Below, one piece after another: positions 1 through 64,000 of a stretch of 64,000 bases of DNA; the stretch's first letter is position 1, and each line of letters begins with the position of its first letter. The translations under genes were made by a program, and so were the position numbers. Source of the stretch: Actinotalea solisilvae. Lineage in GTDB: Bacteria; Actinomycetota; Actinomycetes; Actinomycetales; Cellulomonadaceae. The stretch spans positions 1 to 64,000 of the forward strand of contig NZ_JADDKQ010000021.1 of NCBI RefSeq assembly GCF_016464425.1, in the 5' to 3' direction. Below the pieces are notes generated by a model, which was not told the origin of the DNA, did no database searches, and saw nothing but the letters and a program-made list of their open reading frames with translations.

Positions 1-35
1 GGGGGGGGGCGGGGCCCCGGGCCCCCCCCCCCCCC
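1..35. repeat. G/C-only fold-back palindrome at window edge
   Basis: The first 35 bases contain only G and C: a 9-base G run, C, GGGG, CCCC, GGG, then 14 C. Bases 1-17 can pair with 19-35 with a single C-C mismatch at 10/26. The palindrome sits about 40 bases past the stop of the leftward binding-protein gene, where a terminator would be. It also sits at the very edge of the window, and mononucleotide fold-backs are common artefacts at contig ends. I cannot tell the two apart. Confidence 0.6.
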
Positions 36-76
36 GGTGATGCGGTCGGAGCAGCCTCAGCCGCCCCTGGGGAGGG

Positions 77-1909
77 TCAGCCCTCCTCGGACTCCTGGAC
101 CGCGCTCTCGCTCGGGTCCCACTCCCAGAAGTTCCAGAACACGCTCGGCGACAGGACGCCGTTCTTCACGCCCGAGACCGTGTCACGGTTCGCGACGACA
201 CCCGGGAACTGGAAGATCGTGACGCCGTAGCCGTCCGCCCACAGCTCCTTCTCGACGTCGCCGAGGATGCGCAGCTGCTCCTCCTCGTCGAAGGTCGCCT
301 CGAGCTCGTCGTACAGGGCGTCGACCTTCTCGCTGGAGTAGCCGGTCAGGTTGTTGCCGCCGTCCGAGCGGAAGTTGGCCGCCGACTCGCTGATGCCCAG
401 CGAGGTGGACTGCCAGCCGAAGAGCGCCACGTCGTAGGTGCCGCTGCCGAGCAGCGAGCCCCAGTTGTCGTCGCCACCGTCGATGAGGTTGAAGCCGGCG
501 TCGCCGACGGACTCCGCGAACAGCTGGTACTCGGCCGCGCGGCGGGCGTTGGACTTGCCGTAGAGCATCGTGACGTCGATCGGCGTCGTGACGCCGGCCT
601 CGGCCAGGAGCGCCTTGGCGCCCTCGATGTCGACCTCGGCGTACATGTCCGAGCCGTTCGAGGCGACGATGTCGTCGTAGCCGGGCGAGCCGGGCACGCG
701 CGTCTGCGAGTTGCGGATCTCCGCGTCGGGGTTCAGCGGCTTGATGATCTTGTCGATGACCTCCTGGCGCGGGATCGCGAGCAGGAACGCCTGGCGCACG
801 AGGCGGGCCTTCTCCTCGTCACCGCCGTAGGTGGCCGGGTCGAACGGGCCGCCGTTGTTGTACGTGAGGTCGAGGTGCTCGTACGTCGCCTCGACACCCG
901 TCGACACCGTGACGCCGTCGACGCCCTCGAGCGCCGTGATGACGTCCGCGGTCGCCTGCGGGTTGATGATGTCGAGCTCGCCGTTCTGGAGCGCCTGGAC
1001 CTGGGCCATCGGGTCCTCGTTGTAGCGGACCGTGATGGTCTCGACCTTGGGCTCGAGGTCACCCGTGTAGTTCTCGTTGGCCGTCAGCGTGATGTACGCG
1101 TCGTCGGCCGAGAGCTCGGAGATGACGTACGGGCCGGACGCGAGGTACAGGCTCGGGTCGTCCGGGAGGTCCGTGAAGTCGAATGCCGAGTTCCAGATGT
1201 CGGCGATCGGCTTGAGGGTCTCGGTGTCGCCGTCCTGGATCGCGGTGATGAGCGCCTCCTTGGCCTCCTCCGCGTCCTCGATGTCGAGCGCCTTCTGGGC
1301 GACGACGTGCGCCGGGACGGTCGGGGCGGCGAGGGCGATCTCCCAGTCGACGAACGGGGCGTCGTAGACGAGCGTGATCGACTTGCCGTCGTCACCGACC
1401 TCGGGGACCTCGGTCACGTTCGACAGGCCGCCACCGATGGCCGCGGCGTCGAAGTAGAGGTTCTCGTGCTCGATGATCGCGCCGGTCTCCTCGTCGTACT
1501 CGACCTCGCCCTCGTTGTAGACGGCGGAGTCGGCGACCCACTGGAGCAGGAGGTCAGCGGCGTCGACGGGGACCTCGTCGGACCACTGGGTGTCCTCGGC
1601 GATCGTGTACTTCACCGTCAGCGGGTCGTCGGAGAGCTTCTCGATGGTGCCGTAGCTCTCGTCCTTCACCAGCTCGGGCACGTCGTTGTAGTACTGGAAC
1701 GACCCGACCGTGAGGTACTTGATGACCGCGTTGGCGGTCGCGTTCCCGTTCGACGTCGACTCGTTGTACGAGTAGAAGGGCTGGTTCCAGCCGACCGTGA
1801 GGCGGGTGTCCTCCTCGATCGCGGACTGGGTGGGCGTCGCGCACGCAGACAGCACCAGGGCGCCGGATGCGACGAGAGCGCCGGCGGCGCCGATTCGCCT
1901 GATTCTCAC
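77..1909 (-). CDS. ABC transporter substrate-binding lipoprotein, oligopeptide (SBP_bac_5) family
   Basis: A 610-residue extracellular lipoprotein that should capture peptides or similar solutes for an ABC importer. The GTG start at 1909 is preceded by AGGAGG and gives a short basic N-terminus, a hydrophobic stretch and the lipobox LSAC near residue 20. The body has the features of family 5 binding proteins: a long two-lobe protein, NEDPMAQVQALQNGELDI in the centre and a segment near residue 500 matching the GYSSEKVDALYDELE region. No permease or ATPase genes lie beside it. They could lie beyond the left window edge, or it could be an orphan receptor. The upstream frame stays open for about 108 more codons, but that extension has no ribosome site and would bury the signal peptide, so I reject it. 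Confidence 0.93.
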   Translation of the reverse strand: MRIRRIGAAGALVASGALVLSACATPTQSAIEEDTRLTVGWNQPFYSYNESTSNGNATANAVIKYLTVGSFQYYNDVPELVKDESYGTIEKLSDDPLTVKYTIAEDTQWSDEVPVDAADLLLQWVADSAVYNEGEVEYDEETGAIIEHENLYFDAAAIGGGLSNVTEVPEVGDDGKSITLVYDAPFVDWEIALAAPTVPAHVVAQKALDIEDAEEAKEALITAIQDGDTETLKPIADIWNSAFDFTDLPDDPSLYLASGPYVISELSADDAYITLTANENYTGDLEPKVETITVRYNEDPMAQVQALQNGELDIINPQATADVITALEGVDGVTVSTGVEATYEHLDLTYNNGGPFDPATYGGDEEKARLVRQAFLLAIPRQEVIDKIIKPLNPDAEIRNSQTRVPGSPGYDDIVASNGSDMYAEVDIEGAKALLAEAGVTTPIDVTMLYGKSNARRAAEYQLFAESVGDAGFNLIDGGDDNWGSLLGSGTYDVALFGWQSTSLGISESAANFRSDGGNNLTGYSSEKVDALYDELEATFDEEEQLRILGDVEKELWADGYGVTIFQFPGVVANRDTVSGVKNGVLSPSVFWNFWEWDPSESAVQESEEG

Positions 1910-2338
1910 TGTTCCTCCTGACAAGGATGCGGTGCGAGGCCGCGGGCGCCGCGGCGTCCGGAGAACCGGCAGCACGAGCGTTCCAGGGCATCCACCATGG
2001 ATGCGGGCGACTGTACAACTCGATTTTCCGGCATATGGGACACGTGACGAACCCGGGCAGTGATCGTTACACATTCGATACTGGCTAGTACGTCTCGGAT
2101 CCTGGAACGCACGCGCGCCGGACTGCCGACCGCCTCCGCGCTGCGGATGCGCTCCCGCGACGGATCCCGTCGTCCCGACTGCGTCCCGGTGCGGAGATCG
2201 CCCGTGGTTCACCCGTCCGCCGGGCGGTAGCACGTCGGGGTCAAGAACTTCGATGGATGAGACCGGGCCCTCGCCCGGCGCGCTCCGGGGCGCTGCTGCG
2301 GTCGCCGTCGGTCCCGCCGGTCGCGACCCCGCGAGACC
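1910..2338 (-). promoter_or_regulatory. 429-bp non-coding leader upstream of the binding-protein gene
   Basis: No credible gene lies here. The stretch from about 2015 to 2100 is clearly less GC-rich than its surroundings and probably holds the leftward promoter of the binding-protein gene. A perfect 7-bp inverted repeat, GCATCCA-CCA-TGGATGC, lies at 1988-2004, about 80 bases before the start codon. It is a candidate operator or RNA hairpin. No -10/-35 pair convinces me. Confidence 0.4.
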
Positions 2339-3484
2339 TCACGCGCCCGCGCCTCGCCATTCCTCGCGCAGCGCCGCGTAGACCAGCTCGGTGCTGAACG
2401 CACCGCCGAGGAGGTCGTTCTCCACGAGCCGAGCCTCGCGCCGCAGCCCCAGGCGTGCGCACAGGGCTGCCGACGCGACGTTGCGCTCGTCCAGCCGGGC
2501 GAAGACCCGGTGTGCGCCCAGGTGCCCGAACGCGAGGCCGACGACGGCGGCGACGGCCTCCGTCGCGTACCCGCGCCCCCACGCGTGCGGCGCCAGCGCG
2601 TACCCGACCTCGACCTGGCCGGCCGCCCAGCCGCGCGAGATGAGCACGACCTCGCCGAGCACGCCCGGCTCGTCCCGACGCTCGACCAGCAGGACCACGG
2701 CGTCGTCGGTCGTCGAGAACCGCGGGCGTGACCACGCCGCGAGCCTCGACTCGGCGACCGGCCGGGTCCAGGCGTCCTGGTAGAGGTAGCGCACGACGTC
2801 GTCGAGGGACCGGTAGGCGAGGACGGCGTCGACGTCGGCCGTGGTCGGCAGGCGGAGGACGAGGCGCTGCGTCGTCAGGGGCAGCGCGAGGTCCTCGACG
2901 AGGTCCCGCGGGCCGGGCGCGCGCTCGAGCGCGGGCACCGGGGTGGCCGTGCCGCTCTCCCAGTCGGAACGCAGGAGCGCGTAGCCGGCCGCGCCGAGCG
3001 GACCGCCGTCGTGCCGCGGCCACGCCTCGCGGTGGAACGCCTCCTGGACGAAGCCGGCCCGGACGAACGCGCGGCGCATCGCGAGGTTGTCCTCACGGGT
3101 CGTGCCCTCGAGGCGACGGACGTCGGGCAGCGTCCGGAAGGTGACGTCGGCCAGCGCGCGCAGAGCGGGTGCGGCGAGGCGGGCACCACGGTGCTCCTCG
3201 GCGAGACGCAGGTCGACCATCGGCCCGCCGTCGGTCAGGTCGGAGAGGACGGCGAGCCCGACACGGCCGCGGTCCGGCGTCGTCACCCACCACGCGGCGT
3301 GGTCCGGGCCGTCGAAGCGGCCGGCGTCGACCCGCTCACGCGCGACGTCGGGCGTGACGCGGGGCGTCGTGTGGAACGGGAAGGCGTGGCCCGCGAGGAA
3401 GGCGACCAGGGCGTCCCGGTCCCCGCCGCGCGCGTCGAGCGGGACGAGCGTGACCCCGGTGCCTCCGCGCACGCCGCCGGTCAC
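2339..3484 (-). CDS. Tandem GNAT-domain acetyltransferase
   Basis: The 381-residue protein contains two GNAT N-acetyltransferase domains in a row. The N-terminal copy spans about residues 5-180 (RLAEEHRGARLAAPALRALA, then an REDNLAMRRAFVRAGF segment). The C-terminal copy spans about 205-375 and resembles RimJ/RimL-type enzymes (LTTQRLVLRLPTTADVDAVL, ALAPHAWGRGYATEAV as the acetyl-CoA loop). Each would transfer an acetyl group from acetyl-CoA to an amine; the substrates cannot be read from sequence. The GTG start at 3484 overlaps the stop of the upstream methyltransferase by 4 bases (GTGA), so the two are translationally coupled. Confidence 0.88.
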   Translation of the reverse strand: MTGGVRGGTGVTLVPLDARGGDRDALVAFLAGHAFPFHTTPRVTPDVARERVDAGRFDGPDHAAWWVTTPDRGRVGLAVLSDLTDGGPMVDLRLAEEHRGARLAAPALRALADVTFRTLPDVRRLEGTTREDNLAMRRAFVRAGFVQEAFHREAWPRHDGGPLGAAGYALLRSDWESGTATPVPALERAPGPRDLVEDLALPLTTQRLVLRLPTTADVDAVLAYRSLDDVVRYLYQDAWTRPVAESRLAAWSRPRFSTTDDAVVLLVERRDEPGVLGEVVLISRGWAAGQVEVGYALAPHAWGRGYATEAVAAVVGLAFGHLGAHRVFARLDERNVASAALCARLGLRREARLVENDLLGGAFSTELVYAALREEWRGAGA

Positions 3485-4224
3485 GACGCCGCCCGGTCCG
3501 GGCGCCGGCGCGCGACGACGACGTGCTCGCGACCCGGTCGGTCCGGCGCCTCGCGCACGTCCACGACGTCGAGGCCCGCGGCCCCGAGCGAGGCCGTCAC
3601 CTGCGCGAGGGAGCGGAAGCGGAGGGTGGAGTCCGAGGTCAGGACCTCGTGCGCCGGTCCGAGCACGTACGTCGAGCGGAAGGAGACGACGTCGTCCCGG
3701 ACCTCCGTGACCTCGGTCCACGTCTCGACCCGGCCCACGCCGTCGAGCTCGGTGACGTCGTGGGTGTGCGCACGGTCCCACTCGAGCCAGGCGCGCCGCT
3801 CGGGCACGCGGGTCTCGAGCACGAGGTGACCGCCGGGCCGGACCGCGCGCGCGACGCCCGCGAGCGTGGCCGCCCACGCCTCGTCCGTGACGAACACCTG
3901 CGCGACGTTGCCCGTCATCGTGGCGAGGTCGACCGCGAGGGGCGGCAGCGTCGTGGCGTCACCCTCGATCCACGTCACCGCGTCGGCGCAGGGCTTGCCG
4001 CGTGCGACGTCGAGCGACGCCCGGGCCGGGTCGACGCCGACGACGTCGAGCCCGCGCGACGCGAGCAGGCACGCGAACGTCCCGGTGCCGCAGCCGACGT
4101 CGAGCACCGTGCGGGCGCCGAGCTCGTCGACGAGGGTCGCGTAGTGGTCGAGGTCGCTGCGGTCCGGGTCGAGCGGGTCGTAGAGCGGCGCGAGGCGCGG
4201 GTCGGCGAAGGCGGCGTCGGGCAC
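3481..4224 (-). CDS. Class I SAM-dependent methyltransferase
   Basis: A 247-residue cytoplasmic enzyme of the Rossmann methyltransferase class. Motif I is VLDVGCGTGTFACLLASRG at about residues 38-56, followed by DVVGVDPARASL (acidic end of beta 2) and WIEGDATTLPP. The later YVLGP...TSDSTLRFRSLAQV region resembles small-molecule (ubiE/methyltransf_25-like) enzymes. The GTG at 4224 begins the protein just ahead of the conserved region. An ATG 14 codons earlier is possible. It is co-transcribed with the tandem GNAT gene, with a 4-base overlap, which suggests the two modify the same metabolite or act in one resistance or biosynthetic step. Confidence 0.85.
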   Translation of the reverse strand: MPDAAFADPRLAPLYDPLDPDRSDLDHYATLVDELGARTVLDVGCGTGTFACLLASRGLDVVGVDPARASLDVARGKPCADAVTWIEGDATTLPPLAVDLATMTGNVAQVFVTDEAWAATLAGVARAVRPGGHLVLETRVPERRAWLEWDRAHTHDVTELDGVGRVETWTEVTEVRDDVVSFRSTYVLGPAHEVLTSDSTLRFRSLAQVTASLGAAGLDVVDVREAPDRPGREHVVVARRRPDRAAS

Positions 4225-4469
4225 GGGGCGAGGGTACGGACGACGTCGCCCCGGGCGCACGGGCATTGCCCGCTCCGGGCGGGACCGGTCCCGGCCGAGA
4301 CACAGGACGTGCGGCCCTGGAGACGCCGGACGGTGCAGGAGATCGTCGAGGGGCCCATCGAGCCGGCGCACCGAGGAGGACGAGTGACGGCCCGCGCAGC
4401 CCTCCTGCCCGCCCCACGGCGGTCCGCGACGGGCGCCCATCCGCCGCCGGCCGGAGGGGGCGCCCCGTC

Positions 4470-5168
4470 GTGACGCGCGCGCAGGAGTACCGCGACGCGC
4501 TGCTGAGCCTTCCGGTCGATCGTCGTCCGGCGTACCTGACGGAGCACTCGGGCCTCCCGGGCCCTCGGGCGAACCTCGAGCTCGCGCAGGTCATGGCGGA
4601 GCTGGCCGACCCGCCCAGCATCGACGCCCTCATCGCCACCGGGGACGAGTACCTCGTGCTCTGCGGCGTCGTCGGGCTGGGCCGGCTGCTCGCCGACGGC
4701 GCGGGCGAGGACGTCGAGCGGCGGCTCCACGGGCACGCGGGCGACGCCCGCTGGCGGGTGCATGAGGCAGTGGCGATGGCCCTGCAGCGACTCGGCGACG
4801 GCGACCCGGTGAGGCTCCTCAGGCTGTGCGCGACCTGGGCCGGTGACCCCGACCCGCTGGTCCAGCGGGCCGCCGTGGCGGGCGTCTGCGAGCCGCGACT
4901 GCTCCACGTGCCGGACGTGGCGCGGGCGGCCGTGGACCTCTGCGACCGTCTGACGACGTCGTTGGCCGCCCGACCGCCCGCGGAGCGCCGTCGGTCCGAC
5001 GTGCGGGTGCTGCGCCAAGGGCTCGGGTACTGCTGGAGCGTCGCCGTGGCGGGCGACCCGGAGCGAGGGCTGCCGCGATTCCTCGCGCTGGCGAGCTCCT
5101 CGGACCGGGACGTCGCCTGGATCGTGCGCGAGAACCGACGGAAGGCGCGGCTGGCGCGCCTGCTGTGA
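4470..5168 (+). CDS. HEAT-repeat domain protein
   Basis: A 232-residue all-helical protein with the periodic pattern of HEAT/PBS-lyase repeats (for example WRVHEAVAMALQRLGDGDP and PLVQRAAVAGVCEPRLL, about 60-120). Such proteins are binding scaffolds; no catalytic residues are visible. The GTG start at 4470 follows GGAGGGGG by about 10 bases. The gene stands alone and points convergently at ychF. Its function is unknown. Confidence 0.75.
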   Translation: MTRAQEYRDALLSLPVDRRPAYLTEHSGLPGPRANLELAQVMAELADPPSIDALIATGDEYLVLCGVVGLGRLLADGAGEDVERRLHGHAGDARWRVHEAVAMALQRLGDGDPVRLLRLCATWAGDPDPLVQRAAVAGVCEPRLLHVPDVARAAVDLCDRLTTSLAARPPAERRRSDVRVLRQGLGYCWSVAVAGDPERGLPRFLALASSSDRDVAWIVRENRRKARLARLL

Positions 5169-5228
5169 CCGTGGCCGGTGCCGGGTCGGCGGTGGACCGA
5201 CCCGGTCGGACGTCCAGGACCGGGCGGA

Positions 5229-6323
5229 TCAGACGTTGAAGCGGAACTCCACCACGTCGCCGTCGGCCATGACGTAGTCCTTGCCCTCGATGCGCGCCTT
5301 GCCCGCGGCGCGGGCCGCGGCGATCGAGCCGGCGTCGACGAGGTCGCCGAACGAGATGACCTCGGCCTTGATGAATCCGCGCTCGAAGTCGGTGTGGATG
5401 ACGCCCGCGGCCTGGGGGGCCGTCCACCCGGTGCGGATCGTCCAGGCGCGCGCCTCCTTCGGCCCCGCCGTGAGGTAGGTCTGCAGGCCCAGCGTGTGGA
5501 AGCCGACGCGTGCGAGCTGGTCGAGGCCCGCCTCCTCCTGGCCCGACTCGGCGAGCATCTCGGCCGCGTCCTCGGGGTCGAGCTCGACGAGCTCGGACTC
5601 GAGCTTCGCGTCGAGGAAGACGCAGTCGGCGGGCGCCACGAGCTCGGCGAGCTTGGCCTTCATGGACTCGTCCGCGAGGCCCGCGTCGTCGGTGTTGAAG
5701 ACGTAGATGAACGGCTTGGTCGTGAGGAGCTGGAGCTCACGCAGCGCGGCCGGGTCGACGCCCGCCTTGGCGAGGCGGTCCTGCGCGGCGAAGAGCGTCG
5801 TGCCCTCGGCGAGGACCTCCTGGGCGCGCTGGGCGGCGGTGAGGACGGCGGCGTCCGTCTTCTTGCCGCGTACCTCCTTCTCCAGGCGCGGGATCGCCCG
5901 CTCGACCGTCTGCAGGTCCGCGAGGACGAGCTCGGTGTTGATCGTCTCGATGTCGTCCGCGGGGTCGATGCGGCCCTCGACGTGCACGACGTCGCTGTCG
6001 GCGAAGACACGGACGACCTGGCAGATCGCGTCCGCCTCGCGGATGTTGGCCAGGAACTTGTTGCCCAGGCCCTCGCCCTCGCTCGCGCCGCGGACGATGC
6101 CGGCGATGTCGACGAACGAGACCACGGCGGGGACGATCCGCTCGCTGCCGAAGATCTCCGAGAGCGTCTGCAGGCGCGGGTCGGGCAGGGGCACGACGCC
6201 GATGTTCGGCTCGATCGTCGCGAACGGGTAGTTCGCCGCCAGGACCTGGTTGCGGGTCAGCGCGTTGAAGAGGGTGGACTTGCCGACGTTGGGCAGGCCG
6301 ACGATGCCGATGGTGAGAGCCAC
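5229..6323 (-). CDS. ychF: Redox-regulated ribosome-associated ATPase YchF (OLA1 family)
   Basis: A 364-residue P-loop protein of the Obg-related YchF family, which binds ribosomes and prefers ATP to GTP. The G1 loop GLPNVGKSTLFNALTR lies at about residues 7-22. Further marks are the switch region YPFATIEPNIGVV, the G3 motif DIAGIVRGASEGEGLGNKF, and a degenerate G4 (NTDD instead of NKxD) consistent with the family's ATP preference. The C-terminal TGS-like domain includes the QAAGVIHTDFERGFIKAEVI segment. Length is normal. GTG start at 6323. It is the counterpart of the mycobacterial Rv1112 locus, which also lies near ispH and xseAB. Confidence 0.97.
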   Translation of the reverse strand: MALTIGIVGLPNVGKSTLFNALTRNQVLAANYPFATIEPNIGVVPLPDPRLQTLSEIFGSERIVPAVVSFVDIAGIVRGASEGEGLGNKFLANIREADAICQVVRVFADSDVVHVEGRIDPADDIETINTELVLADLQTVERAIPRLEKEVRGKKTDAAVLTAAQRAQEVLAEGTTLFAAQDRLAKAGVDPAALRELQLLTTKPFIYVFNTDDAGLADESMKAKLAELVAPADCVFLDAKLESELVELDPEDAAEMLAESGQEEAGLDQLARVGFHTLGLQTYLTAGPKEARAWTIRTGWTAPQAAGVIHTDFERGFIKAEVISFGDLVDAGSIAAARAAGKARIEGKDYVMADGDVVEFRFNV

Positions 6324-6562
6324 GGGCGACGAGTCTACGGGCGGCGGGGAGACGAGCGGTCCGCGCGGCGGAGGTGACCGGGTCCGGCGGGTGCGTCCGC
6401 CGCGCGGTGGCGACGAGGGCGGCGGGTGCGTCCGCGCACGTCGACGGGGGGCCGTGCAGCGGCCGCCCCTCATCCCGGCCCAGGCTGTGGACGACCGTGA
6501 CGTGTCGGAGGTCGCCGGTAGGGTTCGAACATCAGTTCGAGATCGGCAGGGGGTGTGTGGTC

Positions 6563-8074
6563 GTGGCGCTGCTCGACGCGCTCCCCGCGCCGACGCCCTC
6601 TGAGGCCCCCGCGCGTCAGCCCGGCGCTCCCTTCGCCTCGGGCTCCGCCACCGCCACGCTCGAGCGTGCGGTCGCCCACCTCTCGGCGCTGGCTGACGGC
6701 GCGGCGCGGCTCACCGCAAGCGAGCGCGCGGCACTCCTGCGATCCGTCGACCAGGCGATCGGGACGCTCTCCGCCGCGCGGGGGCGCGTCCTGGTCGCTG
6801 AGCGGCGCGCGGGCACCTGGCGGGGCCACGGCGACCCGACGTTCGAGGCCTGGCGCGCGCGCACGTCGCGCAGCGGCGTGCGCCCCGTGCTCGCGCAGCT
6901 GCGGCAGGCTGACGCTGCCGACCACCTCCCTCGGCTTGGGGAAGCGGCACACGACGGCGTCGTCACGCCCGATCACCTCGACGCGGTCGGACGCGTGGTC
7001 GCGGGCGCTGCGCCCCCGGTCCGTGCAGCGCTCGCGACGCCCGAGGCGCAGGCCGAGCTGCTGGCCGTCGCCCGGCGAGTCGACGCGGGGACGTTCGGGC
7101 GGGCTGCCGCCCGGATCGCGGCACGGCTGGACCCGCGCGGGCTCGAGCGGTCGCACCAAGCCCAGCGCGCCGCGCGCTACCTGCACGTGACCGACGGGGC
7201 GGACGGAACACGCGTCAACGGGCTGCTGGACCGCATGGCGGGCCACCGGCTCCGGCTCGCGCTCGAGGCCGTCACGCCACGACCCGCGGCCGACGACGAG
7301 CGGACGTCGGAGCAGCGTCGCGCTGACGCGCTCGAGGTGCTGGCCGGGGCCGTGCTCGCCGACCCCGGCACGCAGAGCGGGGCGGCGGTCCGGCCGCACG
7401 TGTCGTTCCACCTGAGCGACCGGACGTGGGCCGGCATTCGCGCGGATCGCGCGCGGCGCACGGCGGCCTCCGCGACCGGCACGGCGGAAGGTACGAGGAC
7501 GGAGCACGGGGACGTCTCCCTCGAGCCGGTCACCCTGGACGACGGCACCCCCGTGCCGATGAGCGAGGTCGCGCGAGCGCTCTGCGACTGCGCGCTGACG
7601 CGCATCGTCATGGACTCCGACGGCGTGCCGCTCGACCTCGGACGGACGGCGCGCACCTATACCGGGGCACAGCGGCGCGCGGTGGTCGCGCGCGACCGCG
7701 GGTGCGGCTGGCCGGGTTGTGACGGGCAGGCGCGGTGGAGCGAGGTGCACCACATGCGCTGGTGGGACCGCGACGGCGGCGTGACGTCCGTCGAGAACGG
7801 TGTGCTCCTGTGCACCTTCCACCACCACGAGGTCCACCGTCGGGACCTGACGATCGCGCGCGAGGGACCGCCCGATCACGACCGGCGAGTGTCGTACCGG
7901 TTCACCGATCCCGGCGGCCGCGTCGTCGCCGAGGCGCGAGGCGGCGAGGACGTCACGATGGGGCCGTCAGGTCGACAGGAACCCGAGGGCGTCGCTCCGC
8001 CGGCACGAACCGCCACCGGCAGCGCCGAGGCGCTCGTGTCGGCGGGGCCTGGGACGGTGACGCCATGGACATGA
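6563..8074 (+). CDS. DUF222 / HNH endonuclease protein (13E12-type)
   Basis: A 503-residue protein with an N-terminal DUF222 helical domain (about 20-300) and a C-terminal HNH nuclease domain. The HNH part reads GCGWPGCDGQARWSEVHHMR then VENGVLLCTFHHHEVHRR at about residues 378-430, with the paired cysteines of a structural zinc site and the catalytic histidines in place. This family is expanded in actinobacteria and often present in many copies per genome; its biological role is unproven. The GTG at 6563 sits 9 bases after AGGGGG. The GTG at 6557 is too close to that site. The gene ends inside rmuC (10-base overlap). Confidence 0.9.
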   Translation: MALLDALPAPTPSEAPARQPGAPFASGSATATLERAVAHLSALADGAARLTASERAALLRSVDQAIGTLSAARGRVLVAERRAGTWRGHGDPTFEAWRARTSRSGVRPVLAQLRQADAADHLPRLGEAAHDGVVTPDHLDAVGRVVAGAAPPVRAALATPEAQAELLAVARRVDAGTFGRAAARIAARLDPRGLERSHQAQRAARYLHVTDGADGTRVNGLLDRMAGHRLRLALEAVTPRPAADDERTSEQRRADALEVLAGAVLADPGTQSGAAVRPHVSFHLSDRTWAGIRADRARRTAASATGTAEGTRTEHGDVSLEPVTLDDGTPVPMSEVARALCDCALTRIVMDSDGVPLDLGRTARTYTGAQRRAVVARDRGCGWPGCDGQARWSEVHHMRWWDRDGGVTSVENGVLLCTFHHHEVHRRDLTIAREGPPDHDRRVSYRFTDPGGRVVAEARGGEDVTMGPSGRQEPEGVAPPARTATGSAEALVSAGPGTVTPWT

Positions 8075-9381
8075 TCGCCGTCGTCACGCTCGTCCTCGGG
8101 CTCGTCGTGGGTGCGCTCGTCGCGTCGCAGCGCGCCGCGCACCGGGTGGCGCGTGCCGAAGCCGGCCTGGCACGTGCGCGCGCCGACCTCGCGGCCGAGC
8201 GGACGCTCGCGCTCGAGCGCGCGCAGCTGGTCGAGCGGGAGCGCGAGCGCCTCGACGAGCACTTCCGCACGCTCGCCGCCGACGCGCTGGCCTCGAACAA
8301 CGAGCAGTTCCTCGCGCTCGCCGACCAGCGCCTGGCCGCGAGCCACCAGGTGCACGTGGGCGAGCTCCACCAGCGGGAGCGTGCGGTGCGGGCGCTCGTC
8401 GAGCCGATCGGCGACGTCCTCGACCAGATCCGCGCGCAGATCAGCACGTCCGAGCAGGACCGCGCCGCCGGCAGCGCGGCGCTCGCGGAGCAGGTGCGGG
8501 CGATGCGCGAGACCTCCGAGCTGCTGCGGGGCGAGACGAGCCAGCTCGTCACGGCCCTGCGCTCCTCCCAGGTCCGCGGACGCTGGGGAGAGCTGCAGCT
8601 GCGCCGGGTCGTCGAGGCGGCCGGCATGCTCGAGCACGTCGACTTCGTCGAGCAGTCGTCCGTCCGCACGGACGACGGTCTGCAGCGACCGGACCTCGTC
8701 GTCCGGCTCGGGGGCGGCAAGCACGTGGTGGTCGACGCGAAGGTCGCGTTCCTCGGCTACCTCGACGCGGTGCAGGCCACCGACGACGCGGTGAGGCGCG
8801 AGCGCATGGCCGCGCACGCCCGGCACCTGCGCAAGCACGTCGACGACCTCGCGGGGAAGCGGTACTGGGCGCACGTCCCGGCCGCCCCCGAGTTCGTCGT
8901 GATGTTCGTGCCGGCCGAGCCGTTCCTCCATGCCGCGCTCGAGGTGGACCCCTCGCTCTACGAGTACGCGATGGAGCGCGACGTCGTCCTGGCGACGCCC
9001 ATGACGCTCGTCGCGCTGCTGCGCAGCATCGCCTACGGCTGGCGGCAGGAGGCGCTCGCCGCCAACGCACAGGAGGTGCTCACCCTCGGGCGTGAGCTGC
9101 ACGGGCGGCTCGCGACACTCAGCGGGCACGTGACGCGGCTGGGTCGACAGCTCGACGGGTCGGTCCGGGCGTACAACGACGCCGTGAGCTCGCTGGAGTC
9201 ACGCGTGCTCGTCAGCGCCCGCCGGCTCGCGGACCTCAGGGTGACCGACGACGACCTCGAGACGCCGCCCCAGGTGGACCGCACGACCCGCCAGGTCCAG
9301 GCTCCCGAGCTCGTCGCGGCGCTGCGACCGAGGGTCGTGACGTTCGACGACTCCCCCGACGTGGACGACGCGGCGGGGTGA
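8065..9381 (+). CDS. rmuC: DNA recombination protein RmuC family
   Basis: A 438-residue membrane-anchored coiled-coil protein. Residues about 3-22 form one N-terminal transmembrane helix (IAVVTLVLGLVVGALVAS). A charged coiled coil runs to about 170, followed by the RmuC nuclease-like domain (GRWGELQLRRVVEAAGML; VVVDAKVAFLGYLDAV). RmuC limits inversions between short inverted repeats in E. coli. The ATG at 8065 has GGACGG 7 bases upstream; a second ATG at 8071 overlaps the stop of the HNH gene. The last 75 bases, including the stop, are duplicated just downstream. Confidence 0.93.
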   Translation: MDMIAVVTLVLGLVVGALVASQRAAHRVARAEAGLARARADLAAERTLALERAQLVERERERLDEHFRTLAADALASNNEQFLALADQRLAASHQVHVGELHQRERAVRALVEPIGDVLDQIRAQISTSEQDRAAGSAALAEQVRAMRETSELLRGETSQLVTALRSSQVRGRWGELQLRRVVEAAGMLEHVDFVEQSSVRTDDGLQRPDLVVRLGGGKHVVVDAKVAFLGYLDAVQATDDAVRRERMAAHARHLRKHVDDLAGKRYWAHVPAAPEFVVMFVPAEPFLHAALEVDPSLYEYAMERDVVLATPMTLVALLRSIAYGWRQEALAANAQEVLTLGRELHGRLATLSGHVTRLGRQLDGSVRAYNDAVSSLESRVLVSARRLADLRVTDDDLETPPQVDRTTRQVQAPELVAALRPRVVTFDDSPDVDDAAG

Positions 9382-9472
9382 GACCAGCCGGGACCCGTCG
9401 CGGCGCTGCGACCAAGGGTCGTGACGTTCGACGACTCCCCCCCGCGTGGACGACGCCCGTGGGGCGAGACCA
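9312..9472 (+). repeat. Imperfect tandem duplication of the 3' end of rmuC
   Basis: Bases 9312-9386 (last codons of rmuC, stop, and a few bases after) reappear at 9396-9472 with a handful of substitutions and a 2-base gain. The repeat period is 84 bases. In the second copy the stop codon TGA has become CGA and the frame is shifted, so it is not translated from rmuC. Confidence 0.9.
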
Positions 9473-9541
9473 CCCGAGCGCGGTGAGCGCGGGCTCCAGG
9501 CGTGTCACGGCGCCGCCTGTGGGGCGACGCGCCGCGCGACG

Positions 9542-10567
9542 TCAGACGGGCTCGACAGCGATCGCGCGGCGCGGGCCGCGCGTCGGGCGGGCGGGCGCCT
9601 GGCCGGCGGCCTTGAGGTCGGCACGGAGCTCGCGGGGCAGCGAGAACATGAGGTCCTCGGTCGCGGTGCGGACCTCCTCGACGTCGCCGAAGCCGGCGTC
9701 GGCGAGGCGGTCGAGGACGTCGCGCACCAGGATCTCGGGCACCGACGCGCCGGAGGTCACACCGACCGTCGTCGCGCCGTCGAGCCAGGCGGGGTCGATC
9801 TCGGCCGCGCGGTCGATGCGGTAGGAGGCCCGAGCGCCGGCATCGAGGGCGACCTCGACGAGGCGGACCGAGTTCGACGAGTTGGCCGAGCCGACGACGA
9901 TGACGACGTCGCACGACGGGGCGAGCTTCTTCACCGCGACCTGACGGTTCTGCGTCGCGTAGCAGATGTCGTCGCTGGGCGGGTCCTGCAGCGACGGGAA
10001 CCGCTCGCGCAGGCGGCGGACGGTCTCCATCGTCTCGTCGACCGAGAGCGTCGTCTGCGAGAGCCACACGACCTTGTCGGGGTCCCGGACGACGACGTGG
10101 TCGACGTCGTCGGGCGAGTTGACGACCTGGATGTGGTCGGGTGCCTCGCCCGCCGTGCCCTCGACCTCCTCGTGGCCGTCGTGCCCGATGAGGAGGATGT
10201 CGAAGTCGTCGCTCGCGAAGCGGACGGCCTCCTTGTGCACCTTGGTGACGAGGGGGCAGGTGGCGTCGATCGTCTGGAGCGACCGGGCGGCCGCGGCGGC
10301 GTGGACGGCCGGCGAGACGCCGTGGGCGGAGAACACGACGCGCGCGCCCTCGGGCACCTCGTCCGTCTCGTCGACGAACACCGCGCCGCGCTCGGACAGC
10401 GTCTCGACGACGTACTTGTTGTGGACGATCTCCTTGCGCACGTAGACGGGGGCGCCGTAGTGCTCGAGCGCCTTCTCGACGGCGATCACGGCCCGGTCGA
10501 CGCCGGCGCAGTAGCCGCGGGGGGCGGCGAGGAGCACGCGCTTGGCGTCGGGCAGGGTGGAGGTCAC
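9542..10567 (-). CDS. ispH: 4-hydroxy-3-methylbut-2-enyl diphosphate reductase IspH
   Basis: The terminal enzyme of the MEP isoprenoid pathway reduces HMBPP to IPP and DMAPP using a 4Fe-4S cluster. The 341-residue sequence has the three cluster cysteines in their usual settings: C20 in [11 protein letters not shown], one in [15 protein letters not shown], and one in [10 protein letters not shown]. Substrate-binding histidines lie in IVHNKYVV and FSAHGVSP. The SNSSNS-type loop appears as [13 protein letters not shown]. The GTG start at 10567 is the only start that precedes the conserved core. It supplies the C5 units used by the cis-prenyltransferase encoded at 19.6 kb. Confidence 0.98.
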
Positions 10568-10670
10568 GCGCCCAGTCTACGAAACCGTCGCGCGCCGACC
10601 GGCCCGGGCGAGTCCGCTGCGCTGAGAGCGCAACGGGGAGGACAGGCGCGTCGAGCAGGCGGACGGCCGG

Positions 10671-10809
10671 CCCTGGGCCCACGCACCGGGCGGGAGGCGG
10701 GGGCGTCGGCACGCCGGCCCTGGGCCCGCGCACCGGGCGGGAGGCCGGGGCGTCGGCACGCCCGCCCCGGGGCCCGCGCACCGGGCGGGAGGCCGGGGCG
10801 TCGGTCCGG
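10671..10809. repeat. Three tandem copies of a 47-bp unit upstream of xseA
   Basis: Copies lie at 10671-10717, 10718-10764 and 10765-10809 (the last 45 bases long). The common core is GCACCGGGCGGGAGGC followed by GGGGCGTCGG. The array fills most of the ispH-xseA divergent intergenic space and ends about 17 bases before the xseA start codon, so copy number could affect expression of either gene. Confidence 0.9.
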
Positions 10810-10826
10810 GGTGGCAGGGTGGACCC

Positions 10827-12238
10827 GTGAGCGATCCGACCGAGACCCGAGCCGTGGCCGGGACCGCCGTGCGGCAGCCGCTCCCGGCTCGGGCGCTCGA
10901 GACGACGCCGGCGCGGCCGTGGCCGGTGCGCCACCTCTCCGCCCGCATCGGCGAGTACGTGCACCGCATGCCGGGCGTGTGGGTCGAGGGTCAGGTCGTG
11001 CAGCTCAACCGGCGCCCGGGGGCGTCGCTCGCGTTCCTCACGCTGCGCGACACCGACGCGGACATCTCCCTGCCGGTCAGCCTCCACACGCGCGTCCTCG
11101 ACGCCGCGGCGAGCACCATCAGCGAGGGCGCGCACGTCGTCGTCCACGTGACGCCGCGGTTCTGGGCCAAGCGCGGCACGCTGCAGATGGAGGCCGACGA
11201 GATCCGCGCCGTCGGCCTCGGCGACCTGCTCGCGCGGATCGAGCACCTGCGCCGGCTCCTGGCTGCCGAGGGCCTGTTCGACGCCGCACGCAAGCGACCG
11301 CTGCCGTTCCTCCCCCGCGTCGTGGGGCTCGTGTGCGGCCGGGAGTCGAAGGCCGAGCACGACGTCGTCGTCAACGCCCGGGCGCGCTGGCCCCAGGTGC
11401 GCTTCGAGATCCGCGAGGTCGCCGTGCAGGGCCTGCGCGCCGTCCCCGAGGTCGGGGCGGCGATCGCCGAGCTCGACGCGCGCTCCGACGTCGACGTCAT
11501 CGTCGTCGCGCGCGGCGGAGGGTCGGTCGAGGACCTCCTGCCCTTCAGCAACGAGGCGCTCGTCCGCGCGGTCGCCGGCTGCCGGACGCCGCTCGTCAGC
11601 GCGATCGGCCACGAGACGGACGCTCCCCTGCTGGACCTCGTCGCCGACGTCCGGGCGTCGACGCCGACCGACGCCGCCAAGCGCATCGTGCCCGACGTGC
11701 GCGAGGAGAGGCACAAGGTCCAGGTGGCGCGCACCCGGCTCCGCGCGGCGCTCACCGGGATGCTGCACCGCGAGTCCGACCGCCTCGCCGCGGTGCGGTC
11801 GCGCCCGTGCCTCGCGCGCCCCGAGGCCATGCTCGAGGGACGCCACGACGCGGTCACGAGGCTGCGCGCCGCCGCGTCGCGCGCGCTCGACGACGCCCTG
11901 CGGACCGCCGACGCCGACGTCGAGCGGCTCGCGGTGCAGGTGCGCGCGCTGTCCCCCGCCGCGACCCTCGCCCGCGGCTACGCGGTGGTGCAGCGCGCGG
12001 ACGACGGCGCGGTCGTCCGGTCCCCCGAGGACGCCGCCCCGGGTGCCGACCTGCGGCTCCGTGTCGCGCACGGCGAGCTCGCCGCGCGCGTGACCGAGCA
12101 CGGCGGTGGCCCTGCGGGCGGTGCCCGGCCTGCTGCCACGACGGCGACGCCCGCCCCCGACCGGCCCACGACAGCCTCGCGGAGGAGGAGCAGGCCCGGC
12201 CCGGCCCCGGCGCCGTCCGCGGCCGACGGCACCACCGG

Positions 12239-12242
<4 letters not shown>
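10827..12242 (+). CDS. xseA: Exodeoxyribonuclease VII large subunit
   Basis: The catalytic subunit of exonuclease VII, which degrades single-stranded DNA from both ends. The 471-residue protein has an N-terminal OB-fold (about 35-135, including [20 protein letters not shown]) and the catalytic domain with [20 protein letters not shown] and [21 protein letters not shown] long coiled-coil region follows (about 300-390), then a low-complexity Pro/Ala/Thr tail from about residue 430. GTG start at 10827. It overlaps xseB by 4 bases (GTGA), as expected for a fixed subunit ratio. Confidence 0.97.
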
Positions 12243-12609
<367 letters not shown>

Positions 12610-12613
<4 letters not shown>

Positions 12614-13671
12614 CGGACTCCACCACCCCCGCACCCGACGTCGTCGGCGGCTCGGCCGCCGCCCCTGCGGGACTCGTCGAGCAGGACGTCACGCAGGGCG
12701 CCCTCACGCCCGTGCCCGAGGAGGACGTCGTGGTCGCGTCGGAGCCGGCCGAGCGGCGCGCCCTCGTCATCGGGGAGGCGCTCATCGACGTCGTGCGCCG
12801 CGCGGACGGCTCGGGCGAGGAGCACCCGGGCGGCAGCCCGGCGAACGTGGCGCTCGGACTCGGCCGCCTCGGGCGCGAGGTGGACCTGCTCACCTGGTTC
12901 GGCGACGACGCGCACGGCGCGCTCCTGCGCCGGCACCTCGAGGCGTCCGGCGTCGCGATCGCTCCCGGGAGCGACACGGCGGACCGGACGTCCGTGGCGA
13001 CGGCCGTCCTGGACGCCGACGGCGTCGCGACCTACGAGTTCGACCTGTCGTGGCACGTGCCCGCCAAGTGGGCGTCGCCGCCCGCCGTGCCGCTCGTCGT
13101 GCACACCGGGTCGATCGCCGCCGTCCTCGAGCCCGGCGGGCCCGACGTCGCGAACATCCTCGCCGCGCACCGCGACTCGGCGACCCTCACGTACGACCCG
13201 AACCTGCGCCCGTCCCTCATGCCCCCGCCCGAGGTGACGCGCCCCGTCGTCGAGGCCCTCGTCGCGCTCGCCGACGTGGTCAAGGTCTCCGACGAGGACC
13301 TCACGTGGCTCGAGCCGGGCACCCACCCGCTCGAGGTCGCCCGCCGGTGGGCGGCGAGCGGTCCCGCCGTCGTCGTCGTGACGCGCGGCGGCGAAGGAGC
13401 GACGGCGCTCACGGCCGCGTACGAGCTCGACGTCGCGGCGCCGCGCGTCACGGTCGCGGACACCGTCGGCGCCGGCGACTCGTTCATGGCGGGGCTCGTC
13501 GACGGGCTGTGGTCGGCCGGGCTGCTCGGCGCCGACCGCCGCACCGCGCTGCGCGAGGCCGACGAGGTCACGCTCCGGTCGGTGCTCGCGCGCTGCGCCG
13601 AGATCGCCGCGATCACCGTGAGCCGCGCGGGCGCCAACCCGCCGACCGCCGCGGAGCTCGAGGACCGCTGA
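12610..13671 (+). CDS. PfkB-family carbohydrate kinase (fructokinase-like)
   Basis: A 353-residue ribokinase-fold sugar kinase that phosphorylates a sugar or sugar derivative with ATP. The substrate-side motif is [15 protein letters not shown] at about residues 76-90. The C-terminal signature is [20 protein letters not shown] at about 285-305, with the catalytic Asp in GAGDSF. The first 45 residues are a family-atypical acidic, Ala/Pro-rich extension ahead of the [12 protein letters not shown] strand. The ATG start at 12610 overlaps the xseB stop (ATGA), giving a three-gene xseA-xseB-kinase run. Substrate not determinable from sequence; fructose-like is a guess. Confidence 0.9.
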
Positions 13672-13745
13672 GCGAGGCGGCCACGCCCGGGCGCAGCGGC
13701 AGACGCCGGCGCGCACCGGGCGGACCGGGCGGACCATGCGCTCGC

Positions 13746-15053
13746 TCAGCCGGCCCCTCCGCCGACGCCGACCGAGACCCCGCCGCCCGCGCCGCCGTCC
13801 TGGCGGTCGAGCTCGTCGAGCGTCAGGAGGACCAGGGACGCCGTCCAGGCGAGGGGTGCGACCGCCGACGGGCTGCCGTCCCAGAGGACCTTCTCGGGCA
13901 GCGCGCCCTCCGCGGTCCGGTGCGCGTCGAGCCAGTCGAGGGTCGCCGTGGCCGCAGCCACGTCGCCCGACGCCGCCGCGGTGAGCCCGAACACCGCCGT
14001 CGTGGGGGTCCAGGACACGCCGTCGCGCTTCCAGCCCGCGCCCGGCGCTAGCCCGCCCGCGGGCCGCACCATCGACGCCGACGCCGCCTGCCACGCCGCC
14101 GTGACCTCGGGGTCCGCCGGGGCGAACGGCGGCATGAGGAAGGCGACAGCCGTGTCCTGCTGCTGCCCGCCGAGCCGGCGCGGGTAGGCCGGGGCGAACT
14201 GCTCGACCCCGCGGGCGAGGAGGGCCTCGAGGTCGTCGGTCGGCTCGAGGTCGAGCGCCGCGACGACGTCGTCGGACGCGCGCACGCCCGCGAGCAGCGG
14301 CGCCGCGGTGCCGAGCGTGGGGACCCGCTCGTGGACCTCCCAGTAGTCGGGGAAGACGCCGGGGAGGCCCGACTCGGCGTCGACGTGGTCGGCGATCGCG
14401 GCGAGCGAGCGCTCGACGAGCGGGCGCAGCTCCTCGAGCCCGGCCGTGCGGGCGCGGCCCGGCTCGGCCGCGGCGTACCACTCGGCGACCGCCCAGAGCA
14501 CCCAGCCGTTGCCGTCGAGCTGGGGGCCGCGGTCGTCGGGCACGTCGCCCTGGCCGTCGGGCAGGTAGCGCGCCTCGAAGACGCCGTCGGTCGATCGCTC
14601 GGCCTGCATGTCGCGCAGGTAGGTCAGGATCTCGTGCGCGTCGTCGGTGTGGCCGGTGCGTGCGAGCGCGACGGCCGTGAAGGACGCGTCCCGGGGCCAG
14701 ACGTAGCGCCACCCCGGGCTCGCGGCGGCGACCGCGGCCCCGCCGGGCAGCACGAGCGCGTCGAGGTCGCGCAGGGCCTGCTCGGCGAGCGGCGCGTAGC
14801 GCTCCGGGCCGGGGACCGTGCCCTCCGCGAGCCACGCGTCCTGACGCGCCTGCTGCGCGGGGTGGCTCGACGCCGTGTCGCCGACGAGCACGAGCTCGGG
14901 GTGGCCCGACGCGTCGAGGACGACGCCCTCGGAGTAGAGGGGGATGGCCGCGAAGGCGGGCTCGAAGGGGCTCGAGGCCGCGCCGCAGGACGCGACGACG
15001 GCGACCGCGACGGCGCCGCCCGCCGCGAGCCGCCACCGGTCCGCACGAGCCAC
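13746..15053 (-). CDS. GH15-like (alpha/alpha)6-barrel lipoprotein
   Basis: A 435-residue exported protein. The GTG at 15053 gives a short basic N-terminus, a hydrophobic stretch and lipobox VASC at about residues 18-21, so it should be a lipid-anchored exoprotein. The body resembles glucoamylase-like family 15 glycosidases: WRYVWPRDASFTAVALARTG at about 112-131, followed by DGNGWVLWAVAEWY and a late FGLTAAASGDVAAA region. Expected role is hydrolysis of an alpha-linked glucan or oligosaccharide at the cell surface. Catalytic glutamates could not be assigned with certainty. It ends in a Gly-rich tail. Confidence 0.8.
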   Translation of the reverse strand: MARADRWRLAAGGAVAVAVVASCGAASSPFEPAFAAIPLYSEGVVLDASGHPELVLVGDTASSHPAQQARQDAWLAEGTVPGPERYAPLAEQALRDLDALVLPGGAAVAAASPGWRYVWPRDASFTAVALARTGHTDDAHEILTYLRDMQAERSTDGVFEARYLPDGQGDVPDDRGPQLDGNGWVLWAVAEWYAAAEPGRARTAGLEELRPLVERSLAAIADHVDAESGLPGVFPDYWEVHERVPTLGTAAPLLAGVRASDDVVAALDLEPTDDLEALLARGVEQFAPAYPRRLGGQQQDTAVAFLMPPFAPADPEVTAAWQAASASMVRPAGGLAPGAGWKRDGVSWTPTTAVFGLTAAASGDVAAATATLDWLDAHRTAEGALPEKVLWDGSPSAVAPLAWTASLVLLTLDELDRQDGGAGGGVSVGVGGGAG

Positions 15054-15237
15054 GCCCCGACGGTACCCGCCACCGTGACCTCGTCGTGACCTTCCGGCGG
15101 CCGCGTCACCCGGGCCGCCTACGCCCGCCGGCGCCGCACTCCCGCCGCACGGACCTCGCGCGCCGTGCTGGACGGTCCTCGGCCGCCGGAGGACGATGAC
15201 GCGCACACCGAGCTCGCGCGACGCACCGGAGGTGGCC

Positions 15238-15657
15238 GTGGTCCCCGACGTCAACATCTGGGCCGTGCTGGTCGCGACGCTGTCGACCCTGGTCGTCGGC
15301 TCGATCTGGTACACGCCGAAGGTCTTCGGCACCTGGTGGATGGAGGCGGCTCGCGTCGACCGCGCCAAGGCCGAGGCCGCGGGCCTGCGGCCGATCCTGC
15401 TCACCGTCGTCGTGAGCTTCGTGACCGCGTGGGTGCTCGCGGGCGCGACGTCGATCGCGCACGAGTTCTACGACGGGACCTTCCTCGTCGACGCCCTCGT
15501 CACCGGCCTGTTCCTGTGGGCGGGCTTCACCGCGGCCCGGATCGCGACGCACGACGCGTTCGAGGGGCGCCCGGGGCGGCTCACGCTGCTGACGGTGGCC
15601 CACGAGCTCGTCACCGTCCTCGTGATGTCCGTCGTCATCGGGTTGTTCGGCATCTGA
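15238..15657 (+). CDS. DUF1761 family membrane protein
   Basis: A 139-residue protein with four predicted transmembrane segments: AVLVATLSTLVVGSIWY, ILLTVVVSFVTAWVLAG, ALVTGLFLWAGFTAARI and ELVTVLVMSVVIGLFGI. The SIWYTPKVFGTWWM stretch after the first helix is typical of DUF1761. No function is known for the family. I chose the GTG at 15238 because GGAGG lies 5 bases before it. An ATG at 15196 would add 14 residues but its ribosome site is only 2 bases away. Confidence 0.8.
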   Translation: MVPDVNIWAVLVATLSTLVVGSIWYTPKVFGTWWMEAARVDRAKAEAAGLRPILLTVVVSFVTAWVLAGATSIAHEFYDGTFLVDALVTGLFLWAGFTAARIATHDAFEGRPGRLTLLTVAHELVTVLVMSVVIGLFGI

Positions 15658-15713
15658 GCGTCGGCATGTGGGCACGCCCGCCACCACGCCGGGCCGTTTG
15701 CCAGGATGGCGGC

Positions 15714-16370
15714 ATGCCGAACCGACCCACACCCGCGCAGGCCTGGACGTCGCTGCTCGAGGGCAACGACCGGTTCGTCCGCGGCGAGATGCAGCACCCG
15801 TCGCAGGACGCCGCGCGCCGGGCCGACGTGAGCACCAACCAGGACCCGTTCGCGGTGGTGTTCGGGTGCTCCGACTCCCGGGTCGCGGCCGAGATCATCT
15901 TCGACCGGGGCCTGGGCGACCTCTTCGTGGTGCGCACCGCGGGCCACGTGGTCGACACGACCGTCATCGGCTCCATCGAGTACGGCGTCGACATCCTCCA
16001 CGCGCCGCTCGTCATCGTGCTCGGCCACGACTCGTGCGGTGCGGTGGGTGCCGCGGCCGACGCGCTCGCCACGGGCCGCATGCCGTCCGGCTTCGTGCGC
16101 GCGGTCGTCGACCGGGTGATCCCGAGCATCGTCGCCCTGCCGGACCCGACGGACGAGGGCGCGCACGACCCGACCGCCCCGCGCCTGGCCCCGTCGGCGG
16201 CGGACCTCGGCCGGGAGCACGTGCGGCACACGGTCCGGATGCTCCAGAGCTACTCGGCCGGGCTGAGCACCGCGGTCGCGGAGGGCCGCTGCGCGATCGT
16301 GGGTCTCGAGTACGCCCTCGCCGAGGGGCGCGTCCGGCTCGTCGAGGCGCGTGGGCCCATCGAGGCCTGA
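15714..16370 (+). CDS. Beta-carbonic anhydrase
   Basis: A 218-residue zinc enzyme that interconverts CO2 and bicarbonate. The zinc ligands are C52 (in FGCSDSRV), H105 and C108 (in GHDSCGAV), with the D54-R56 dyad conserved. The insert between residues 140 and 160 (PDPTDEGAHDPTAPR) is longer than usual. The ATG at 15714 follows AGGATGG by a few bases. It stands upstream of fumC but has a 78-base gap and no overlap, so co-transcription is uncertain. Confidence 0.95.
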   Translation: MPNRPTPAQAWTSLLEGNDRFVRGEMQHPSQDAARRADVSTNQDPFAVVFGCSDSRVAAEIIFDRGLGDLFVVRTAGHVVDTTVIGSIEYGVDILHAPLVIVLGHDSCGAVGAAADALATGRMPSGFVRAVVDRVIPSIVALPDPTDEGAHDPTAPRLAPSAADLGREHVRHTVRMLQSYSAGLSTAVAEGRCAIVGLEYALAEGRVRLVEARGPIEA

Positions 16371-16448
16371 CCGGCGTCGTCTCGGGCGGCGCGGGGGCGG
16401 TGCCCGGGCGCTCCGGATCACGGCGCGCCCGGTGGGAGGATGGCCACC

Positions 16449-17933
16449 ATGACCGACACCACCGTGGGCACCGGAGCCCAGGCCACCACAGACGCAGCGG
16501 GCGCGGGCAGCACCGGCACGACGAGCACCACCGGCGTCCCCGCCGGCTTCCGCGTCGAGCACGACACGATGGGCGACGTCCTCGTCCCCGCCGACGCGCT
16601 GTACCGCGCGCAGACCCAGCGCGCCGTCGAGAACTTCCCCATCTCGGGGACGCGGCTCGAGCGCGGGCACATCGAGGCGCTCGCCCGGATCAAGAAGGCC
16701 GCCGCGCGCGCGAACGCCGAGCTGGGCGTCCTCGAGCAGGACGTCGCCGACGCGATCGTCGCGGCCGCCGACGACGTCGCCTCGGGCGCGCGCGACGACC
16801 AGTTCCCGGTCGACGTCTTCCAGACCGGCTCGGGCACGTCCTCGAACATGAACACCAACGAGGTCCTCGCCACGCTCGCGACGCAGCACCTCGGCCGCCC
16901 GGTGCACCCGAACGACCACGTCAACGCATCCCAGTCCTCCAACGACGTGTTCCCCACGTCGGTGCACGTCGCGGCCACCGCGGGCGTCGTCGGCGACCTC
17001 GTGCCCGCGCTGGAGCACCTCGCGGCCGCGCTCGAGCGCAAGGCCGAGGCGTTCGCGCACGTCGTGAAGTCCGGCCGGACGCACCTCATGGACGCCACGC
17101 CCGTGACGCTCGGCCAGGAGTTCGGTGGGTACGCGGCGGCCGTGCGCTACGGCGTCGAGCGCCTGCAGGCCGCGCTCCCCCGCGTGGCCGAGGTCCCGCT
17201 CGGCGGCACCGCCGTGGGGACGGGCATCAACACGCCGGCGGGCTTCCCGCAGCGCGTCATCGCGCTGCTCCGCGAGGACACGGGCCTGCCGCTCACCGAG
17301 GCGCGCGACCACTTCGAGGCCCAGAGCGCGCGCGACGGGCTCGTCGAGCTGTCGGGTGCGCTGCGCACCATCGCCGTGAGCCTCACGAAGATCTGCAACG
17401 ACCTGCGCTGGATGGGCTCGGGCCCGAACACGGGGCTCGGCGAGATCTTCCTGCCCGACCTGCAGCCGGGCTCGTCGATCATGCCGGGCAAGGTCAACCC
17501 CGTGGTGCCCGAGGCCGTGCTCATGGTGGCCGCGCGCGTGGTCGGCAACGACGCGACGGTCGCCTGGGCCGGCGCGAGCGGCTCGTTCGAGCTCAACGTG
17601 CAGATCCCCGTCATCGCGCTGGGGGTGCTCGAGTCGGTGCGGCTCCTCGCCAACGCGTCGCGCCTGCTCGCGGACCGCACGGTCGACGGCATCGTCGCGA
17701 ACGAGGAGCGGGCGCGCGCGTACGCGGAGTCGTCCCCGTCGATCGTCACGCCGCTCAACCGCGCGATCGGCTACGAGGCCGCGGCGAAGGTCGCCAAGCA
17801 CGCCGTCGCGCACGGCGTGACGGTGCGCCAGGCCGTCGTCGACCTCGGCTTCGTCGAGCGCGGCGAGGTCACCGAGCCCCAGCTCGACGAGGCGCTCGAC
17901 GTCATGTCGATGACCCGCCCCCCGCAGCCCTGA
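16449..17933 (+). CDS. fumC: Class II fumarate hydratase
   Basis: TCA-cycle enzyme converting fumarate to L-malate; homotetramer without iron-sulfur cluster. The 494-residue protein has [36 protein letters not shown], and the superfamily signature [16 protein letters not shown] with its mobile catalytic loop serine. About 30 Thr/Gly/Ala-rich residues precede the conserved core. GGGAGG ends one base before an ATG at 16440, so the ATG at 16449, 9 bases after the site, is the better start. The locus corresponds to mycobacterial fum (Rv1098c) next to phoH2. Confidence 0.96.
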
Positions 17934-17966
17934 CCGCCCCGCCCCACCCGGCCCTGCCGCCCCACC

Positions 17967-18038
17967 CCCTCGCCGAGATGACGACTCCGGTCGGCGTGCC
18001 GCCCGGACACGCCGCGCGAACCGTCGTCTCGGCGAGGG
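17967..18038. terminator. Bidirectional hairpin between convergent fumC and phoH
   Basis: The outer arms are CCCTCGCCGAGA (17967-17978) plus CGAC (17982-17985) against GTCGTCTCGGCGAGGG (18023-18038), with a 3-base bulge in the left arm. Inside the loop a second perfect 7-bp stem, CGGCGTG/CACGCCG, is nested, so a cruciform is possible. It stands between two converging stops, as a shared terminator would. No U tract follows, as is usual in high-GC actinobacteria. Confidence 0.75.
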
Positions 18039-18060
18039 TGGGGCTCGGGGGAGGTGGGGG

Positions 18061-19371
18061 TCAGACCTCGATGCCCTCGAGGAGCTCGGTGACCAGGGCG
18101 GCGACGGGCGAGCGCTCGGAGCGCGTGAGGGTCACGTGCGCGAAGAGCGGGTGGCCCTTGAGCGCCTCGATGACCGCCGCGACGCCGTCGTGCCGGCCGA
18201 CGCGCAGGTTGTCGCGCTGCGCGACGTCGTGCGTGAGGACGACGCGTGAGCTCTGGCCGATCCGCGACAGCACCGTGAGCAGCACGTTGCGCTCGAGCGA
18301 CTGCGCCTCGTCGACGATGACGAACGCGTCGTGCAGCGAGCGCCCGCGGATGTGGGTGAGCGGCAGGACCTCGAGCATGCCGCGGTCCATGACCTCCTCG
18401 ACGACCTCCTGCGACACGAGCGCGCCGAGCGTGTCGAAGACCGCCTGGGCCCAGGGCCCCATCTTCTCGGCCTCGGAGCCCGGCAGGTAGCCGAGGTCCT
18501 GGCCGCCCACGGCGTACAGCGGGCGGAAGACCATGACCTTGCGGTGCTGGCGCCGCTCGAGCACCGCCTCGAGGCCCGCGCACAGGGCGAGCGCGGACTT
18601 GCCGGTCCCCGCACGCCCGCCGAGCGAGACGATCCCGATCTCCTCGTCGAGCAGGAGGTCGATCGCGATCCGCTGCTCGGCGCTGCGACCGTGCACCCCG
18701 AAGACGTCCTGGTCCCCGCGGACGAGCCGCAGGCGCTTGTCCGCCGTGACGCGCGCGAGCGCCGACCCGCGTGGCGAGTGGACGACGGCGCCCGTGTGGA
18801 CGAGCAGCGGGCCGGTGTCCTGCCCCGTGAGGTCGACGTCGGCCAGGTCGAGGCGCTCGTGCTCCCAGAGGGAGGCCATCTGCTGCTCGGCCACCTGGAG
18901 GTCCGTGAGGCCCGTCCAGCCGGAGTCGACCGCGAGCTCGTGGCGGTACTCCTCGGCCGTGAGGCCCACGGCCGAGGCCTTGACGCGCAGCGGCAGGTCC
19001 TTCGACACGAGGGTCACGTCCTGGCCCTCGTCCGCGAGGTTCTTCGCGACGGCGAGGATGCGCGTGTCGTTGTCGCCCAGGCGGAACCCCGCGGGCAGGC
19101 ACTGGGGGTCGATGTGGTTGAGCTCGACCCGCAGGGTGCCGCCGACGTCGCCCACGGGCACGGCCTCGTCGAGCCTGCCGTGGGTCACGCGCAGGTCGTC
19201 GAGCATCCGCAGGGCGCTGCGCGCGAAGTAGCCGAGCTCGGCGTGGTGGCGCTTGGCCTCGAGCTCGGTGATCACGACGACGGGGAGCACGACGTCGTGC
19301 TCGGCGAAGCGCAGGATCGCACGCGGGTCGGACAGCAGGACGGAGGTGTCGAGCACGAACACACGGCTCAC
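18061..19371 (-). CDS. phoH2: PIN-PhoH fusion protein (PhoH2)
   Basis: A 436-residue two-domain protein. The N-terminal PIN ribonuclease domain (about 1-135) starts [16 protein letters not shown] and carries acidic metal ligands in [18 protein letters not shown] and [11 protein letters not shown]. The C-terminal PhoH ATPase (about 225-430) has Walker [17 protein letters not shown] and Walker [12 protein letters not shown]. The mycobacterial PhoH2 is an RNA helicase/RNase that unwinds and cuts RNA. The GTG start at 19371 follows GGGAGGAGC. No antitoxin-like small gene is visible directly upstream. Confidence 0.95.
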
Positions 19372-19643
19372 GGGAGCTCCTCCCGGCGCGGTCAGCGCCG
19401 TTGTGGCTGCCTGACGCCGGCCGAGAGCCGGCGCCCTGCTGGACGGGCCCGGTCGGCCGGCCCGAGGGCCGGTCGCGGGCCCTCCTCCCGGAGCGGGTGC
19501 TCCATGGGCTGGCCTCCCAGGAGACGACGGGTGTCGTCCGATGCGCCGGACGCTACGCCCGGCCCCCGGCACGGGCCGCCCGCGACACGCGCGCGCGCCG
19601 AGTGTTCACACGCCGGTCATCCGCTCAGGTGACGGTCGGGCCG

Positions 19644-20405
19644 TCAGCGCCCGAGCCGCCGCTCGCGCGCGGCGTAGGAGCGCAGCGCGCGCAGGAAGTC
19701 GACGCGGCGGAAGTCGGGCCAGTAGGCCTCGCAGAAGTAGAACTCGCTGTGCGCGCTCTGCCAGAGCAGGAAGCCGCCGAGCCGCTGCTCGCCCGACGTG
19801 CGGATGACGAGGTCGGGGTCCGGCTGGCCCTTGGTGTACAGGTGCGCCGCGATGTGCTCGACGTCGAACGCGTCCGCGAGCTCCTCGAGCGACGTGCCGG
19901 ACCCGGCGTGCTCGCGCAGCAGCGAGCGGACGGCGTCGGCGATCTCGCGCCGCCCCCCGTACCCGACCGCGACGTTGACGTGCAGGCCGACGACGTCGGC
20001 CGTGGCCGCCTCCGCCTCCTTGAGCGCGGTCGCCGCGGGCGCGGGGAGCAGGTCGAGCGCGCCCATCACCTGCAGTCGCCAGCGCCGGGTCGCGGCGAGG
20101 TCCGTCACCGCCTCCTGGATGATCCCGACGAGCTCCCCGAGCTCCTCGGGCGAACGGGACAGGTTGTCGGTCGAGAGCATCCAGAGGGTGACGACCTCCA
20201 CCCCCGCCTCCTCCGACCAGCGCAGGAGCTCGGAGATCTTGTCCGCGCCGCGCCGGTGGCCGTGCGCCGCGCCCTCGCCCAGGCTGCGCGCCCACCGGCG
20301 GTTGCCGTCGAGGATGACGCCGATGTGGCGCGGGACGGCGTCGCGCGGGAGGGACGCCGCCAGGCGCCGCTCGTAGAGCCCGTAGAGAGGGTGCGGCAGT
20401 CGCAT
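19644..20405 (-). CDS. uppS: Cis-prenyltransferase (Z-isoprenyl diphosphate synthase)
   Basis: A 253-residue UppS/Z-FPP-synthase-family enzyme that condenses IPP onto an allylic diphosphate in cis. Marks are HIGVILDGNRRWARSLG (catalytic Asp and the P-loop-like region, residues 27-43), the GADKISELLRWSEEAGV helix and the C-terminal RTSGEQRLGGFLLWQS with the IPP-binding Arg and Ser. Neighbouring a hemolysin III gene, as Rv1086 does in M. tuberculosis, it may make a short Z-isoprenoid such as Z,E-farnesyl diphosphate rather than undecaprenyl diphosphate. That choice cannot be made from sequence alone. Confidence 0.93.
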   Translation of the reverse strand: MRLPHPLYGLYERRLAASLPRDAVPRHIGVILDGNRRWARSLGEGAAHGHRRGADKISELLRWSEEAGVEVVTLWMLSTDNLSRSPEELGELVGIIQEAVTDLAATRRWRLQVMGALDLLPAPAATALKEAEAATADVVGLHVNVAVGYGGRREIADAVRSLLREHAGSGTSLEELADAFDVEHIAAHLYTKGQPDPDLVIRTSGEQRLGGFLLWQSAHSEFYFCEAYWPDFRRVDFLRALRSYAARERRLGR

Positions 20406-20540
20406 GCTGCTCCTCGACGTCCGGCGGGCTGGGGCGCGCCACGGCCCTGGGGCGTAGCGTCGACGTCACGGTACAGCGCGCCGCGGGGCCTTCGCGGGAC
20501 GTCCGCGCGCGGTCCCGGCGAACGGTACCTACGGCGGAGT

Positions 20541-20560
20541 AACCTACGATCGCGTAGGTT
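20541..20560. promoter_or_regulatory. Palindromic operator in the uppS-trhA divergent region
   Basis: AACCTACGATCGCGTAGGTT is a perfect 8-bp inverted repeat (AACCTACG / CGTAGGTT) with a 4-base spacer. A half-copy, ACCTACGG, lies 14 bases upstream at 20527-20534. The palindrome is 73 bases from the trhA start and 136 from the uppS start. Both arms contain TAnnnT hexamers (TACGAT, TAGGTT) that could be -10 boxes, so a bound repressor would block RNA polymerase. The regulator is not identified. Confidence 0.7.
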
Positions 20561-20632
20561 GCCCCGCGGCACCCCGGGCCGCCGTACCCGCGACCGCACC
20601 CGTCCGACCGGACGCACCGTTGAAGGAGACCG

Positions 20633-21292
20633 ATGGCCGCCGACCTGGCCGACGCCGTCAAGCCCCGCCTGCGGGGGTGGATCCACGCGGGGACCGCGCC
20701 GATCGCCGTCGTCGGCGCGGCAGTGCTCGTGCTCCTCGCACCGACGCCGGCCGCGCGGATCTCGACCGCCGTCTTCGGGCTCAGCGCCGTGCTGCTCTTC
20801 GGCACGTCCGCCGTCTACCACCGCGGCACGTGGTCCCCGCGCGTGGCCGCCGTGCTGCGCCGGCTGGACCACACCAACATCTTCCTCATCATCGCCGGGA
20901 CCGGGACGCCGCTCGCCGTCCTCCTCCTCGAGCCCGGGCTCGCCCGCCTGCTCCTCGTCGTGTCGTGGACCGGGGCGATCCTCGGGACGCTCGCGCGCGT
21001 CTTCTGGCTCGACGCACCGCGCTGGCTCTACGTGCCCGTGTACATCGCGCTCGGCTGGGTGTCCGTCGGGTTCATGCCGCAGTTCTGGCAGAGCACGCAC
21101 GGCCCCGCGATCGTCTGGCTCGTCGCGCTCGGCGGCCTCGCCTACACCGTCGGCGCCGTCGTGTACGGCACCAAGCGCCCGAACCCGAGCCCGCGCTGGT
21201 TCGGGTTCCACGAGATCTTCCACGTGCTCACGGTCGTGGGGTTCGGCTGCCACTTCGCCGCCGTCGCGCTCGCCTCGTCGGCCGCAGGCTGA
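20633..21292 (+). CDS. trhA: PAQR/hemolysin III family membrane protein TrhA
   Basis: A 219-residue protein with seven transmembrane segments, the usual length for the family. Family marks are FGTSAVYHRGTWSPR after helix 2, RRLDHTNIFLIIAGTGTP, and the C-terminal FGFHEIFHVLTVVGFGCHF with the conserved histidines of the putative zinc site. In bacteria TrhA has been linked to membrane homeostasis; the haemolysin name is historical. ATG start at 20633, seven bases after AAGGAG. A perfect palindrome upstream may control it. Confidence 0.94.
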   Translation: MAADLADAVKPRLRGWIHAGTAPIAVVGAAVLVLLAPTPAARISTAVFGLSAVLLFGTSAVYHRGTWSPRVAAVLRRLDHTNIFLIIAGTGTPLAVLLLEPGLARLLLVVSWTGAILGTLARVFWLDAPRWLYVPVYIALGWVSVGFMPQFWQSTHGPAIVWLVALGGLAYTVGAVVYGTKRPNPSPRWFGFHEIFHVLTVVGFGCHFAAVALASSAAG

Positions 21293-21311
21293 CCACGGCC
21301 GACGTCGTCCG

Positions 21312-22178
21312 TCACGCGGGCGCCGACGCGGCCAGGACGACGACGACGGCGGCCCCGACCACCCCCACGAGCACGGCGTCGCGCGGCCCGACCGCCGCCC
21401 GGTGCCATACGGTCCGGTGCGAGCGCGGCAGCGCGCCGAGCCCGCGCGACTCGAGCGTCGCCGCGACCCGGTCGGCGCGGCGCACGCTCGTCGCGAGCAG
21501 CGCGAACGCCGCCCGGGCGAGCGACGCGGGATCCGAGCCGGGGCGGACCCGGCCCCCCACGACGCGCCGCGGGTCCCGCGCCGCCTGACCGCGGCGGATC
21601 GTCGCCCACTCCTGCGGGAGGTCGTCGAGCAGGCGGTACGCGGCGAGGAGCGCGCAGCTCGCGCGGACCGGGAGCCGCGCGACCTGGTGCAGCGAGCCGA
21701 GCAGGCGCTCGGGCTCGGTGACGTGCCAGAACGCGACCGCCAGCACCCCGGTGAGCAGCGTCCGCACCGCGAGGCCGGCGCCCGTGCTCACGCCGACGTC
21801 GGTCACCTCGAGCCCGGCCCACACCGCGACGACGGTCCCGTCGCGGGTGACCGCGTTGACGGCGAGCACGCTCGCGCCGAACCAGACGAAGGGCAGCTGC
21901 GCGAGCGCGAGCCTGCGGGCGGGGACGCGCGCGGCGGTCGCCGCGCCGAGGACCGCGAGCGTCCACAGCGCCGCGAGCGGGCGCGGGTCCACGACGCGCA
22001 CGAGCACGACGGGCACGACGACGACGACCGCGAGCAGCACGGACGGGTCGCACCGACCGAGCCACGTGGAGCGGGGGGCGTGGTCGGCGACCGGCACCGG
22101 CCCCGGCAGCGCCGCGGCATCCAGCACGGCGGGCGCGGCGCCGGGGCGCCGCCCGGTCACGGGCCGGCCCCCGGTCAC
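21312..22178 (-). CDS. ykoC: ECF transporter transmembrane (T) component, YkoC type
   Basis: A 288-residue integral membrane protein, the EcfT coupling subunit of an energy-coupling-factor importer. Hydrophobic helices span about 40-70 and 75-150, and the last segment is VLVGVVGAAVVVVLAAS. The cytoplasmic coupling helices carry the family Ala-Arg-Gly motifs in altered form (IRRGQAARDP; LESRGLGALPRS). The GTG start at 22178 overlaps the stop of the ATPase gene (GTGA). Last gene of the ykoFEDC-type operon. Confidence 0.9.
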   Translation of the reverse strand: MTGGRPVTGRRPGAAPAVLDAAALPGPVPVADHAPRSTWLGRCDPSVLLAVVVVVPVVLVRVVDPRPLAALWTLAVLGAATAARVPARRLALAQLPFVWFGASVLAVNAVTRDGTVVAVWAGLEVTDVGVSTGAGLAVRTLLTGVLAVAFWHVTEPERLLGSLHQVARLPVRASCALLAAYRLLDDLPQEWATIRRGQAARDPRRVVGGRVRPGSDPASLARAAFALLATSVRRADRVAATLESRGLGALPRSHRTVWHRAAVGPRDAVLVGVVGAAVVVVLAASAPA

Positions 22179-24076
22179 GCGGCCCCTCCCCACGGGCCGC
22201 CTCCCCACGGGGCTCCTCCCCACGGGCCGCCTCCCCACGGGTCCGCGCGCAGGCCCGCGGCGCGCAGGAGCCCCGCGTCGTCGAGGAGCCCCGCGTCGCC
22301 GACGGCGAGCGGCGTGCCCCCGCCCAGGACGAGCACCTGGTCGGCGACGCCGCGCGCGAGGTCGAGGTCGTGCGTGGCGAGGACGACGGCGGTGCCGGCG
22401 GCCGCGAGGTCGTCGACGAGCGCGACGACGCCCCGGGCCGCGGCGTCGTCGAGACCGCACGTCGGCTCGTCGAGCAGCAGGACGGGACGGCGCAGCACGC
22501 TCATCGCCGCGACCGCGAGGCGACGCTGCTCGCCGCCCGAGAGCCGGTACGGGTCCGCGGCGGCGAGGTGCGTGAGCCCGGCGCGTGCGAGGGCCGCGTC
22601 CACGTCGGCGGCGATGCGCGCCCGCGCGGCGTCGTCGGCCGGCCGGCCGCCCGCGCGCCCGCGCCGCGGCCCGGCGCGGTGGGGCGCCCACGCCGAGGAC
22701 CACGCCGACGCCCACCCCGACGCCCCTGCGCGCCGGCCGCGGCCGGACCGCGGGGGCCGCCGCGCCGCCGACGCGGCCGCGAGCAGTCCCCACGCGACCT
22801 CGTCCGCGACGCTGCGCGTCAGCAGCTGCTGCTCGGGGTGCTGGAGCACGAGCGCCGGGGGCGAGGCAGTCCCCGGGGAGCCGCCGCCGGCGGTCCCGCC
22901 CGGACCCGCGGCGCCGGTCCCGCCCGGACCCGCGGCGCCGACGACGTCGCTCCGGCCGTCGGCGTCCAGGAAGCCCGCGAGGCCGAGCAGCAGCGACGAC
23001 TTCCCGCTCCCGTTGCAGCCGACGACGGCCGTGACCTGCCCCGGGCGCAGCTCGAGGTCGACGCCGGCGACGACGGCACGGCCGTCCCGCGCGTAGCCCG
23101 CGCCACGCAGCACCACGACCGGCTCGCCCGCCCCGCGCCGGACCCGGCGCCACCCCGCGGCCCGGCCGCCGTCGCGCACGCCGGGCGGCTCGTCCGCCGA
23201 CCGCCCGCCGGGCACCGCGCCACCGCCGGGCGCCGCGCCACCGCCTGGCACCGCGCCACCGCCGGGCGCCGCAGGCGGGGGTGCGACCGCGAGCTCGTCC
23301 GAGGCGACCCGCCCGTCCGCGAGCCGCACGACCCGACCCGGCCGCCATGCGCCGTCCGGCAGGCGGTGCGCGGTGAGCACCGTCGTGCGCCGACGCGCCT
23401 CGCGCGCGAGGACGCCGAGCACGTGCGCCGCCGCGACGGGGTCGAGCATCGACGTCGGCTCGTCCAGCAGCAGGAGGGCGGGGTCCCCGGCGAGCACCGC
23501 CGCGAGCGCGACGCGCTGCTGCTCGCCGCCGCTGAGGTCGCCGGTCCTGCGGTGCCGCAGGTGACCCGCGCCGGCGTCGGCGAGCGCCGCGTCCACCCGG
23601 CCCGCGATGAGCTCGGGCGGCACGCCGCGGTTCTCGAGCACCAGCGCGACGTCGCCCGCGACCGTCGGCAGGCACGTGCCGGACGCCGGGTCCTGGCCGA
23701 GCCGACCGACCTGGAGCGCGAGCTGCGCGACCGGCGTCGTGCGCGGGTCGCGCCCGAGCACCTCGACGTCACCGTCCACGTCGGCGGCGACGGACTGCGG
23801 GACGTGGCCGGCGAGCAGCGCGAGGAGGGTCGACTTGCCGCAGCCCGACGCCCCCGCCAGGAGCACCTGCTCGCCGGGCCGGACGGCGAGGTCGACGCCC
23901 TCGAGCGTCGGGGCGCGGCGGGCGGGGAACCGCACGCGGACGCCGTGCAGCGTCACCGGCGCCTCGCTCGCCCCCGGCGCGGCCGACGCGGCGGGAGCCC
24001 CGCCGGCGGCGCCCCCGGGCGCCCGCGCGGCCGTGCGCGCCGGCGCGCCGGGGCCCGGCTCCGCCGCCGCCGTCAC
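22175..24076 (-). CDS. ykoD: ECF transporter ATPase, duplicated ABC domains (YkoD type)
   Basis: A 633-residue protein with two ABC ATPase domains in one chain. Domain 1 (about 45-260) has Walker A GASGCGKST, signature LSGGEQQRVALA and Walker B LLLLDEPTSMLDP. Domain 2 (about 330-610) has GCNGSGKSS, LSGGEQRRLAVA and LLLLDEPTCGLDD, but contains a roughly 55-residue basic, Gly/Arg/Trp-rich insert ahead of its signature. The domains are joined by a Pro/Gly linker coded by 18-bp DNA repeats. The C-terminus ends in Trp-Gly-Gly repeats coded by 15-bp repeats. It powers uptake through the S component encoded just upstream. GTG start at 24076 overlaps the ykoE stop. Confidence 0.93.
   Translation of the reverse strand: MTAAAEPGPGAPARTAARAPGGAAGGAPAASAAPGASEAPVTLHGVRVRFPARRAPTLEGVDLAVRPGEQVLLAGASGCGKSTLLALLAGHVPQSVAADVDGDVEVLGRDPRTTPVAQLALQVGRLGQDPASGTCLPTVAGDVALVLENRGVPPELIAGRVDAALADAGAGHLRHRRTGDLSGGEQQRVALAAVLAGDPALLLLDEPTSMLDPVAAAHVLGVLAREARRRTTVLTAHRLPDGAWRPGRVVRLADGRVASDELAVAPPPAAPGGGAVPGGGAAPGGGAVPGGRSADEPPGVRDGGRAAGWRRVRRGAGEPVVVLRGAGYARDGRAVVAGVDLELRPGQVTAVVGCNGSGKSSLLLGLAGFLDADGRSDVVGAAGPGGTGAAGPGGTAGGGSPGTASPPALVLQHPEQQLLTRSVADEVAWGLLAAASAARRPPRSGRGRRAGASGWASAWSSAWAPHRAGPRRGRAGGRPADDAARARIAADVDAALARAGLTHLAAADPYRLSGGEQRRLAVAAMSVLRRPVLLLDEPTCGLDDAAARGVVALVDDLAAAGTAVVLATHDLDLARGVADQVLVLGGGTPLAVGDAGLLDDAGLLRAAGLRADPWGGGPWGGAPWGGGPWGGAA
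22186..22241 (-). repeat. Four 15-bp tandem repeats at the 3' end of ykoD
   Basis: CTCCCCACGGG recurs at 22186, 22201, 22216 and 22231, exactly 15 bases apart. On the coding strand it encodes a Pro-Trp-Gly-Gly-type repeat that forms the extreme C-terminus of the ATPase. Confidence 0.92.
23207..23272 (-). repeat. 18-bp tandem repeats coding the YkoD interdomain linker
   Basis: Three full units (23207, 23225, 23243) and a partial fourth (23261) of GCCGGGCACCGCGCCACC and close variants. They encode a Gly-Gly-Gly-Ala-Val-Pro type flexible linker between the two ABC domains. Unit changes would keep frame and alter linker length. Confidence 0.9.
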
Positions 24077-24747
24077 CCGAGGTCGCCCGCCGGGCCGCCC
24101 GCGTGCTCGCGGGCCCACCGGTCCCGGCCCGCGGCGAAGTCGTCGAGGACGCCGGTGCGGAGCAGGCCGTCCGCGAGCACCTTCGCGAGCGCGCCCGTGA
24201 GCACGAGCCCGCTGACGAGCTGGAGCACGACGCGCAGGGCGAGGTGGTCCTGGTGCCACCAGTCGGCGGCCGTGCCCGCCCACAGGAAGTTCGCCGCCAC
24301 CGCCGTGACGCCGGACGCGAGGAACGTCGGCCACCCGTAGCGCCGGTACCGCGTCGCCGCGAACGCGAGCTCGGCCCCGCCGCCCTGCACCAGCCCGGCG
24401 ACGAGCAGCGTCGGACCCGCGGGCGACCCGAGGAAGGCGAACTCGACGAAGGCCGCCGCCGTCTCCGCGACGATGCCGGCGCCGGGCCGCCGCACGACGA
24501 ACACCGCGAGCGGCGCGACGACGATCCAGCCGCCCATGAGCGCGTTCTGCGCGAGGTCGCCGAGCGGCCCCATGGCGACCTGGAGGCCGCCCCACGCCTG
24601 CACCAGCGCCCAGTAGAGGAAGCCGAAGACGGCGGCGAGCACGGCGAGGACGACGACGTCGCGCAGGGCCCACGGCACACGCCGGCCCCGGCCGGTCGCG
24701 GGTGCCGTGGGCGCGGGGGCCGCGGGAGCCGTCCGCTCGGCGCTCAC
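24073..24747 (-). CDS. ykoE: ECF transporter substrate-binding (S) component, YkoE family
   Basis: A 224-residue membrane protein with about five to six helices, beginning WALRDVVVLAVLAAVFGFLY (residues 30-49), a typical YkoE opening. The SPAGPTLLVAGLVQGGGAEL segment marks the substrate pocket side. YkoE binds a thiamin precursor (hydroxymethylpyrimidine) or thiamin. This fits the YkoF gene upstream and the TPP riboswitch leader. The GTG start at 24747 overlaps the ykoF stop (GTGA). The first 25 residues are low-complexity Ala/Pro. Confidence 0.92.
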   Translation of the reverse strand: MSAERTAPAAPAPTAPATGRGRRVPWALRDVVVLAVLAAVFGFLYWALVQAWGGLQVAMGPLGDLAQNALMGGWIVVAPLAVFVVRRPGAGIVAETAAAFVEFAFLGSPAGPTLLVAGLVQGGGAELAFAATRYRRYGWPTFLASGVTAVAANFLWAGTAADWWHQDHLALRVVLQLVSGLVLTGALAKVLADGLLRTGVLDDFAAGRDRWAREHAGGPAGDLG

Positions 24748-25460
24748 CGGACGCTCCCGGCGGCCGCGGGGACGCCCGCGTCGCGCGCCGTCGGCGACCC
24801 GAGGCTCAGGGTCGCGTGCGTCACCACGTGGGCGACCTCCCCGCCGAGCGCGGACCAGGTGTCGACGAGCGTCGCGAGCACGTCCGCGAGGTCGCCCTCG
24901 AGCCGCGTGACGAGGTGCTCCGGTCGGGCGAGCGTCCCGCTCGTCGCGGCGCGGTCGATCGCGCGCCCGATCGGCCCCATGACGTCGGCCGTGGCGAGGG
25001 GGTAGAGCGCCCAGTGCGCCGCCGCGCGGAGCCCGGTCGGCGCGAGGCGCACGGGCGCGACCGCAGCGAGCCCGCCCTCGAGGTCGCACCCCACCTCGCC
25101 CGGGCACCCGCGCGAGAGGTGCACGACCGCGACCACGTGCCCGCTCGGCGTCGCGGACGCTGCGTGCGTGAGCACCGCGACGAGGTACCGCGCGAGGTCG
25201 GCCTCGGCCCCGCGCACGAGCGTCGACACGTCGTCGGTCGCCACCTGCACAGCCGGCACGGCGAGGGCACCCGCCGCGAGCGACCCGAGCACCACCGGCA
25301 CGACGTCGTCCGCCGCGGGCAGGAGCGTGAACCGCAGGCCGACGCCCAGGCGCTCGTGGTCCGCGCCGGCTGCCCGTGCCGTCGCGGCCGGGGCGGTCGT
25401 CCGGGGCGGGTCGGCGCTCGGCGTGCTCGGGGCGGTCGTGCGGGCGGGTGCGGTCGTCAT
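24744..25460 (-). CDS. ykoF: Thiamin/HMP-binding protein YkoF
   Basis: A 238-residue soluble protein with two copies of the YkoF ferredoxin-like domain: GVGLRFTLLPAADDVVPVVL to VVAVVHLSRGCPGE (about 40-120), and RLAPTGLRAAAHWALYPLA to HVVTHATLSLGSPT (about 130-228). B. subtilis YkoF binds thiamin and hydroxymethylpyrimidine. It is the first gene after the TPP riboswitch and heads the ykoF-E-D-C operon, whose genes all overlap by 4 bases. The ATG at 25460 follows AGGAGG by 6 bases. About 35 Thr/Ala/Pro-rich residues precede the first domain. Confidence 0.93.
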   Translation of the reverse strand: MTTAPARTTAPSTPSADPPRTTAPAATARAAGADHERLGVGLRFTLLPAADDVVPVVLGSLAAGALAVPAVQVATDDVSTLVRGAEADLARYLVAVLTHAASATPSGHVVAVVHLSRGCPGEVGCDLEGGLAAVAPVRLAPTGLRAAAHWALYPLATADVMGPIGRAIDRAATSGTLARPEHLVTRLEGDLADVLATLVDTWSALGGEVAHVVTHATLSLGSPTARDAGVPAAAGSVR

Positions 25461-25552
25461 GGCGCCTCCTGGTGCGTACCGGCGCCCCCAGGGGAGCGCG
25501 ACGGCACGGCACACGTCGGACACCCGACCCGCCGCAGCGGTGTGCCTCGCCC

Positions 25553-25650
25553 AGCTCCCTACGCCGGTGCGAACCGGGTCAGGTTCCACGGGTCAGTGGC
25601 TCGACCTTGCGGTCCGACCACACTCTCAGCGCGTCAGCGCTCCCCGGGGG
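25553..25650 (-). promoter_or_regulatory. TPP (THI-box) riboswitch
   Basis: Read leftward, the RNA starts GGGGAGCGCTGACGCGCTGA and carries CTGAGAG at about 25621-25627, then ACCCGTGGAACCTGACCCGG and GCGTAGGGAG at 25554-25563. These are the conserved halves of the thiamin pyrophosphate aptamer in the right order and spacing. It lies about 95 bases before ykoF. The 5' helix GGGGAGCGC may base-pair to form P1/P2. High TPP should shut off the ykoFEDC transporter operon, probably by hiding the ykoF ribosome site, since no obvious terminator follows. Confidence 0.96.
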
Positions 25651-25698
25651 CTTGTCGCGCCGACCCTACGCCCGGCCGGTGAGGAGTCAAGGCGGCGG

Positions 25699-26514
25699 TC
25701 AGGACGTGGACCGCGGCTCCACGCGGTAGCGCCGGTTCTCCAGCGACGGGTTGCGCTCGCGCACGGCCGCGACGACCGTCGCGTCGAGGTCGCCCGCCGC
25801 GACCTCCGGACCCTCGCTGCCGTCCGTGCCCGGCGCGCCCGCGAGGACGACGCCCACGGGGTCGACGACCGCCGGGTTGCCGGTCACGCCCCAGCCGCGC
25901 TGCGTCGCGCCGAGGACGTACGCGGTGCTCTCGATCGCGCGCGCGCGCAGGAGGGTCGCCCAGTGGTCGGCCTTGTGCTCGCCCGCGGCCCACGCCGCCG
26001 GGACGGCGAGCGCCGTCGCGCCGGCGTCGACGAGGCGCCGCGCGGACTCGGGGAACCGGAGGTCGTAGCAGGTGAGCACACCCAGCCGCACGCCCCCGAC
26101 GTCGACGACCAGCGGCGCCGCGGCCGGGTCGCCCGGCTCGAGGCGCTCGGACTCGCGCTGGCCGAAGGCGTCGTAGAGGTGCACCTTGCGGTAGGCCCCC
26201 AGCACGCCCCCGGGCCCGACGGCGACCACCGTGTTGCGCGCGCGGCTCGGTTCCGCGCCGGGCTCGACGGTGCCCGCCACGACCGTCGTGCCCGTGCGGG
26301 CGGCCACGTCGCAGAGCGTCGCGACGAAGTGCCCGTCCAGGGGCTCGGCGAGCTCGGGGCCCACGCCGCGCGGCTCGAACGCCGACGCGTACTCGGGCAG
26401 CACGACGAGCGCGGCGCCCGCGTCGGCGGCGCGCAGGACGGCGTCGCGCGCGGCGGCCGCATTCGCCGCCCGGTCCGTGCCGGACGCGAGCGCGACCGCG
26501 TGGGCGCGGATCAC
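25699..26514 (-). CDS. Carbon-nitrogen hydrolase (nitrilase superfamily)
   Basis: A 271-residue amidase of the nitrilase fold. The catalytic triad is visible as Glu in LVVLPEYASAF (about residue 42), Lys in AYRKVHLYDAF (about 115) and Cys in VLTCYDLRFPE (about 154). CYDLRFPE and the later AAWAAGEHKADHWATLLRAR are typical of the branch containing deaminated-glutathione amidase (Nit1-type). In an organism that uses mycothiol the actual substrate is open. GTG start at 26514 overlaps the stop of the next gene upstream (GTGA), placing it in the mca operon. Confidence 0.9.
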   Translation of the reverse strand: MIRAHAVALASGTDRAANAAAARDAVLRAADAGAALVVLPEYASAFEPRGVGPELAEPLDGHFVATLCDVAARTGTTVVAGTVEPGAEPSRARNTVVAVGPGGVLGAYRKVHLYDAFGQRESERLEPGDPAAAPLVVDVGGVRLGVLTCYDLRFPESARRLVDAGATALAVPAAWAAGEHKADHWATLLRARAIESTAYVLGATQRGWGVTGNPAVVDPVGVVLAGAPGTDGSEGPEVAAGDLDATVVAAVRERNPSLENRRYRVEPRSTS

Positions 26515-26915
26515 GGCCTCGGGCCGCCTGCGGCGCCGCCCGGCGCGTCGTCGACCGGCGGCACGTCGGTCGCCGGCGACCCGCTCGGCGGAACGTCGGT
26601 CCGCGGGGACCCGGCCGGCGGCACGTCGGCCGGCCCGTCGGCGGCCGCGGCGCGCGCGGCCGCCTCCTCGAGCCGGCCGCGGTGCTGGACGCCGCGGATC
26701 TTGCGGGTCATGGACAGGAAGAGCGGGATGCACGCGAGCACCGCCGCGAGCGTCACGGCGAACCCGAGCACGCCGGGCGTGACGCTGTCGGGGTCGACCC
26801 CCTCCTGCACCTCGGGCTCGGCGGGACCGGGCGTCGCCGCGGTCGCCGTCGTCCACGTCGCGGGTGCCGGACCGGCCCACAGACCTGTCACGAGCTCGCC
26901 GCCCAGGGCGGTCAC
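26511..26915 (-). CDS. Small single-pass membrane protein, Rv1081c-like
   Basis: A 134-residue protein with one central transmembrane helix (VLGFAVTLAAVLACIPLFLS, about residues 51-70) followed by a basic MTRKIRGVQHR stop-transfer stretch and a cytoplasmic tail with three PPxGSPxTDVPP repeats. A homologous small membrane gene follows mca in mycobacteria (Rv1081c). Function unknown; gene order suggests a link with mycothiol-dependent detoxification or export of mercapturic acids. GTG start at 26915 overlaps the mca stop. Confidence 0.78.
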   Translation of the reverse strand: MTALGGELVTGLWAGPAPATWTTATAATPGPAEPEVQEGVDPDSVTPGVLGFAVTLAAVLACIPLFLSMTRKIRGVQHRGRLEEAAARAAAADGPADVPPAGSPRTDVPPSGSPATDVPPVDDAPGGAAGGPRP

Positions 26916-27853
26916 CGGAAGTCCTCGGGGTGGATCCCCGCGAAGAGGTCGTCCTCGAGCAGGTGGGTGGGCACGCGCGACTCGGCGAGCTCGTACTCCT
27001 CGACGGGCCACACGCGGGCCTCGAGCTCGCGCGGCACCGCGAAGAAGAAGCCCTCGGGGTCGATCTGCGTGGCGTGCGCCACGAGCGCGGCGTCGCGCGC
27101 CGGGAAGTGGTCGGAGCACGGCACGCGCGTCGTCACCTCGCGCTCGGGGATCTCGCGCATCTCGCGCGAGGACAGCCAGTCCCCGAACGGCGACGCCAGG
27201 CCCTCGCCGAGGAGCGCGTCGTGGATCGTCCGCAGGCGGGCCATCGAGAAGTCGTGGTTGTAGTAGAGCTTGAGCGGCTCCCACGGATCGCCCAGGCCGC
27301 GGTAGCGGTCCGGGTCCCCCGCCGCGGCGAACGCCTCGGCCGCGACCCGGTGGCACATGATGTGGTCGGGGTGCGGGTAGCCGCCCGTCGGGTCGTACGT
27401 CGTCATGACGTGGGGCCGGAACTCGCGCACGAGGCGCACGAGCGGGGCCGCGGCCTCCTCCAGGGGGACGAGCGCGAAGCAGCCCTCGGGCAGCGGCGGC
27501 AGCGGGTCCCCCTCGGGCAGGCCCGAGTCGACGAACCCGAGCCACTGCTGCCGGACGCCGAGCGCGGCGGCCGCGCCGGCCATCTCGACCTGGCGCACGG
27601 CGGCCATCTGCTCGAGCGTCTCGTGGACGTCGGCGTAGCGGGGGTTGAGGATGCTCCCGCGCTCTCCGCCCGTGCAGGTGACGACGAGGACCTCGACGCC
27701 GCTCGCGGCGTACATCGCCGTCGTCGCCGCGCCCTTGCTCGACTCGTCGTCGGGGTGCGCGTGCACGGCCATGAGGCGGAGCCCTGCTCTCGAACGGCCG
27801 CCCGGCGTCACGGTGCTGTCCATGCCGCCCGTCGCGTTGGCGTCCTGGGTCAC
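26912..27853 (-). CDS. mca: Mycothiol S-conjugate amidase
   Basis: A 313-residue zinc amidase that cleaves mycothiol S-conjugates of electrophiles and drugs into a mercapturic acid and GlcN-inositol. Metal-binding motifs are AVHAHPDDESSKG (residues about 28-40) and GGYPHPDHIMCHR (His-Pro-Asp-His). HPDDESSKG with the following YAASGVEVLVVTCTGGERGS is diagnostic for Mca/MshB. The length and the YYNHDFSMARL region favour Mca over MshB. The GTG at 27853 follows GAGGAGG. First gene of the mca-membrane protein-amidase overlap operon, divergent from the DUF4307 gene as in mycobacteria. Confidence 0.96.
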   Translation of the reverse strand: MTQDANATGGMDSTVTPGGRSRAGLRLMAVHAHPDDESSKGAATTAMYAASGVEVLVVTCTGGERGSILNPRYADVHETLEQMAAVRQVEMAGAAAALGVRQQWLGFVDSGLPEGDPLPPLPEGCFALVPLEEAAAPLVRLVREFRPHVMTTYDPTGGYPHPDHIMCHRVAAEAFAAAGDPDRYRGLGDPWEPLKLYYNHDFSMARLRTIHDALLGEGLASPFGDWLSSREMREIPEREVTTRVPCSDHFPARDAALVAHATQIDPEGFFFAVPRELEARVWPVEEYELAESRVPTHLLEDDLFAGIHPEDFR

Positions 27854-27977
27854 CGACGTGCCTCCTCGTGGGTCCTCGTCCGGCGTGCCGCGGACCGGCG
27901 CGCACCGGGGACAATGGTGTCCTACGCCGGTGACACGCCGCACCACGCGCCCACGCCGCACGGCGCCCCCGAGGGAG

Positions 27978-28394
27978 ATGACGACCACGACCAGCACCCC
28001 GGCCGCCGCCCGACCGCCGGCGGGCCGCTACGGGCCCGAGCCGCGACCGGGCGCCGCGCGCCTGCGCACGGCCCTCCTCGCGCTCCTCGGCGCCGCGGCC
28101 GTGGGCGTCGCCGCGTGGTTCGGCCTCGCGTCGGGCGACGCCGCCGTGAGCTGGAAGGACGTCGGCTTCACGATCGACGAGGGCAGCGTCGACGTCGTGT
28201 TCGACGTCATCCGCCCGGACCCCTCGGTGGCGGTCGAGTGCCGACTGCAGGCGCTCAACGAGCAGCACGCCCAGGTCGGGGTGGTCACGGTCGCCGTCGC
28301 GCCCGCGGAGGACCGGGTGCAGCGGCTGCGCGCGACGGTCGCCGTGTCCGAGCCCGCGGTGACCGGCGTCGTCGAGACCTGCTGGACCGACTGA
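27978..28394 (+). CDS. DUF4307 membrane protein
   Basis: A 138-residue protein with a single N-terminal membrane anchor (ALLALLGAAAVGVAAWFGLA, about residues 33-52) and an extracytoplasmic beta-rich domain (VSWKDVGFTIDEGSVDVVFD), ending ETCWTD. This is the actinobacterial DUF4307 family, commonly adjacent to mca. Function unknown. The ATG at 27978 is directly preceded by GAGGGAG, which is closer than usual to the start. Confidence 0.88.
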   Translation: MTTTTSTPAAARPPAGRYGPEPRPGAARLRTALLALLGAAAVGVAAWFGLASGDAAVSWKDVGFTIDEGSVDVVFDVIRPDPSVAVECRLQALNEQHAQVGVVTVAVAPAEDRVQRLRATVAVSEPAVTGVVETCWTD

Positions 28395-28756
28395 CGAGAT
28401 CCCCGACGCCGCGGACCGGCCCGAGCACGGTCGCGCGACCCGTCACGCGACGGCCGGGCGGCCTTCGCACGGCCCGCTTGCTATGATCGTCGTTTCCACC
28501 GCCCCCAGGGCCCGGCGCACGCGCCACCGACCGACCGCTCCGGCGGACCGGAGCGGGTCGCAGCACGTCCGGCGCACGGACGACGTCGGCGCACCGCGGC
28601 GCTGTCGCACCGGCCGTCGCACGGCCGGACCGGCCAGGGGGTACGGATCCCGCACCTGACCAGCGCCCGGCACGGGCGCACCCGCACGAGAACGACTCGA
28701 GCACGACGACCGGGCACGTCGCCCGGCACGGACGTGCACGTACGGAAGGAACGACC
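28395..28756 (+). promoter_or_regulatory. greA promoter and long 5' leader
   Basis: No gene was found in these 362 bases. TATGAT at 28482-28487, preceded by TTGC at 28478-28481 (extended -10 type), is the best promoter hexamer in the region. It would start an mRNA with a leader of about 260 bases. The leader is dense in short GC inverted repeats. No known riboswitch is recognisable. Confidence 0.55.
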
Positions 28757-29248
28757 GTGACCGACACGACCACGCCCGTCGTCTGGCTGACCCAGGAGGC
28801 GCACGACCGCCTCGCGGCCGAGCTCGAGCAGCTCTCGACCACGGGCCGGACGGACATCGCGACCAAGATCGAGGCCGCGCGCTCCGAGGGCGACCTCAAG
28901 GAGAACGGCGGCTACCACGCGGCGCGCGAGGAGCAGGCCAAGCAGGAGGCGCGGATCCGCCAGCTCCAGCAGATCCTGCGGTCGGCCCGCGTCGGCGAGG
29001 CCCCGCCGGACGACGGCGTCGTCGAGCCGGGCATGGTCGTCGAGGCGACGGTCGCCGGCGAGCGCATGCGCTTCCTCGTGGGCTCGCGCGAGGTCGCCGA
29101 TGGCACCGACCTCGACGTCTACAGCGACCGCTCCCCCCTCGGCGCCGCGATCGTCGGGCGCTCGCGCGGCGAGACGACGTCGTACACCGCGCCGAACGGC
29201 AAGGAGATCACCGTCGAGATCCACGAGGCGAAGCCCTACCAGCCCTGA
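28757..29248 (+). CDS. greA: Transcription elongation factor GreA
   Basis: A 163-residue factor that rescues backtracked RNA polymerase by stimulating transcript cleavage. The N-terminal coiled coil (about 10-80) carries the tip acidic motif in ARSEGDLKENGGYHAAREEQ. The C-terminal domain contains VVEPGMVVEATV and SDRSPLGAAIVGR. The GTG start at 28757 has AAGGAACG upstream. Its neighbours mca/Rv1081c on one side and metB/cbs on the other match the mycobacterial greA locus. Confidence 0.97.
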   Translation: MTDTTTPVVWLTQEAHDRLAAELEQLSTTGRTDIATKIEAARSEGDLKENGGYHAAREEQAKQEARIRQLQQILRSARVGEAPPDDGVVEPGMVVEATVAGERMRFLVGSREVADGTDLDVYSDRSPLGAAIVGRSRGETTSYTAPNGKEITVEIHEAKPYQP

Positions 29249-29279
29249 CGCGCGCGCCGCGTCGAGCGCCTGCGCGCCC

Positions 29280-29840
29280 GTGAGCACGACACCCGACACC
29301 CCGGTCCTCCCCGAGGACCGGGGTGTCGTCGTGCGTCCGGGGCGTGCCGACGACGCGGCCGGCCTCGCGCGCGTGCACGTCGCCGCGTGGCGCGCGGCGT
29401 ACCGCGGCCAGATGCCCGACGCGTACCTCGACGCCATGGACCCGGCGCGCTGGGAGCGCGGCTGGGACCGGATGTTCGCCGAGGGGCGCACGCGCCACCT
29501 GCGCGTGGCCACGCGCGACGGCGCAGTCGTGGGCTTCGTCGACGTCGGGCCGGAGCGTGAGCCCGACGGGCCGCCCGGGCCGGCCCCACGCGGCGAGCTC
29601 TACGCGATCAACGTCCATCCCGACGCGTGGGGGTCGGGCGCGGGCCGTGCGCTGCTCGAGGCCGCGCAGGACGCGCTGCGGGCGCTCGGCTTCGCCGACG
29701 CCGTCCTCTGGGTGCTGCCCGGCAACGCGCGCGCCCGGCGGTTCTACGAGCGCGCCGGCTGGGCCGACGAGGGCACCGAGAAGACGACGACGGTCAACGG
29801 CGTGGAGGTCGTCGAGCGCCGGTACGCCCGCACCCTCTGA
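29280..29840 (+). CDS. GNAT family N-acetyltransferase
   Basis: A 186-residue acetyltransferase. The acetyl-CoA pyrophosphate loop is HPDAWGSGAGRALLEAAQDA (about residues 119-138), followed by VLWVLPGNARARRFYERAGW, the usual GNAT end. The aliphatic opening VVVRPGRADDAAGLARVHVA suits an RimI-like fold. The GTG at 29280 is the longest start. A strong hairpin covers codons 5-16, so a later GTG at 29331 may be the true start. Substrate unknown. Confidence 0.85.
   Translation: MSTTPDTPVLPEDRGVVVRPGRADDAAGLARVHVAAWRAAYRGQMPDAYLDAMDPARWERGWDRMFAEGRTRHLRVATRDGAVVGFVDVGPEREPDGPPGPAPRGELYAINVHPDAWGSGAGRALLEAAQDALRALGFADAVLWVLPGNARARRFYERAGWADEGTEKTTTVNGVEVVERRYARTL
29294..29328 (+). terminator. Perfect 16-bp hairpin downstream of greA, overlapping the GNAT 5' end
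   Basis: CGACACCCCGGTCCTC and its exact complement flank a 3-base CCC loop. It lies 46 bases after the greA stop and looks like the greA terminator. It also falls inside the first codons of the downstream GNAT gene if that gene starts at 29280. Confidence 0.8.
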
Positions 29841-29881
29841 CCCGCGGGGCGCGCCAGGCCGCACGGCGAGCGCGGGGAGCC

Positions 29882-31117
29882 TCAGGCCTCGATCCGGTAC
29901 CCCGCGGCGCGCAGGTGCTCCAGCACGCGCGCGCAGTGGTCGGGCCCGCGGGTCTCGACCTGGACCCCGATCTCGACCTCGTCGATCCCGAGGTCGAGCG
30001 CCGTGCGGACGTGCCCGACGTGCATGACGTTGCCGCCCGTGGCCGCGAGGTCGGCGAGCAGCGCGGCGAGCGCGCCGGGCCGGTCGTCGATCCGGACGCG
30101 CATCTGCAGGTAGCGGCCGGCGGACGCGAGGCCGTGCCGGACGACGCGCAGGAGCACGAGCGGGTCGATGTTGCCGCCCGAGAGCACGACGACCGCGGGC
30201 GTGGCGACCTCGAGACCCGCCATGAGCGCGGCCACGCCCGCCGCGCCGGACGGCTCGACGAGCATCTTGGCGCGCTCGGCCACGAGCAGCAGCGCCCGGG
30301 ACAGGTCCTCCTCCGACACGGTCCGCACGGGCACGTGGTGGCCCGCGAGGATCGCGAACGGCACGTCCCCGGGGCGCCCGACGGCGATCCCGTCCGCCAT
30401 GGTCGCGAGCCGCCCGGCGGGCAGCGGGTGCCCGGCCGCGAGCGAGGCCGGGTAGGCCGCGGCGCCCGCGGCCTGGACCCCGATCACCTGGACGTCCGGC
30501 CGGTCGGCGAGCGCGGCGACGATCCCGGCCGCGAGCCCGCCGCCACCGACGGGCACGACGACCGTGCGCACGTCCGGCACCTGCTCGAGGATCTCGAGCG
30601 CGACGGTCCCCTGGCCGGCGACGACGTCGGCGTGGTCGAACGGGTGGATGAGCACGGCGCCGGTGCGCTCGCTGTGCCGGCGGGCGGCGTCGAGCGCCTC
30701 GTCGACGCTCGCGCCGTGGTGCTCGACGGTCGCGCCGTACTCGCGCGTCGCCGCGACCTTGGGCAGCGCCGCGCCGACGGGCATGTAGACCGTGGCCTGC
30801 ACCCCGAGCAGGCGCGCCGCGAGCGCGACGCCCTGGGCGTGGTTCCCCGCGCTCGCCGCGACGACACCGCGCGCCTTCTCCTCGTCCGTGAGGCGCGCCA
30901 TGCGCACGTAGGCGCCGCGGATCTTGAAGGACCCCGCCCGCTGGAGGTTCTCGCACTTGAGCAGCACGGGCCCGCCGGCGAGCGCGCTCAGCGCACGGCT
31001 GGACTCGACGGGCGTGCGGAGCACGACGCCCTCGAGGACCCGCGCCGCGGCGGCGACGTCGGCCGGGCCGACCGGGTCGGCCGCGGACGGACGGGCGGGG
31101 GACGCCGTCGTGCTCAT
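29882..31117 (-). CDS. ilvA: Threonine ammonia-lyase with C-terminal ACT domain
   Basis: A 411-residue PLP enzyme that deaminates threonine to 2-oxobutanoate, the first step toward isoleucine. The PLP lysine is K65 in AGSFKIRGAY; the phosphate loop is VPVGGGGLAAG and the ASAGNHAQGVALAA motif binds the substrate carboxylate. A single ACT-like domain (about 325-411, MRVRIDDRPGALAALLADLA) ends the chain, so it is the shorter form often called TdcB-like in Gram-positives, not the two-ACT E. coli IlvA. The ATG at 31117 lies 4 bases after the AI-2E-family gene stop, so the two are co-transcribed. Confidence 0.94.
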   Translation of the reverse strand: MSTTASPARPSAADPVGPADVAAAARVLEGVVLRTPVESSRALSALAGGPVLLKCENLQRAGSFKIRGAYVRMARLTDEEKARGVVAASAGNHAQGVALAARLLGVQATVYMPVGAALPKVAATREYGATVEHHGASVDEALDAARRHSERTGAVLIHPFDHADVVAGQGTVALEILEQVPDVRTVVVPVGGGGLAAGIVAALADRPDVQVIGVQAAGAAAYPASLAAGHPLPAGRLATMADGIAVGRPGDVPFAILAGHHVPVRTVSEEDLSRALLLVAERAKMLVEPSGAAGVAALMAGLEVATPAVVVLSGGNIDPLVLLRVVRHGLASAGRYLQMRVRIDDRPGALAALLADLAATGGNVMHVGHVRTALDLGIDEVEIGVQVETRGPDHCARVLEHLRAAGYRIEA

Positions 31118-31121
31118 GGCC

Positions 31122-32339
31122 TCAGGCTCCCACTCCCGGGTCGCCGACGGGACCGTCGAGCCGGCGCATGCGCTCGGCGAAGCCCTCACGGTCGCTGCCG
31201 AGCGCGGGGAACTTGTCGTGCCCGTGCAGGTAGAGGATCGCGGTGTTGAGCGTCGCGATGAGCGGGACCGCGAAGAGCGCGCCGACGATCCCCGCGGCGA
31301 GCGAGCCCGCCGCGACGCCGAGCAGCACCGCGACCGGGTGCAGCGACACGGCGTGGCCGAGCAGGAGCGGCTGGAGGACGTGGCTCTCGAGCTGCTGCAC
31401 GCCGAGCACGATCGCGAGCATGATGAGCGCCGTCCCGAGCCCCTGGTCCACGAGGGCGACGAGCACGGCGATGGCGCCCGTGGCGATCGCGCCGACGAAC
31501 GGGATGAAGCTCGCGAGGAACACGAGCACGGCGAGCGGCAGGGCGAGCGGGATGCCGAGGATCGCGGCGCCGACGCCGATGCCGATCGCGTCGATCGCGG
31601 CCACGAGGATCTGGGTGCGCGTGAACGCGGCGAGCGTCACGGCGCCGCGCCGCGAGGCCTCGTACGCGCGGACGCGCGAGCGCTCGGGCAGGAGCCGCAG
31701 CACCCAGGTCCAGATCTGGGCACCGTCCTTGAGGAAGAACAGCAGGCAGAACAGGGTCACGACGGCACCCGCGAGCACGTGGCCGAGCGTCGTCGTCACC
31801 GAGACGGCGCCCGAGACGAGCGAGCCGCTGTTGGCGCTCAGCTGCTCCTGCGCCTGCTCGAGGTAGCCGTCGATCTGGGCCTGGTCGAGCCCGAGCGGGC
31901 TCGCCGCGAGCTGGACGAGCAGCTCCTCGAAGCCGGCCTGCGCCTGCGTCCAGAGCTCGCCGAACCCCTGGGCGATCTCGCGTCCCGCGAGGGTCACGAG
32001 CCCGGCGACGAGCGCGAGGAGCGCGACGACCGTGATCCCGGCGGCGGCCCCGCGCGGCAGCCGCAGCCGCCGGACCATGAGGTCGACGACGGGCGAGAGC
32101 AGCACGGTGAGCAGGAGCGCCAGCACGACGGGGACCCACAGCACCTTCGTGTAGGCCATGACGAGCGCGAGCGCCGCCACGGCCACCAGCACGAGCAGGA
32201 GGCGCCACGAGAACGCGGCCGCGACCCGCACGGACCGGGGCACCGACTCGCTCGCGGGGCGGAGGTCGACCGGACCGGGGTCGAGCACCTCGTCGCGCGT
32301 GGTCGCGCCCGTCCCCTCGGTCACGCGCGGCGTGCTCAC
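31122..32339 (-). CDS. AI-2E/PerM family transporter
   Basis: A 405-residue integral membrane protein with about eight helices. A typical opening pair (LLLVLVAVAALALVMAYTKV; VPVVLALLLTVLLSPVVDLM) is followed by a large loop with QAQIDGYLEQAQEQL and then the PerM signature VFLASFIPFVGAIATGAIAV and LESHVLQPLLLGHAVSLHP. Family members have been proposed to export autoinducer-2 or act as Na+/H+ antiporters; the substrate is unknown here. GTG start at 32339 overlaps the metB stop, giving a metB-transporter-ilvA run. Confidence 0.92.
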   Translation of the reverse strand: MSTPRVTEGTGATTRDEVLDPGPVDLRPASESVPRSVRVAAAFSWRLLLVLVAVAALALVMAYTKVLWVPVVLALLLTVLLSPVVDLMVRRLRLPRGAAAGITVVALLALVAGLVTLAGREIAQGFGELWTQAQAGFEELLVQLAASPLGLDQAQIDGYLEQAQEQLSANSGSLVSGAVSVTTTLGHVLAGAVVTLFCLLFFLKDGAQIWTWVLRLLPERSRVRAYEASRRGAVTLAAFTRTQILVAAIDAIGIGVGAAILGIPLALPLAVLVFLASFIPFVGAIATGAIAVLVALVDQGLGTALIMLAIVLGVQQLESHVLQPLLLGHAVSLHPVAVLLGVAAGSLAAGIVGALFAVPLIATLNTAILYLHGHDKFPALGSDREGFAERMRRLDGPVGDPGVGA

Positions 32340-33541
32340 GCGAGGGCCTGGCCCAGGTCGGCCACGAGGTCGGCGACGTCCTCGATGCCCACGGACAGCC
32401 GGACGAGGTCGTCGGGCACCTCGAGCGCCGACCCGGCGACCGAGGCGTGCGTCATCTGGCCCGGGTGCTCGACGAGCGACTCGATGCCGCCGAGCGACTC
32501 GGCGAGCGTGAAGACCTTCGTGCGCGCGCACACGTCGAGCGCCTTCTCCCGGCTGCCGACCCGGAAGGAGACCATGCCGCCGAAGCCGCTCATCTGACGC
32601 GCGGCGAGCTCGTGGCCGGGGTGGTCCTCGAGCCCCGGGTAGATCACCTGCGTCACGGCCGAGTGCTCGCGCAGGAAGCGCGCGACGGTCATGGCGTTGG
32701 CGCAGTGCCGGTCCATCCGGACGGCGAGCGTCTTGAGCCCGCGCAGCGTGAGCCACGCGTCGAACGGGCCCGCGACCGCGCCGGACGCGTTCTGGTGGAA
32801 GCCGACCGCGTCCGCGACCGACGTCGTGCCCGTGGGGCCCTCGAGGTCGACGGGCAGCTGCGCGCCGTCGGCCACGACGAGCGCTCCCCCGACGACGTCG
32901 CTGTGCCCGCCGATGTACTTGGTCGTCGAGTGCACGACGACGTCCGCGCCGAGCGCGAGCGGCTGCTGCAGGTAGGGCGTCGCGAAGGTGTTGTCGACGA
33001 CCAGCACCGCGCCGGCGGCCCGCGCGAGCGCCGCGAGCGCGGCGATGTCGCTCACGCCGAGCAGCGGGTTGGTCGGCGTCTCGACCCACACGGCCTTGGT
33101 GCGGCCGGGCTCGATCGCCGCCGCGACGGCGTCGACGTCGGACAGGTCGACGGGCGTGTGGTCGACGCCCCACGGGCCGAACACGCGCGCGACGAGCCGG
33201 TAGGTGCCGCCGTAGGCGTCGTCGGGCACGACGACGTGGTCGCCCGGCCGCAGGACTGCGCGCAGCAGCGTGTCCTCCGCGGCGAGGCCCGACGAGAACG
33301 CGAAGGCCCGCGCGCCGCCCTCGACCGCGGCGAGCGCCTCCTCGAGCGCGGTGCGCGTCGGGTTGGCCGAGCGCGAGTACTCGTAGCCGTTCCGCAGGCC
33401 GCCGACGCCGTCCTGCTTGTAGGTCGAGACCTGGTAGATCGGGGGCACCACGGCGCCCGTCGTGGGGTCCGGCTCGGAGCCCGCGTGGATGGCGCGGGTC
33501 GAGAATCCGGAGGCGGTCCAGTCGTGGGGTGTGTCGCTCAC
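32336..33541 (-). CDS. metB: Cystathionine gamma-synthase / gamma-lyase
   Basis: A 401-residue PLP enzyme of the Cys/Met metabolism family. It has FSTRAIHAGSEPDPTTGAVV at the N-terminus, the SGLAAEDT helix, the PLP aspartate in VVDNTFATPYLQ and the PLP lysine in VVHSTTKYIGGHSDVVGG. Sequence does not separate synthase from lyase activity safely. Gene order near cystathionine beta-synthase and greA matches mycobacterial metB. GTG start at 33541; divergent from msrA. Confidence 0.94.
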   Translation of the reverse strand: MSDTPHDWTASGFSTRAIHAGSEPDPTTGAVVPPIYQVSTYKQDGVGGLRNGYEYSRSANPTRTALEEALAAVEGGARAFAFSSGLAAEDTLLRAVLRPGDHVVVPDDAYGGTYRLVARVFGPWGVDHTPVDLSDVDAVAAAIEPGRTKAVWVETPTNPLLGVSDIAALAALARAAGAVLVVDNTFATPYLQQPLALGADVVVHSTTKYIGGHSDVVGGALVVADGAQLPVDLEGPTGTTSVADAVGFHQNASGAVAGPFDAWLTLRGLKTLAVRMDRHCANAMTVARFLREHSAVTQVIYPGLEDHPGHELAARQMSGFGGMVSFRVGSREKALDVCARTKVFTLAESLGGIESLVEHPGQMTHASVAGSALEVPDDLVRLSVGIEDVADLVADLGQALA

Positions 33542-33626
33542 GTGCCCAGGCTAGAGGGCGGCGGGAACACCGGCGTGCCGGGCACGCGTTGACCGGACGT
33601 CACCCCCCGACCTCCAGGAGGACACC

Positions 33627-34283
33627 GTGTTCGGATCGCGCCTGCGCACCACGATGGTCACGCCCGAGGGGGCGCTGCGCGGACGGGACGCCTACCCCTA
33701 CGCCGTGCCCGAGCGGCACGCCGTGCTCGGCACGCCGCTCGCCGGCCCGTGGCCCGAGGGCACCGAGGTGATCCACCTCGCGCTCGGCTGCTTCTGGGGC
33801 GCCGAGAAGGAGATGTGGCAGCTGCCGGGCGTCGTCACGACGGCGGCCGGCTACCAGGGTGGGTACACGACCTTCCCCACCTACGAGGAGGTGTGCACGG
33901 GCCTCACCGGGCACACCGAGGCGGTGCTCGTCGCCTACGACCCGACCGTGCTGAGCGCGACCGAGCTGCTGCGCACCTTCTGGACCCTGCACGACCCGAC
34001 GCAGGGCTTCCGCCAGGGCAACGACGTCGGCACCCAGTACCGGTCGGCGATCTACACCACCACGGACGAGCAGGCCGAGGCCGCGCGCGCGACGCGCGAG
34101 GCGTTCGAGCCCGAGCTGCGCCGCAACGGGTACGGCGCCATCACGACGGAGATCCGCCCGGCCGCCGACGCGGGGCTCTTCTACTACGCCGAGGACTACC
34201 ACCAGCAGTACCTGCACAAGGTCCCGAACGGCTACTGCCCGGTCCACTCGACCGGTGTGGCCTGCCCGGTCCCGACCGCCTGA
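33627..34283 (+). CDS. msrA: Peptide methionine (S)-S-oxide reductase MsrA
   Basis: A 218-residue repair enzyme that reduces methionine-S-sulfoxide. The catalytic cysteine is C55 in [33 protein letters not shown] and the [11 protein letters not shown] motif are the remaining active-site blocks. The C-terminal [15 protein letters not shown] supplies two more cysteines for recycling. About 45 residues precede the core, typical for actinobacterial MsrA. The GTG at 33627 follows AGGAGG by 6 bases. Confidence 0.97.
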
Positions 34284-34290
34284 GCGGACC

Positions 34291-34911
34291 TCACGGGCCG
34301 CGCTCGTCGACGACCTCGACGGCGAGCGCGGCCCAGCGCGTGAGCACGTCGAGCTCGCGCGGCGCGGGCGCGAGGTGCGGGTCCGGCCGGAACGTCACCG
34401 TGGTCCCCGTCGTGCCGTCCGGCGCGACGGGGACCAGGTCGCTGACAGGCACGCCGCGGGCGTAGTCCTGCGTCCACGACCCCTCGCGACGGCGGTTGAG
34501 GTGCACGAGGCGCACGCTCAGCGCGCTCACCACCGACATGCCGCGGCGCGGGTGGCCGTCGGGCAGGAGAGGGCCGGGACCGCGGTCCTCCCCGGGACCG
34601 CCGAACCGCAGGTCGCGCGTCGCCATGACGGGCTTGCGGACGGCGTTCCCCGCCTCGACGCGCGTCTGGGTGCCGCGACCGTCGTCGGCGACGGCGACGG
34701 ACCCGTCCGTCCCGAGGACGACGCGGCAGCGGCCGCGGCGCGTCGGGTCGCCCTCGGCCCGCGCGCGGTCCTCGGCCTCCTCGGCCGCGTACGCGAGCAC
34801 CTCGAGCACGAGGTGCAGCACCCCGCCGGGAGCCCACGCGAAGGGCGCGCGCCGGACGGCCTCGAGGTGGGCGAGGTCGACCGTGCGGGACCAGTCGTGG
34901 GTGGCGCTCAC
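34291..34911 (-). CDS. Degenerate GyrB-like GHKL-fold protein
   Basis: A 206-residue protein that aligns by eye with the ATPase domain of type II topoisomerase subunit B. VLHLVLEVLAYAAEEA corresponds to GyrB's HHLVYEVVDNSVDEA: the catalytic Glu is kept (E37) but the Asp-Asn pair is replaced by A40-Y41. The VADDGRG motif (74-80) is retained. The later RRGMSVVSALS matches the GyrB VGVSVVNALS helix, but the ATP lid between is shortened. No transducer, TOPRIM or C-terminal domains follow. It is probably a nucleotide-binding or inactive offshoot. GTG start at 34911. It ends 7 bases from the msrA stop. Confidence 0.72.
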   Translation of the reverse strand: MSATHDWSRTVDLAHLEAVRRAPFAWAPGGVLHLVLEVLAYAAEEAEDRARAEGDPTRRGRCRVVLGTDGSVAVADDGRGTQTRVEAGNAVRKPVMATRDLRFGGPGEDRGPGPLLPDGHPRRGMSVVSALSVRLVHLNRRREGSWTQDYARGVPVSDLVPVAPDGTTGTTVTFRPDPHLAPAPRELDVLTRWAALAVEVVDERGP

Positions 34912-34949
34912 GGGGCCATCCTCCCGCTCGAAGCACCCCTTCCGGGGGA

Positions 34950-35060
34950 CCTCGTGGTCCTCGCGGACGACCCGAGGCCCGGCCCGATCTCGTCCTCGCG
35001 GGCGTCCCGGCCGTGCGGGCGCCGCTCCTACGTTCGGGTCACACCGACCGAGGAGGCAGC
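34950..35060 (+). promoter_or_regulatory. Promoter of ABC unit 1, with two 35-bp-spaced sites
   Basis: TCCTCGCGG begins at 34958 and again at 34993, 35 bases apart. A TACGTT -10 box lies at 35029-35034, 36 bases after the second site. GAGGAGG precedes the ATG at 35061. The same layout recurs before the other two transporter units. Confidence 0.7.
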
Positions 35061-36002
35061 ATGATCGAGGTAGCAGGGCTCACGAAGAGGTACGGGGACA
35101 AGACGGCCGTCGACGGCATCTCGTTCACCGTGCGACCGGGCATGGTCACCGGGTTCCTGGGCCCCAACGGAGCCGGGAAGTCCACCACGATGCGCATGAT
35201 CGTCGGGCTGGACCGGCCCACCGCGGGCACGGTCACGGTCAACGGCAGGTCCTACGCCCAGCACCGCGCGCCGCTCGGCGAGGTCGGCACGCTGCTCGAG
35301 GCCAAGGCCGTCCACACCGGCCGCTCCGCCCGCAACCACCTGCTCGCGCTCGCCGCGACCCACGGCATCGGCAGCCGCCGCGTCGACGAGGTCGTCGAGA
35401 TGACCGGCCTGCGCGGCGTGGCGCGCAAGCGGGCGGGCACGTTCTCGCTCGGCATGGGCCAACGCCTCGGCATCGCGGCCGCGCTCCTGGGCGACCCGCG
35501 CACGCTCATCCTCGACGAGCCCGTCAACGGCCTCGACCCCGAGGGCGTGCTCTGGGTCCGGACCCTGCTGCGGCACCTGGCCTCGGAGGGCCGCACGGTC
35601 TTCCTGTCCTCGCACCTCATGAGCGAGATGGCGCTCACCGCCGACCACCTCGTCGTGGTCGGGCGCGGGCGGCTCATCGCCGACGCGCCGGTCGCCGAGA
35701 TCGTCGCGCGCGCCCAGTCCGACGTCGTCCGGGTGCGCACGCCCCAGGCCGCGGTGCTCGAGCGGGCCCTCGCGCGGCCGGGCGTCACGGTGACCTCCGT
35801 CGCGCACGACGTGCTCGAGGTCGCGGGGAGCTCCCCGCAGGCGATCGCGGAGGCCGCGCTCGCGGCCGGCGTCGCTGTGCACGAGCTCGCCGCGGTCCAG
35901 GCGTCCCTCGAGGACGCGTACATGCGCCTCACCGCCGACGACGTCGAGTACCACTCGACGCCGGTCGCCCCCGAGCGCGTCCCGGCGGGGAGCGCGCGGT
36001 GA
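35061..36002 (+). CDS. ABC transporter ATP-binding protein (unit 1)
   Basis: A 313-residue ATPase that drives the permease encoded immediately downstream. Walker A is GPNGAGKST (residues 34-42) and Walker B LILDEP with D152-E153. The signature loop reads SLGMGQR in place of LSGGQ, as in many bacitracin/multidrug-type (DrrA-like) ATPases. A C-terminal domain of about 90 residues follows the H-loop (SSHLMSEMALTADH) and ends VEYHSTP. The protein is a close duplicate of the unit 2 ATPase at 37039. The stop overlaps the permease GTG. Substrate unknown. Confidence 0.95.
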   Translation: MIEVAGLTKRYGDKTAVDGISFTVRPGMVTGFLGPNGAGKSTTMRMIVGLDRPTAGTVTVNGRSYAQHRAPLGEVGTLLEAKAVHTGRSARNHLLALAATHGIGSRRVDEVVEMTGLRGVARKRAGTFSLGMGQRLGIAAALLGDPRTLILDEPVNGLDPEGVLWVRTLLRHLASEGRTVFLSSHLMSEMALTADHLVVVGRGRLIADAPVAEIVARAQSDVVRVRTPQAAVLERALARPGVTVTSVAHDVLEVAGSSPQAIAEAALAAGVAVHELAAVQASLEDAYMRLTADDVEYHSTPVAPERVPAGSAR

Positions 36003-36868
36003 GCGCCGCGACGGCCGTCCGGCCCGACGTCGCCCCGACCGCCCCGCGCACGCCCGTGCGCCCGGTCACCTTCGGCCGCCTCGTCGCGTCCGAGTGGATC
36101 AAGCTGCGCAGCCTGCGCTCGACGTGGTGGACGCTGGGCGTGGCCGCGCTCTTCGTCGTCGCCATGGGTGTGCTCCAGACCTGGGGCACCTCGACCGACC
36201 CGGCGAACTTCGGGTCGGGCGTCTCGCAGAGCGCCGCGACCTTCGTCACGGGCGGCTGGGTCGTCGCGCAGCTCGTCGTGTGCGTGCTCGGGGTCCTCGT
36301 GGTCACCGGCGAGTACGGCACCGGGCAGATCCGCTCGACCTTCACGGCCGAGCCGCGCCGCGTGCCCGTGCTCGGCGCGAAGCTCCTCGTCCTCGTCGGG
36401 ACGGTCGCCGCGGCGATGACGCTCGCCGTCGCCGTCGCGTGGGCCGGCTCCGCCGCCTGGTTCGACGACCTCGGCCTCACCGTCGACCTCACGAACCCGA
36501 GCGACCTGCGCGTCCTGCTCGGCACGCCGCTCTACCTCGCGACCGTCGCGGCGCTCGCGTTCGCCTTCGGCGCGCTCGTGCGGAACTCGGCCGCGGGCAT
36601 CGCGACCGTGCTCGGCCTGCTGCTCGTCGTCGAGAACGCGTTCTTCCTCATCCCGGGGCGGTTCGTCGAGCTCGCCGGGCCGTTCCTGCCCTCGCGGGCC
36701 GGCAGCCTCGTGCTCCAGGACGACGCGAGCCTCGAGGCCGAGGCGATGTGGGCCGAGATGTCGGACGTCGCCGCGCTCGGGCCGTGGCAGGGGTACGGCG
36801 TCCTCGTCGCCTGGGTCGCGGTGCTGCTCGCGGGCGCCGTCGTGCTGCTGCGCCGCCGGGACGCCTGA
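35999..36868 (+). CDS. ABC transporter permease (unit 1)
   Basis: A 289-residue membrane protein with about six helices. It opens with the cytoplasmic signature FGRLVASEWIKLRSLRSTWW and has VVTGEYGTGQIRSTFTAEP between helices 2 and 3, typical of ABC-2-type (YhaP/NatB-like) permeases. It ends GYGVLVAWVAVLLAGAVVLL then RRRDA. The GTG start overlaps the ATPase stop by 4 bases. It is paralogous to the permeases at 37977 and 41139. Confidence 0.93.
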   Translation: MSAATAVRPDVAPTAPRTPVRPVTFGRLVASEWIKLRSLRSTWWTLGVAALFVVAMGVLQTWGTSTDPANFGSGVSQSAATFVTGGWVVAQLVVCVLGVLVVTGEYGTGQIRSTFTAEPRRVPVLGAKLLVLVGTVAAAMTLAVAVAWAGSAAWFDDLGLTVDLTNPSDLRVLLGTPLYLATVAALAFAFGALVRNSAAGIATVLGLLLVVENAFFLIPGRFVELAGPFLPSRAGSLVLQDDASLEAEAMWAEMSDVAALGPWQGYGVLVAWVAVLLAGAVVLLRRRDA

Positions 36869-36929
36869 CGGTCCGGCGGCGGGACCACCGCCGTCCGGCC
36901 CCGGCGCTGCCCGCCGGACGGCGGAGCGC

Positions 36930-37038
36930 ATCATCCTCACGGCGTAGCGGGAGGGTCGGGAGATCTCCGTCTCCCGACCCTCCCGCCGCGTGCGGCGCCC
37001 CCTCTACGTTCGAGGGGTACCACCGACGAGGAGGAACG
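36930..37038 (+). promoter_or_regulatory. Promoter of ABC unit 2, diverged 35-bp-spaced sites
   Basis: TCCTCACGG at 36934 and a degenerate GTCTCCCGAC at 36969 occupy the same positions as the unit 1 and unit 3 sites. TACGTT at 37005-37010 is again 36 bases beyond the second site. GAGGAGG precedes the ATG at 37039. Confidence 0.6.
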
Positions 37039-37980
37039 ATGATCGAGGCCACAGGTCTCACGAAGAGGTACGGGCAGAAGACCGCCGTCGACGGCGTGTC
37101 CTTCACCGTCCGCCCGGGCATGGTGACCGGGTTCCTGGGCCCCAACGGGGCCGGCAAGTCCACCACCATGCGCATGATCGTGGGGCTGGACCGCCCCACC
37201 GCCGGCACCGTCACGGTCAACGGCAAGCCGTACGCCGAGCACCGCGCGCCGCTCGGCGAGGTCGGGACGCTGCTCGAGGCGAAGGCCGTCCACACGGGCC
37301 GCTCGGCCCGCAACCACCTGCTCGCCCTCGCGGCGACCCACGGCATCGGGCGGCGCCGCGTCGACGAGGTCATCGAGATGACCGGCCTGGGCGCGGTCGC
37401 CGGCAAGCGCGTCGGCGGCTTCTCGCTCGGCATGGGCCAGCGGCTCGGCATCGCCGCCGCGATGCTCGGCGACCCGCGCACGCTCATCCTCGACGAGCCG
37501 GTCAACGGCCTCGACCCCGAGGGCGTCCTGTGGGTGCGCACGCTGCTGCGGCACCTCGCCGCCGAGGGCCGCACGGTCTTCCTGTCCTCGCACCTCATGA
37601 GCGAGATGGCGCTGACCGCGGACCACATCGTCGTCATCGGGCGCGGACGGATCATCGCCGACGCCCCGGTCACGGACGTCGTCGCGGGGGCCGCGAGCGC
37701 GGGCACCGTGCGCGTCCGCACGCCGCACGCCGACGCGCTCCAGCACGCGCTCGCCGGGCCGGGCATCACGACGACCCCGCTCGAGCAGGGCCTCTTCGAG
37801 GTCGTGGGCAGCACCGCGGCCGCGATCGGCGAAGCCGCCGCGGCCGCCGGCGTCGTGCTCCACGAGCTCACCCCCGTCCACGGCTCCCTCGAGGACGCCT
37901 ACATGCAGCTCACGGCCGAGGAGGTCGAGTACCACTCGACGCCCGTGCCCGCGACGACCACCGAAGGAGTCCTGCGATGA
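37039..37980 (+). CDS. ABC transporter ATP-binding protein (unit 2)
   Basis: A 313-residue ATPase of the same length as the unit 1 ATPase and nearly identical to it over the first 220 residues (same GPNGAGKST Walker A at 34-42, SLGMGQR signature, LILDEP Walker B). The C-terminal 90 residues have diverged (VRTPHADALQHALAGPGITT), which may alter partner choice. It overlaps its permease by an ATGA. A recent local duplication is the simplest origin. Confidence 0.95.
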   Translation: MIEATGLTKRYGQKTAVDGVSFTVRPGMVTGFLGPNGAGKSTTMRMIVGLDRPTAGTVTVNGKPYAEHRAPLGEVGTLLEAKAVHTGRSARNHLLALAATHGIGRRRVDEVIEMTGLGAVAGKRVGGFSLGMGQRLGIAAAMLGDPRTLILDEPVNGLDPEGVLWVRTLLRHLAAEGRTVFLSSHLMSEMALTADHIVVIGRGRIIADAPVTDVVAGAASAGTVRVRTPHADALQHALAGPGITTTPLEQGLFEVVGSTAAAIGEAAAAAGVVLHELTPVHGSLEDAYMQLTAEEVEYHSTPVPATTTEGVLR

Positions 37981-38837
37981 CCGCCGTCGCCTCCCCCGCG
38001 CTGCCGGCACGGCCGCGCGTCCAGGTCCGCCCCTCGAGCTTCGGCCGCCTCGTCGCCGCCGAGTGGATCAAGTTCCGCACGCTGCGCTCGACGTGGTGGA
38101 CGCTCGGCGTCGGCGCGGCGCTCATGGTCGCGCTCGCCGTCCTGCAGACGTGGGGCACGACGACGATCGCCGAGGAGGCCGGCGGCTTCCCCGACCTGAG
38201 CGGCGCCGCGTACATCACGGGCGGCGCGTTCCTCGGCCAGCTCGCGTTCGTCGTCCTCGGCGTCCTCGCCATCACCGGCGAGTACGGCACCGGCATGATC
38301 CGCTCGACGTTCGCCGCCGCCCCGCGTCGCCTGCCCGTGCTGTGGGCCAAGCTCGTCGTGATGTTCGCGGCGGTCTTCGTCGTCTCGCTCGTGGCGGTCG
38401 CCGTCGCGTGGCTCGGCAGCATGGCGTGGTTCGACGAGCTCGGCCTCTCGGTCGACCTGTCGAGCAGCGAGGACGTGCGCATCATCCTGGGCACCGCCCT
38501 CTACCTCGCGACGACGACGGCGCTCGCCTACGCGATCGGCGCGCTCGTGCGGGTCTCGGCCGCCGGCATCGCGATCGTGCTCGGGCTCCTGCTCGTCGTG
38601 GAGATCGCGTTCGCGGCCATCCCGTGGCGCCCGCTCCAGGTGCTCGCGCCCTTCCTGCCGTCGAGCGCGGGCGGCCGGCTCATGATGGACGACGCGTCGA
38701 TCGAGTCGAGCCGCGCGTTCGCCGAGGCGAGCGACGTCGTGTCGCTCACCCCCTGGCAGGGCTACGGCGTCCTCGTGGCGTGGGTGGCCGTGCTGCTCGC
38801 GGTGGCGGCCGTGCTCCTGCGTCGGAGGGACGCCTGA
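37977..38837 (+). CDS. ABC transporter permease (unit 2)
   Basis: A 286-residue ABC-2-type permease with about six helices. The same frame marks appear as in unit 1: FGRLVAAEWIKFRTLRSTWW, AITGEYGTGMIRSTFAAAP and the GYGVLVAWVAVLLAVAAVLL last helix followed by RRRDA. ATG start at 37977 overlaps the ATPase stop. The stop itself overlaps a CTG that appears to start the next gene, a histidine kinase. Confidence 0.93.
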   Translation: MTAVASPALPARPRVQVRPSSFGRLVAAEWIKFRTLRSTWWTLGVGAALMVALAVLQTWGTTTIAEEAGGFPDLSGAAYITGGAFLGQLAFVVLGVLAITGEYGTGMIRSTFAAAPRRLPVLWAKLVVMFAAVFVVSLVAVAVAWLGSMAWFDELGLSVDLSSSEDVRIILGTALYLATTTALAYAIGALVRVSAAGIAIVLGLLLVVEIAFAAIPWRPLQVLAPFLPSSAGGRLMMDDASIESSRAFAEASDVVSLTPWQGYGVLVAWVAVLLAVAAVLLRRRDA

Positions 38838-40201
38838 GCACGTCCGCCGCGGCGCCGGCGCCCCCCGGGGCGCCGGCGCCGTTCACCGAGCTGTCGGCGC
38901 GTCGGCTGGGGCCGGTGCGCCGCTTCGTCGTGCGGCACCCCGTGGTCGTCGACGTGCTCGTCGTCCTGTGGTTCGTCGTCGTCGCGCTGCTCGGCCCGCT
39001 CATCACCGCGGACGGCATGCGCTACGACTCCGTCGCCGCGAACGACGGGCTGGCCCGGGCCGTGCCCTGGTGGGCGGGCGCCGTGACGATCGCGGGCGTC
39101 GTCGCGCTCAGCCGGCGTCGCGCGCGCCCGCTCGCGGTGACCGCGACCATGACCGGTCTCGCCGTCGTCTCCCTCGCAGGCACCGGCCAGGTCGGCGGCC
39201 TCGACCTCGGCATCGCCTTCGGGACCTACGCCGTCGCGGCGACGTACCGGCCGACCGTCACCTGGCGCACCGCGGGGGCGGCGGTCGCGGTCGTCGCGGC
39301 CGCCGGGCTGCTGCTGCCGCTGCCGCGCCGCGCGGCCTACCTCGTGGACGGCTGGGAGCCGCCCGAGGACCTCGGGGGCACGCTCACGGACCCCGTCGCG
39401 CGCGGCGAGTGGGCCGGCTCGACGCTCGCCCTCGTCGCCGTGCTGCTGCTGGCCATCGCGATCGGGACGAGCGTGCGCAACCGCCGGCTCCACCTGGCCG
39501 ACCTCGTCGACCGCGCGAACGCGCTCGCGCGCGACCGCGAGCGGCAGGTCCAGCTCGCGCGCGCCGCCGAGCGGGCCACGATCGCCCGCGAGATGCACGA
39601 CGTCGTCGCGCACAGCCTGTCCGTGATGATCGCGCTCGGCGACGGCGCCAACGCGGCCCTCGACCGGGCGCCCGACCGCTCGCTCGCCGCGCTCGCCGAG
39701 CTCTCGGCGACCGGGCGCACCGCGCTGGGCGACATCCGCCGGATCTTCGGGGTCCTCGACGACGGGGCCGGCACCAGCGCGCCCGCCGACCCGTCGCCGG
39801 AGGGCCTCGACCTCACCGGGCTCGTCGAGCGCTTCCGCGCCGCCGGGCTGCCGGTCCGCGCCACCGGGCTCGGCGACCCCGGGCTCGCGCAGGCGGGGAC
39901 GACCCTGCGCCTCGCGGTGCACCGCATCGCGCAGGAGGCGCTCACCAACGCGCTCCGGTACGCACCGGGCACCGCCGGCGTCGAGCTCGCGCTGCGGCGC
40001 ACCGAGGGCGCCCTCGAGATCGAGGTCGTGGACCGCGGGCCCGCCGCCCCCGTCCCCGCCAGCGAGGGCTCGGGCCGCGGCCTCGTCGGCATGAGCGAGC
40101 GGGCCGCGGTGCACGGCGGGACCGTGGAGGCCGGCCCGTTCGCGGGCGGGTGGCGGGTCCGCGCGCGCCTGCCCTGGCCGCAGGACGCCGACGCCGGCTG
40201 A
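38834..40201 (+). CDS. Sensor histidine kinase 1 (NarL/DesK-type, HisKA_3)
   Basis: A 455-residue membrane kinase. About five helices form the sensor part (40-215). The dimerisation box is RATIAREMHDVVAHSLSVMI with phosphoacceptor His near residue 255, then a HATPase_c domain with EALTNALRYAPG and GSGRGLVGMSERA. It shares the opening FTELSARRLGPVRRF with kinase 2, and no ATG/GTG/TTG precedes that conserved stretch in frame. The start is therefore probably the CTG at 38834, which overlaps the permease stop (CTGA) and has GGAGGG 4 bases upstream. GTG at 38915 is the alternative. It lacks its own response regulator gene. Confidence 0.88.
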   Translation: MSTSAAAPAPPGAPAPFTELSARRLGPVRRFVVRHPVVVDVLVVLWFVVVALLGPLITADGMRYDSVAANDGLARAVPWWAGAVTIAGVVALSRRRARPLAVTATMTGLAVVSLAGTGQVGGLDLGIAFGTYAVAATYRPTVTWRTAGAAVAVVAAAGLLLPLPRRAAYLVDGWEPPEDLGGTLTDPVARGEWAGSTLALVAVLLLAIAIGTSVRNRRLHLADLVDRANALARDRERQVQLARAAERATIAREMHDVVAHSLSVMIALGDGANAALDRAPDRSLAALAELSATGRTALGDIRRIFGVLDDGAGTSAPADPSPEGLDLTGLVERFRAAGLPVRATGLGDPGLAQAGTTLRLAVHRIAQEALTNALRYAPGTAGVELALRRTEGALEIEVVDRGPAAPVPASEGSGRGLVGMSERAAVHGGTVEAGPFAGGWRVRARLPWPQDADAG

Positions 40202-40207
40202 GGCGCG

Positions 40208-40618
40208 TCAGCCCAGTCGCTCGAGCCGGTCGAGCGAGAGCTCCCAGCCCTCGGCGTGCCCGCTCGCGTCGTCCGCGTCCGCGAGGCCGGAGTGCACCAG
40301 GACGAGGCGCGTGCCGCCGTCGTCCGCGGGCGCGAGGTCGACGCGGACCTGCGAGGCCGGGTCCTCCGACGTCGTCCACCGCCAGGTGAACGCGACGAGC
40401 CGGGCGGGCTCGAGCGCCGTGTACTCGCCCTCGGCGACGTAGCGTCCCTCGCCCATGTCCACGCGGTACCGGCCGCCGACGACGGCGTCGGCGGTCACGG
40501 CGAGCGCGAGGTCGGGGTTCGGGCAGAACCAGCGGCCCAGCAGCCCGGGGTCGGTCCAGGCGGCGTAGACCCGCTCGGGCGGGGCGGCGAGGGTGCGTTC
40601 GACGCGGATCTCGGTCAT
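40208..40618 (-). CDS. SRPBCC/AHSA1 domain protein
   Basis: A 136-residue START-like protein (IRVERTLAAPPERVYAAWTD, then LGRWFCPNP) of the AHSA1/activator-of-Hsp90-like family, which folds as a hydrophobic-ligand cavity. It closes with the usual GWELSLDRLERL helix. The ATG at 40618 overlaps the ArsR stop (ATGA). This ArsR-AHSA1 gene pair is widespread in bacteria; the ligand is unknown. Confidence 0.92.
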   Translation of the reverse strand: MTEIRVERTLAAPPERVYAAWTDPGLLGRWFCPNPDLALAVTADAVVGGRYRVDMGEGRYVAEGEYTALEPARLVAFTWRWTTSEDPASQVRVDLAPADDGGTRLVLVHSGLADADDASGHAEGWELSLDRLERLG

Positions 40619-40962
40619 CGGTCGTCCTGCCTCTCGTCGTCGAGCAGCGCCTCGAGGCGGTCGAGGCTCGCCGTCCAGAAGGAGCGCATGTCGCCCAGCC
40701 AGGCGTGCGCCTCGGCGAGGGCGGCGGGGCGCAGCGCGCACTCGACCGTGCGGCCCACGCGGCGGCGCGTCACCAGCCCGGCGTCCACGAGCACGGCCAC
40801 GTGCTTGGTGAACGCGGGCAGGGACATCGCGTGCTCGGCCGCGAGGACGCCGACCGTCGCAGGCCCGTCCGCGAGCCGACGGACGACGGTCCGGCGGGTG
40901 GGGTCTCCCAGGGCGCGGAAGGTCCGGCTGAGGGTCGCGCCGGTCGGTTCCACGAGCGACAC
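40615..40962 (-). CDS. ArsR-family transcriptional regulator
   Basis: A 115-residue winged-helix repressor. SRTFRALGDPTRRTVVRRLA opens the fold. The recognition helix is about MSLPAFTKHVAVLVDAGLV (46-64) and the wing TRRRVGRTVECALRP. No CxC or other clear metal-binding cysteine set is present, so it is not a classical metal sensor. GTG start at 40962 overlaps a perfect palindrome that is probably its own operator. Confidence 0.93.
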   Translation of the reverse strand: MSLVEPTGATLSRTFRALGDPTRRTVVRRLADGPATVGVLAAEHAMSLPAFTKHVAVLVDAGLVTRRRVGRTVECALRPAALAEAHAWLGDMRSFWTASLDRLEALLDDERQDDR

Positions 40963-40979
40963 TTAACCACATGGTTAAG
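40962..40979. promoter_or_regulatory. ArsR operator palindrome
   Basis: CTTAACCACATGGTTAAG is a perfect 8-bp inverted repeat with a 2-base centre. Its left edge touches the arsR start codon (40960-40962). It is also the only AT-rich patch in the region, so it stands out sharply. Binding would block arsR-AHSA1 transcription. It lies 42 bases left of the unit 3 sites, so crosstalk is possible but not shown. Confidence 0.82.
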
Positions 40980-41014
40980 CGATGTCGCCAGCCCGGGCCA
41001 CCGCGAGGACGACG

Positions 41015-41138
41015 TCGTCATCCTCGCGGGGTAGCCGCCGCGCGCCGCGATCTCGTCCTCGCGGGCGTCCCCGCCCCGTCGCGCCGTCCGTAGCGTCGGT
41101 GCCGACCGCACGACCGCTCGTCCCGCAGGAGATCCGCC
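41015..41138 (+). promoter_or_regulatory. Promoter of ABC unit 3 (lone permease), two 35-bp-spaced sites
   Basis: TCCTCGCGGG begins at 41021 and again at 41056, exactly 35 bases apart. The -10-like TAGCGT at 41091-41096 lies 35 bases after the second site. GATCTCGTCCTCGCGGGCGT is identical here (41049) and before unit 1 (34986). CAGGAG precedes the ATG at 41139. Confidence 0.7.
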
Positions 41139-41990
41139 ATGACCACGCTCGCCGTCCCCGCACCCGCCCTGGTGGCACGGCCCCGCACCCCGGTGCAGCC
41201 GCCGACGACGACCCGGCTCGTGCGGTCCGAGTGGATCAAGCTGCGCTCCCTGCGCTCGACCTGGTGGGCGCTCGCCGCGAGCGTCGCCGTCGTCGTGCTC
41301 CTGGCGGTGAGCCGGGCCTCGAGCATCGCGCGGGTCCCCGAGGCGATCGGCGCGCCGAGCATGGTGGGCGCCGTCTACGTGACGTCGGGCGCCGCGATCG
41401 TGCAGCTCGTCCTGTGCGTGCTGGCCGTCCTCGCCGTCACCGGCGAGTACCGGACCGGGCAGATCCGGTCGAGCCTCGTGGCCGTCCCGACCCGGCTGCC
41501 CGTGCTCGGCGCCAAGCTGGCCGTGGTCGTCGCCACGGTCCTCGTGACGTCGGTGGTCGCCGTCGGGCTCGCGTGGGCGGCGAGCGCCTCGTGGCTCGAC
41601 GTGTCGCAGATGCCGGTCGACCTGGGTGACCCGGACGAGCTGCGGATCCTGCTCGGGACCCCGCTGTACCTCGCGACCGTCGCCGCGCTCGCGTTCGGCA
41701 TCGGCGCGCTCGTGCGGAGCTCGGCCGGCGGCATCGCCGTCGTCGTCGGCCTGCTGCTGGTCGTCGAGAACGCCGTCGCGCTCCTCCCGTGGGCGCCGCT
41801 CCAGGCCGTGAGCCCGTACCTCCCCGCGACGGCCGGCAACCGCCTGCTCACCTCCGACCTCGTCGGGTCGGTCACGACGACGTCGGCGAGCACCACGCTC
41901 TCCCCGTGGCAGGGCTACGGCGTGCTCGTGGCGTGGGTCGTCGTCGTCCTCGCCGCCGCCGCGGTGCTGCTGCGCCGGCGGGACGCCTGA
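41139..41990 (+). CDS. ABC transporter permease without partner ATPase (unit 3)
   Basis: A 283-residue ABC-2-type permease, a third paralogue of the permeases at 35999 and 37977 (TTRLVRSEWIKLRSLRSTWW; AVTGEYRTGQIRSSLVAVP; GYGVLVAWVVVVLAAAAVLL then RRRDA). No ATPase gene accompanies it. It probably borrows the ATPase of unit 1 or 2, whose N-terminal halves are nearly identical and whose promoters share the same sites. Start ATG at 41139. Confidence 0.92.
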   Translation: MTTLAVPAPALVARPRTPVQPPTTTRLVRSEWIKLRSLRSTWWALAASVAVVVLLAVSRASSIARVPEAIGAPSMVGAVYVTSGAAIVQLVLCVLAVLAVTGEYRTGQIRSSLVAVPTRLPVLGAKLAVVVATVLVTSVVAVGLAWAASASWLDVSQMPVDLGDPDELRILLGTPLYLATVAALAFGIGALVRSSAGGIAVVVGLLLVVENAVALLPWAPLQAVSPYLPATAGNRLLTSDLVGSVTTTSASTTLSPWQGYGVLVAWVVVVLAAAAVLLRRRDA

Positions 41991-42051
41991 GCGCCGTGCG
42001 CGGCCGCGGCCCGCGGTGCGCGGCACCCGCCCGACCTGGGAGAGTGCTGCC

Positions 42052-43428
42052 GTGGGCCGCCAGCGCGTGACGGACGGGGAGCCGCCCGCCGGGGCGCCGC
42101 TGTTCACCGAGCTGTCGGCGCGGCGCCTCGGGCCGGTCCGACGCTTCTTCGTCCGGCGGCCCGGCGTCATGGACGCCCTCGTCATGGCCGTGTTCTGCGG
42201 CACGGGCCTGCTCCTGGCCGGCGGCGCCCGCAGCATGTACCCGCTCGACGAGGTCCTGGGCCGGGTCGCCGCCGAGCGCATGGAGCTGTGGGGCGTCGGG
42301 CTGGTCGCCGCGGGCACGGTCGCGCTCGCGTGGCGCCGGCGCCGGCCCGTGACGGTCGCGGTCGTCATGGGCCTGCTCGGCGCGACGGCGCTCGTGACGA
42401 GCGGCGCGACGAACGGCTACGAGCTGGGCGTCCCCTTCGCCCTCTACGCCGTGGCCGCCGCGCGGCCGGCGCTCGTGACGTGGTGGACGTTCGGCGGCAC
42501 CGTCGTCGCCCTGCTCCTCGGCGGCATGACGGAGCTCGCGATCCAGGTCGGCGCGATGACGCTCGGCTACTCGACCACCCCCGTCCCCGGCGCCGACGGG
42601 GCCGTGGAGGTGGTCGTCGAGGCCACGGGCGGCCAGGTCTGGGCGTACCACGCGGCGTCCGTCGTCCTGCCCGCGCTGCTCGCCGTCGCCATCGGGACGA
42701 GCGTGCGGAACCGGCGCCTGCACGTGGCGGACCTCGTCGACCGGGCCAACGCCCTGGCGCGCGACCGCGACCAGCAGGCGCAGCTGGCCCGGGCCGCCGA
42801 GCGGGCCCGGATCGCGCGCGAGATGCACGACGTCGTCGCGCACAGCCTCACGGCGATGATCGCGCTCGGCGACGGCGCGGCCTCGAGCGTCCGCGACGCG
42901 CCCGAGCGGTCCCGGACCGCGCTCGACGAGCTCTCGGCGACCGGCCGGGCCGCCCTCGCGGACATGCGTCGCCTCCTGGGCGTGCTGCACGGCGACGACG
43001 CCGACGACGGCGCGGTGCCGTTCGAGCCGCAGCCGACCGCGCCCGACCTGGGCGTGCTCGTCGAGCGGTTCCGCGCCGCCGGCCTGCCGGTGCGGGCGAC
43101 CGGCCTCGGCGACGACGTCCTCCCTGCGGACCCCAGCCTTCAGCTCGCGGTGGTCCGCATCGTCGAGGAGGCGCTCGGCAACGCGCAGCGTCACGCGCAT
43201 GGCACGCTCGGGGTCGAGCTGGCGGTCCGCCGGCTCCCGGGCGGCGTGGAGGTCGACGTCGTCGACCAGGGCACGGGCGTGCCGGCCCGGGCGCGCGAGG
43301 GGACGAGGCGCGGGCTCATCGGGATGGACGAGCGGGCCGCGGTGTACGGCGGGACGGTCGAGGCCGGCCCGCACGGGAACGGGTGGCGGGTGCACGCCTG
43401 GCTGCCCTGGGACGAGGGGACGAGATGA
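42052..43428 (+). CDS. Sensor histidine kinase 2 (NarL/DesK-type, HisKA_3)
   Basis: A 458-residue kinase, full-length paralogue of kinase 1. Sensor helices lie at about 35-220; RARIAREMHDVVAHSLTAMI carries the phosphoacceptor His near residue 259, followed by HATPase_c (EALGNAQRHAHG, GTRRGLIGMDERA). The sensor half has diverged more than the catalytic half, with a longer extracytoplasmic loop (STTPVPGADGAVEVVVEATG). The GTG at 42052 follows GGGAGAG by 7 bases. Stop overlaps the response regulator start, so the two form a two-component system. Confidence 0.94.
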   Translation: MGRQRVTDGEPPAGAPLFTELSARRLGPVRRFFVRRPGVMDALVMAVFCGTGLLLAGGARSMYPLDEVLGRVAAERMELWGVGLVAAGTVALAWRRRRPVTVAVVMGLLGATALVTSGATNGYELGVPFALYAVAAARPALVTWWTFGGTVVALLLGGMTELAIQVGAMTLGYSTTPVPGADGAVEVVVEATGGQVWAYHAASVVLPALLAVAIGTSVRNRRLHVADLVDRANALARDRDQQAQLARAAERARIAREMHDVVAHSLTAMIALGDGAASSVRDAPERSRTALDELSATGRAALADMRRLLGVLHGDDADDGAVPFEPQPTAPDLGVLVERFRAAGLPVRATGLGDDVLPADPSLQLAVVRIVEEALGNAQRHAHGTLGVELAVRRLPGGVEVDVVDQGTGVPARAREGTRRGLIGMDERAAVYGGTVEAGPHGNGWRVHAWLPWDEGTR

Positions 43429-44102
43429 CGACGAGGATCCTGCTGGTCGACGACCAGGCACTGCTGCGCATGGGCTTCCGGCTCGTGCTCGAGGCCGAGG
43501 ACGACCTGGAGGTCGTGGGCGAGGCGGGTGACGGCCGCGCGGCGGTCGACCAGGTCGCGGCGCTGCGGCCCGACGTCGTGCTCATGGACGTGCGGATGCC
43601 GAACGTCAACGGGATCGAGGCGACCGAACGCATCGCCGCCGCCCACCCGGAGACGCGCGTGCTCATCCTCACCACGTTCGACCTCGACGAGTACGCGTTC
43701 GCGGCGCTGCGCGCGGGGGCGAGCGGCTTCCTCCTCAAGGACGCCCGGCCCGCCGAGCTCGTCGCGGCCGTGCGGACCGTGGCGTCGGGCGACGCCGTCG
43801 TCTCGCCGCGCGTGACGCGGCGCATGCTCGAGCTCTTCTCGGGGCAGCTGCCCGCGCCGGGCGACCCCGAGCCGGACGGGACGGACCCGCGCCTCGCCGA
43901 GCTCACCCCGCGCGAGCTCGAGGTGCTGCGCTGCGTCGCCGACGGGCAGTCCAACGCGGAGGTGGCCGAGCGGCTGTTCCTCTCGGAGGCGACCGTGAAG
44001 ACGCACGTCGGCCGCGTGCTCGCGAAGCTGGGCGTGCGCGACCGGGTCCAGGCCGTCGTCCTCGCCTACGAGACGGGGCTCGTGCGCACCTCCGCGGGCT
44101 GA
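43425..44102 (+). CDS. NarL/LuxR-family response regulator
   Basis: A 225-residue regulator. The receiver domain has the acidic pocket D9-D10, phosphorylation site D55 (VVLMDVRMPN) and conserved Lys in GFLLKDARP. The C-terminal LuxR-type HTH (about 155-220) reads LTPRELEVLRCVADGQSNAE then ATVKTHVGRVLAKLGVRDRV. ATG at 43425 overlaps the kinase 2 stop. It is the only response regulator in the cluster and the natural candidate for binding the paired sites before the three ABC units. Confidence 0.96.
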   Translation: MTTRILLVDDQALLRMGFRLVLEAEDDLEVVGEAGDGRAAVDQVAALRPDVVLMDVRMPNVNGIEATERIAAAHPETRVLILTTFDLDEYAFAALRAGASGFLLKDARPAELVAAVRTVASGDAVVSPRVTRRMLELFSGQLPAPGDPEPDGTDPRLAELTPRELEVLRCVADGQSNAEVAERLFLSEATVKTHVGRVLAKLGVRDRVQAVVLAYETGLVRTSAG

Positions 44103-44145
44103 GCCTCGTCCCGCGTCCCTCGGGACCACCTGGGAGAGTGGGGCG

Positions 44146-45477
44146 ATGAGCACCGCGACGACGCCCGGGCCCCTGCAGAACTGGGCGAAGAACCTCACCT
44201 ACCGCGCCGACGTGCTGCACGAGCCGCGATCGGTCGCCGAGCTGAGCGAGGTCGTCGCCGCGGCGCCGCGCCTTCGCGCGCTCGGCAGCCGCCACTGCTT
44301 CAACGACATCGCGGACAGCGATGCCCTCGTGTCGCTCGAGCGCATGCCCGAGGTGGTCGAGCTCGACGAGTCCGCGCGCACCGTCCGCGTCTCGGGCGGC
44401 ATCCGCTACGGCACGCTGGCCGGGCACCTGCACGCGCGGGGGTGGGCCGTGCACAACCTCGCCTCGCTCCCCCACATCTCGGTCGCGGGCGCCGTCGGCA
44501 CCGCGACGCACGGCTCCGGCGACCGCAGCGGCAACCTCGCGTCCGCGGTGCGCGGCCTGGAGATCGTCCGGTCCGACGGCGAGCTGCTCACGCTCACCGC
44601 GGACGACCCGGACCTCGCGGGCGCCGTCGTGCACCTCGGTGCGCTCGGCGTCGTCGTCGGCGTGACGCTCGAGGTCGAGCCGACCTACGACGTCGTGCAG
44701 GAGGTGCGCACGGGCCTGCCGTGGGACGCGGCGCTCGAGCACCTCGACGAGATCACCGCGAGCGCGGACAGCGTGAGCCTGTTCACCGACTGGCGGGGCG
44801 ACGCCGTCGGGCAGGTCTGGCGCAAGACGCGCGTGCCCGCCGGCTCGGGGACGCAGGCGGCGGGGAGCGCCGCGCAGGACGTCGGCACGGGCGGCGGGGC
44901 CGGCGTCGGCTCGGCGCGCGACGTGCGGCACTTCGGGGCGCTCGCCGCCGAGGGCGAGATGCACCCGCTCGCGGGCGTCGACCCGCGGAGCACGACGGCC
45001 CAGCGCGGGGTGCCCGGGCCGTGGCACGAGCGGCTGCCGCACTTCCGGATGGAGTTCACGCCGAGCCACGGCGACGAGCTCCAGTCGGAGTACCTCGTGC
45101 CGCGCGTGCATGCCGCCGACGCGATGCGGGCCGTCCGCGCGATGACCGACCGCGTCTCGCCGCTGCTCCTGGTGAGCGAGGTGCGCACGATCGCCGCGGA
45201 CGACCTGTGGCTCTCGACCGCGTCCGGACGCGCGTCGGTCGGGCTGCACTTCACGTGGAAGCCGCTCCAGGACGACGTCCTGGCCCTGCTGCCCGCGCTC
45301 GAGGAGGCGCTCGCGCCGTTCGCGGCGCGCCCCCACTGGGGCAAGCTCTTCGCGGACCGGGACCGCGCCCTCGCGGCGCTCTACCCGCGCCTGCCGGACT
45401 TCCGCGCGCTGGTCGAGCGCACGGACCCTCGCGGCGCCTTCCGCAACGCCTGGCTCGAGCGCCACGTCCTCGCCTGA
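44146..45477 (+). CDS. FAD-dependent alditol oxidase (AldO-like)
   Basis: A 443-residue vanillyl-alcohol-oxidase-fold flavoenzyme that oxidises the terminal hydroxyl of polyols such as xylitol or sorbitol with O2, releasing H2O2. It opens NWAKNLTYRADVLHEPRSVA. The FAD-linking His is expected in RALGSRHCFNDIAD (about 44-57), and LPHISVAGAVGTATHGSG is the PP-loop. HFTWKP near residue 368 and the ending FRALVERTDPRGAFRNAWL match AldO. A 25-residue Gly/Ser/Ala-rich insertion (about 227-260) is unusual. ATG at 44146. Confidence 0.93.
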   Translation: MSTATTPGPLQNWAKNLTYRADVLHEPRSVAELSEVVAAAPRLRALGSRHCFNDIADSDALVSLERMPEVVELDESARTVRVSGGIRYGTLAGHLHARGWAVHNLASLPHISVAGAVGTATHGSGDRSGNLASAVRGLEIVRSDGELLTLTADDPDLAGAVVHLGALGVVVGVTLEVEPTYDVVQEVRTGLPWDAALEHLDEITASADSVSLFTDWRGDAVGQVWRKTRVPAGSGTQAAGSAAQDVGTGGGAGVGSARDVRHFGALAAEGEMHPLAGVDPRSTTAQRGVPGPWHERLPHFRMEFTPSHGDELQSEYLVPRVHAADAMRAVRAMTDRVSPLLLVSEVRTIAADDLWLSTASGRASVGLHFTWKPLQDDVLALLPALEEALAPFAARPHWGKLFADRDRALAALYPRLPDFRALVERTDPRGAFRNAWLERHVLA

Positions 45478-45491
45478 CTCCCCGAGCTGCC

Positions 45492-45532
45492 GACGTCCGC
45501 CCGCGCGCCTCCCGGACGCGCGGGCGGACGTC
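45492..45532. terminator. Perfect 16-bp hairpin between convergent genes
   Basis: GACGTCCGCCCGCGCG pairs fully with CGCGCGGGCGGACGTC around a 9-base loop. Flanking CTGCCGA (45487) and TCGGCAG (45540) add an outer partial stem. It separates the alditol oxidase stop from the FKBP stop and serves either strand. Confidence 0.85.
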
Positions 45533-45563
45533 GTCATCTCGGCAGGGACCGAGGGGGGAGGGG

Positions 45564-45983
45564 TCAGCGGCTGGTGGTGCCCACGATGTCGACCACGAAG
45601 ACCAGCGTGTCCGTGCCGCCGATGCCCGCCTGGGGCATGCCGCGCTCGCCGTAGCCGAGGTGCGGCGGGATCGAGAGCAGGACGCGCGAGCCCACGGGCT
45701 GGCCCACGAGGCCCTCGTCCCAGCCGCTGATGACGGCGCCGACGCCGATGGGGAACGAGATCGACGAGCCGCGGTCGTAGGAGTTGTCGAACATGCGGCC
45801 GTTCCACACCTGGCCGTAGTAGTTGACCTCGATGTCGTCGCCCGCCTCGACCAGCTCGCCGTCGCCCTGCGCGAGGACCTGCACGGCGAGGTCGCCCGGC
45901 GCGGGGCTCTCCGGGAACGTCAGGACCGGCTTGTCGCCGAAGGAGCCCGACGCGGTGGGCAGCGGGGAGGTGGTGTCGGCCAT
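45564..45983 (-). CDS. FKBP-type peptidyl-prolyl cis-trans isomerase
   Basis: A 139-residue single-domain FKBP, cytoplasmic (no signal peptide). Active-site blocks are VNYYGQVWNGRMFDNSYDRG (about 60-79), VISGWDEGLVGQPVGSRVLL and IPPHLGYGERG, with the hydrophobic pocket Tyr, Phe, Trp and Tyr in place. It ends TLVFVVDIVG. The ATG at 45983 follows GAGAGG. Catalyses proline isomerisation in protein folding. Confidence 0.95.
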   Translation of the reverse strand: MADTTSPLPTASGSFGDKPVLTFPESPAPGDLAVQVLAQGDGELVEAGDDIEVNYYGQVWNGRMFDNSYDRGSSISFPIGVGAVISGWDEGLVGQPVGSRVLLSIPPHLGYGERGMPQAGIGGTDTLVFVVDIVGTTSR

Positions 45984-46114
45984 GGGTCGCCTCTCGTCAT
46001 GGCCGACGCCGGGTGCGCGGCCAGCGTCCATCGTGCCGCAGGTCGCAGGTGCGCGCCGCACGCGCGCCGCCGGTGGGGCCCCGCGGGAGGCGGCGGTCCC
46101 GACGACGTCGTCGG

Positions 46115-46531
46115 TCAGCGGCTGAGCGTGAACCGGCGGCCGCTGACGTGGACCGCCTCGATGGCGACCACGTGCGGCTTCTCGGTGCCGACCCAGGGGC
46201 GCAGCTGCACGTCCATCGCCTCGACCTCGTCGGCCGACAGCTCGTGCGCGACGCCGCGCACGACGACGCTGCGCGCCTCGTCCCCCTCGACGCGGTCGAC
46301 CTCGAACGCGACGGTCTTGCCGACCACGACGCCGAACAGCTTGCTGCCCTCGGCCGTGCGGAACACGATCCGGCGCCCGGCGACCACGTGGTTCACGGGC
46401 GCGATGTCGACCTCGGACCCCACGTGGTACGCGAGCCGACCGAGCTGCTCCCGGCGCAGGACGTCCCACGCCTCGTCCTCGCTCAACGCGTCACCCGTCC
46501 AGGCGGTGACGGCGACGTCCTCGTCCTGCAT
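46115..46531 (-). CDS. Pyridoxamine 5'-phosphate oxidase-like flavin-binding protein
   Basis: A 138-residue split-barrel protein of the PNPOx-like/DUF2470-free group: WDVLRREQLGRLAYHVGSEV, then INPVNH-like IAPVNHVVAGRRIVFRTAEG and TVAFEVDRVEGDEA. Such actinobacterial proteins bind FMN, F420 or heme and are often stress induced. The substrate is not clear. The ATG at 46531 follows GGGAGGTGG by 6 bases. Confidence 0.9.
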   Translation of the reverse strand: MQDEDVAVTAWTGDALSEDEAWDVLRREQLGRLAYHVGSEVDIAPVNHVVAGRRIVFRTAEGSKLFGVVVGKTVAFEVDRVEGDEARSVVVRGVAHELSADEVEAMDVQLRPWVGTEKPHVVAIEAVHVSGRRFTLSR

Positions 46532-46600
46532 GGTCCACCTCCCGGTCACGTCCACCGTAGCCACGCGCACGCGGCCGCGCCCGGGACCAGCGACCCGGGC

Positions 46601-47602
46601 CTACAGGCGCTCGGCGAGCCACCGGATCTGGCGGGCCTGCTGGTAGGCCTGGCCGCCCTCGTGCTCGTTGAAGGGGTACTCGACGATCTCGGTCACGGGC
46701 GGCGCGCCGGCCCCGCCCTCCGTGCTCACGGCGCCCCCGTAGTGGTGGTAGGCCGCGTACACGGTCGACGGCGGGCAGATGGGGTCCATGAGCGCGACCG
46801 AGAACAGCGCGTCGGCGCGCGCCCGCCGCCCGTGGTGGACGCCGTCGAGGTAGGACAGCGTGCGGAACGCCGCGTCGACGTGCTCGCGGTGCACGGACAG
46901 GTAGCGCACGACCTCGCCGTACGGGTCCGTCGACGTGATGGTCGTGGCGCGCCGGAAGTCGCACAGGAAGGGCACGTCCGGCATGGCCGCGACGAGGTCC
47001 GGCACCAGTCCCGCGACGGCGAGCGTGATCCCGCCGCCCTGGCTCCCGCCGCACACGGCGACGCGCGTCGGGTCGACGTCGGGCAGGGCGCGCGCCGCGT
47101 CGACCGCGCGGACGCCGTCGGTGAACAGGCGCCGGTAGTAGTGCTGCTCGGGGTCGAGGATCCCGCGGGTCATGACGCCCGGGACGGCGGGGCCCGAGCC
47201 GGCGTCGTCCGGCGTGTGGCCGCCCGAGCCCCACGTGCTGCCCTGACCGCGCGTGTCCATGAACAGGTGCGCGTAGCCGGCGGCGGCCCAGGCGAGGCGC
47301 TCGTGCGGCAGCCCGCGCCCGCCGCCGTAGCCCTGGTACTCGACGACCACGGGCAGCCGCTCGCGCGTGCCGGCGGGCCGGGTGAGCCACGCCTTGATCG
47401 GCTGGCCGCCGAAGCCGGCGAAGGTGACGTCCTGCACGTCGACCAGGCGCAGGCCCGTGTCGACGGGCTCGAGCCGCAGCGCGAGGTCGTGCGCGCGGGC
47501 CTCGGCCAGGGTGCGCTGCCAGAACGCGTCGAAGTCAGCGGGCTCGTCGAGCTCCGGTCGGTACGAGCGGAGCTCGACGAGGGGCAGGTCGAACAGGGGC
47601 AC
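46601..47602 (-). CDS. Acetyl xylan esterase / cephalosporin-C deacetylase family (CE7)
   Basis: A 333-residue alpha/beta hydrolase of the CE7 family. The nucleophile Ser is in VAVCGGSQGGGITLA (about 185-199), with RGQGSTWGSGG in the oxyanion region and the catalytic His in the C-terminal NEHEGGQAYQQ. No signal peptide, so it probably deacetylates imported xylo-oligosaccharides or similar esters inside the cell. GTG at 47602 follows GAGGAGG. Lies downstream of the CBS gene with an 89-base gap. Confidence 0.94.
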   Translation of the reverse strand: MPLFDLPLVELRSYRPELDEPADFDAFWQRTLAEARAHDLALRLEPVDTGLRLVDVQDVTFAGFGGQPIKAWLTRPAGTRERLPVVVEYQGYGGGRGLPHERLAWAAAGYAHLFMDTRGQGSTWGSGGHTPDDAGSGPAVPGVMTRGILDPEQHYYRRLFTDGVRAVDAARALPDVDPTRVAVCGGSQGGGITLAVAGLVPDLVAAMPDVPFLCDFRRATTITSTDPYGEVVRYLSVHREHVDAAFRTLSYLDGVHHGRRARADALFSVALMDPICPPSTVYAAYHHYGGAVSTEGGAGAPPVTEIVEYPFNEHEGGQAYQQARQIRWLAERL

Positions 47603-47691
47603 GGCAGCCTCCTCGGTGATCGCGCGACGACGCCGCCCCGGCGTGGCCGAGGCGGCGTCGAAACGATACAGGCGGCGGGCCCCCGCCGGCG

Positions 47692-49098
47692 TCAGCGGGC
47701 GAGGAAACCGAGCAGGTCGTGCCGCGTGACGACGCCGACCGGGTCGCCGTCCTCGACGACGAGGAGCGCGTCGGCGTCCTGGAGCGCCTTGCGGGCCGCG
47801 TCGACGTCCTCGCCCACGCCGATGAGGGGCAGGGGCGCGGCCATGTGCCGGTCGACGCGGTCCGCGAGGTTCGCGCGGCCGCTGAAGACGGCGTCGAGCA
47901 GCTCGCGCTCGCTCACGGCGCCCGCGACCTCGCCCGACTTCACGGGCGGCTCGGCCTTGACCACGGGCATCTGGGAGACGCCGTACTCGTGCAGGATCTC
48001 GATCGCGTCGCGCACCGTGTCGCTCGGGTGCGCGTGCACGAGCGCGGGGATCTCGCCCGACTTGGTGCGCAGGACGTCGCCGACGACCTGCCCGCCGTCC
48101 GCGTGCAGGAACCCGTAGGACCGCATCCAGGAGTCGTTGAAGATCTTCGAGAGGTAGCCGCGGCCGCCGTCGGGCAGCAGGACGACGATGACGGCCCGCG
48201 CGGCCGCCTCGGGGTCCTCGTCCTGGAGGCGCTGCGCGAGCCGGAGGGCGGCGACGACGGCCATGCCGCACGAGCCGCCGACCAGGAGGCCCTCCTCGCG
48301 CGCGAGGCGGCGCGTCATCTCGAACGAGTCGGCGTCGGTCACCGCGATGATCTCGTCGGGCACGGCCGGGTCGTACGCCGTCGGCCAGAAGTCCTCGCCG
48401 ACGCCCTCGACGAGGTAGGGGCGGCCGTCGCCGCCGGAGTAGACCGAGCCGGCCGGGTCGGCGCCGACGACGTGCACGCGCCCGCCCGCGGCGGCGTCGC
48501 GGTCGGCGCTGGCGTCCTTGAGGAAGCGGCCGGTCCCCGTGATGGTGCCGCCCGTCCCCACGCCCGTGACGAAGTGCGTGACTCGACCGTCGGTGTCGGC
48601 CCAGATCTCGGGGCCGGTCGACTCGTAGTGGCTCGCGGGACCGTTCTGGTTGGCGTACTGGTTCGGCTTCCAGGCGCCCTCGATCTCGCGGACCAGGCGG
48701 TCGGAGACGGAGTAGTAGGAGTCCGGGTGGTCGGGCGCCACGGCGGTCGGCGTGACGACGACGCGCGCGCCGTAGGCCGCGAGGACGTCCCGCTTGTCCT
48801 GCGAGACCTTGTCCGGGCACACGAAGACGCAGTGGTAGCCCTTCTTCTGCGCGACCAGAGCGAGGCCCACGCCCGTATTGCCGCTCGTGGGCTCGACGAT
48901 CGTGCCGCCGGGCCGGAGCTCGCCGGACGCCTCGGCGGCCTCGACCATCTTCAGGGCGATCCGGTCCTTCACGGAGCCGCCCGGGTTGAGGTACTCGACC
49001 TTCGCCAGGACGGTGGCCGCGAGGCCGTCGGTGACGCTGCTCAGCCGCACGAGCGGCGTGCCGCCGACGAGGTCCGAGATGTGCTCGGCGTACTTCAC
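47692..49098 (-). CDS. cbs: Cystathionine beta-synthase
   Basis: A 468-residue PLP enzyme joining serine and homocysteine to cystathionine. The PLP lysine is K44 in LNPGGSVKDRIAL; EPTSGNTGVGLALVAQKKGY binds the substrate carboxylate and GVGTGGTITGTGRF the phosphate. Two CBS domains (about 340-468) end the chain and could sense adenosyl ligands. No heme-binding N-terminal extension. GTG at 49098 overlaps the stop of the upstream membrane-protein gene (GTGA). With metB at 32.3 kb it completes reverse transsulfuration. Confidence 0.96.
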   Translation of the reverse strand: MKYAEHISDLVGGTPLVRLSSVTDGLAATVLAKVEYLNPGGSVKDRIALKMVEAAEASGELRPGGTIVEPTSGNTGVGLALVAQKKGYHCVFVCPDKVSQDKRDVLAAYGARVVVTPTAVAPDHPDSYYSVSDRLVREIEGAWKPNQYANQNGPASHYESTGPEIWADTDGRVTHFVTGVGTGGTITGTGRFLKDASADRDAAAGGRVHVVGADPAGSVYSGGDGRPYLVEGVGEDFWPTAYDPAVPDEIIAVTDADSFEMTRRLAREEGLLVGGSCGMAVVAALRLAQRLQDEDPEAAARAVIVVLLPDGGRGYLSKIFNDSWMRSYGFLHADGGQVVGDVLRTKSGEIPALVHAHPSDTVRDAIEILHEYGVSQMPVVKAEPPVKSGEVAGAVSERELLDAVFSGRANLADRVDRHMAAPLPLIGVGEDVDAARKALQDADALLVVEDGDPVGVVTRHDLLGFLAR

Positions 49099-49658
49099 GT
49101 GAGATCCACTCCTGACAGGACGAACACGCCGATGAGCGTGACGATGGCGACGGCCCCGGTGCAGGACCACACGAGGCTGGGACGGGTCGCGGCCCACGGG
49201 CCGAAGTAGCGGCCGGCCAGGCCGCCGAGCCCCGTGGTCGAGGCCATGTAGAGGGTGCCCGCGAGCGCCGCGGCGGGCGCCGGCTCGGGGCCGCCCGCGG
49301 CGGCCGCCGCCTGGATGAGCAGCGAGAAGACGGGGAAGCCCCACAGGGCGCCGGCCGCGAAGCCGACGCCGAAGAAGACGAGCGACGCCTTGCGCTGGGG
49401 CATCCCGCGCGTCGCGCGCGCGGCCGCCCACCCGACCGCGGCCCCGGCCGTGAGCAGGAACGCCACGGTGACCGGGGCCGCGACCAGGAGCAGGCCGGGG
49501 GTCCGCAGGATGAGCGCCATGAACATCTCGGCGACGAGCATCACCGCGGCGGCGATCGCCAGGCCGGCCGCGAGGACCCGCCAGCCGGGCACCGGGACGT
49601 CGGCGACGTCCGGCAGCTCGTTCGCGTCCGCCAGGCCGCCGTGGGCGGCCCGCGTCAC
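49095..49658 (-). CDS. Hypothetical multi-pass membrane protein
   Basis: A 187-residue protein with about five hydrophobic helices (VLAAGLAIAAAVMLVAEMFM, LLLVAAPVTVAFLLTAGAAV, VFFGVGFAAGALWGFPVFSL and two near the C-terminus). I do not recognise its family. It sits between and overlaps both a Bax-inhibitor-1 gene and cbs by 4 bases each, so it is part of a three-gene operon. GTG start at 49658. Confidence 0.7.
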   Translation of the reverse strand: MTRAAHGGLADANELPDVADVPVPGWRVLAAGLAIAAAVMLVAEMFMALILRTPGLLLVAAPVTVAFLLTAGAAVGWAAARATRGMPQRKASLVFFGVGFAAGALWGFPVFSLLIQAAAAAGGPEPAPAAALAGTLYMASTTGLGGLAGRYFGPWAATRPSLVWSCTGAVAIVTLIGVFVLSGVDLT

Positions 49659-50539
49659 TCGCGGTTGAAGATCGCGAGCAGGCGCAGGATCTCCAGGTAG
49701 AGCCAGACGAGCGTGACGATGAGGCCGAAGGCCGCGGTCCACGCGAACTTCGCGGGCACGCCCTGCTCGACACCGCGCTTGATCGAGTCGAAGTCCATGA
49801 TCAGCGAGGCGGCGGCGAGGCCGACCGCGAAGAGGCCGACGAGGATGCCCATCGGTCCGTTGCGCAGCGGGCCGAAGCCGTCGCTCGCCATGAAGAACGA
49901 CAGGACGAAGTTGAGCAGCGAGAACGCCAGGTAGCCCACCATCGAGATGAGCAGCCAGCGCGTGAACTTGGGCGTGACGCGCACCCGGCCGGACTTGAAG
50001 AGGAACAGCGCCGCGCCGAAGGTCGCGAACGTGCCGAGGACCGCCTGGAGCACGATCGGCTGGACCGACGTGCCGTCGAACGTCATGTTCTGGAACGCCA
50101 GCGAGATGCCGCCGAGGAAGACGCCCTGGGCGACCGTGTAAGCCACGATGAGGGCCGGGCTCGGGGACTTCTTGAACGCGTTGACCAGGCCGAGCACGAG
50201 GCCGACGATCATGCCGATCGGCCAGAGGCCCGGGGCGAACGTCCAGGTGGCCGCGGCGACCGCGACGAGGAGGGCCAGCAGGCCGCCCGTCTTGACGATG
50301 ACGTCGTCGTACGTGAGGCGGCCCGTGTCGCGCGTCGTCGCCGGCGGGGCGCCGTACATGTGCTCGAGCGACTGCGCGTCGACGACGGGGCCGGCGGCGT
50401 AGCCGGTCTGCGCGCCGTAGGGCGCTCCGGGCTGGCCGTACGGGGCGCCCGCCTGGGGGGCGTACGGGTTCGGCCGGACGGCCGTGCCCCGGCGCGGCTT
50501 GCCGAAGACGTCGCTGCTGGTGAAGACGGGGTTGCTCAT
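49655..50539 (-). CDS. Bax inhibitor-1/YccA family membrane protein
   Basis: A 294-residue protein: a cytoplasmic Pro/Tyr/Gly-rich N-terminus (about 20-60, PYGQPGAPYGAQTGYA) precedes seven hydrophobic helices. GPNGIL-like PMGILVGLFAVGLAAASLIM and DSIKRGVEQGVPAKFAWTAA are typical of the actinobacterial Bax-1 branch. The C-terminal WLYLEILRLLAIFNRE is the usual ending. Related proteins leak calcium in a pH-dependent way; the bacterial role is unclear. ATG at 50539 with AGGAGG. Confidence 0.94.
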   Translation of the reverse strand: MSNPVFTSSDVFGKPRRGTAVRPNPYAPQAGAPYGQPGAPYGAQTGYAAGPVVDAQSLEHMYGAPPATTRDTGRLTYDDVIVKTGGLLALLVAVAAATWTFAPGLWPIGMIVGLVLGLVNAFKKSPSPALIVAYTVAQGVFLGGISLAFQNMTFDGTSVQPIVLQAVLGTFATFGAALFLFKSGRVRVTPKFTRWLLISMVGYLAFSLLNFVLSFFMASDGFGPLRNGPMGILVGLFAVGLAAASLIMDFDSIKRGVEQGVPAKFAWTAAFGLIVTLVWLYLEILRLLAIFNRE

Positions 50540-50622
50540 CGTGCCTCCTGGTCGCGGCGCCAGGCCCCTCGGCGAGGGGCCGGCTGGTGTCGCTGGCCGT
50601 GGTTCATCCTACGGGGACAACG

Positions 50623-50662
50623 CCGTGGGGCGGCGTGGCGTTCCCGCCGCACCGCCCCACGG
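50623..50662. other. 11-bp inverted repeat between tRNA and Bax-1 gene
   Basis: CCGTGGGGCGG pairs with CCGCCCCACGG across an 18-base spacer. It sits after the leftward tRNA and just upstream of a possible -10 (TAGGAT, minus strand, 50611 to 50606) for the Bax-1 operon. It could be the tRNA terminator. The rest of 50540-50790 holds nothing else I can name. Confidence 0.5.
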
Positions 50663-50790
50663 TCCGGCCGTCCCGGCACCCGTGCCGGCCAGGCCGGGCG
50701 ACCGGCCGTGCCGGCCCGACCGAGGTCGCCGAGCGGGCGGCGTGGGGCGCGGCACGGGTCGGTCCAGCCGCGCGGGGTGCGAGGCGCGGG

Positions 50791-50864
50791 TGCCCCCGGC
50801 AGGGTTCGAACCTGCACTGGACCGGGTTTAAGCCGGCTGCCTCTGCCGGTTGGGCTACGGGGGC
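50791..50864 (-). tRNA. tRNA with UAA anticodon, class I body (nominal tRNA-Leu)
   Basis: A 74-base cloverleaf: acceptor GCCCCCG/CGGGGGC with discriminator A, D arm GCC/GGC, anticodon arm GCCGG-CTTAAAC-CCGGT (one G-U pair), 5-base variable loop CCAGT, T arm GCAGG-TTCGAAC-CCTGC. The anticodon read from the 7-base loop is UAA (codon UUA, Leu). Bacterial leucine tRNAs are class II with a long variable arm, and this one is not, so amino acid identity is open. CCA is not encoded. Confidence 0.9.
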
Positions 50865-50943
50865 GGCGTCGTCATCCTGCCACCGCGCCCGGACGGGTTC
50901 CCTAGGGGCCCGTCCGACGAGCGGTGCTCGCGCCGTGCGGTCG

Positions 50944-52431
50944 TCAGCCCTGCGCGACGCCGACGGCGGCTCGCGAGCCCGCGCGGTCGCCCTTGGCGCC
51001 CGGCTTCACGGCCGCCTTCGGCCTCGGCGCGGAGGCGTCGCGGAAGTCGGCGCGCGGGTCGTGCAGGCGGCCGAGCGCCACGAGCTCGCGGTGGAAGAAG
51101 AGCGCGAGCGTCCAGTCCAGCACGATGCGCACCTTGCGGTTGAAGGTCGGCATCTGCGCCATGTGGTAGGTCCGGTGCATGAACCAGGCCGGCCAGCCGC
51201 GCAGCTTGATGCCGTAGACCTGCGCGACGCCCTTGCCCAGCCCGAGCGACGCGACCGTGCCGACGTGCTTGTGCTTGTACTCCTCGACCGGCGCGCTGCG
51301 CAGGGCCTTCGCGAGGTTGTCCCCGAGGTGGCGCGCCTGGCGGACGGCGTGCTGCGCGCTCGGCGAGCAGAACTTGCCGGGGTTGGCGAGGTCGGGCACC
51401 GCGGCGCAGTCGCCCGCGGTCCACGCACCCTCGACGACCGTGCCGTCCTCGTGCGCGACCTGGAGCGTCGGCAGCGCGGTGACGCGTCCCATCCGGTCGA
51501 GCGGCAGGTCGGACTGCTCGAGCACCGGGTTCGCCTTGACACCGGCGGTCCAGACGATGGTCTCCGAGTCGAACTCGACGCCGGTCGACGTCACCACGTG
51601 GCCGTCGACGCAGGACGAGAGGAACGTCGAGAGGTGGATCTCGATGCCGCGCTTGCGCAGCTGCTCGAGCGCGTAGCCGCCCATCTCCTCGCCGAGCTCG
51701 GGCAGGATGCGCGCCGAGCCCTCGATCATGACGAACCGCAGGTCGTCGGCCGAGATGCCGTCGTAGAAGCGCAGCGCGTCGCGCGCCATGTCCTCGACCT
51801 CGGCGATCGCCTCGATGCCGGCGAAGCCGCCGCCCACGAAGGTGAACGTGAGCAGCTTGCGGCGCAGCTCGGGGTCCCAGGTCGACGCGGCGATGTCGAG
51901 CTTGGTCAGCACGTGGTTGCGCAGCGCGATGGCCTCCTCGACCTGCTTGAAGCCCATGGCCTGCTCGGCGAGCCCGGGGATCGGCAGCGTCCGCGCGACG
52001 GAGCCCAGCGCGACGACGAGGTGGTCGTAGGAGATCTCGTACGGCTCGCCCTCGACCGGCGCGACGCCCAGGCGGCGCTCCGCGTGGCGGATCTCGGTGA
52101 CCCGGCCCGTGAGGACGTCGACGCCCTCGAGCTCGCGGCGGTGGGACACGACGACGTGGCGCGGCTCGAGCGAGCCGGCGGCCGCCTCGGGCAGGAAGGG
52201 CTGGTACGTCATGTACGAGCGCGGGTCGACGACGACGATCGCCGCCTCACGCTTGCCGAGTCGACGGCGCAGGCGCAGCGCGGTGTAGAAGCCGACGTAG
52301 CCGCCGCCGAGGATGACGATGCGGGGGACCTTGCGGGGGCGCGGGGCGCGGGCCGCGCCGAGGGGCTCCGTGGCGGGCACGGTGCCGGACGGGGTGCCGG
52401 ACGAGGCGGGACGGGCGGTCGGCTCGGTCAT
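50944..52431 (-). CDS. ndh: Type II NADH dehydrogenase
   Basis: A 495-residue peripheral membrane flavoprotein that passes electrons from NADH to menaquinone without proton pumping. It has two dinucleotide folds: RIVILGGGYVGFYTALRLRR for FAD (about 38-57) and FTFVGGGFAGIEAIAEVEDM for NADH. The TAGDCAAVPD motif binds FAD and FCSPSAQHAVRQARHLGDNL is the AQxAxQ quinone motif region. The C-terminal amphipathic part anchors it. ATG at 52431 has no ribosome site but lies 7 bases after a -10 TACCGT, so the message is probably leaderless. Confidence 0.96.
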   Translation of the reverse strand: MTEPTARPASSGTPSGTVPATEPLGAARAPRPRKVPRIVILGGGYVGFYTALRLRRRLGKREAAIVVVDPRSYMTYQPFLPEAAAGSLEPRHVVVSHRRELEGVDVLTGRVTEIRHAERRLGVAPVEGEPYEISYDHLVVALGSVARTLPIPGLAEQAMGFKQVEEAIALRNHVLTKLDIAASTWDPELRRKLLTFTFVGGGFAGIEAIAEVEDMARDALRFYDGISADDLRFVMIEGSARILPELGEEMGGYALEQLRKRGIEIHLSTFLSSCVDGHVVTSTGVEFDSETIVWTAGVKANPVLEQSDLPLDRMGRVTALPTLQVAHEDGTVVEGAWTAGDCAAVPDLANPGKFCSPSAQHAVRQARHLGDNLAKALRSAPVEEYKHKHVGTVASLGLGKGVAQVYGIKLRGWPAWFMHRTYHMAQMPTFNRKVRIVLDWTLALFFHRELVALGRLHDPRADFRDASAPRPKAAVKPGAKGDRAGSRAAVGVAQG

Positions 52432-52438
52432 GACATCC

Positions 52439-52467
52439 ACGGTAGGCGCCTGTGAAATCCTTCACAA
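52439..52467 (-). promoter_or_regulatory. ndh promoter with CRP/GlxR-type box
   Basis: On the minus strand TTGTGA (-35, 52467-52462), 17 bases, then TACCGT (-10, 52444-52439), then 7 bases to the ATG. The palindrome TGTGAAATCCTTCACA at 52451-52466 fits the TGTGA-N6-TCACA consensus exactly and covers the -35 and spacer. In that position a bound CRP-family protein would repress. Confidence 0.82.
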
Positions 52468-52560
52468 GGCGCACCGGTGCTCCGGTCCGCAGGATGGACG
52501 TGACGTCCACCACAATCATGGGACGAATGGCCCGCGACGCGGACGACCGCCCCACCAGGA

Positions 52561-53460
52561 TCAGGCGGGCGGCGTCCCGCGGGACAGGCGCAGCGCCAGG
52601 GCGAGCGCGTCGTCGAGCATCGCCTCCGTGAGGCGCCCGGTCTGCGTGTTCTGCTGCGAGACGTGGTAGCACCCGACCAGGTGCACGACGACGCCGTCGG
52701 GCCGGGTCAGCGGCGCCACCGCACCGTGGCCGAACCGCGGCGCGGGGCGGGGCACCGACCAGCCGAGGTGCCGGGCGACGGTCAGGACGGCACCCCACCC
52801 GAAGGCCCCGAGCGCGAGCACCCCCCGCACCGTGCCCGCCGTCAGCTCGAGCTCGCGCCGCAACCACGGCTCGCACGCGTCGCGCTCCGCGGGCAGGGGC
52901 GCGTTGCCCGGCGGCGCGCACCGCACGGCGGCGGCCATCCGCACGCCCGTGAGCGCGAGGCCGTCGGCGGCGTCGACGCTCTCCGCCTGGTTCGCGACGC
53001 CCGCGCGGTGCAGCCCGGCGAAGATCCAGTCGCCCGACCGGTCACCCGTGAAGAGCCGGCCCGTGCGGTTCGCGCCGTTCGCGGCCGGCGCGAGCCCGGC
53101 GACGAGGAGCGTCGCGGCCGCATCGCCGAACCCGGCCGCCGGGCGGCCCCAGTACGGCTGGTCGCGGAACATCCGCCGCTTCACGACGGCGACGTCCTCG
53201 CGCCAGGCCACGAGGCGCGGGCACGCGCGGCACACCGTGGAGCACGCGTCGACGTCGGCCAGGTCCGACGACGCGGCGGCGAGGCGGGCGACGTCGTCGG
53301 CCGAGCGCGCGACCGGGGTGGCCGGCGAGGCGACGTCGCCCGGCCAGCCCGCGCCCGGGGGCACCGGGGACGCGAAGGGCTCCCGCGTGCGCGGGTGCGG
53401 CAGCCGCACCGGCCCGCCGTCGGCCGGGGTCGGACCGCCCGTCACCCGTGTCGCCCGCAC
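52561..53460 (-). CDS. Uracil-DNA glycosylase family 5 (UdgB type)
   Basis: A 299-residue base-excision repair enzyme with a 4Fe-4S cluster. CSTVCRACPRLVAWREDVAV provides cluster cysteines. The active-site block is LLVAGLAPAANGANRTGRLF (motif A, family 5 lacks the usual catalytic Asp) and the DNA-intercalating motif is VGCYHVSQQNTQTGRLT. Such enzymes remove uracil and hypoxanthine. GTG at 53460 is the longest start; GTG at 53445 is possible. Stands alone. Confidence 0.92.
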   Translation of the reverse strand: MRATRVTGGPTPADGGPVRLPHPRTREPFASPVPPGAGWPGDVASPATPVARSADDVARLAAASSDLADVDACSTVCRACPRLVAWREDVAVVKRRMFRDQPYWGRPAAGFGDAAATLLVAGLAPAANGANRTGRLFTGDRSGDWIFAGLHRAGVANQAESVDAADGLALTGVRMAAAVRCAPPGNAPLPAERDACEPWLRRELELTAGTVRGVLALGAFGWGAVLTVARHLGWSVPRPAPRFGHGAVAPLTRPDGVVVHLVGCYHVSQQNTQTGRLTEAMLDDALALALRLSRGTPPA

Positions 53461-53524
53461 CCGCCGATGATGCCCGGCCGCGCGCCCCTCCGCCTCCCCT
53501 CCCCGCCGCGACGGGGCGGTCGGG

Positions 53525-54679
53525 TCAGGGCGCGGTGGGGCTCGCGGTGGGCTCCGGGAGGAGGGCCGGGGCCTTCGCGAACGGGGCCGGCGGGGTGCGG
53601 AGCTCGCCCTCGTCGAGGGTGCGCGCGCCGTCGTCCGACGTCGTCCACCGCGAGACGGGCGCGCCGCGCAGCGGGTACACGTTCCACCGCGCGCGGCCGT
53701 CGGCGTCCGTGCGCGCGCCGAACGCCCAGGGCTCGTCGACGCCGGGCAGCGCCCAGTCGCCGAAGCCGTCGTCGTAGGTGGTGCGGACCTGGCGGCCGCG
53801 GTCGTCGAAGATCTGCACGTCGTCCAGCGGGTTGCCCTCGGCGTCGTAGACGAAGAGGTTGCTGACGAGCATGCCGTCGACGCGCACCCCGTCCTCGGGC
53901 GGCGCCGCGGGCTGGTAGACGGGCGTCTCGACGTAGACGACCTGCTGCGCGGCGAGGCGCGCGGCGAGCTCGTCGTGGGCGGAGGACGCGAACACCGGCA
54001 CGGCCACCAGCGCGAGGACGTTGAGCGCGGCCAGCGCGGGCCGCCCGAGGTCGTCGGTGGGCCGCCCGGCCCGCCCCAGGCGGACCGAGAGGGCCACGAG
54101 CGCCAGCAGCAGGACCGCGCTGAGGAACGTCCGGGGCACGTAGCGGTCGAACGCGGGGCCGCTGGTCCACGCGTCGGCGGCCCGCATGCCGATCGCGTAC
54201 ACGGCCCACCCGCGCACGACCCACCACAGCGGCCGGAGCGTGCCGAGCTGGGCGGACGCCCACCGGACGGCGGGCGCCGCGAGGACGGGCGCGAGGCGAC
54301 GTCGGGCCGACGCGACGAGGCGGCTCGCGACCCCGACGGCCGCGTCCCGGAGGCGGGACGCACGCTGCAGCCGCGGGGCCGGCGTGGGCGCCGGGCGCGG
54401 GCCCAGACCGGCGGCGGCACGCAGCTCGTCCGCGTAGGCGGCGGCCGGGCCGAAGCGGGCGGTGAGGTCGAGCATGACCGTCGCGCTCGCGTCGCCGCCC
54501 GCCCCCACCGGGACGTGGCGCGCGGCCCCGTCCTCGAGGCCCTCGGCGAGGTCGGCCTCGAGCCCGTCGGTGAGGTCGTCCACCTGCTCGGGCGACAGGT
54601 CGTCGAGGTGGCCCCGGACGGCTGCGGCGTACGCCGCGGCGTGGTCCAGCACGAGCGCGTGGTCGCTCACTGCGGTCAT
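53525..54679 (-). CDS. HAAS-domain membrane protein with C-terminal beta domain
   Basis: A 384-residue protein. The N-terminal HAAS-like helical domain (about 15-95, LSPEQVDDLTDGLEADLAEG) usually interacts with a PadR regulator. Three to four hydrophobic segments (about 145-235) follow. The C-terminal 130 residues are an extracytoplasmic domain with VSNLFVYDAEGNPLDDVQIF, resembling a carboxypeptidase-regulatory-like fold. ATG at 54679 overlaps the padR stop (ATGA). The pair is probably a membrane sensor or effector and its repressor. Confidence 0.82.
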   Translation of the reverse strand: MTAVSDHALVLDHAAAYAAAVRGHLDDLSPEQVDDLTDGLEADLAEGLEDGAARHVPVGAGGDASATVMLDLTARFGPAAAYADELRAAAGLGPRPAPTPAPRLQRASRLRDAAVGVASRLVASARRRLAPVLAAPAVRWASAQLGTLRPLWWVVRGWAVYAIGMRAADAWTSGPAFDRYVPRTFLSAVLLLALVALSVRLGRAGRPTDDLGRPALAALNVLALVAVPVFASSAHDELAARLAAQQVVYVETPVYQPAAPPEDGVRVDGMLVSNLFVYDAEGNPLDDVQIFDDRGRQVRTTYDDGFGDWALPGVDEPWAFGARTDADGRARWNVYPLRGAPVSRWTTSDDGARTLDEGELRTPPAPFAKAPALLPEPTASPTAP

Positions 54680-55005
54680 CTCGGGTCCCCCTCGTCGAGC
54701 AGGTCGGTCATGGCGGTCGCGAACGCGTGCCAGTCCTTGCGCTGGGCCTCGAGCATCGCCCGGCCCTGGGCGTTGATCCCGTAGTACTTGCGGTGCGGGC
54801 CCTCGTCGGACGGCACCACGTACGTCGTCAGCGCGCCGGACGCGTACAGCCGCCGCAGCGTGCCGTACACCGACGCCTCCCCCACGTCCTCGAGGCCGCC
54901 GGCCCGCAGCCGTCGGACGACGTCGTAGCCGTACCCGTCCTCGCGTGCCACGACGGCCAGCACGGCCACGTCGAGCACCCCCTTGAGCAGCTGCGTGGTG
55001 TCCAC
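54676..55005 (-). CDS. PadR-family transcriptional regulator
   Basis: A 109-residue winged-helix regulator: [40 protein letters not shown] and the recognition segment VYGTLRRLYASGAL, then GPHRKYYGINAQGRAML wing. The GTG at 55005 follows GGGAGGGAG. It is coupled to the HAAS membrane protein gene, the standard arrangement. A -10-like TAGTGT lies at 55066-55061 on the minus strand. Confidence 0.93.
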   Translation of the reverse strand: MDTTQLLKGVLDVAVLAVVAREDGYGYDVVRRLRAGGLEDVGEASVYGTLRRLYASGALTTYVVPSDEGPHRKYYGINAQGRAMLEAQRKDWHAFATAMTDLLDEGDPR

Positions 55006-55120
55006 GGCGGCTCCCTCCCTCGGTCGGACAGGGCTCGGGTCCACCGGTCCTGTGGGCAGCACACTACTCTCCGATACGCGGTACCGGGCACGACGCGGCA
55101 CCGGCGTGTCGCGCCCGCGG

Positions 55121-56089
55121 TCAGGCGTGGGTCGTCGCGCGCTCGGCGGCGGACCAGGCGATGCCGTCGAGGATGTCGTGCTCGGACGTCACGACGGTGC
55201 TCAGGCGCCCGCCGGCGCGGCCGACCTCGGCCCGGACGCGCGAGACGACGTCGGACCAGACGAGCGCGCCCGCGCCGATGACGTCGACCCGACCCGGGTG
55301 CATGTACGGCTCGCGCGCGCGGCGCGCGCGGCTCATCCCGAGGAGCGTGCGGCACGAGTCGAGCACCCGGTCGGCGGGCAGGACGGCACCGTCGATGCGG
55401 TCCGGCCGGTAGGACTCGAGGTCGAGGGCGTGCGCGGTGACGGTCGTGACCGACCCCGCGAGCCCGACGAGGGTCGCGGCGCGACCGAGCGGCACGACGG
55501 CGCCCGCGGCGTCGAGCGCCGCGCCCACGTCGGCGCTCGCGGCCGCGATCTCCGACGCCGTCGGCGGGTCGCCGTGCAGGTGGCGCTCGGTGAGCCGCAC
55601 GCAGCCGACGTCCATGGACGCGGAGGCCACGACCGACGTCGTGCCGAGCACGAGCTCGGTCGAGCCGCCACCGAGGTCGACCACGAGGAACGGACCGGGG
55701 TGCCTGCCCGCGAGCACGCCGGTCGCGCCGCGGAAGGACAGCGCCGCCTCCTCCTCCCCACCGATGACCTCGGGCTCGACGCCGAGCGCGTCCCGGACGC
55801 CGTCGACGAAGTCCTGACGGTTCTCGGCGTCGCGCGAGGCCGACGTCGCGACGAAGCGCACGTGCTCGACCCCGAAGCCGTCGCACACCTCCGCGTAGGT
55901 GCGGGCCGCGGCGAGCGTGCGCGCGAGCGCCTCGGGGGCGATGCGCCCGGTCCGGTCGACGCCCTGCCCGAGGCGGACGACCTCCATCCGCCGGTCGAGG
56001 TCGACGAGCGTCCCGGCGCCCAGGTCGACGTCGGCCACCAGGAGCCGGATGGAGTTGGTCCCGCAGTCGATGGCAGCCACACGCGTCAT
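55121..56089 (-). CDS. ppx: Ppx/GppA exopolyphosphatase family protein
   Basis: A 322-residue ASKHA-fold phosphatase that removes phosphate from polyphosphate or converts pppGpp to ppGpp. It starts VAAIDCGTNSIRLLVADVD (phosphate 1 loop) and has VVDLGGGSTELVLGT (phosphate 2 loop) and EVIGGEEEAALSFRGA with the catalytic Glu. The C-terminal HD domain of the long form is absent, as usual for actinobacterial Ppx1. ATG at 56089. It follows DUF501 as Rv1026 follows Rv1025. Confidence 0.94.
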   Translation of the reverse strand: MTRVAAIDCGTNSIRLLVADVDLGAGTLVDLDRRMEVVRLGQGVDRTGRIAPEALARTLAAARTYAEVCDGFGVEHVRFVATSASRDAENRQDFVDGVRDALGVEPEVIGGEEEAALSFRGATGVLAGRHPGPFLVVDLGGGSTELVLGTTSVVASASMDVGCVRLTERHLHGDPPTASEIAAASADVGAALDAAGAVVPLGRAATLVGLAGSVTTVTAHALDLESYRPDRIDGAVLPADRVLDSCRTLLGMSRARRAREPYMHPGRVDVIGAGALVWSDVVSRVRAEVGRAGGRLSTVVTSEHDILDGIAWSAAERATTHA

Positions 56090-56150
56090 GGGCGCAAGCC
56101 TGGCACGTGCGCGCGCTGGTCTCGCACGCGGCTGCGGCGGTCCCGACGGG

Positions 56151-56642
56151 TCAGCAGGCGCAGCGGTCGGGGCGCCAGGTGTCACGGACGAGCGCGAGCG
56201 CCTCGTCGCCGAGCGGGTTCACGCCCGGACCGGCGGCGAGCGCGTGGCCGACGAGCACGTGCAGGCACTTGACGCGGGTCGGCATGCCGCCCGCGGAGAC
56301 GCCCGCGATCTCCGGGACGTCGCCGAGCGCCGCGCGCTCGGCGAGGTAGTGCTCGTGGGCGGCCCGGTACGCCGCGGCGAGGCCCTCGTCCTCCGCGAGC
56401 CGCGCGGTCATCTCGCGCATGACGCCGGACGCCTCGAGCGTCGAGACCGCGGCCACCGCGCGCGGGTGCGTGAGGTAGAAGGTCGTCGGGAACGGCGTCC
56501 CGTCGGGCAGCCGCGGGGCGGTCCGCACCACGGTGGGACGCCCGCAGACGCAGCGTGCGGCGACGCCGACGACGCCGCGCGGCGGCCGGCCGAGCTGCTG
56601 CTCGAGCGTCGCGAGGTCGTCGGGCGACACGTCGGGGCTCAC
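56151..56642 (-). CDS. DUF501 domain protein
   Basis: A 163-residue cytoplasmic protein with conserved cysteine/histidine clusters: VAARCVCGRPTVVRTAP, PTTFYLTHPRAVAAVSTLEA and the C-terminal KCLHVLVGHALAAGPGVNPL then WRPDRCAC. This matches DUF501 (Rv1025), always found between ftsB and ppx; a metal site is likely. GTG at 56642 overlaps the ftsB-like stop (GTGA). Function unknown. Confidence 0.93.
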   Translation of the reverse strand: MSPDVSPDDLATLEQQLGRPPRGVVGVAARCVCGRPTVVRTAPRLPDGTPFPTTFYLTHPRAVAAVSTLEASGVMREMTARLAEDEGLAAAYRAAHEHYLAERAALGDVPEIAGVSAGGMPTRVKCLHVLVGHALAAGPGVNPLGDEALALVRDTWRPDRCAC

Positions 56643-57283
56643 CCGGCCGCCTCGTCGGCGGCAGGGTCAGCCTCGGGGACGGCCGCCGCACCCGCGAGCT
56701 GCACCGACTCCCACACGGTCGCGTACCAGGGCGCCACCGCACCGCCCGACGGCAGCGCCGGACCCGCGACCGGACCGGGCGTCGCGGCCTCGAGCGGCAC
56801 CTCGACGACGACCTCCGGGTCGATGACCCGGTAGGACGTCTCGTCGGGGTGCACGTAGTTGAGCCGCTCACGGGCCTGCGCCTCGACGTAGGCCGGGTCG
56901 TCCCAGCGCGCGCGCTCGGCCTCGAGGTCCTCCTCCTGCTGCTCCGCCGCGGCGACCTCGCGCGCGAGCGCGTCGAGCTCCGCCCGCTGGGCGAGGTAGG
57001 CCCGCAGCGTCGGGAAGAGCATCGTGAACCCCACGAGCAGCACGACGGCGAGCACGAGCGCGCGGACCGAGAGCAGGCGTGCGACGTGGACCGGGCGCGG
57101 CTCGTCGTCGTCCTCGTGCCGGACACGGGCGGGGCGCGCCGAGCCGGGGCGCGCACCGGGCCGACCGGCGGCCGGACGCCGCCCGGTGACACCCGGCCGC
57201 GCGGGCGCCGCCCGGCCCGCGTGCCCGGCCGCGGGCGCGGCCGACCGCGCGCGGGAGCCAGGGAGCGCGGGCCGACGGGACAT
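56639..57283 (-). CDS. ftsB: FtsB/DivIC-family septum formation initiator
   Basis: A 214-residue bitopic protein: basic, Pro-rich cytoplasmic N-terminus (1-70), one transmembrane helix (VLAVVLLVGFTMLFPTLRAY, about 79-98), then an extracytoplasmic coiled coil (LAQRAELDALAREVAAAEQQ) and RERLNYVHPDETSYRVIDPE, a typical DivIC/FtsB ending. It should join FtsL and FtsQ in the divisome. ATG at 57283. Gene order eno-ftsB-DUF501-ppx is conserved in actinobacteria. Confidence 0.93.
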   Translation of the reverse strand: MSRRPALPGSRARSAAPAAGHAGRAAPARPGVTGRRPAAGRPGARPGSARPARVRHEDDDEPRPVHVARLLSVRALVLAVVLLVGFTMLFPTLRAYLAQRAELDALAREVAAAEQQEEDLEAERARWDDPAYVEAQARERLNYVHPDETSYRVIDPEVVVEVPLEAATPGPVAGPALPSGGAVAPWYATVWESVQLAGAAAVPEADPAADEAAG

Positions 57284-57420
57284 GGGTCGATTGTGCCTCG
57301 CCGACGGCGCCCGGCCGGGGAGCCGGCCCGGGCGCGTTGCCCTGGGCCGTCGTCGCCCACGCGCGGAGGGATGTGACACGACTCGCGCGGCGCGGCGCGG
57401 CACGCCGCTCCGCACGTCCC

Positions 57421-57450
57421 GGTGTGGCGTGGCGTGGTGTGGCGTGGCCG
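57421..57450. repeat. GTGGC-rich low-complexity run
   Basis: A near-perfect series of GTGTGGCGTGGC units in the eno-ftsB gap, strongly strand-asymmetric. It lies between the eno terminator and the ftsB start. The rest of 57284-57465 shows no gene. Confidence 0.7.
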
Positions 57451-57465
57451 TCGGCCCGGGACGGC

Positions 57466-57500
57466 GCGAGGCCCGGTCGACGTGGTCGACCGGGCCTCGC
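57466..57500 (-). terminator. Enolase terminator hairpin, perfect 16-bp stem
   Basis: GCGAGGCCCGGTCGAC and its exact complement around a GTG loop. On the minus strand it begins 18 bases after the eno stop codon. There is no U run, as expected in this GC range. Confidence 0.88.
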
Positions 57501-57518
57501 GGGCGTGCGGGGACGAGC

Positions 57519-58982
<1,464 letters not shown>

Positions 58983-60377
58983 TCAGTGCGCGGCAGGCAC
59001 CGGGAGCGCGGCGAGGATGGCCTCGACCTGGGTCTTCGCGTCGCCGAAGAGCATGGCGGTGTTCTCGCGGAAGAACAGCGGGTTCTGCACGCCGGCGTAC
59101 CCCGTCGCCATCGACCGCTTGAACACGACGACCTGGCGCGCCTTCCAGACCTCGAGCACGGGCATGCCCGCGATGGGCGAGCCCGGGTCGTCGAGCGCGG
59201 CCGGGTTGACCGTGTCGTTCGCGCCGATGACGAGCACGACGTCGGTCTCGGCCAGGTCGTCGTTGATCTCGTCCATCTCGAGCACGATGTCGTACGGCAC
59301 GCGCGCCTCGGCGAGCAGCACGTTCATGTGTCCGGGCAGCCGGCCGGCGACCGGGTGCACGCCGAACCGCACCTCGACGCCGGTCGCGCGCAGGCGCGAG
59401 ACCAGCTCGGCGACGGGGTACTGCGCCTTGGCGACCGCCATGCCGTAGCCGGGCGTCACGACGACGCTGCGCGCGTCCGCGAGCAGCTCGGCCACGTCGG
59501 CCGCGCTCATCTCCCGGTGCTCGCCGTCGGCGGCGCCCGCCGCGGACGTGCCCGCCTCGACGCCGAACCCGCCGAGGATGACGGAGAGGAACGACCGGTT
59601 CATGGCCTTGCACATGAGGTACGAGAGGATCGCACCTGAGGACCCGACGAGGGCGCCCGTGACGATGAGCAGGTCGTTGCCGAGCATGAAGCCGGCCGCC
59701 GCGGCCGCCCAGCCGGAGTACGAGTTGAGCATCGAGACGACGACGGGCATGTCGCCGCCGCCGATCGACGCGACGAGGTGCCAGCCGAGCGCGAGCGCGA
59801 CCACCGTCATGAGCACGAGCGGCACGGCGCCGTTGGTCGCGAGGAACCACACCATGAGGCCGGCCGACGCGACGAGCGCGCCGAGGTTGAGCAGGTTGCG
59901 GCCCGGGAGCACGAGGGGTGCGGTCCTGATCTTCGCCGCGAGCTTGAGGTACGCGACGACCGAGCCCGTGAGGGTGACGGCCCCGATGAGGACGCCGAGG
60001 TAGACCTCGACGCCGTGGACGACGTCGGCCTCCTCGGTGAGCCACGAGCCGTAGCCCACGAGCACCGCGGCGAGGCCGACGAAGCTGTGCAGCACGGCGA
60101 TCATCTCGGGCATCTGCGTCATCTCGACGCTCCGCGCCCGCCAGGTCCCCGCGACCGCGCCGATCGCCAGCACGAGCGCGATGAGCAGGCCCGTGACCAG
60201 CACGGGTCGGCGGCTCGCCTCGAGGCTGAGCAGGACGGTCGCGGCGAGGGCCAGGCCCATGCCGACCATGCCGAGGACGGTGCCGCGGCGTGCGGTCGTC
60301 TGCTTGGACAGCCCGGCGAGGCTGAGCACGAAGAGGACGGCGGCGAGCAGGTACAGCGCCTGCGCGAGGGAGGTCAC
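58983..60377 (-). CDS. pntB: NAD(P) transhydrogenase subunit beta
   Basis: A 464-residue membrane subunit with about nine helices (to residue 275), then the NADP(H)-binding domain III (about 290-464) with [40 protein letters not shown] and [14 protein letters not shown]. It couples proton entry to hydride transfer from NADH to NADP+. GTG at 60377 is one base from the pntA stop, so tightly coupled. The ending [20 protein letters not shown] is typical. Confidence 0.97.
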
Positions 60378-60378
60378 G

Positions 60379-61923
60379 TCAGCCGTCCTTCCGGAACATC
60401 GAGATCATCCGGTGCGCGACGAGGAAGCCACCGAAGATGTTGATGCTCGCGACGCTCGCGGCCACGAAGGCCAGCGACGTCACGAGCAGGTTCTCGGAGC
60501 CGAGCTGGAGCAGCGCGCCGACGAGGATGATCCCGGACACCGCGTTGGTCTGGGCCATGAGCGGGGTGTGCAGCGCGTGGCTGACGTTCGAGATGACGTA
60601 GTACCCGGCGACGACGGCGAGCGCGAACACCATGACGTGGCCGTGCAGGTCGGGCGGCGCGACGCTCATCGCACCCGTGACGAGCACGGCGCCCAGGCCG
60701 GCCAGCACGGTCGAGCGCCGACGGCGGCGCTGGGCCGCGAGCGGGTCCACGGGGGCGACGACGGGCGCGGCCGCGGCGACGACGGCCGGCGCGGCCGAGA
60801 CGGCGACGGGCGGCGGCGGCCACAGGACCTCGCCCTCGTGCGCGACGGTCATGCCGCGCTGCACGGGGTCCTCGAGGTCGAGCACGGGCGTGCCGTCGCG
60901 CTCGGGCGTGAGCAGCTGCATGAGGTGCACGACGTTGGTGCCGAAGAGCTGCGACGTGTGCCGCGGCATGCGGCTCGTGAGGTCGGTCCAGCCGAGCACG
61001 ACGACGCCGTTGTCCGTCACCACGCGCTCGCCGGGCACGGTGAGCTCGCAGTTGCCGCCGCCCGACGCGGCGAGGTCCACGACCACGCTGCCCGGACGCA
61101 TCGCGGCCACCATGGCGGCCGTGATCGTCGTCGGCGCGGTGCCGCGCACGAGGGCGGTCGTGATGACGACGTCGGCGCGGGCCGTCTCCTGCGCGTACAT
61201 GCGCGCCGTGAGGGCCTCCTCCTCGGCGCTCAGCGCGTCGGCGTACCCGTCGCCCGGGCCCTGCGCCGCGGCCGGGACGCCCGCGCGGACGAACTCGGCG
61301 CCCATCGACTCGATCTGCTCGGCGACCTCCGGGCGCACGTCGTACGCCCGGACGCGCGCGCCGAGGCTCACGGCCGCGCCGATCGCCGCGAGGCCCGCGA
61401 CGCCCGCGCCGATGACGAAGACCTCGGCCGGCGCCGTCTTGCCGGCGGCCGTGACCTGACCGGTGAACATGCCGCCGTACTCCTCGGCGGCCTCGATCAC
61501 GGCGCGGTACCCGGCGACGTTGGACAGCGTGCTCAGCACGTCGAGCGACTGCGCGCGCGAGATGCGCGGCACGGCGTCGAGCGCGAGGCCCGTGACGCCC
61601 GCCGCCGCGAGGGCCTCGGGCAGGTCGGGCCGCGTCGCGGGCGACATCATCGCGACGAGGAGGGCACCCGGGCGCAGGGCCGCGACACGGTCGGGCGGCG
61701 GGGCGGCGACCGACGTGACGACGTCGCTGGCCCACACCTCGTCCGGCTCGACCACGGTCGCGCCCGCGTCGGCGTAGGCGACGTCGGGGAAGGACGCCCC
61801 CTCGCCGGCGCCGGACTCCACCACCACGTCGTAGCCGAGCTTGTGGAGCTGCGCGACGGTCGCGGGCGTGGCGGCGACGAGCCGCTCCCCGGCCCGCGCC
61901 TCGCGCGGCACACCGATCCTCAT
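60379..61923 (-). CDS. pntA: NAD(P) transhydrogenase subunit alpha (fused alpha1-alpha2)
   Basis: A 514-residue protein: NAD(H)-binding domain I (1-375) starts [20 protein letters not shown] and contains [20 protein letters not shown] and [19 protein letters not shown]. An Ala/Pro/Val linker (about 375-400) follows, then the membrane part with three to four helices ([20 protein letters not shown]). Many actinobacteria split this chain (PntAA/PntAB); here it is one gene. ATG at 61923 follows AGGAGG by 6 bases. Confidence 0.97.
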
Positions 61924-61999
61924 CCGAGCCTCCTGGTCCCACCCACCCGACTGGCTTCGACGGTAGCCGCCGCGGGGCCGCCGCGGCAGGACACAGGGC

Positions 62000-62680
62000 C
62001 TACGCGCGCTCGGCCGCCCGGACGCGGTCCTCGAGGTCGCGCGCCGCCGCACGGAGGGCGGCCTCGGCGTCGACGCCGGCCGCCTGCGCCTCGGCGACCA
62101 GGGCGAGCAGACGCTGCCCGACGTCGGTCGCCGCGTCCCCGGGGCGCGCGGGGACGTCCGCCGTGGCGGCCTCGGCCGCCCCTCCCGCGCGCGCGGCGCG
62201 CGAGAGCACGGCCTGTGCACGCGCGAGCGCCGGGAGCCCCGCGGGCACGCCGTCGAGCGCCGAGGTGCGGCCCTTCTCGGCGCGCTTGATCTCGTCCCAG
62301 CGCGAGGACACGTGGTCGGCGTCGCGCACGACGGCGTCGCCGAACACGTGCGGGTGCCGGCGACGCAGCTTGGCGGCCACGCCGGCCGCGACGTCGTCGA
62401 CGTCGAACGGGTCCTGCGGGTGCTCGGCCGCGACCCGCGCGTGGAACACCACCTGCAGCAGGACGTCGCCGAGCTCCTCGCGCAGCGCCGCGCGGTCGTC
62501 GGTCTCGATGGCCTCGACGAGCTCGTGGACCTCCTCGACCGCGTAGCGCGCGAGGGAGCGGTGGGTCTGCTCGGCGTCCCACGGGCACCCGCCCGGGGAC
62601 CGGAGGCGGTCCATCACCGCGACGAGGTCCGCGACCCCGGGGTGCTCCCCCGCGCCCGGCCCGGCCGCGGTGCCGCTCAT
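62000..62680 (-). CDS. mazG: Nucleoside triphosphate pyrophosphohydrolase MazG
   Basis: A 226-residue all-alpha NTP pyrophosphatase that removes damaged or non-canonical NTPs. It has [37 protein letters not shown] and [20 protein letters not shown] (EExxE12-28ExxD metal motif), then [12 protein letters not shown] and [10 protein letters not shown]. The second MazG domain is short and partly degenerate. ATG at 62680 overlaps the SurA-like gene stop (ATGA). Confidence 0.95.
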
Positions 62681-63228
62681 CCCTCGGCGGGCGCGCCGTC
62701 GGTGCCGTCGGTGCCGGCCGTGCCGACGATCCAGGGCGCGACGGTGGGCGCGATCGTCCCGGCCGCGAGGTCGAGCTCGCCGTACCGCGGGTTGACGTCG
62801 ACGTCGAGCTCGGTGACGCGCGCCTGGACCTCGCCGAGCACCTCGTCGCCGTTCTCGAGCGAGCCGAGCGCCTGCGAGGAGAGGATCGCGCGCGCGACCT
62901 GCACGGTCGAGTCCGCGACCTCGCCGTCGGCGCCGCCCGCCTCCTCGTTGCCGTCGACGAGGGCCGCGCGGGCCTCGTCCTCCGAGACGCCGACGCCCGC
63001 GTCGGTCGCCGCGTCGATGTAGGCCGGGGCGATGGTGAGGATCCACAGGACCTCGCCCCCGCTGACGCCCTCGCCCGCCGACAGGTCGTCCTGGGCGGCC
63101 TCGACGTCGGCCCGTGTGATGGTGCGCCCGTCGACGACGGCGGCCGCGGACGGGTCCCCCGTGCACCCGGCGAGCAGCAGCGTGCCGGCCACGCCCACGG
63201 CGACGGCGGCGGACGGTCGAACCCTCAC
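62677..63228 (-). CDS. SurA N-terminal-like lipoprotein
   Basis: A 183-residue exported lipoprotein (signal peptide with lipobox LAGC at residues about 19-22). The following DGRTITRADVEAAQDDL stretch matches the SurA/PrsA N-terminal chaperone domain, but the PPIase (parvulin) domain is absent. The C-terminus is a Thr/Asp/Gly-rich tail. Found between mfd and mazG in many actinobacteria; probably an envelope folding helper. GTG at 63228. Confidence 0.88.
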   Translation of the reverse strand: MRVRPSAAVAVGVAGTLLLAGCTGDPSAAAVVDGRTITRADVEAAQDDLSAGEGVSGGEVLWILTIAPAYIDAATDAGVGVSEDEARAALVDGNEEAGGADGEVADSTVQVARAILSSQALGSLENGDEVLGEVQARVTELDVDVNPRYGELDLAAGTIAPTVAPWIVGTAGTDGTDGAPAEG

Positions 63229-63334
63229 GCGGACCTCCTCGGTGGGCGCCCCTCGGCGCCCGCGCGCCCATGGTAGGCGACGGGCACCGCCGCCCCGGTC
63301 GCGCCCCGGGCAGGACGGCCCGGTCCCCCGGTCC

Positions 63335-64000
63335 TCACCGCGTGCGTCCGCTCGAGGCCACCTCGGCCGCGACCGGGACGCTGCCCTGCCAGACCGCGGC
63401 GACCAGGTCGCGCGCCCAGCCCAGGAGCTCCTTGCCCGCGAGCGGGCGCCCGCCGATCCGCGCCGTCGTCGGGAACGGGACGAGCGCGGTCCGGATGGCC
63501 GGCTTGAGCACCGTGCCCGGGTAGAGGCGCGTGAGCCGCAGCTGCGCGGACTCGGGCAGCTCGACGGGCGCGAACCGGATGTAGCGGCCCTGCGCCGTGA
63601 CGTCGGTGAGCCCGACCTCGCGCGCGGTGTTGCGGAAGCCCGCGACCTCGAAGAGGTTCTCGACCGCCTCGGGCACGGGCCCGTAGCGGTCGACGAGCTC
63701 GGCCCGGACGGCCTCGAGCGCCTCTGAGGTCGTCGCGTCGGCGACCTTGCGGTACGCCTCGAGGCGCAGCCGCTCGTGCTCGATGTACTCGTGCGGCACG
63801 TGCGCGTCGACGGGGAGCTCGAGCGTGACCTCGGCGGGCCGCGTCTCGGCCTCGCCGCGGAACGCCGCGACGGCCTCGCCGACCATGCGCACGTACAGGT
63901 CGAACCCGACGCCCGCGATGTGGCCGGACTGCTCGCCGCCCAGCAGGTTGCCCGCGCCGCGGATCTCCAGGTCCTTGAGCGCGATCTGCATGCCCGAGCC
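63335..64000 (-). CDS. mfd: Transcription-repair coupling factor Mfd, C-terminal part
   Basis: The last 221 residues of Mfd, cut by the right window edge. The visible part begins GSGMQIALKDLEIRGAGNLL, i.e. the end of the RecG-like translocase module (motif VI region and TRG hook), continuing with the D7 TRCF domain (HVPHEYIEHERLRLEAYRKV; DRYGPVPEAVENLFEVAGF). Mfd removes RNA polymerase stalled at lesions and recruits UvrA. The N-terminal parts lie beyond base 64000. Confidence 0.96.
   Translation of the reverse strand, partial: GSGMQIALKDLEIRGAGNLLGGEQSGHIAGVGFDLYVRMVGEAVAAFRGEAETRPAEVTLELPVDAHVPHEYIEHERLRLEAYRKVADATTSEALEAVRAELVDRYGPVPEAVENLFEVAGFRNTAREVGLTDVTAQGRYIRFAPVELPESAQLRLTRLYPGTVLKPAIRTALVPFPTTARIGGRPLAGKELLGWARDLVAAVWQGSVPVAAEVASSGRTR

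Follow-up and report, generated by a model that had tools for sequence, protein, structure and literature searches.

An ordinary operon encoding an ABC ATPase, an ABC-2 permease, a DesK-type kinase and a NarL-type regulator (A-B-K-R) appears to have been duplicated in place in the window (the whole 64-kb stretch of DNA that was analysed), with one regulator, RR, kept and two paralogous kinases, K1 and K2, converging on RR and through it on three promoters. We consider this complete scheme likely. At the sequence level, the duplication is supported by gene content, synteny, trees, a deletion scar in the genome G008 and a composite operator ahead of all three units. ABC exporters under a DesK/NarL-type system are of an already known kind (LnrJK-LnrLMN, RagK/R), as is the design of two kinases with one regulator (AbrC1/C2/C3). 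New here are the combination of exporter control with two kinases and one regulator, its predicted operator and its history.

After a sensor kinase has been duplicated, one expects the copies to become insulated, each with a separate regulator, or to be lost. One genus here displays single-copy, apparently separate tandem-kinase (G033) and multi-unit (three species) states at the same chromosomal place and with a readable operator. The locus is a compact natural experiment in how paralogous sensors end up on one regulator, and it also informs how an orphan permease may persist via a borrowed ATPase. The operator model can also be used to search other actinobacteria for targets of this family of exporter-linked regulators.

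Gene content of the locus

The gene set that the sequence-only reading had proposed for positions 35061-44102 was confirmed: A1B1 and A2B2 are ATPase-permease pairs, B3 is a permease that has no ATPase of its own, K1 and K2 are paralogous kinases of the DesK type, and RR is the single NarL/LuxR regulator (Table 1). Its placement of the block between metB and cbs also held, as both flanking genes score above their profile cut-offs; the interval further contains msrA, an FAD oxidase, an FKBP and an acetyl-xylan-esterase-like gene. The Pfam scan covered A1 rather than A2, which was identified via its identity to A1, and ABC2_membrane families were matched in B1, B2 and B3. The permeases are 63% (B1/B2) and 56% (B1/B3 and B2/B3) identical. 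All eight locus genes are open frames in the window and in Actinotalea ferrariae, with changes falling mostly at codon position 3. The CTG codon at 38834, which overlaps the B2 stop and is preceded by GGAGG, is the probable start of K1.

Table 1. Positions in the window of the locus genes, their putative operators and neighbouring genes
Feature	Coordinates	Strand	Description
metB	32336-33541	-	NF005871, above cut-off
Putative operator/promoter, unit 1	34954-35034	+	box1 34954-34971 (degenerate), box2 34983-35008, -10-like TACGTT 35029-35034; 34.6 bits
A1	35061-36002	+	ABC ATPase, 313 aa; ABC_tran PF00005, E 2.9e-27
B1	35999-36868	+	ABC-2 permease, 289 aa, GTG start; PF12730; six hydropathy peaks
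Putative operator/promoter, unit 2	36930-37010	+	box1 36930-36947, box2 (diverged) 36959-36984, -10-like TACGTT 37005-37010; 44.6 bits
A2	37039-37980	+	ABC ATPase, 313 aa; 81% identity to A1
B2	37977-38837	+	ABC-2 permease, 286 aa; PF12679
K1	38834-40201	+	DesK-type sensor kinase, 455 aa; HisKA_3 E 2.5e-14, HATPase_c
AHSA1/SRPBCC protein	40208-40618	-	inserted cassette; PF08327
ArsR-type regulator	40615-40962	-	inserted cassette; PF12840, PF01022
Putative operator/promoter, unit 3	41017-41096	+	box1 41017-41034, box2 41046-41071, -10-like TAGCGT 41091-41096; 48.6 bits
B3	41139-41990	+	ABC-2 permease without own ATPase, 283 aa; PF12679
K2	42052-43428	+	DesK-type sensor kinase, 458 aa, GTG start; HisKA_3 E 2.8e-17, HATPase_c; DUF7134 sensor PF23539
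RR	43425-44102	+	NarL/LuxR-type response regulator, 225 aa; Response_reg PF00072, GerE PF00196
cbs	within 47692-49773	-	TIGR01137, above cut-off

Local expansion of a genus-wide operon

Acquisition or local expansion had been proposed as the origin of the block, and comparison across genomes spoke for expansion and against acquisition. The family is carried by 18 of the 19 genus genomes searched and lies downstream of msrA in 13 of the 15 loci whose gene order was mapped. The expanded form, in which the ordinary A-B-K-R operon has been multiplied in place, occurs in three species (the window, Actinotalea ferrariae and G008) with units reshuffled or lost, and the window, L119 and L120 each have a pair of kinase genes with a single regulator gene. 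The gene order in G008 is A1-B1-K1-B3-K2-R, and the 3' scar of a B2-like permease lies beside K1; 68 of its 79 bases are identical to the end of B2, 62 to B3 and 58 to B1. In trees, the three K1 sequences and the three K2 sequences each group with support of 100/100 and the three RR sequences with 99, RR being 92-94% identical among the expanded loci. A topology that unites the six K1 and K2 sequences in a clade of their own was not rejected by the AU test (p 0.066), so the K2-like single units may lie either inside or beside the duplication.

The tandem kinases of G033 are probably not K1/K2 orthologues, as the trees place both outside the K1/K2 clade. AU tests rejected only one of the four pairings of G033 kinases with K1/K2 (p 0.008, 0.097, 0.129 and 0.073), so their independent origin is likely. 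With regard to a viral origin, none of 25 pattern-matching stretches was confirmed when viral contigs were searched with K1 as the query.

A predicted operator shared by the three units

Promoters of 11 one-unit loci from other genomes served to train a three-block composite operator/promoter model. Run over the ~128,000 positions of the window, it ranked the promoter of unit 3 first, that of unit 2 second and that of unit 1 third (Table 1). The scores that followed were 6.1, for unit 1 shifted by 1 bp, and 5.1, for the best non-overlapping other site. The unit 1 score is composed of 7.7 bits from box1, 13.3 from box2 and 13.5 from the -10 block; by itself its box1 is weak, at rank 60 in one box1 model and 6.2 bits in another. 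Box2 starts 29 bp past the box1 start and the -10 element lies 73-74 bp past it; this box1 to -10 distance recurs in all 8 units that the three expanded loci contain and in 11 of the 12 one-unit loci. Information per column over 19 promoters was 1.36, 0.88 and 1.01 bits in the boxes and 0.24 and 0.25 in the spacers, with block borders drawn on the same 19 promoters and rows anchored on box1, which favours box1.

A strict paired-box pattern, built on the sites in the window, matched twice in the 4.3-Mb genome of the window, both times at the locus, while its reversed control gave 0 matches. Unit 2 fails this pattern, and 0 of the 2 other expanded genomes carry it. The box2 of unit 2 matches the unit 1 and unit 3 copies at just 16-17 of 26 bases. 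The single half-site TSRTCCTCRCGG was set aside as operator evidence because it matched 133 times genome-wide, against 26 matches of its reversed control; specificity comes only with the paired boxes or the composite. The sequence-only reading had simply asserted that the units are co-regulated. That claim now has support as a prediction, in one regulator and a shared composite operator ahead of all three units, and the likeness of the promoters could in part reflect descent.

We also searched for further targets. Allowing up to 2 mismatches, the box1 consensus was found at 8 places in the same genome (control 3), the best two at this locus. Exact box1 occurred at 6 places among the 19 genus genomes, five of them within this locus and the sixth at G139:C257 (L145); the last was taken as chance, as proteins of the locus and flanks used as queries had zero matches around it. 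Within 1.56 Mb of further DNA, 22 sites scored at least 18; a gene matched by an A/B query follows 10 of them, and L146 is the eleventh by coordinates. At a score of at least 22, five of seven sites are upstream of an A/B-matched gene, the exceptions being L043 and L145. One motif is common to five misses, inside the regulator gene in L014, L017, L111 and L119 and with L105 as the fifth; this regulator-internal motif is also present in the window at 43662.

Two kinases and one regulator

K1 and K2 are 54% identical, both carry HisKA_3 and HATPase_c above gathering scores, and both have the H-box HDVVAHSL. The kinases had been described as sharing their opening and catalytic halves and differing in their sensor halves, which blockwise alignment bore out: identity is 21/40 in the first columns, 7-16/40 in four membrane sensor blocks and 23-31/40 in each of the six full blocks after the membrane sensor part. 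Three hydropathy peaks were seen in K1 and four in K2, and DUF7134 was matched in K2 only. Their DHp segments are 71% identical to each other compared with 21-60% to the seven other pattern-readable kinases of the same genome. The nearest of these seven, on C31, adjoins its own regulator, and because its DHp is 56-60% like those of K1 and K2, crosstalk beyond the locus is possible.

The ATP-lid glycines GSGRG are retained in K1 in all three expanded loci, and in the same three loci K2 is without one lid glycine and has an altered N-box region. A dead pseudokinase is nevertheless unsupported for K2, as the catalytic His and N-box Asn are kept and the lid glycine is also missing in L011 and L115, where only one kinase was seen. 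The receiver Asp of RR reads as Asp55, and the nearest solved relatives are VraR (5hev), DevR, NarL and DesR for RR and DesK for the kinase core. After RR, the best-matching regulator in the genome shows 62% identity to it and has its own kinase.

Proposed mechanism

The ancestor would have been the A-B-K-R operon found genus-wide downstream of msrA, and duplication in place would have left A1B1, A2B2, B3 (its own ATPase lost), K1, K2 and one regulator. The diverged membrane halves could let K1 and K2 each detect a different membrane or extracellular signal, both kinases would phosphorylate RR at Asp55, and RR~P on box1 and box2 would activate all three promoters. Since RR is encoded in unit 3, this loop would be autoregulated. 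A1 or A2, the sole ATPases of the locus, would pair with B3, and the system probably serves to export a membrane-active natural product or to protect against one. A bolder version, which we regard as speculative and improbable as a whole, is that sensors and outputs were duplicated and the regulator kept under selection, with K1 and K2 specialised as a heterodimer or a kinase/phosphatase pair, RR a two-input gate and the three promoters a dose-setting array. Such heterodimers or pairs might exist because K2 lost a lid glycine and has an altered N-box region.

Alternative readings

Horizontal acquisition of the whole block as a single accessory island is very hard to credit. The B3-K2-R unit has relatives in Sanguibacter, Kineococcus, Clavibacter and some other genomes of the same bacterial family, so parts of the family do move between lineages; however, nearly all the genus genomes searched carry the family, most mapped loci share the position downstream of msrA, and the window RR clusters with those of the two other expanded loci. 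Synteny largely excludes the island. There is also little chance that the promoters are alike only as duplicates, with regulation diverged and the units under different regulators. The units are paralogues, the box1 of unit 1 has drifted and the box2 of unit 2 has diverged, but the spacers are near background while boxes and spacing are fixed, in other species' units as well, and the next-best regulator is already served by its own kinase.

A further alternative, which we judge unlikely, is that K2 alone activates RR and that K1 serves another regulator or mainly damps RR as a phosphatase. K2 overlaps RR by ATGA and K1 ends 3.2 kb before it, excerpts of PMC4428217 propose that one AbrC kinase (AbrC1) acts mainly through phosphatase activity, and C31 carries a further kinase-regulator pair whose DHp is similar. 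However, a kinase already stands beside the C31 regulator, the K1 DHp is nearer to K2 than to the other readable kinases, its lid glycines are intact, and K1 is retained beside a single RR in 3/3 expanded loci. Somewhat doubtful, but worth keeping in view, is that B3 is a partner and not a third transporter, with B1 (or B2) and B3 sharing a single ATPase dimer as a heteromeric permease. In the Lnr transporter one ATPase serves both permeases, LnrM and LnrN, G008 has one ATPase and two permeases, and the Occultella loci L020 and L027 are A-B-B-K-R. Yet in Sanguibacter suarezii, Clavibacter, G190 and G196 the B3-type permease is the single one detected in an A-B3-K2-R unit, and G183 has such a unit with a distant A-B pair directly downstream. 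The presence of such units in other genera suggests that B3 borrows an ATPase in the window locus.

Comparison with known systems

AbrC1/AbrC2/AbrC3 of Streptomyces coelicolor (SCO4598/97/96) comprise two kinases, both concluded to be capable of activating the NarL-type regulator encoded with them at a single locus (PMC4428217; PMC9739842). Compared by description, the present locus likewise combines a pair of kinases with one NarL-type regulator, but excerpts of these papers name no transporter units, whereas each kinase here follows a permease. They describe the kinases as co-transcribed and the regulator as separate, whereas 1.85 kb of DNA carrying B3 and two opposite-strand genes separates K1 from K2, and the K2 gene overlaps the regulator gene. 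For this arrangement the locus is not filed as an AbrC member, though it may work like AbrC. In Bacillus subtilis, the LnrJK-LnrLMN (YfiJK-YfiLMN) two-component system induces an adjacent ABC transporter, encoded by lnrLMN, for resistance to linearmycin, of the polyene kind (PMC7472640). ABC transporter genes likewise adjoin a HisKA_3 kinase and a LuxR-type regulator here, but in the Bacillus system kinase, regulator and transporter operon are each single.

DesK-DesR and LiaS/VraS-LiaR/VraR also join HisKA_3 kinases to LuxR-type regulators. The locus is not filed under these named systems because no NCBIfam model reached its cut-off, among all those matched by K1 and K2 or among the best 25 of 105 for RR; the top RR model was MadR, at 175 of 300 bits. 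The rag cluster of Streptomyces coelicolor is ragABKR with an ABC transporter (SCO4075-4072). This order matches the A-B-K-R of unexpanded relatives, a likeness of gene order only. RagK/RagR (SCO4073/72), described in excerpts of PMC9739842 as a kinase and NarL-type regulator inside a rag cluster, are single-copy and tied to aerial development, whereas the locus is multi-unit. Among the open-access matches listed, none describes this locus or an expanded A-B-K-R array in its title or abstract opening, which is weak evidence of absence.

An inserted gene pair

The ArsR-AHSA1 pair inside the block was absent from the earlier reading. The palindrome TTAACCACATGGTTAA lies directly upstream of the ArsR gene, and the pair is also present in 3 other genus loci.

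Architecture of the locus

The block contains two pairs of an ABC ATPase (A) and an ABC-2 permease (B), a third permease, two DesK-type kinases (K1 and K2) and one NarL/LuxR-type regulator (RR). Four-base overlaps join A1 to B1, A2 to B2, B2 to K1 and K2 to RR, and we therefore treat the block as three units. On the left it is flanked by metB and msrA and on the right by genes for an FAD oxidase, an FKBP and an esterase-like protein, and cbs. K1 apparently starts at a CTG within the CTGA overlap with the B2 stop, with GGAGG ahead; the nearest in-frame ATG, GTG or TTG lies 54 bp upstream, within B2, or 81 bp downstream. The later start would remove part of the conserved opening.

Features of the locus, its relatives and its surroundings
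Feature	Sequence	Position	Strand	Basis
A1-B1, A2-B2-K1, ArsR-AHSA1 pair (opposite strand), B3-K2-RR	window	35061-44102		gene calls
K1 start	window	38834		
ArsR-AHSA1 pair	window	40208-40962	-	
K2	window	42052-43428		
GyrB/ParE-like ORF	window	34291-34911	-	NCBIfam
TPP riboswitch	window	25537-25656	-	Rfam
3' permease remnant	L120 (G008)	5971-6109		
Overlapping tandem kinase genes	L121 (G033)	6991-9515		

A composite operator shared by the three units

The sequence-only reading proposed co-regulation of the three units without evidence; sequence support now comes from a composite operator ahead of each. In one-unit loci, box1 (TCATCC-n7/8-GTA type), box2 and a TAGGTT/TACGTT element lie upstream of A; 11 of 12 one-unit loci, as well as all eight units of the expanded loci, place this last element 73-74 bp from box1. 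A composite model trained on 11 of the 12 one-unit loci (ten one-kinase loci and G033), with the window excluded, placed the three unit promoters at the top of the window with 48.6, 44.6 and 34.6 bits, followed by a one-base shift of unit 1 (6.1 bits) and then by 5.1 bits. Over 19 promoters, on which the blocks themselves were defined, the blocks carry more information (1.36, 0.88 and 1.01 bits per column) than the spacers (0.24 and 0.25), which argues for selection rather than mere copying behind the likeness. Between the window units, 25, 17 and 16 of 26 bases agree in box2, 10-15 of 18 in box1, and 4-7 of 11 and 5-8 of 16 in the spacers; box1 of unit 1 and box2 of unit 2 are weak elements.

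A strict paired-box pattern derived from the window occurs at two places in its own genome, units 1 and 3 (control 0), but nowhere in the two other genomes with expanded loci, G139 (taken as Actinotalea ferrariae) and G008, and we therefore read it as the window's form of a broader operator. Of 70 cases in the wider family, 18 have a loose box1 ahead of A (0.04 expected from shuffles), all of them in genus or same-family genomes except Clavibacter (L013) and L036. Box1 is not common to the whole wider family.

Distribution and history of the expansion

Kinase matches were found in 18 of 19 genus genomes, own genome counted, and permease matches likewise; the genome lacking a kinase match (G154) is 83% complete. 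Comparison of presence and copy number, as the sequence-only reading had suggested, gave 15 genus loci beyond the window; in two more genomes (G130, G125) the contigs were broken. Twelve are A-B-K-regulator loci with one kinase (two truncated at contig ends), one has two kinases in the order A-B-K-K-regulator (G033) and two are expanded (A. ferrariae and G008). In 13 of the 15 the locus follows msrA, in two cases after a gap of 0.7-0.85 kb; one other contig ends at the msrA position, and G107 shows no msrA. Given this spread and position, acquisition of the block is not borne out. The tandem kinase genes of G033 precede one regulator in a locus otherwise single-copy, apparently a second two-kinase state within the genus, independent of the expanded loci.

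The K1 kinases of the three expanded loci group together, as do the K2 kinases (100/100 each), and their regulators (support 99). Window A1 and B1 group with the A-B pair adjoining K1 in A. ferrariae and G008 (support 98 and 99), A2 groups with a free-standing A of A. ferrariae (support 94), and B2 is closest to the B of that unit, at a fork without resolution in the tree; K1 therefore probably changed transporter neighbours. In G008 an A2B2-like unit seems to have been lost, since between intact B1 and K1 lies a permease remnant in which 68 of the final 79 bases agree with the end of window B2 (B3, 62; B1, 58), and the stretch aligns across the B2-end/K1-start junction (77% over 151 bp, E 1.8e-28). 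The window gene order is probably closer to the ancestor. A single kinase clade unites K1 and K2 with A-B3-K2-regulator units of Sanguibacter suarezii, Clavibacter, G183, G190 and G196 as well as with related ones from Kineococcus (on a cut contig), G178 and G184 (13 rows, 100/98; 14 rows, support 92, with six skipped rows added). B3 therefore probably derives from a unit that carried an ATPase of its own. The reading frames of all eight genes are open in A. ferrariae, as are those of six in G008; codon position 3 varies most in 14 of 14 gene comparisons with the window.

Two kinases and one regulator

The nearest other regulator of the genome, 62% identical to RR, lies on contig C31 with its own kinase. 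The DHp segments of K1 and K2 are 71% identical, and seven others from the genome are 21-60% identical to them in an ungapped comparison; these were the readable cases among ten stretches around other regulator genes, the DHp pattern giving nothing in L149, L152 and L157, although L157 does hold a kinase. In all three expanded loci the ATP lid reads GT[RPA]RG in K2 versus GSGRG in K1, so that a glycine of GxGRG is missing from K2. This does not demonstrate K2 inactivity, because a similar change is present in two loci that each show a single kinase, L011 and L115. The K2 N-box neighbourhood is also altered in all three, from APGT to AHGT.

Onto the anatomy, history and shared operator established here, a mechanism can be proposed. 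Two kinases acting on one NarL regulator are already known from AbrC (PMC4428217, PMC9739842), where both kinases were concluded to be capable of activating it. For this locus we infer that K1 and K2 both phosphorylate RR. Once phosphorylated, RR would switch on its own gene along with the three units, working chiefly from box2, immediately 5' to the -35 region. B3 may borrow A1 or A2 as ATPase, in line with a TGEY-TG-IRS segment, presumably with a coupling role, that is conserved across B1-B3. By analogy with LnrLMN, as described in PMC7472640, the output could be protection against membrane-active compounds.

Other features

The ArsR-AHSA1 pair occurs at differing points of the locus in four genus genomes (window, L119, L126 and L127), and both the window and A. 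ferrariae (L009/L119) have a TTAAC-type palindrome ahead of it. The GyrB/ParE-like ORF (206 aa) resembles the N-terminal ATPase region at E 4e-12, far under the NCBIfam cut-off, with no Pfam match and no relative at E 1e-8 in 20 distinct related loci. The TPP riboswitch scores 57.8 bits, exceeding the Rfam gathering score.
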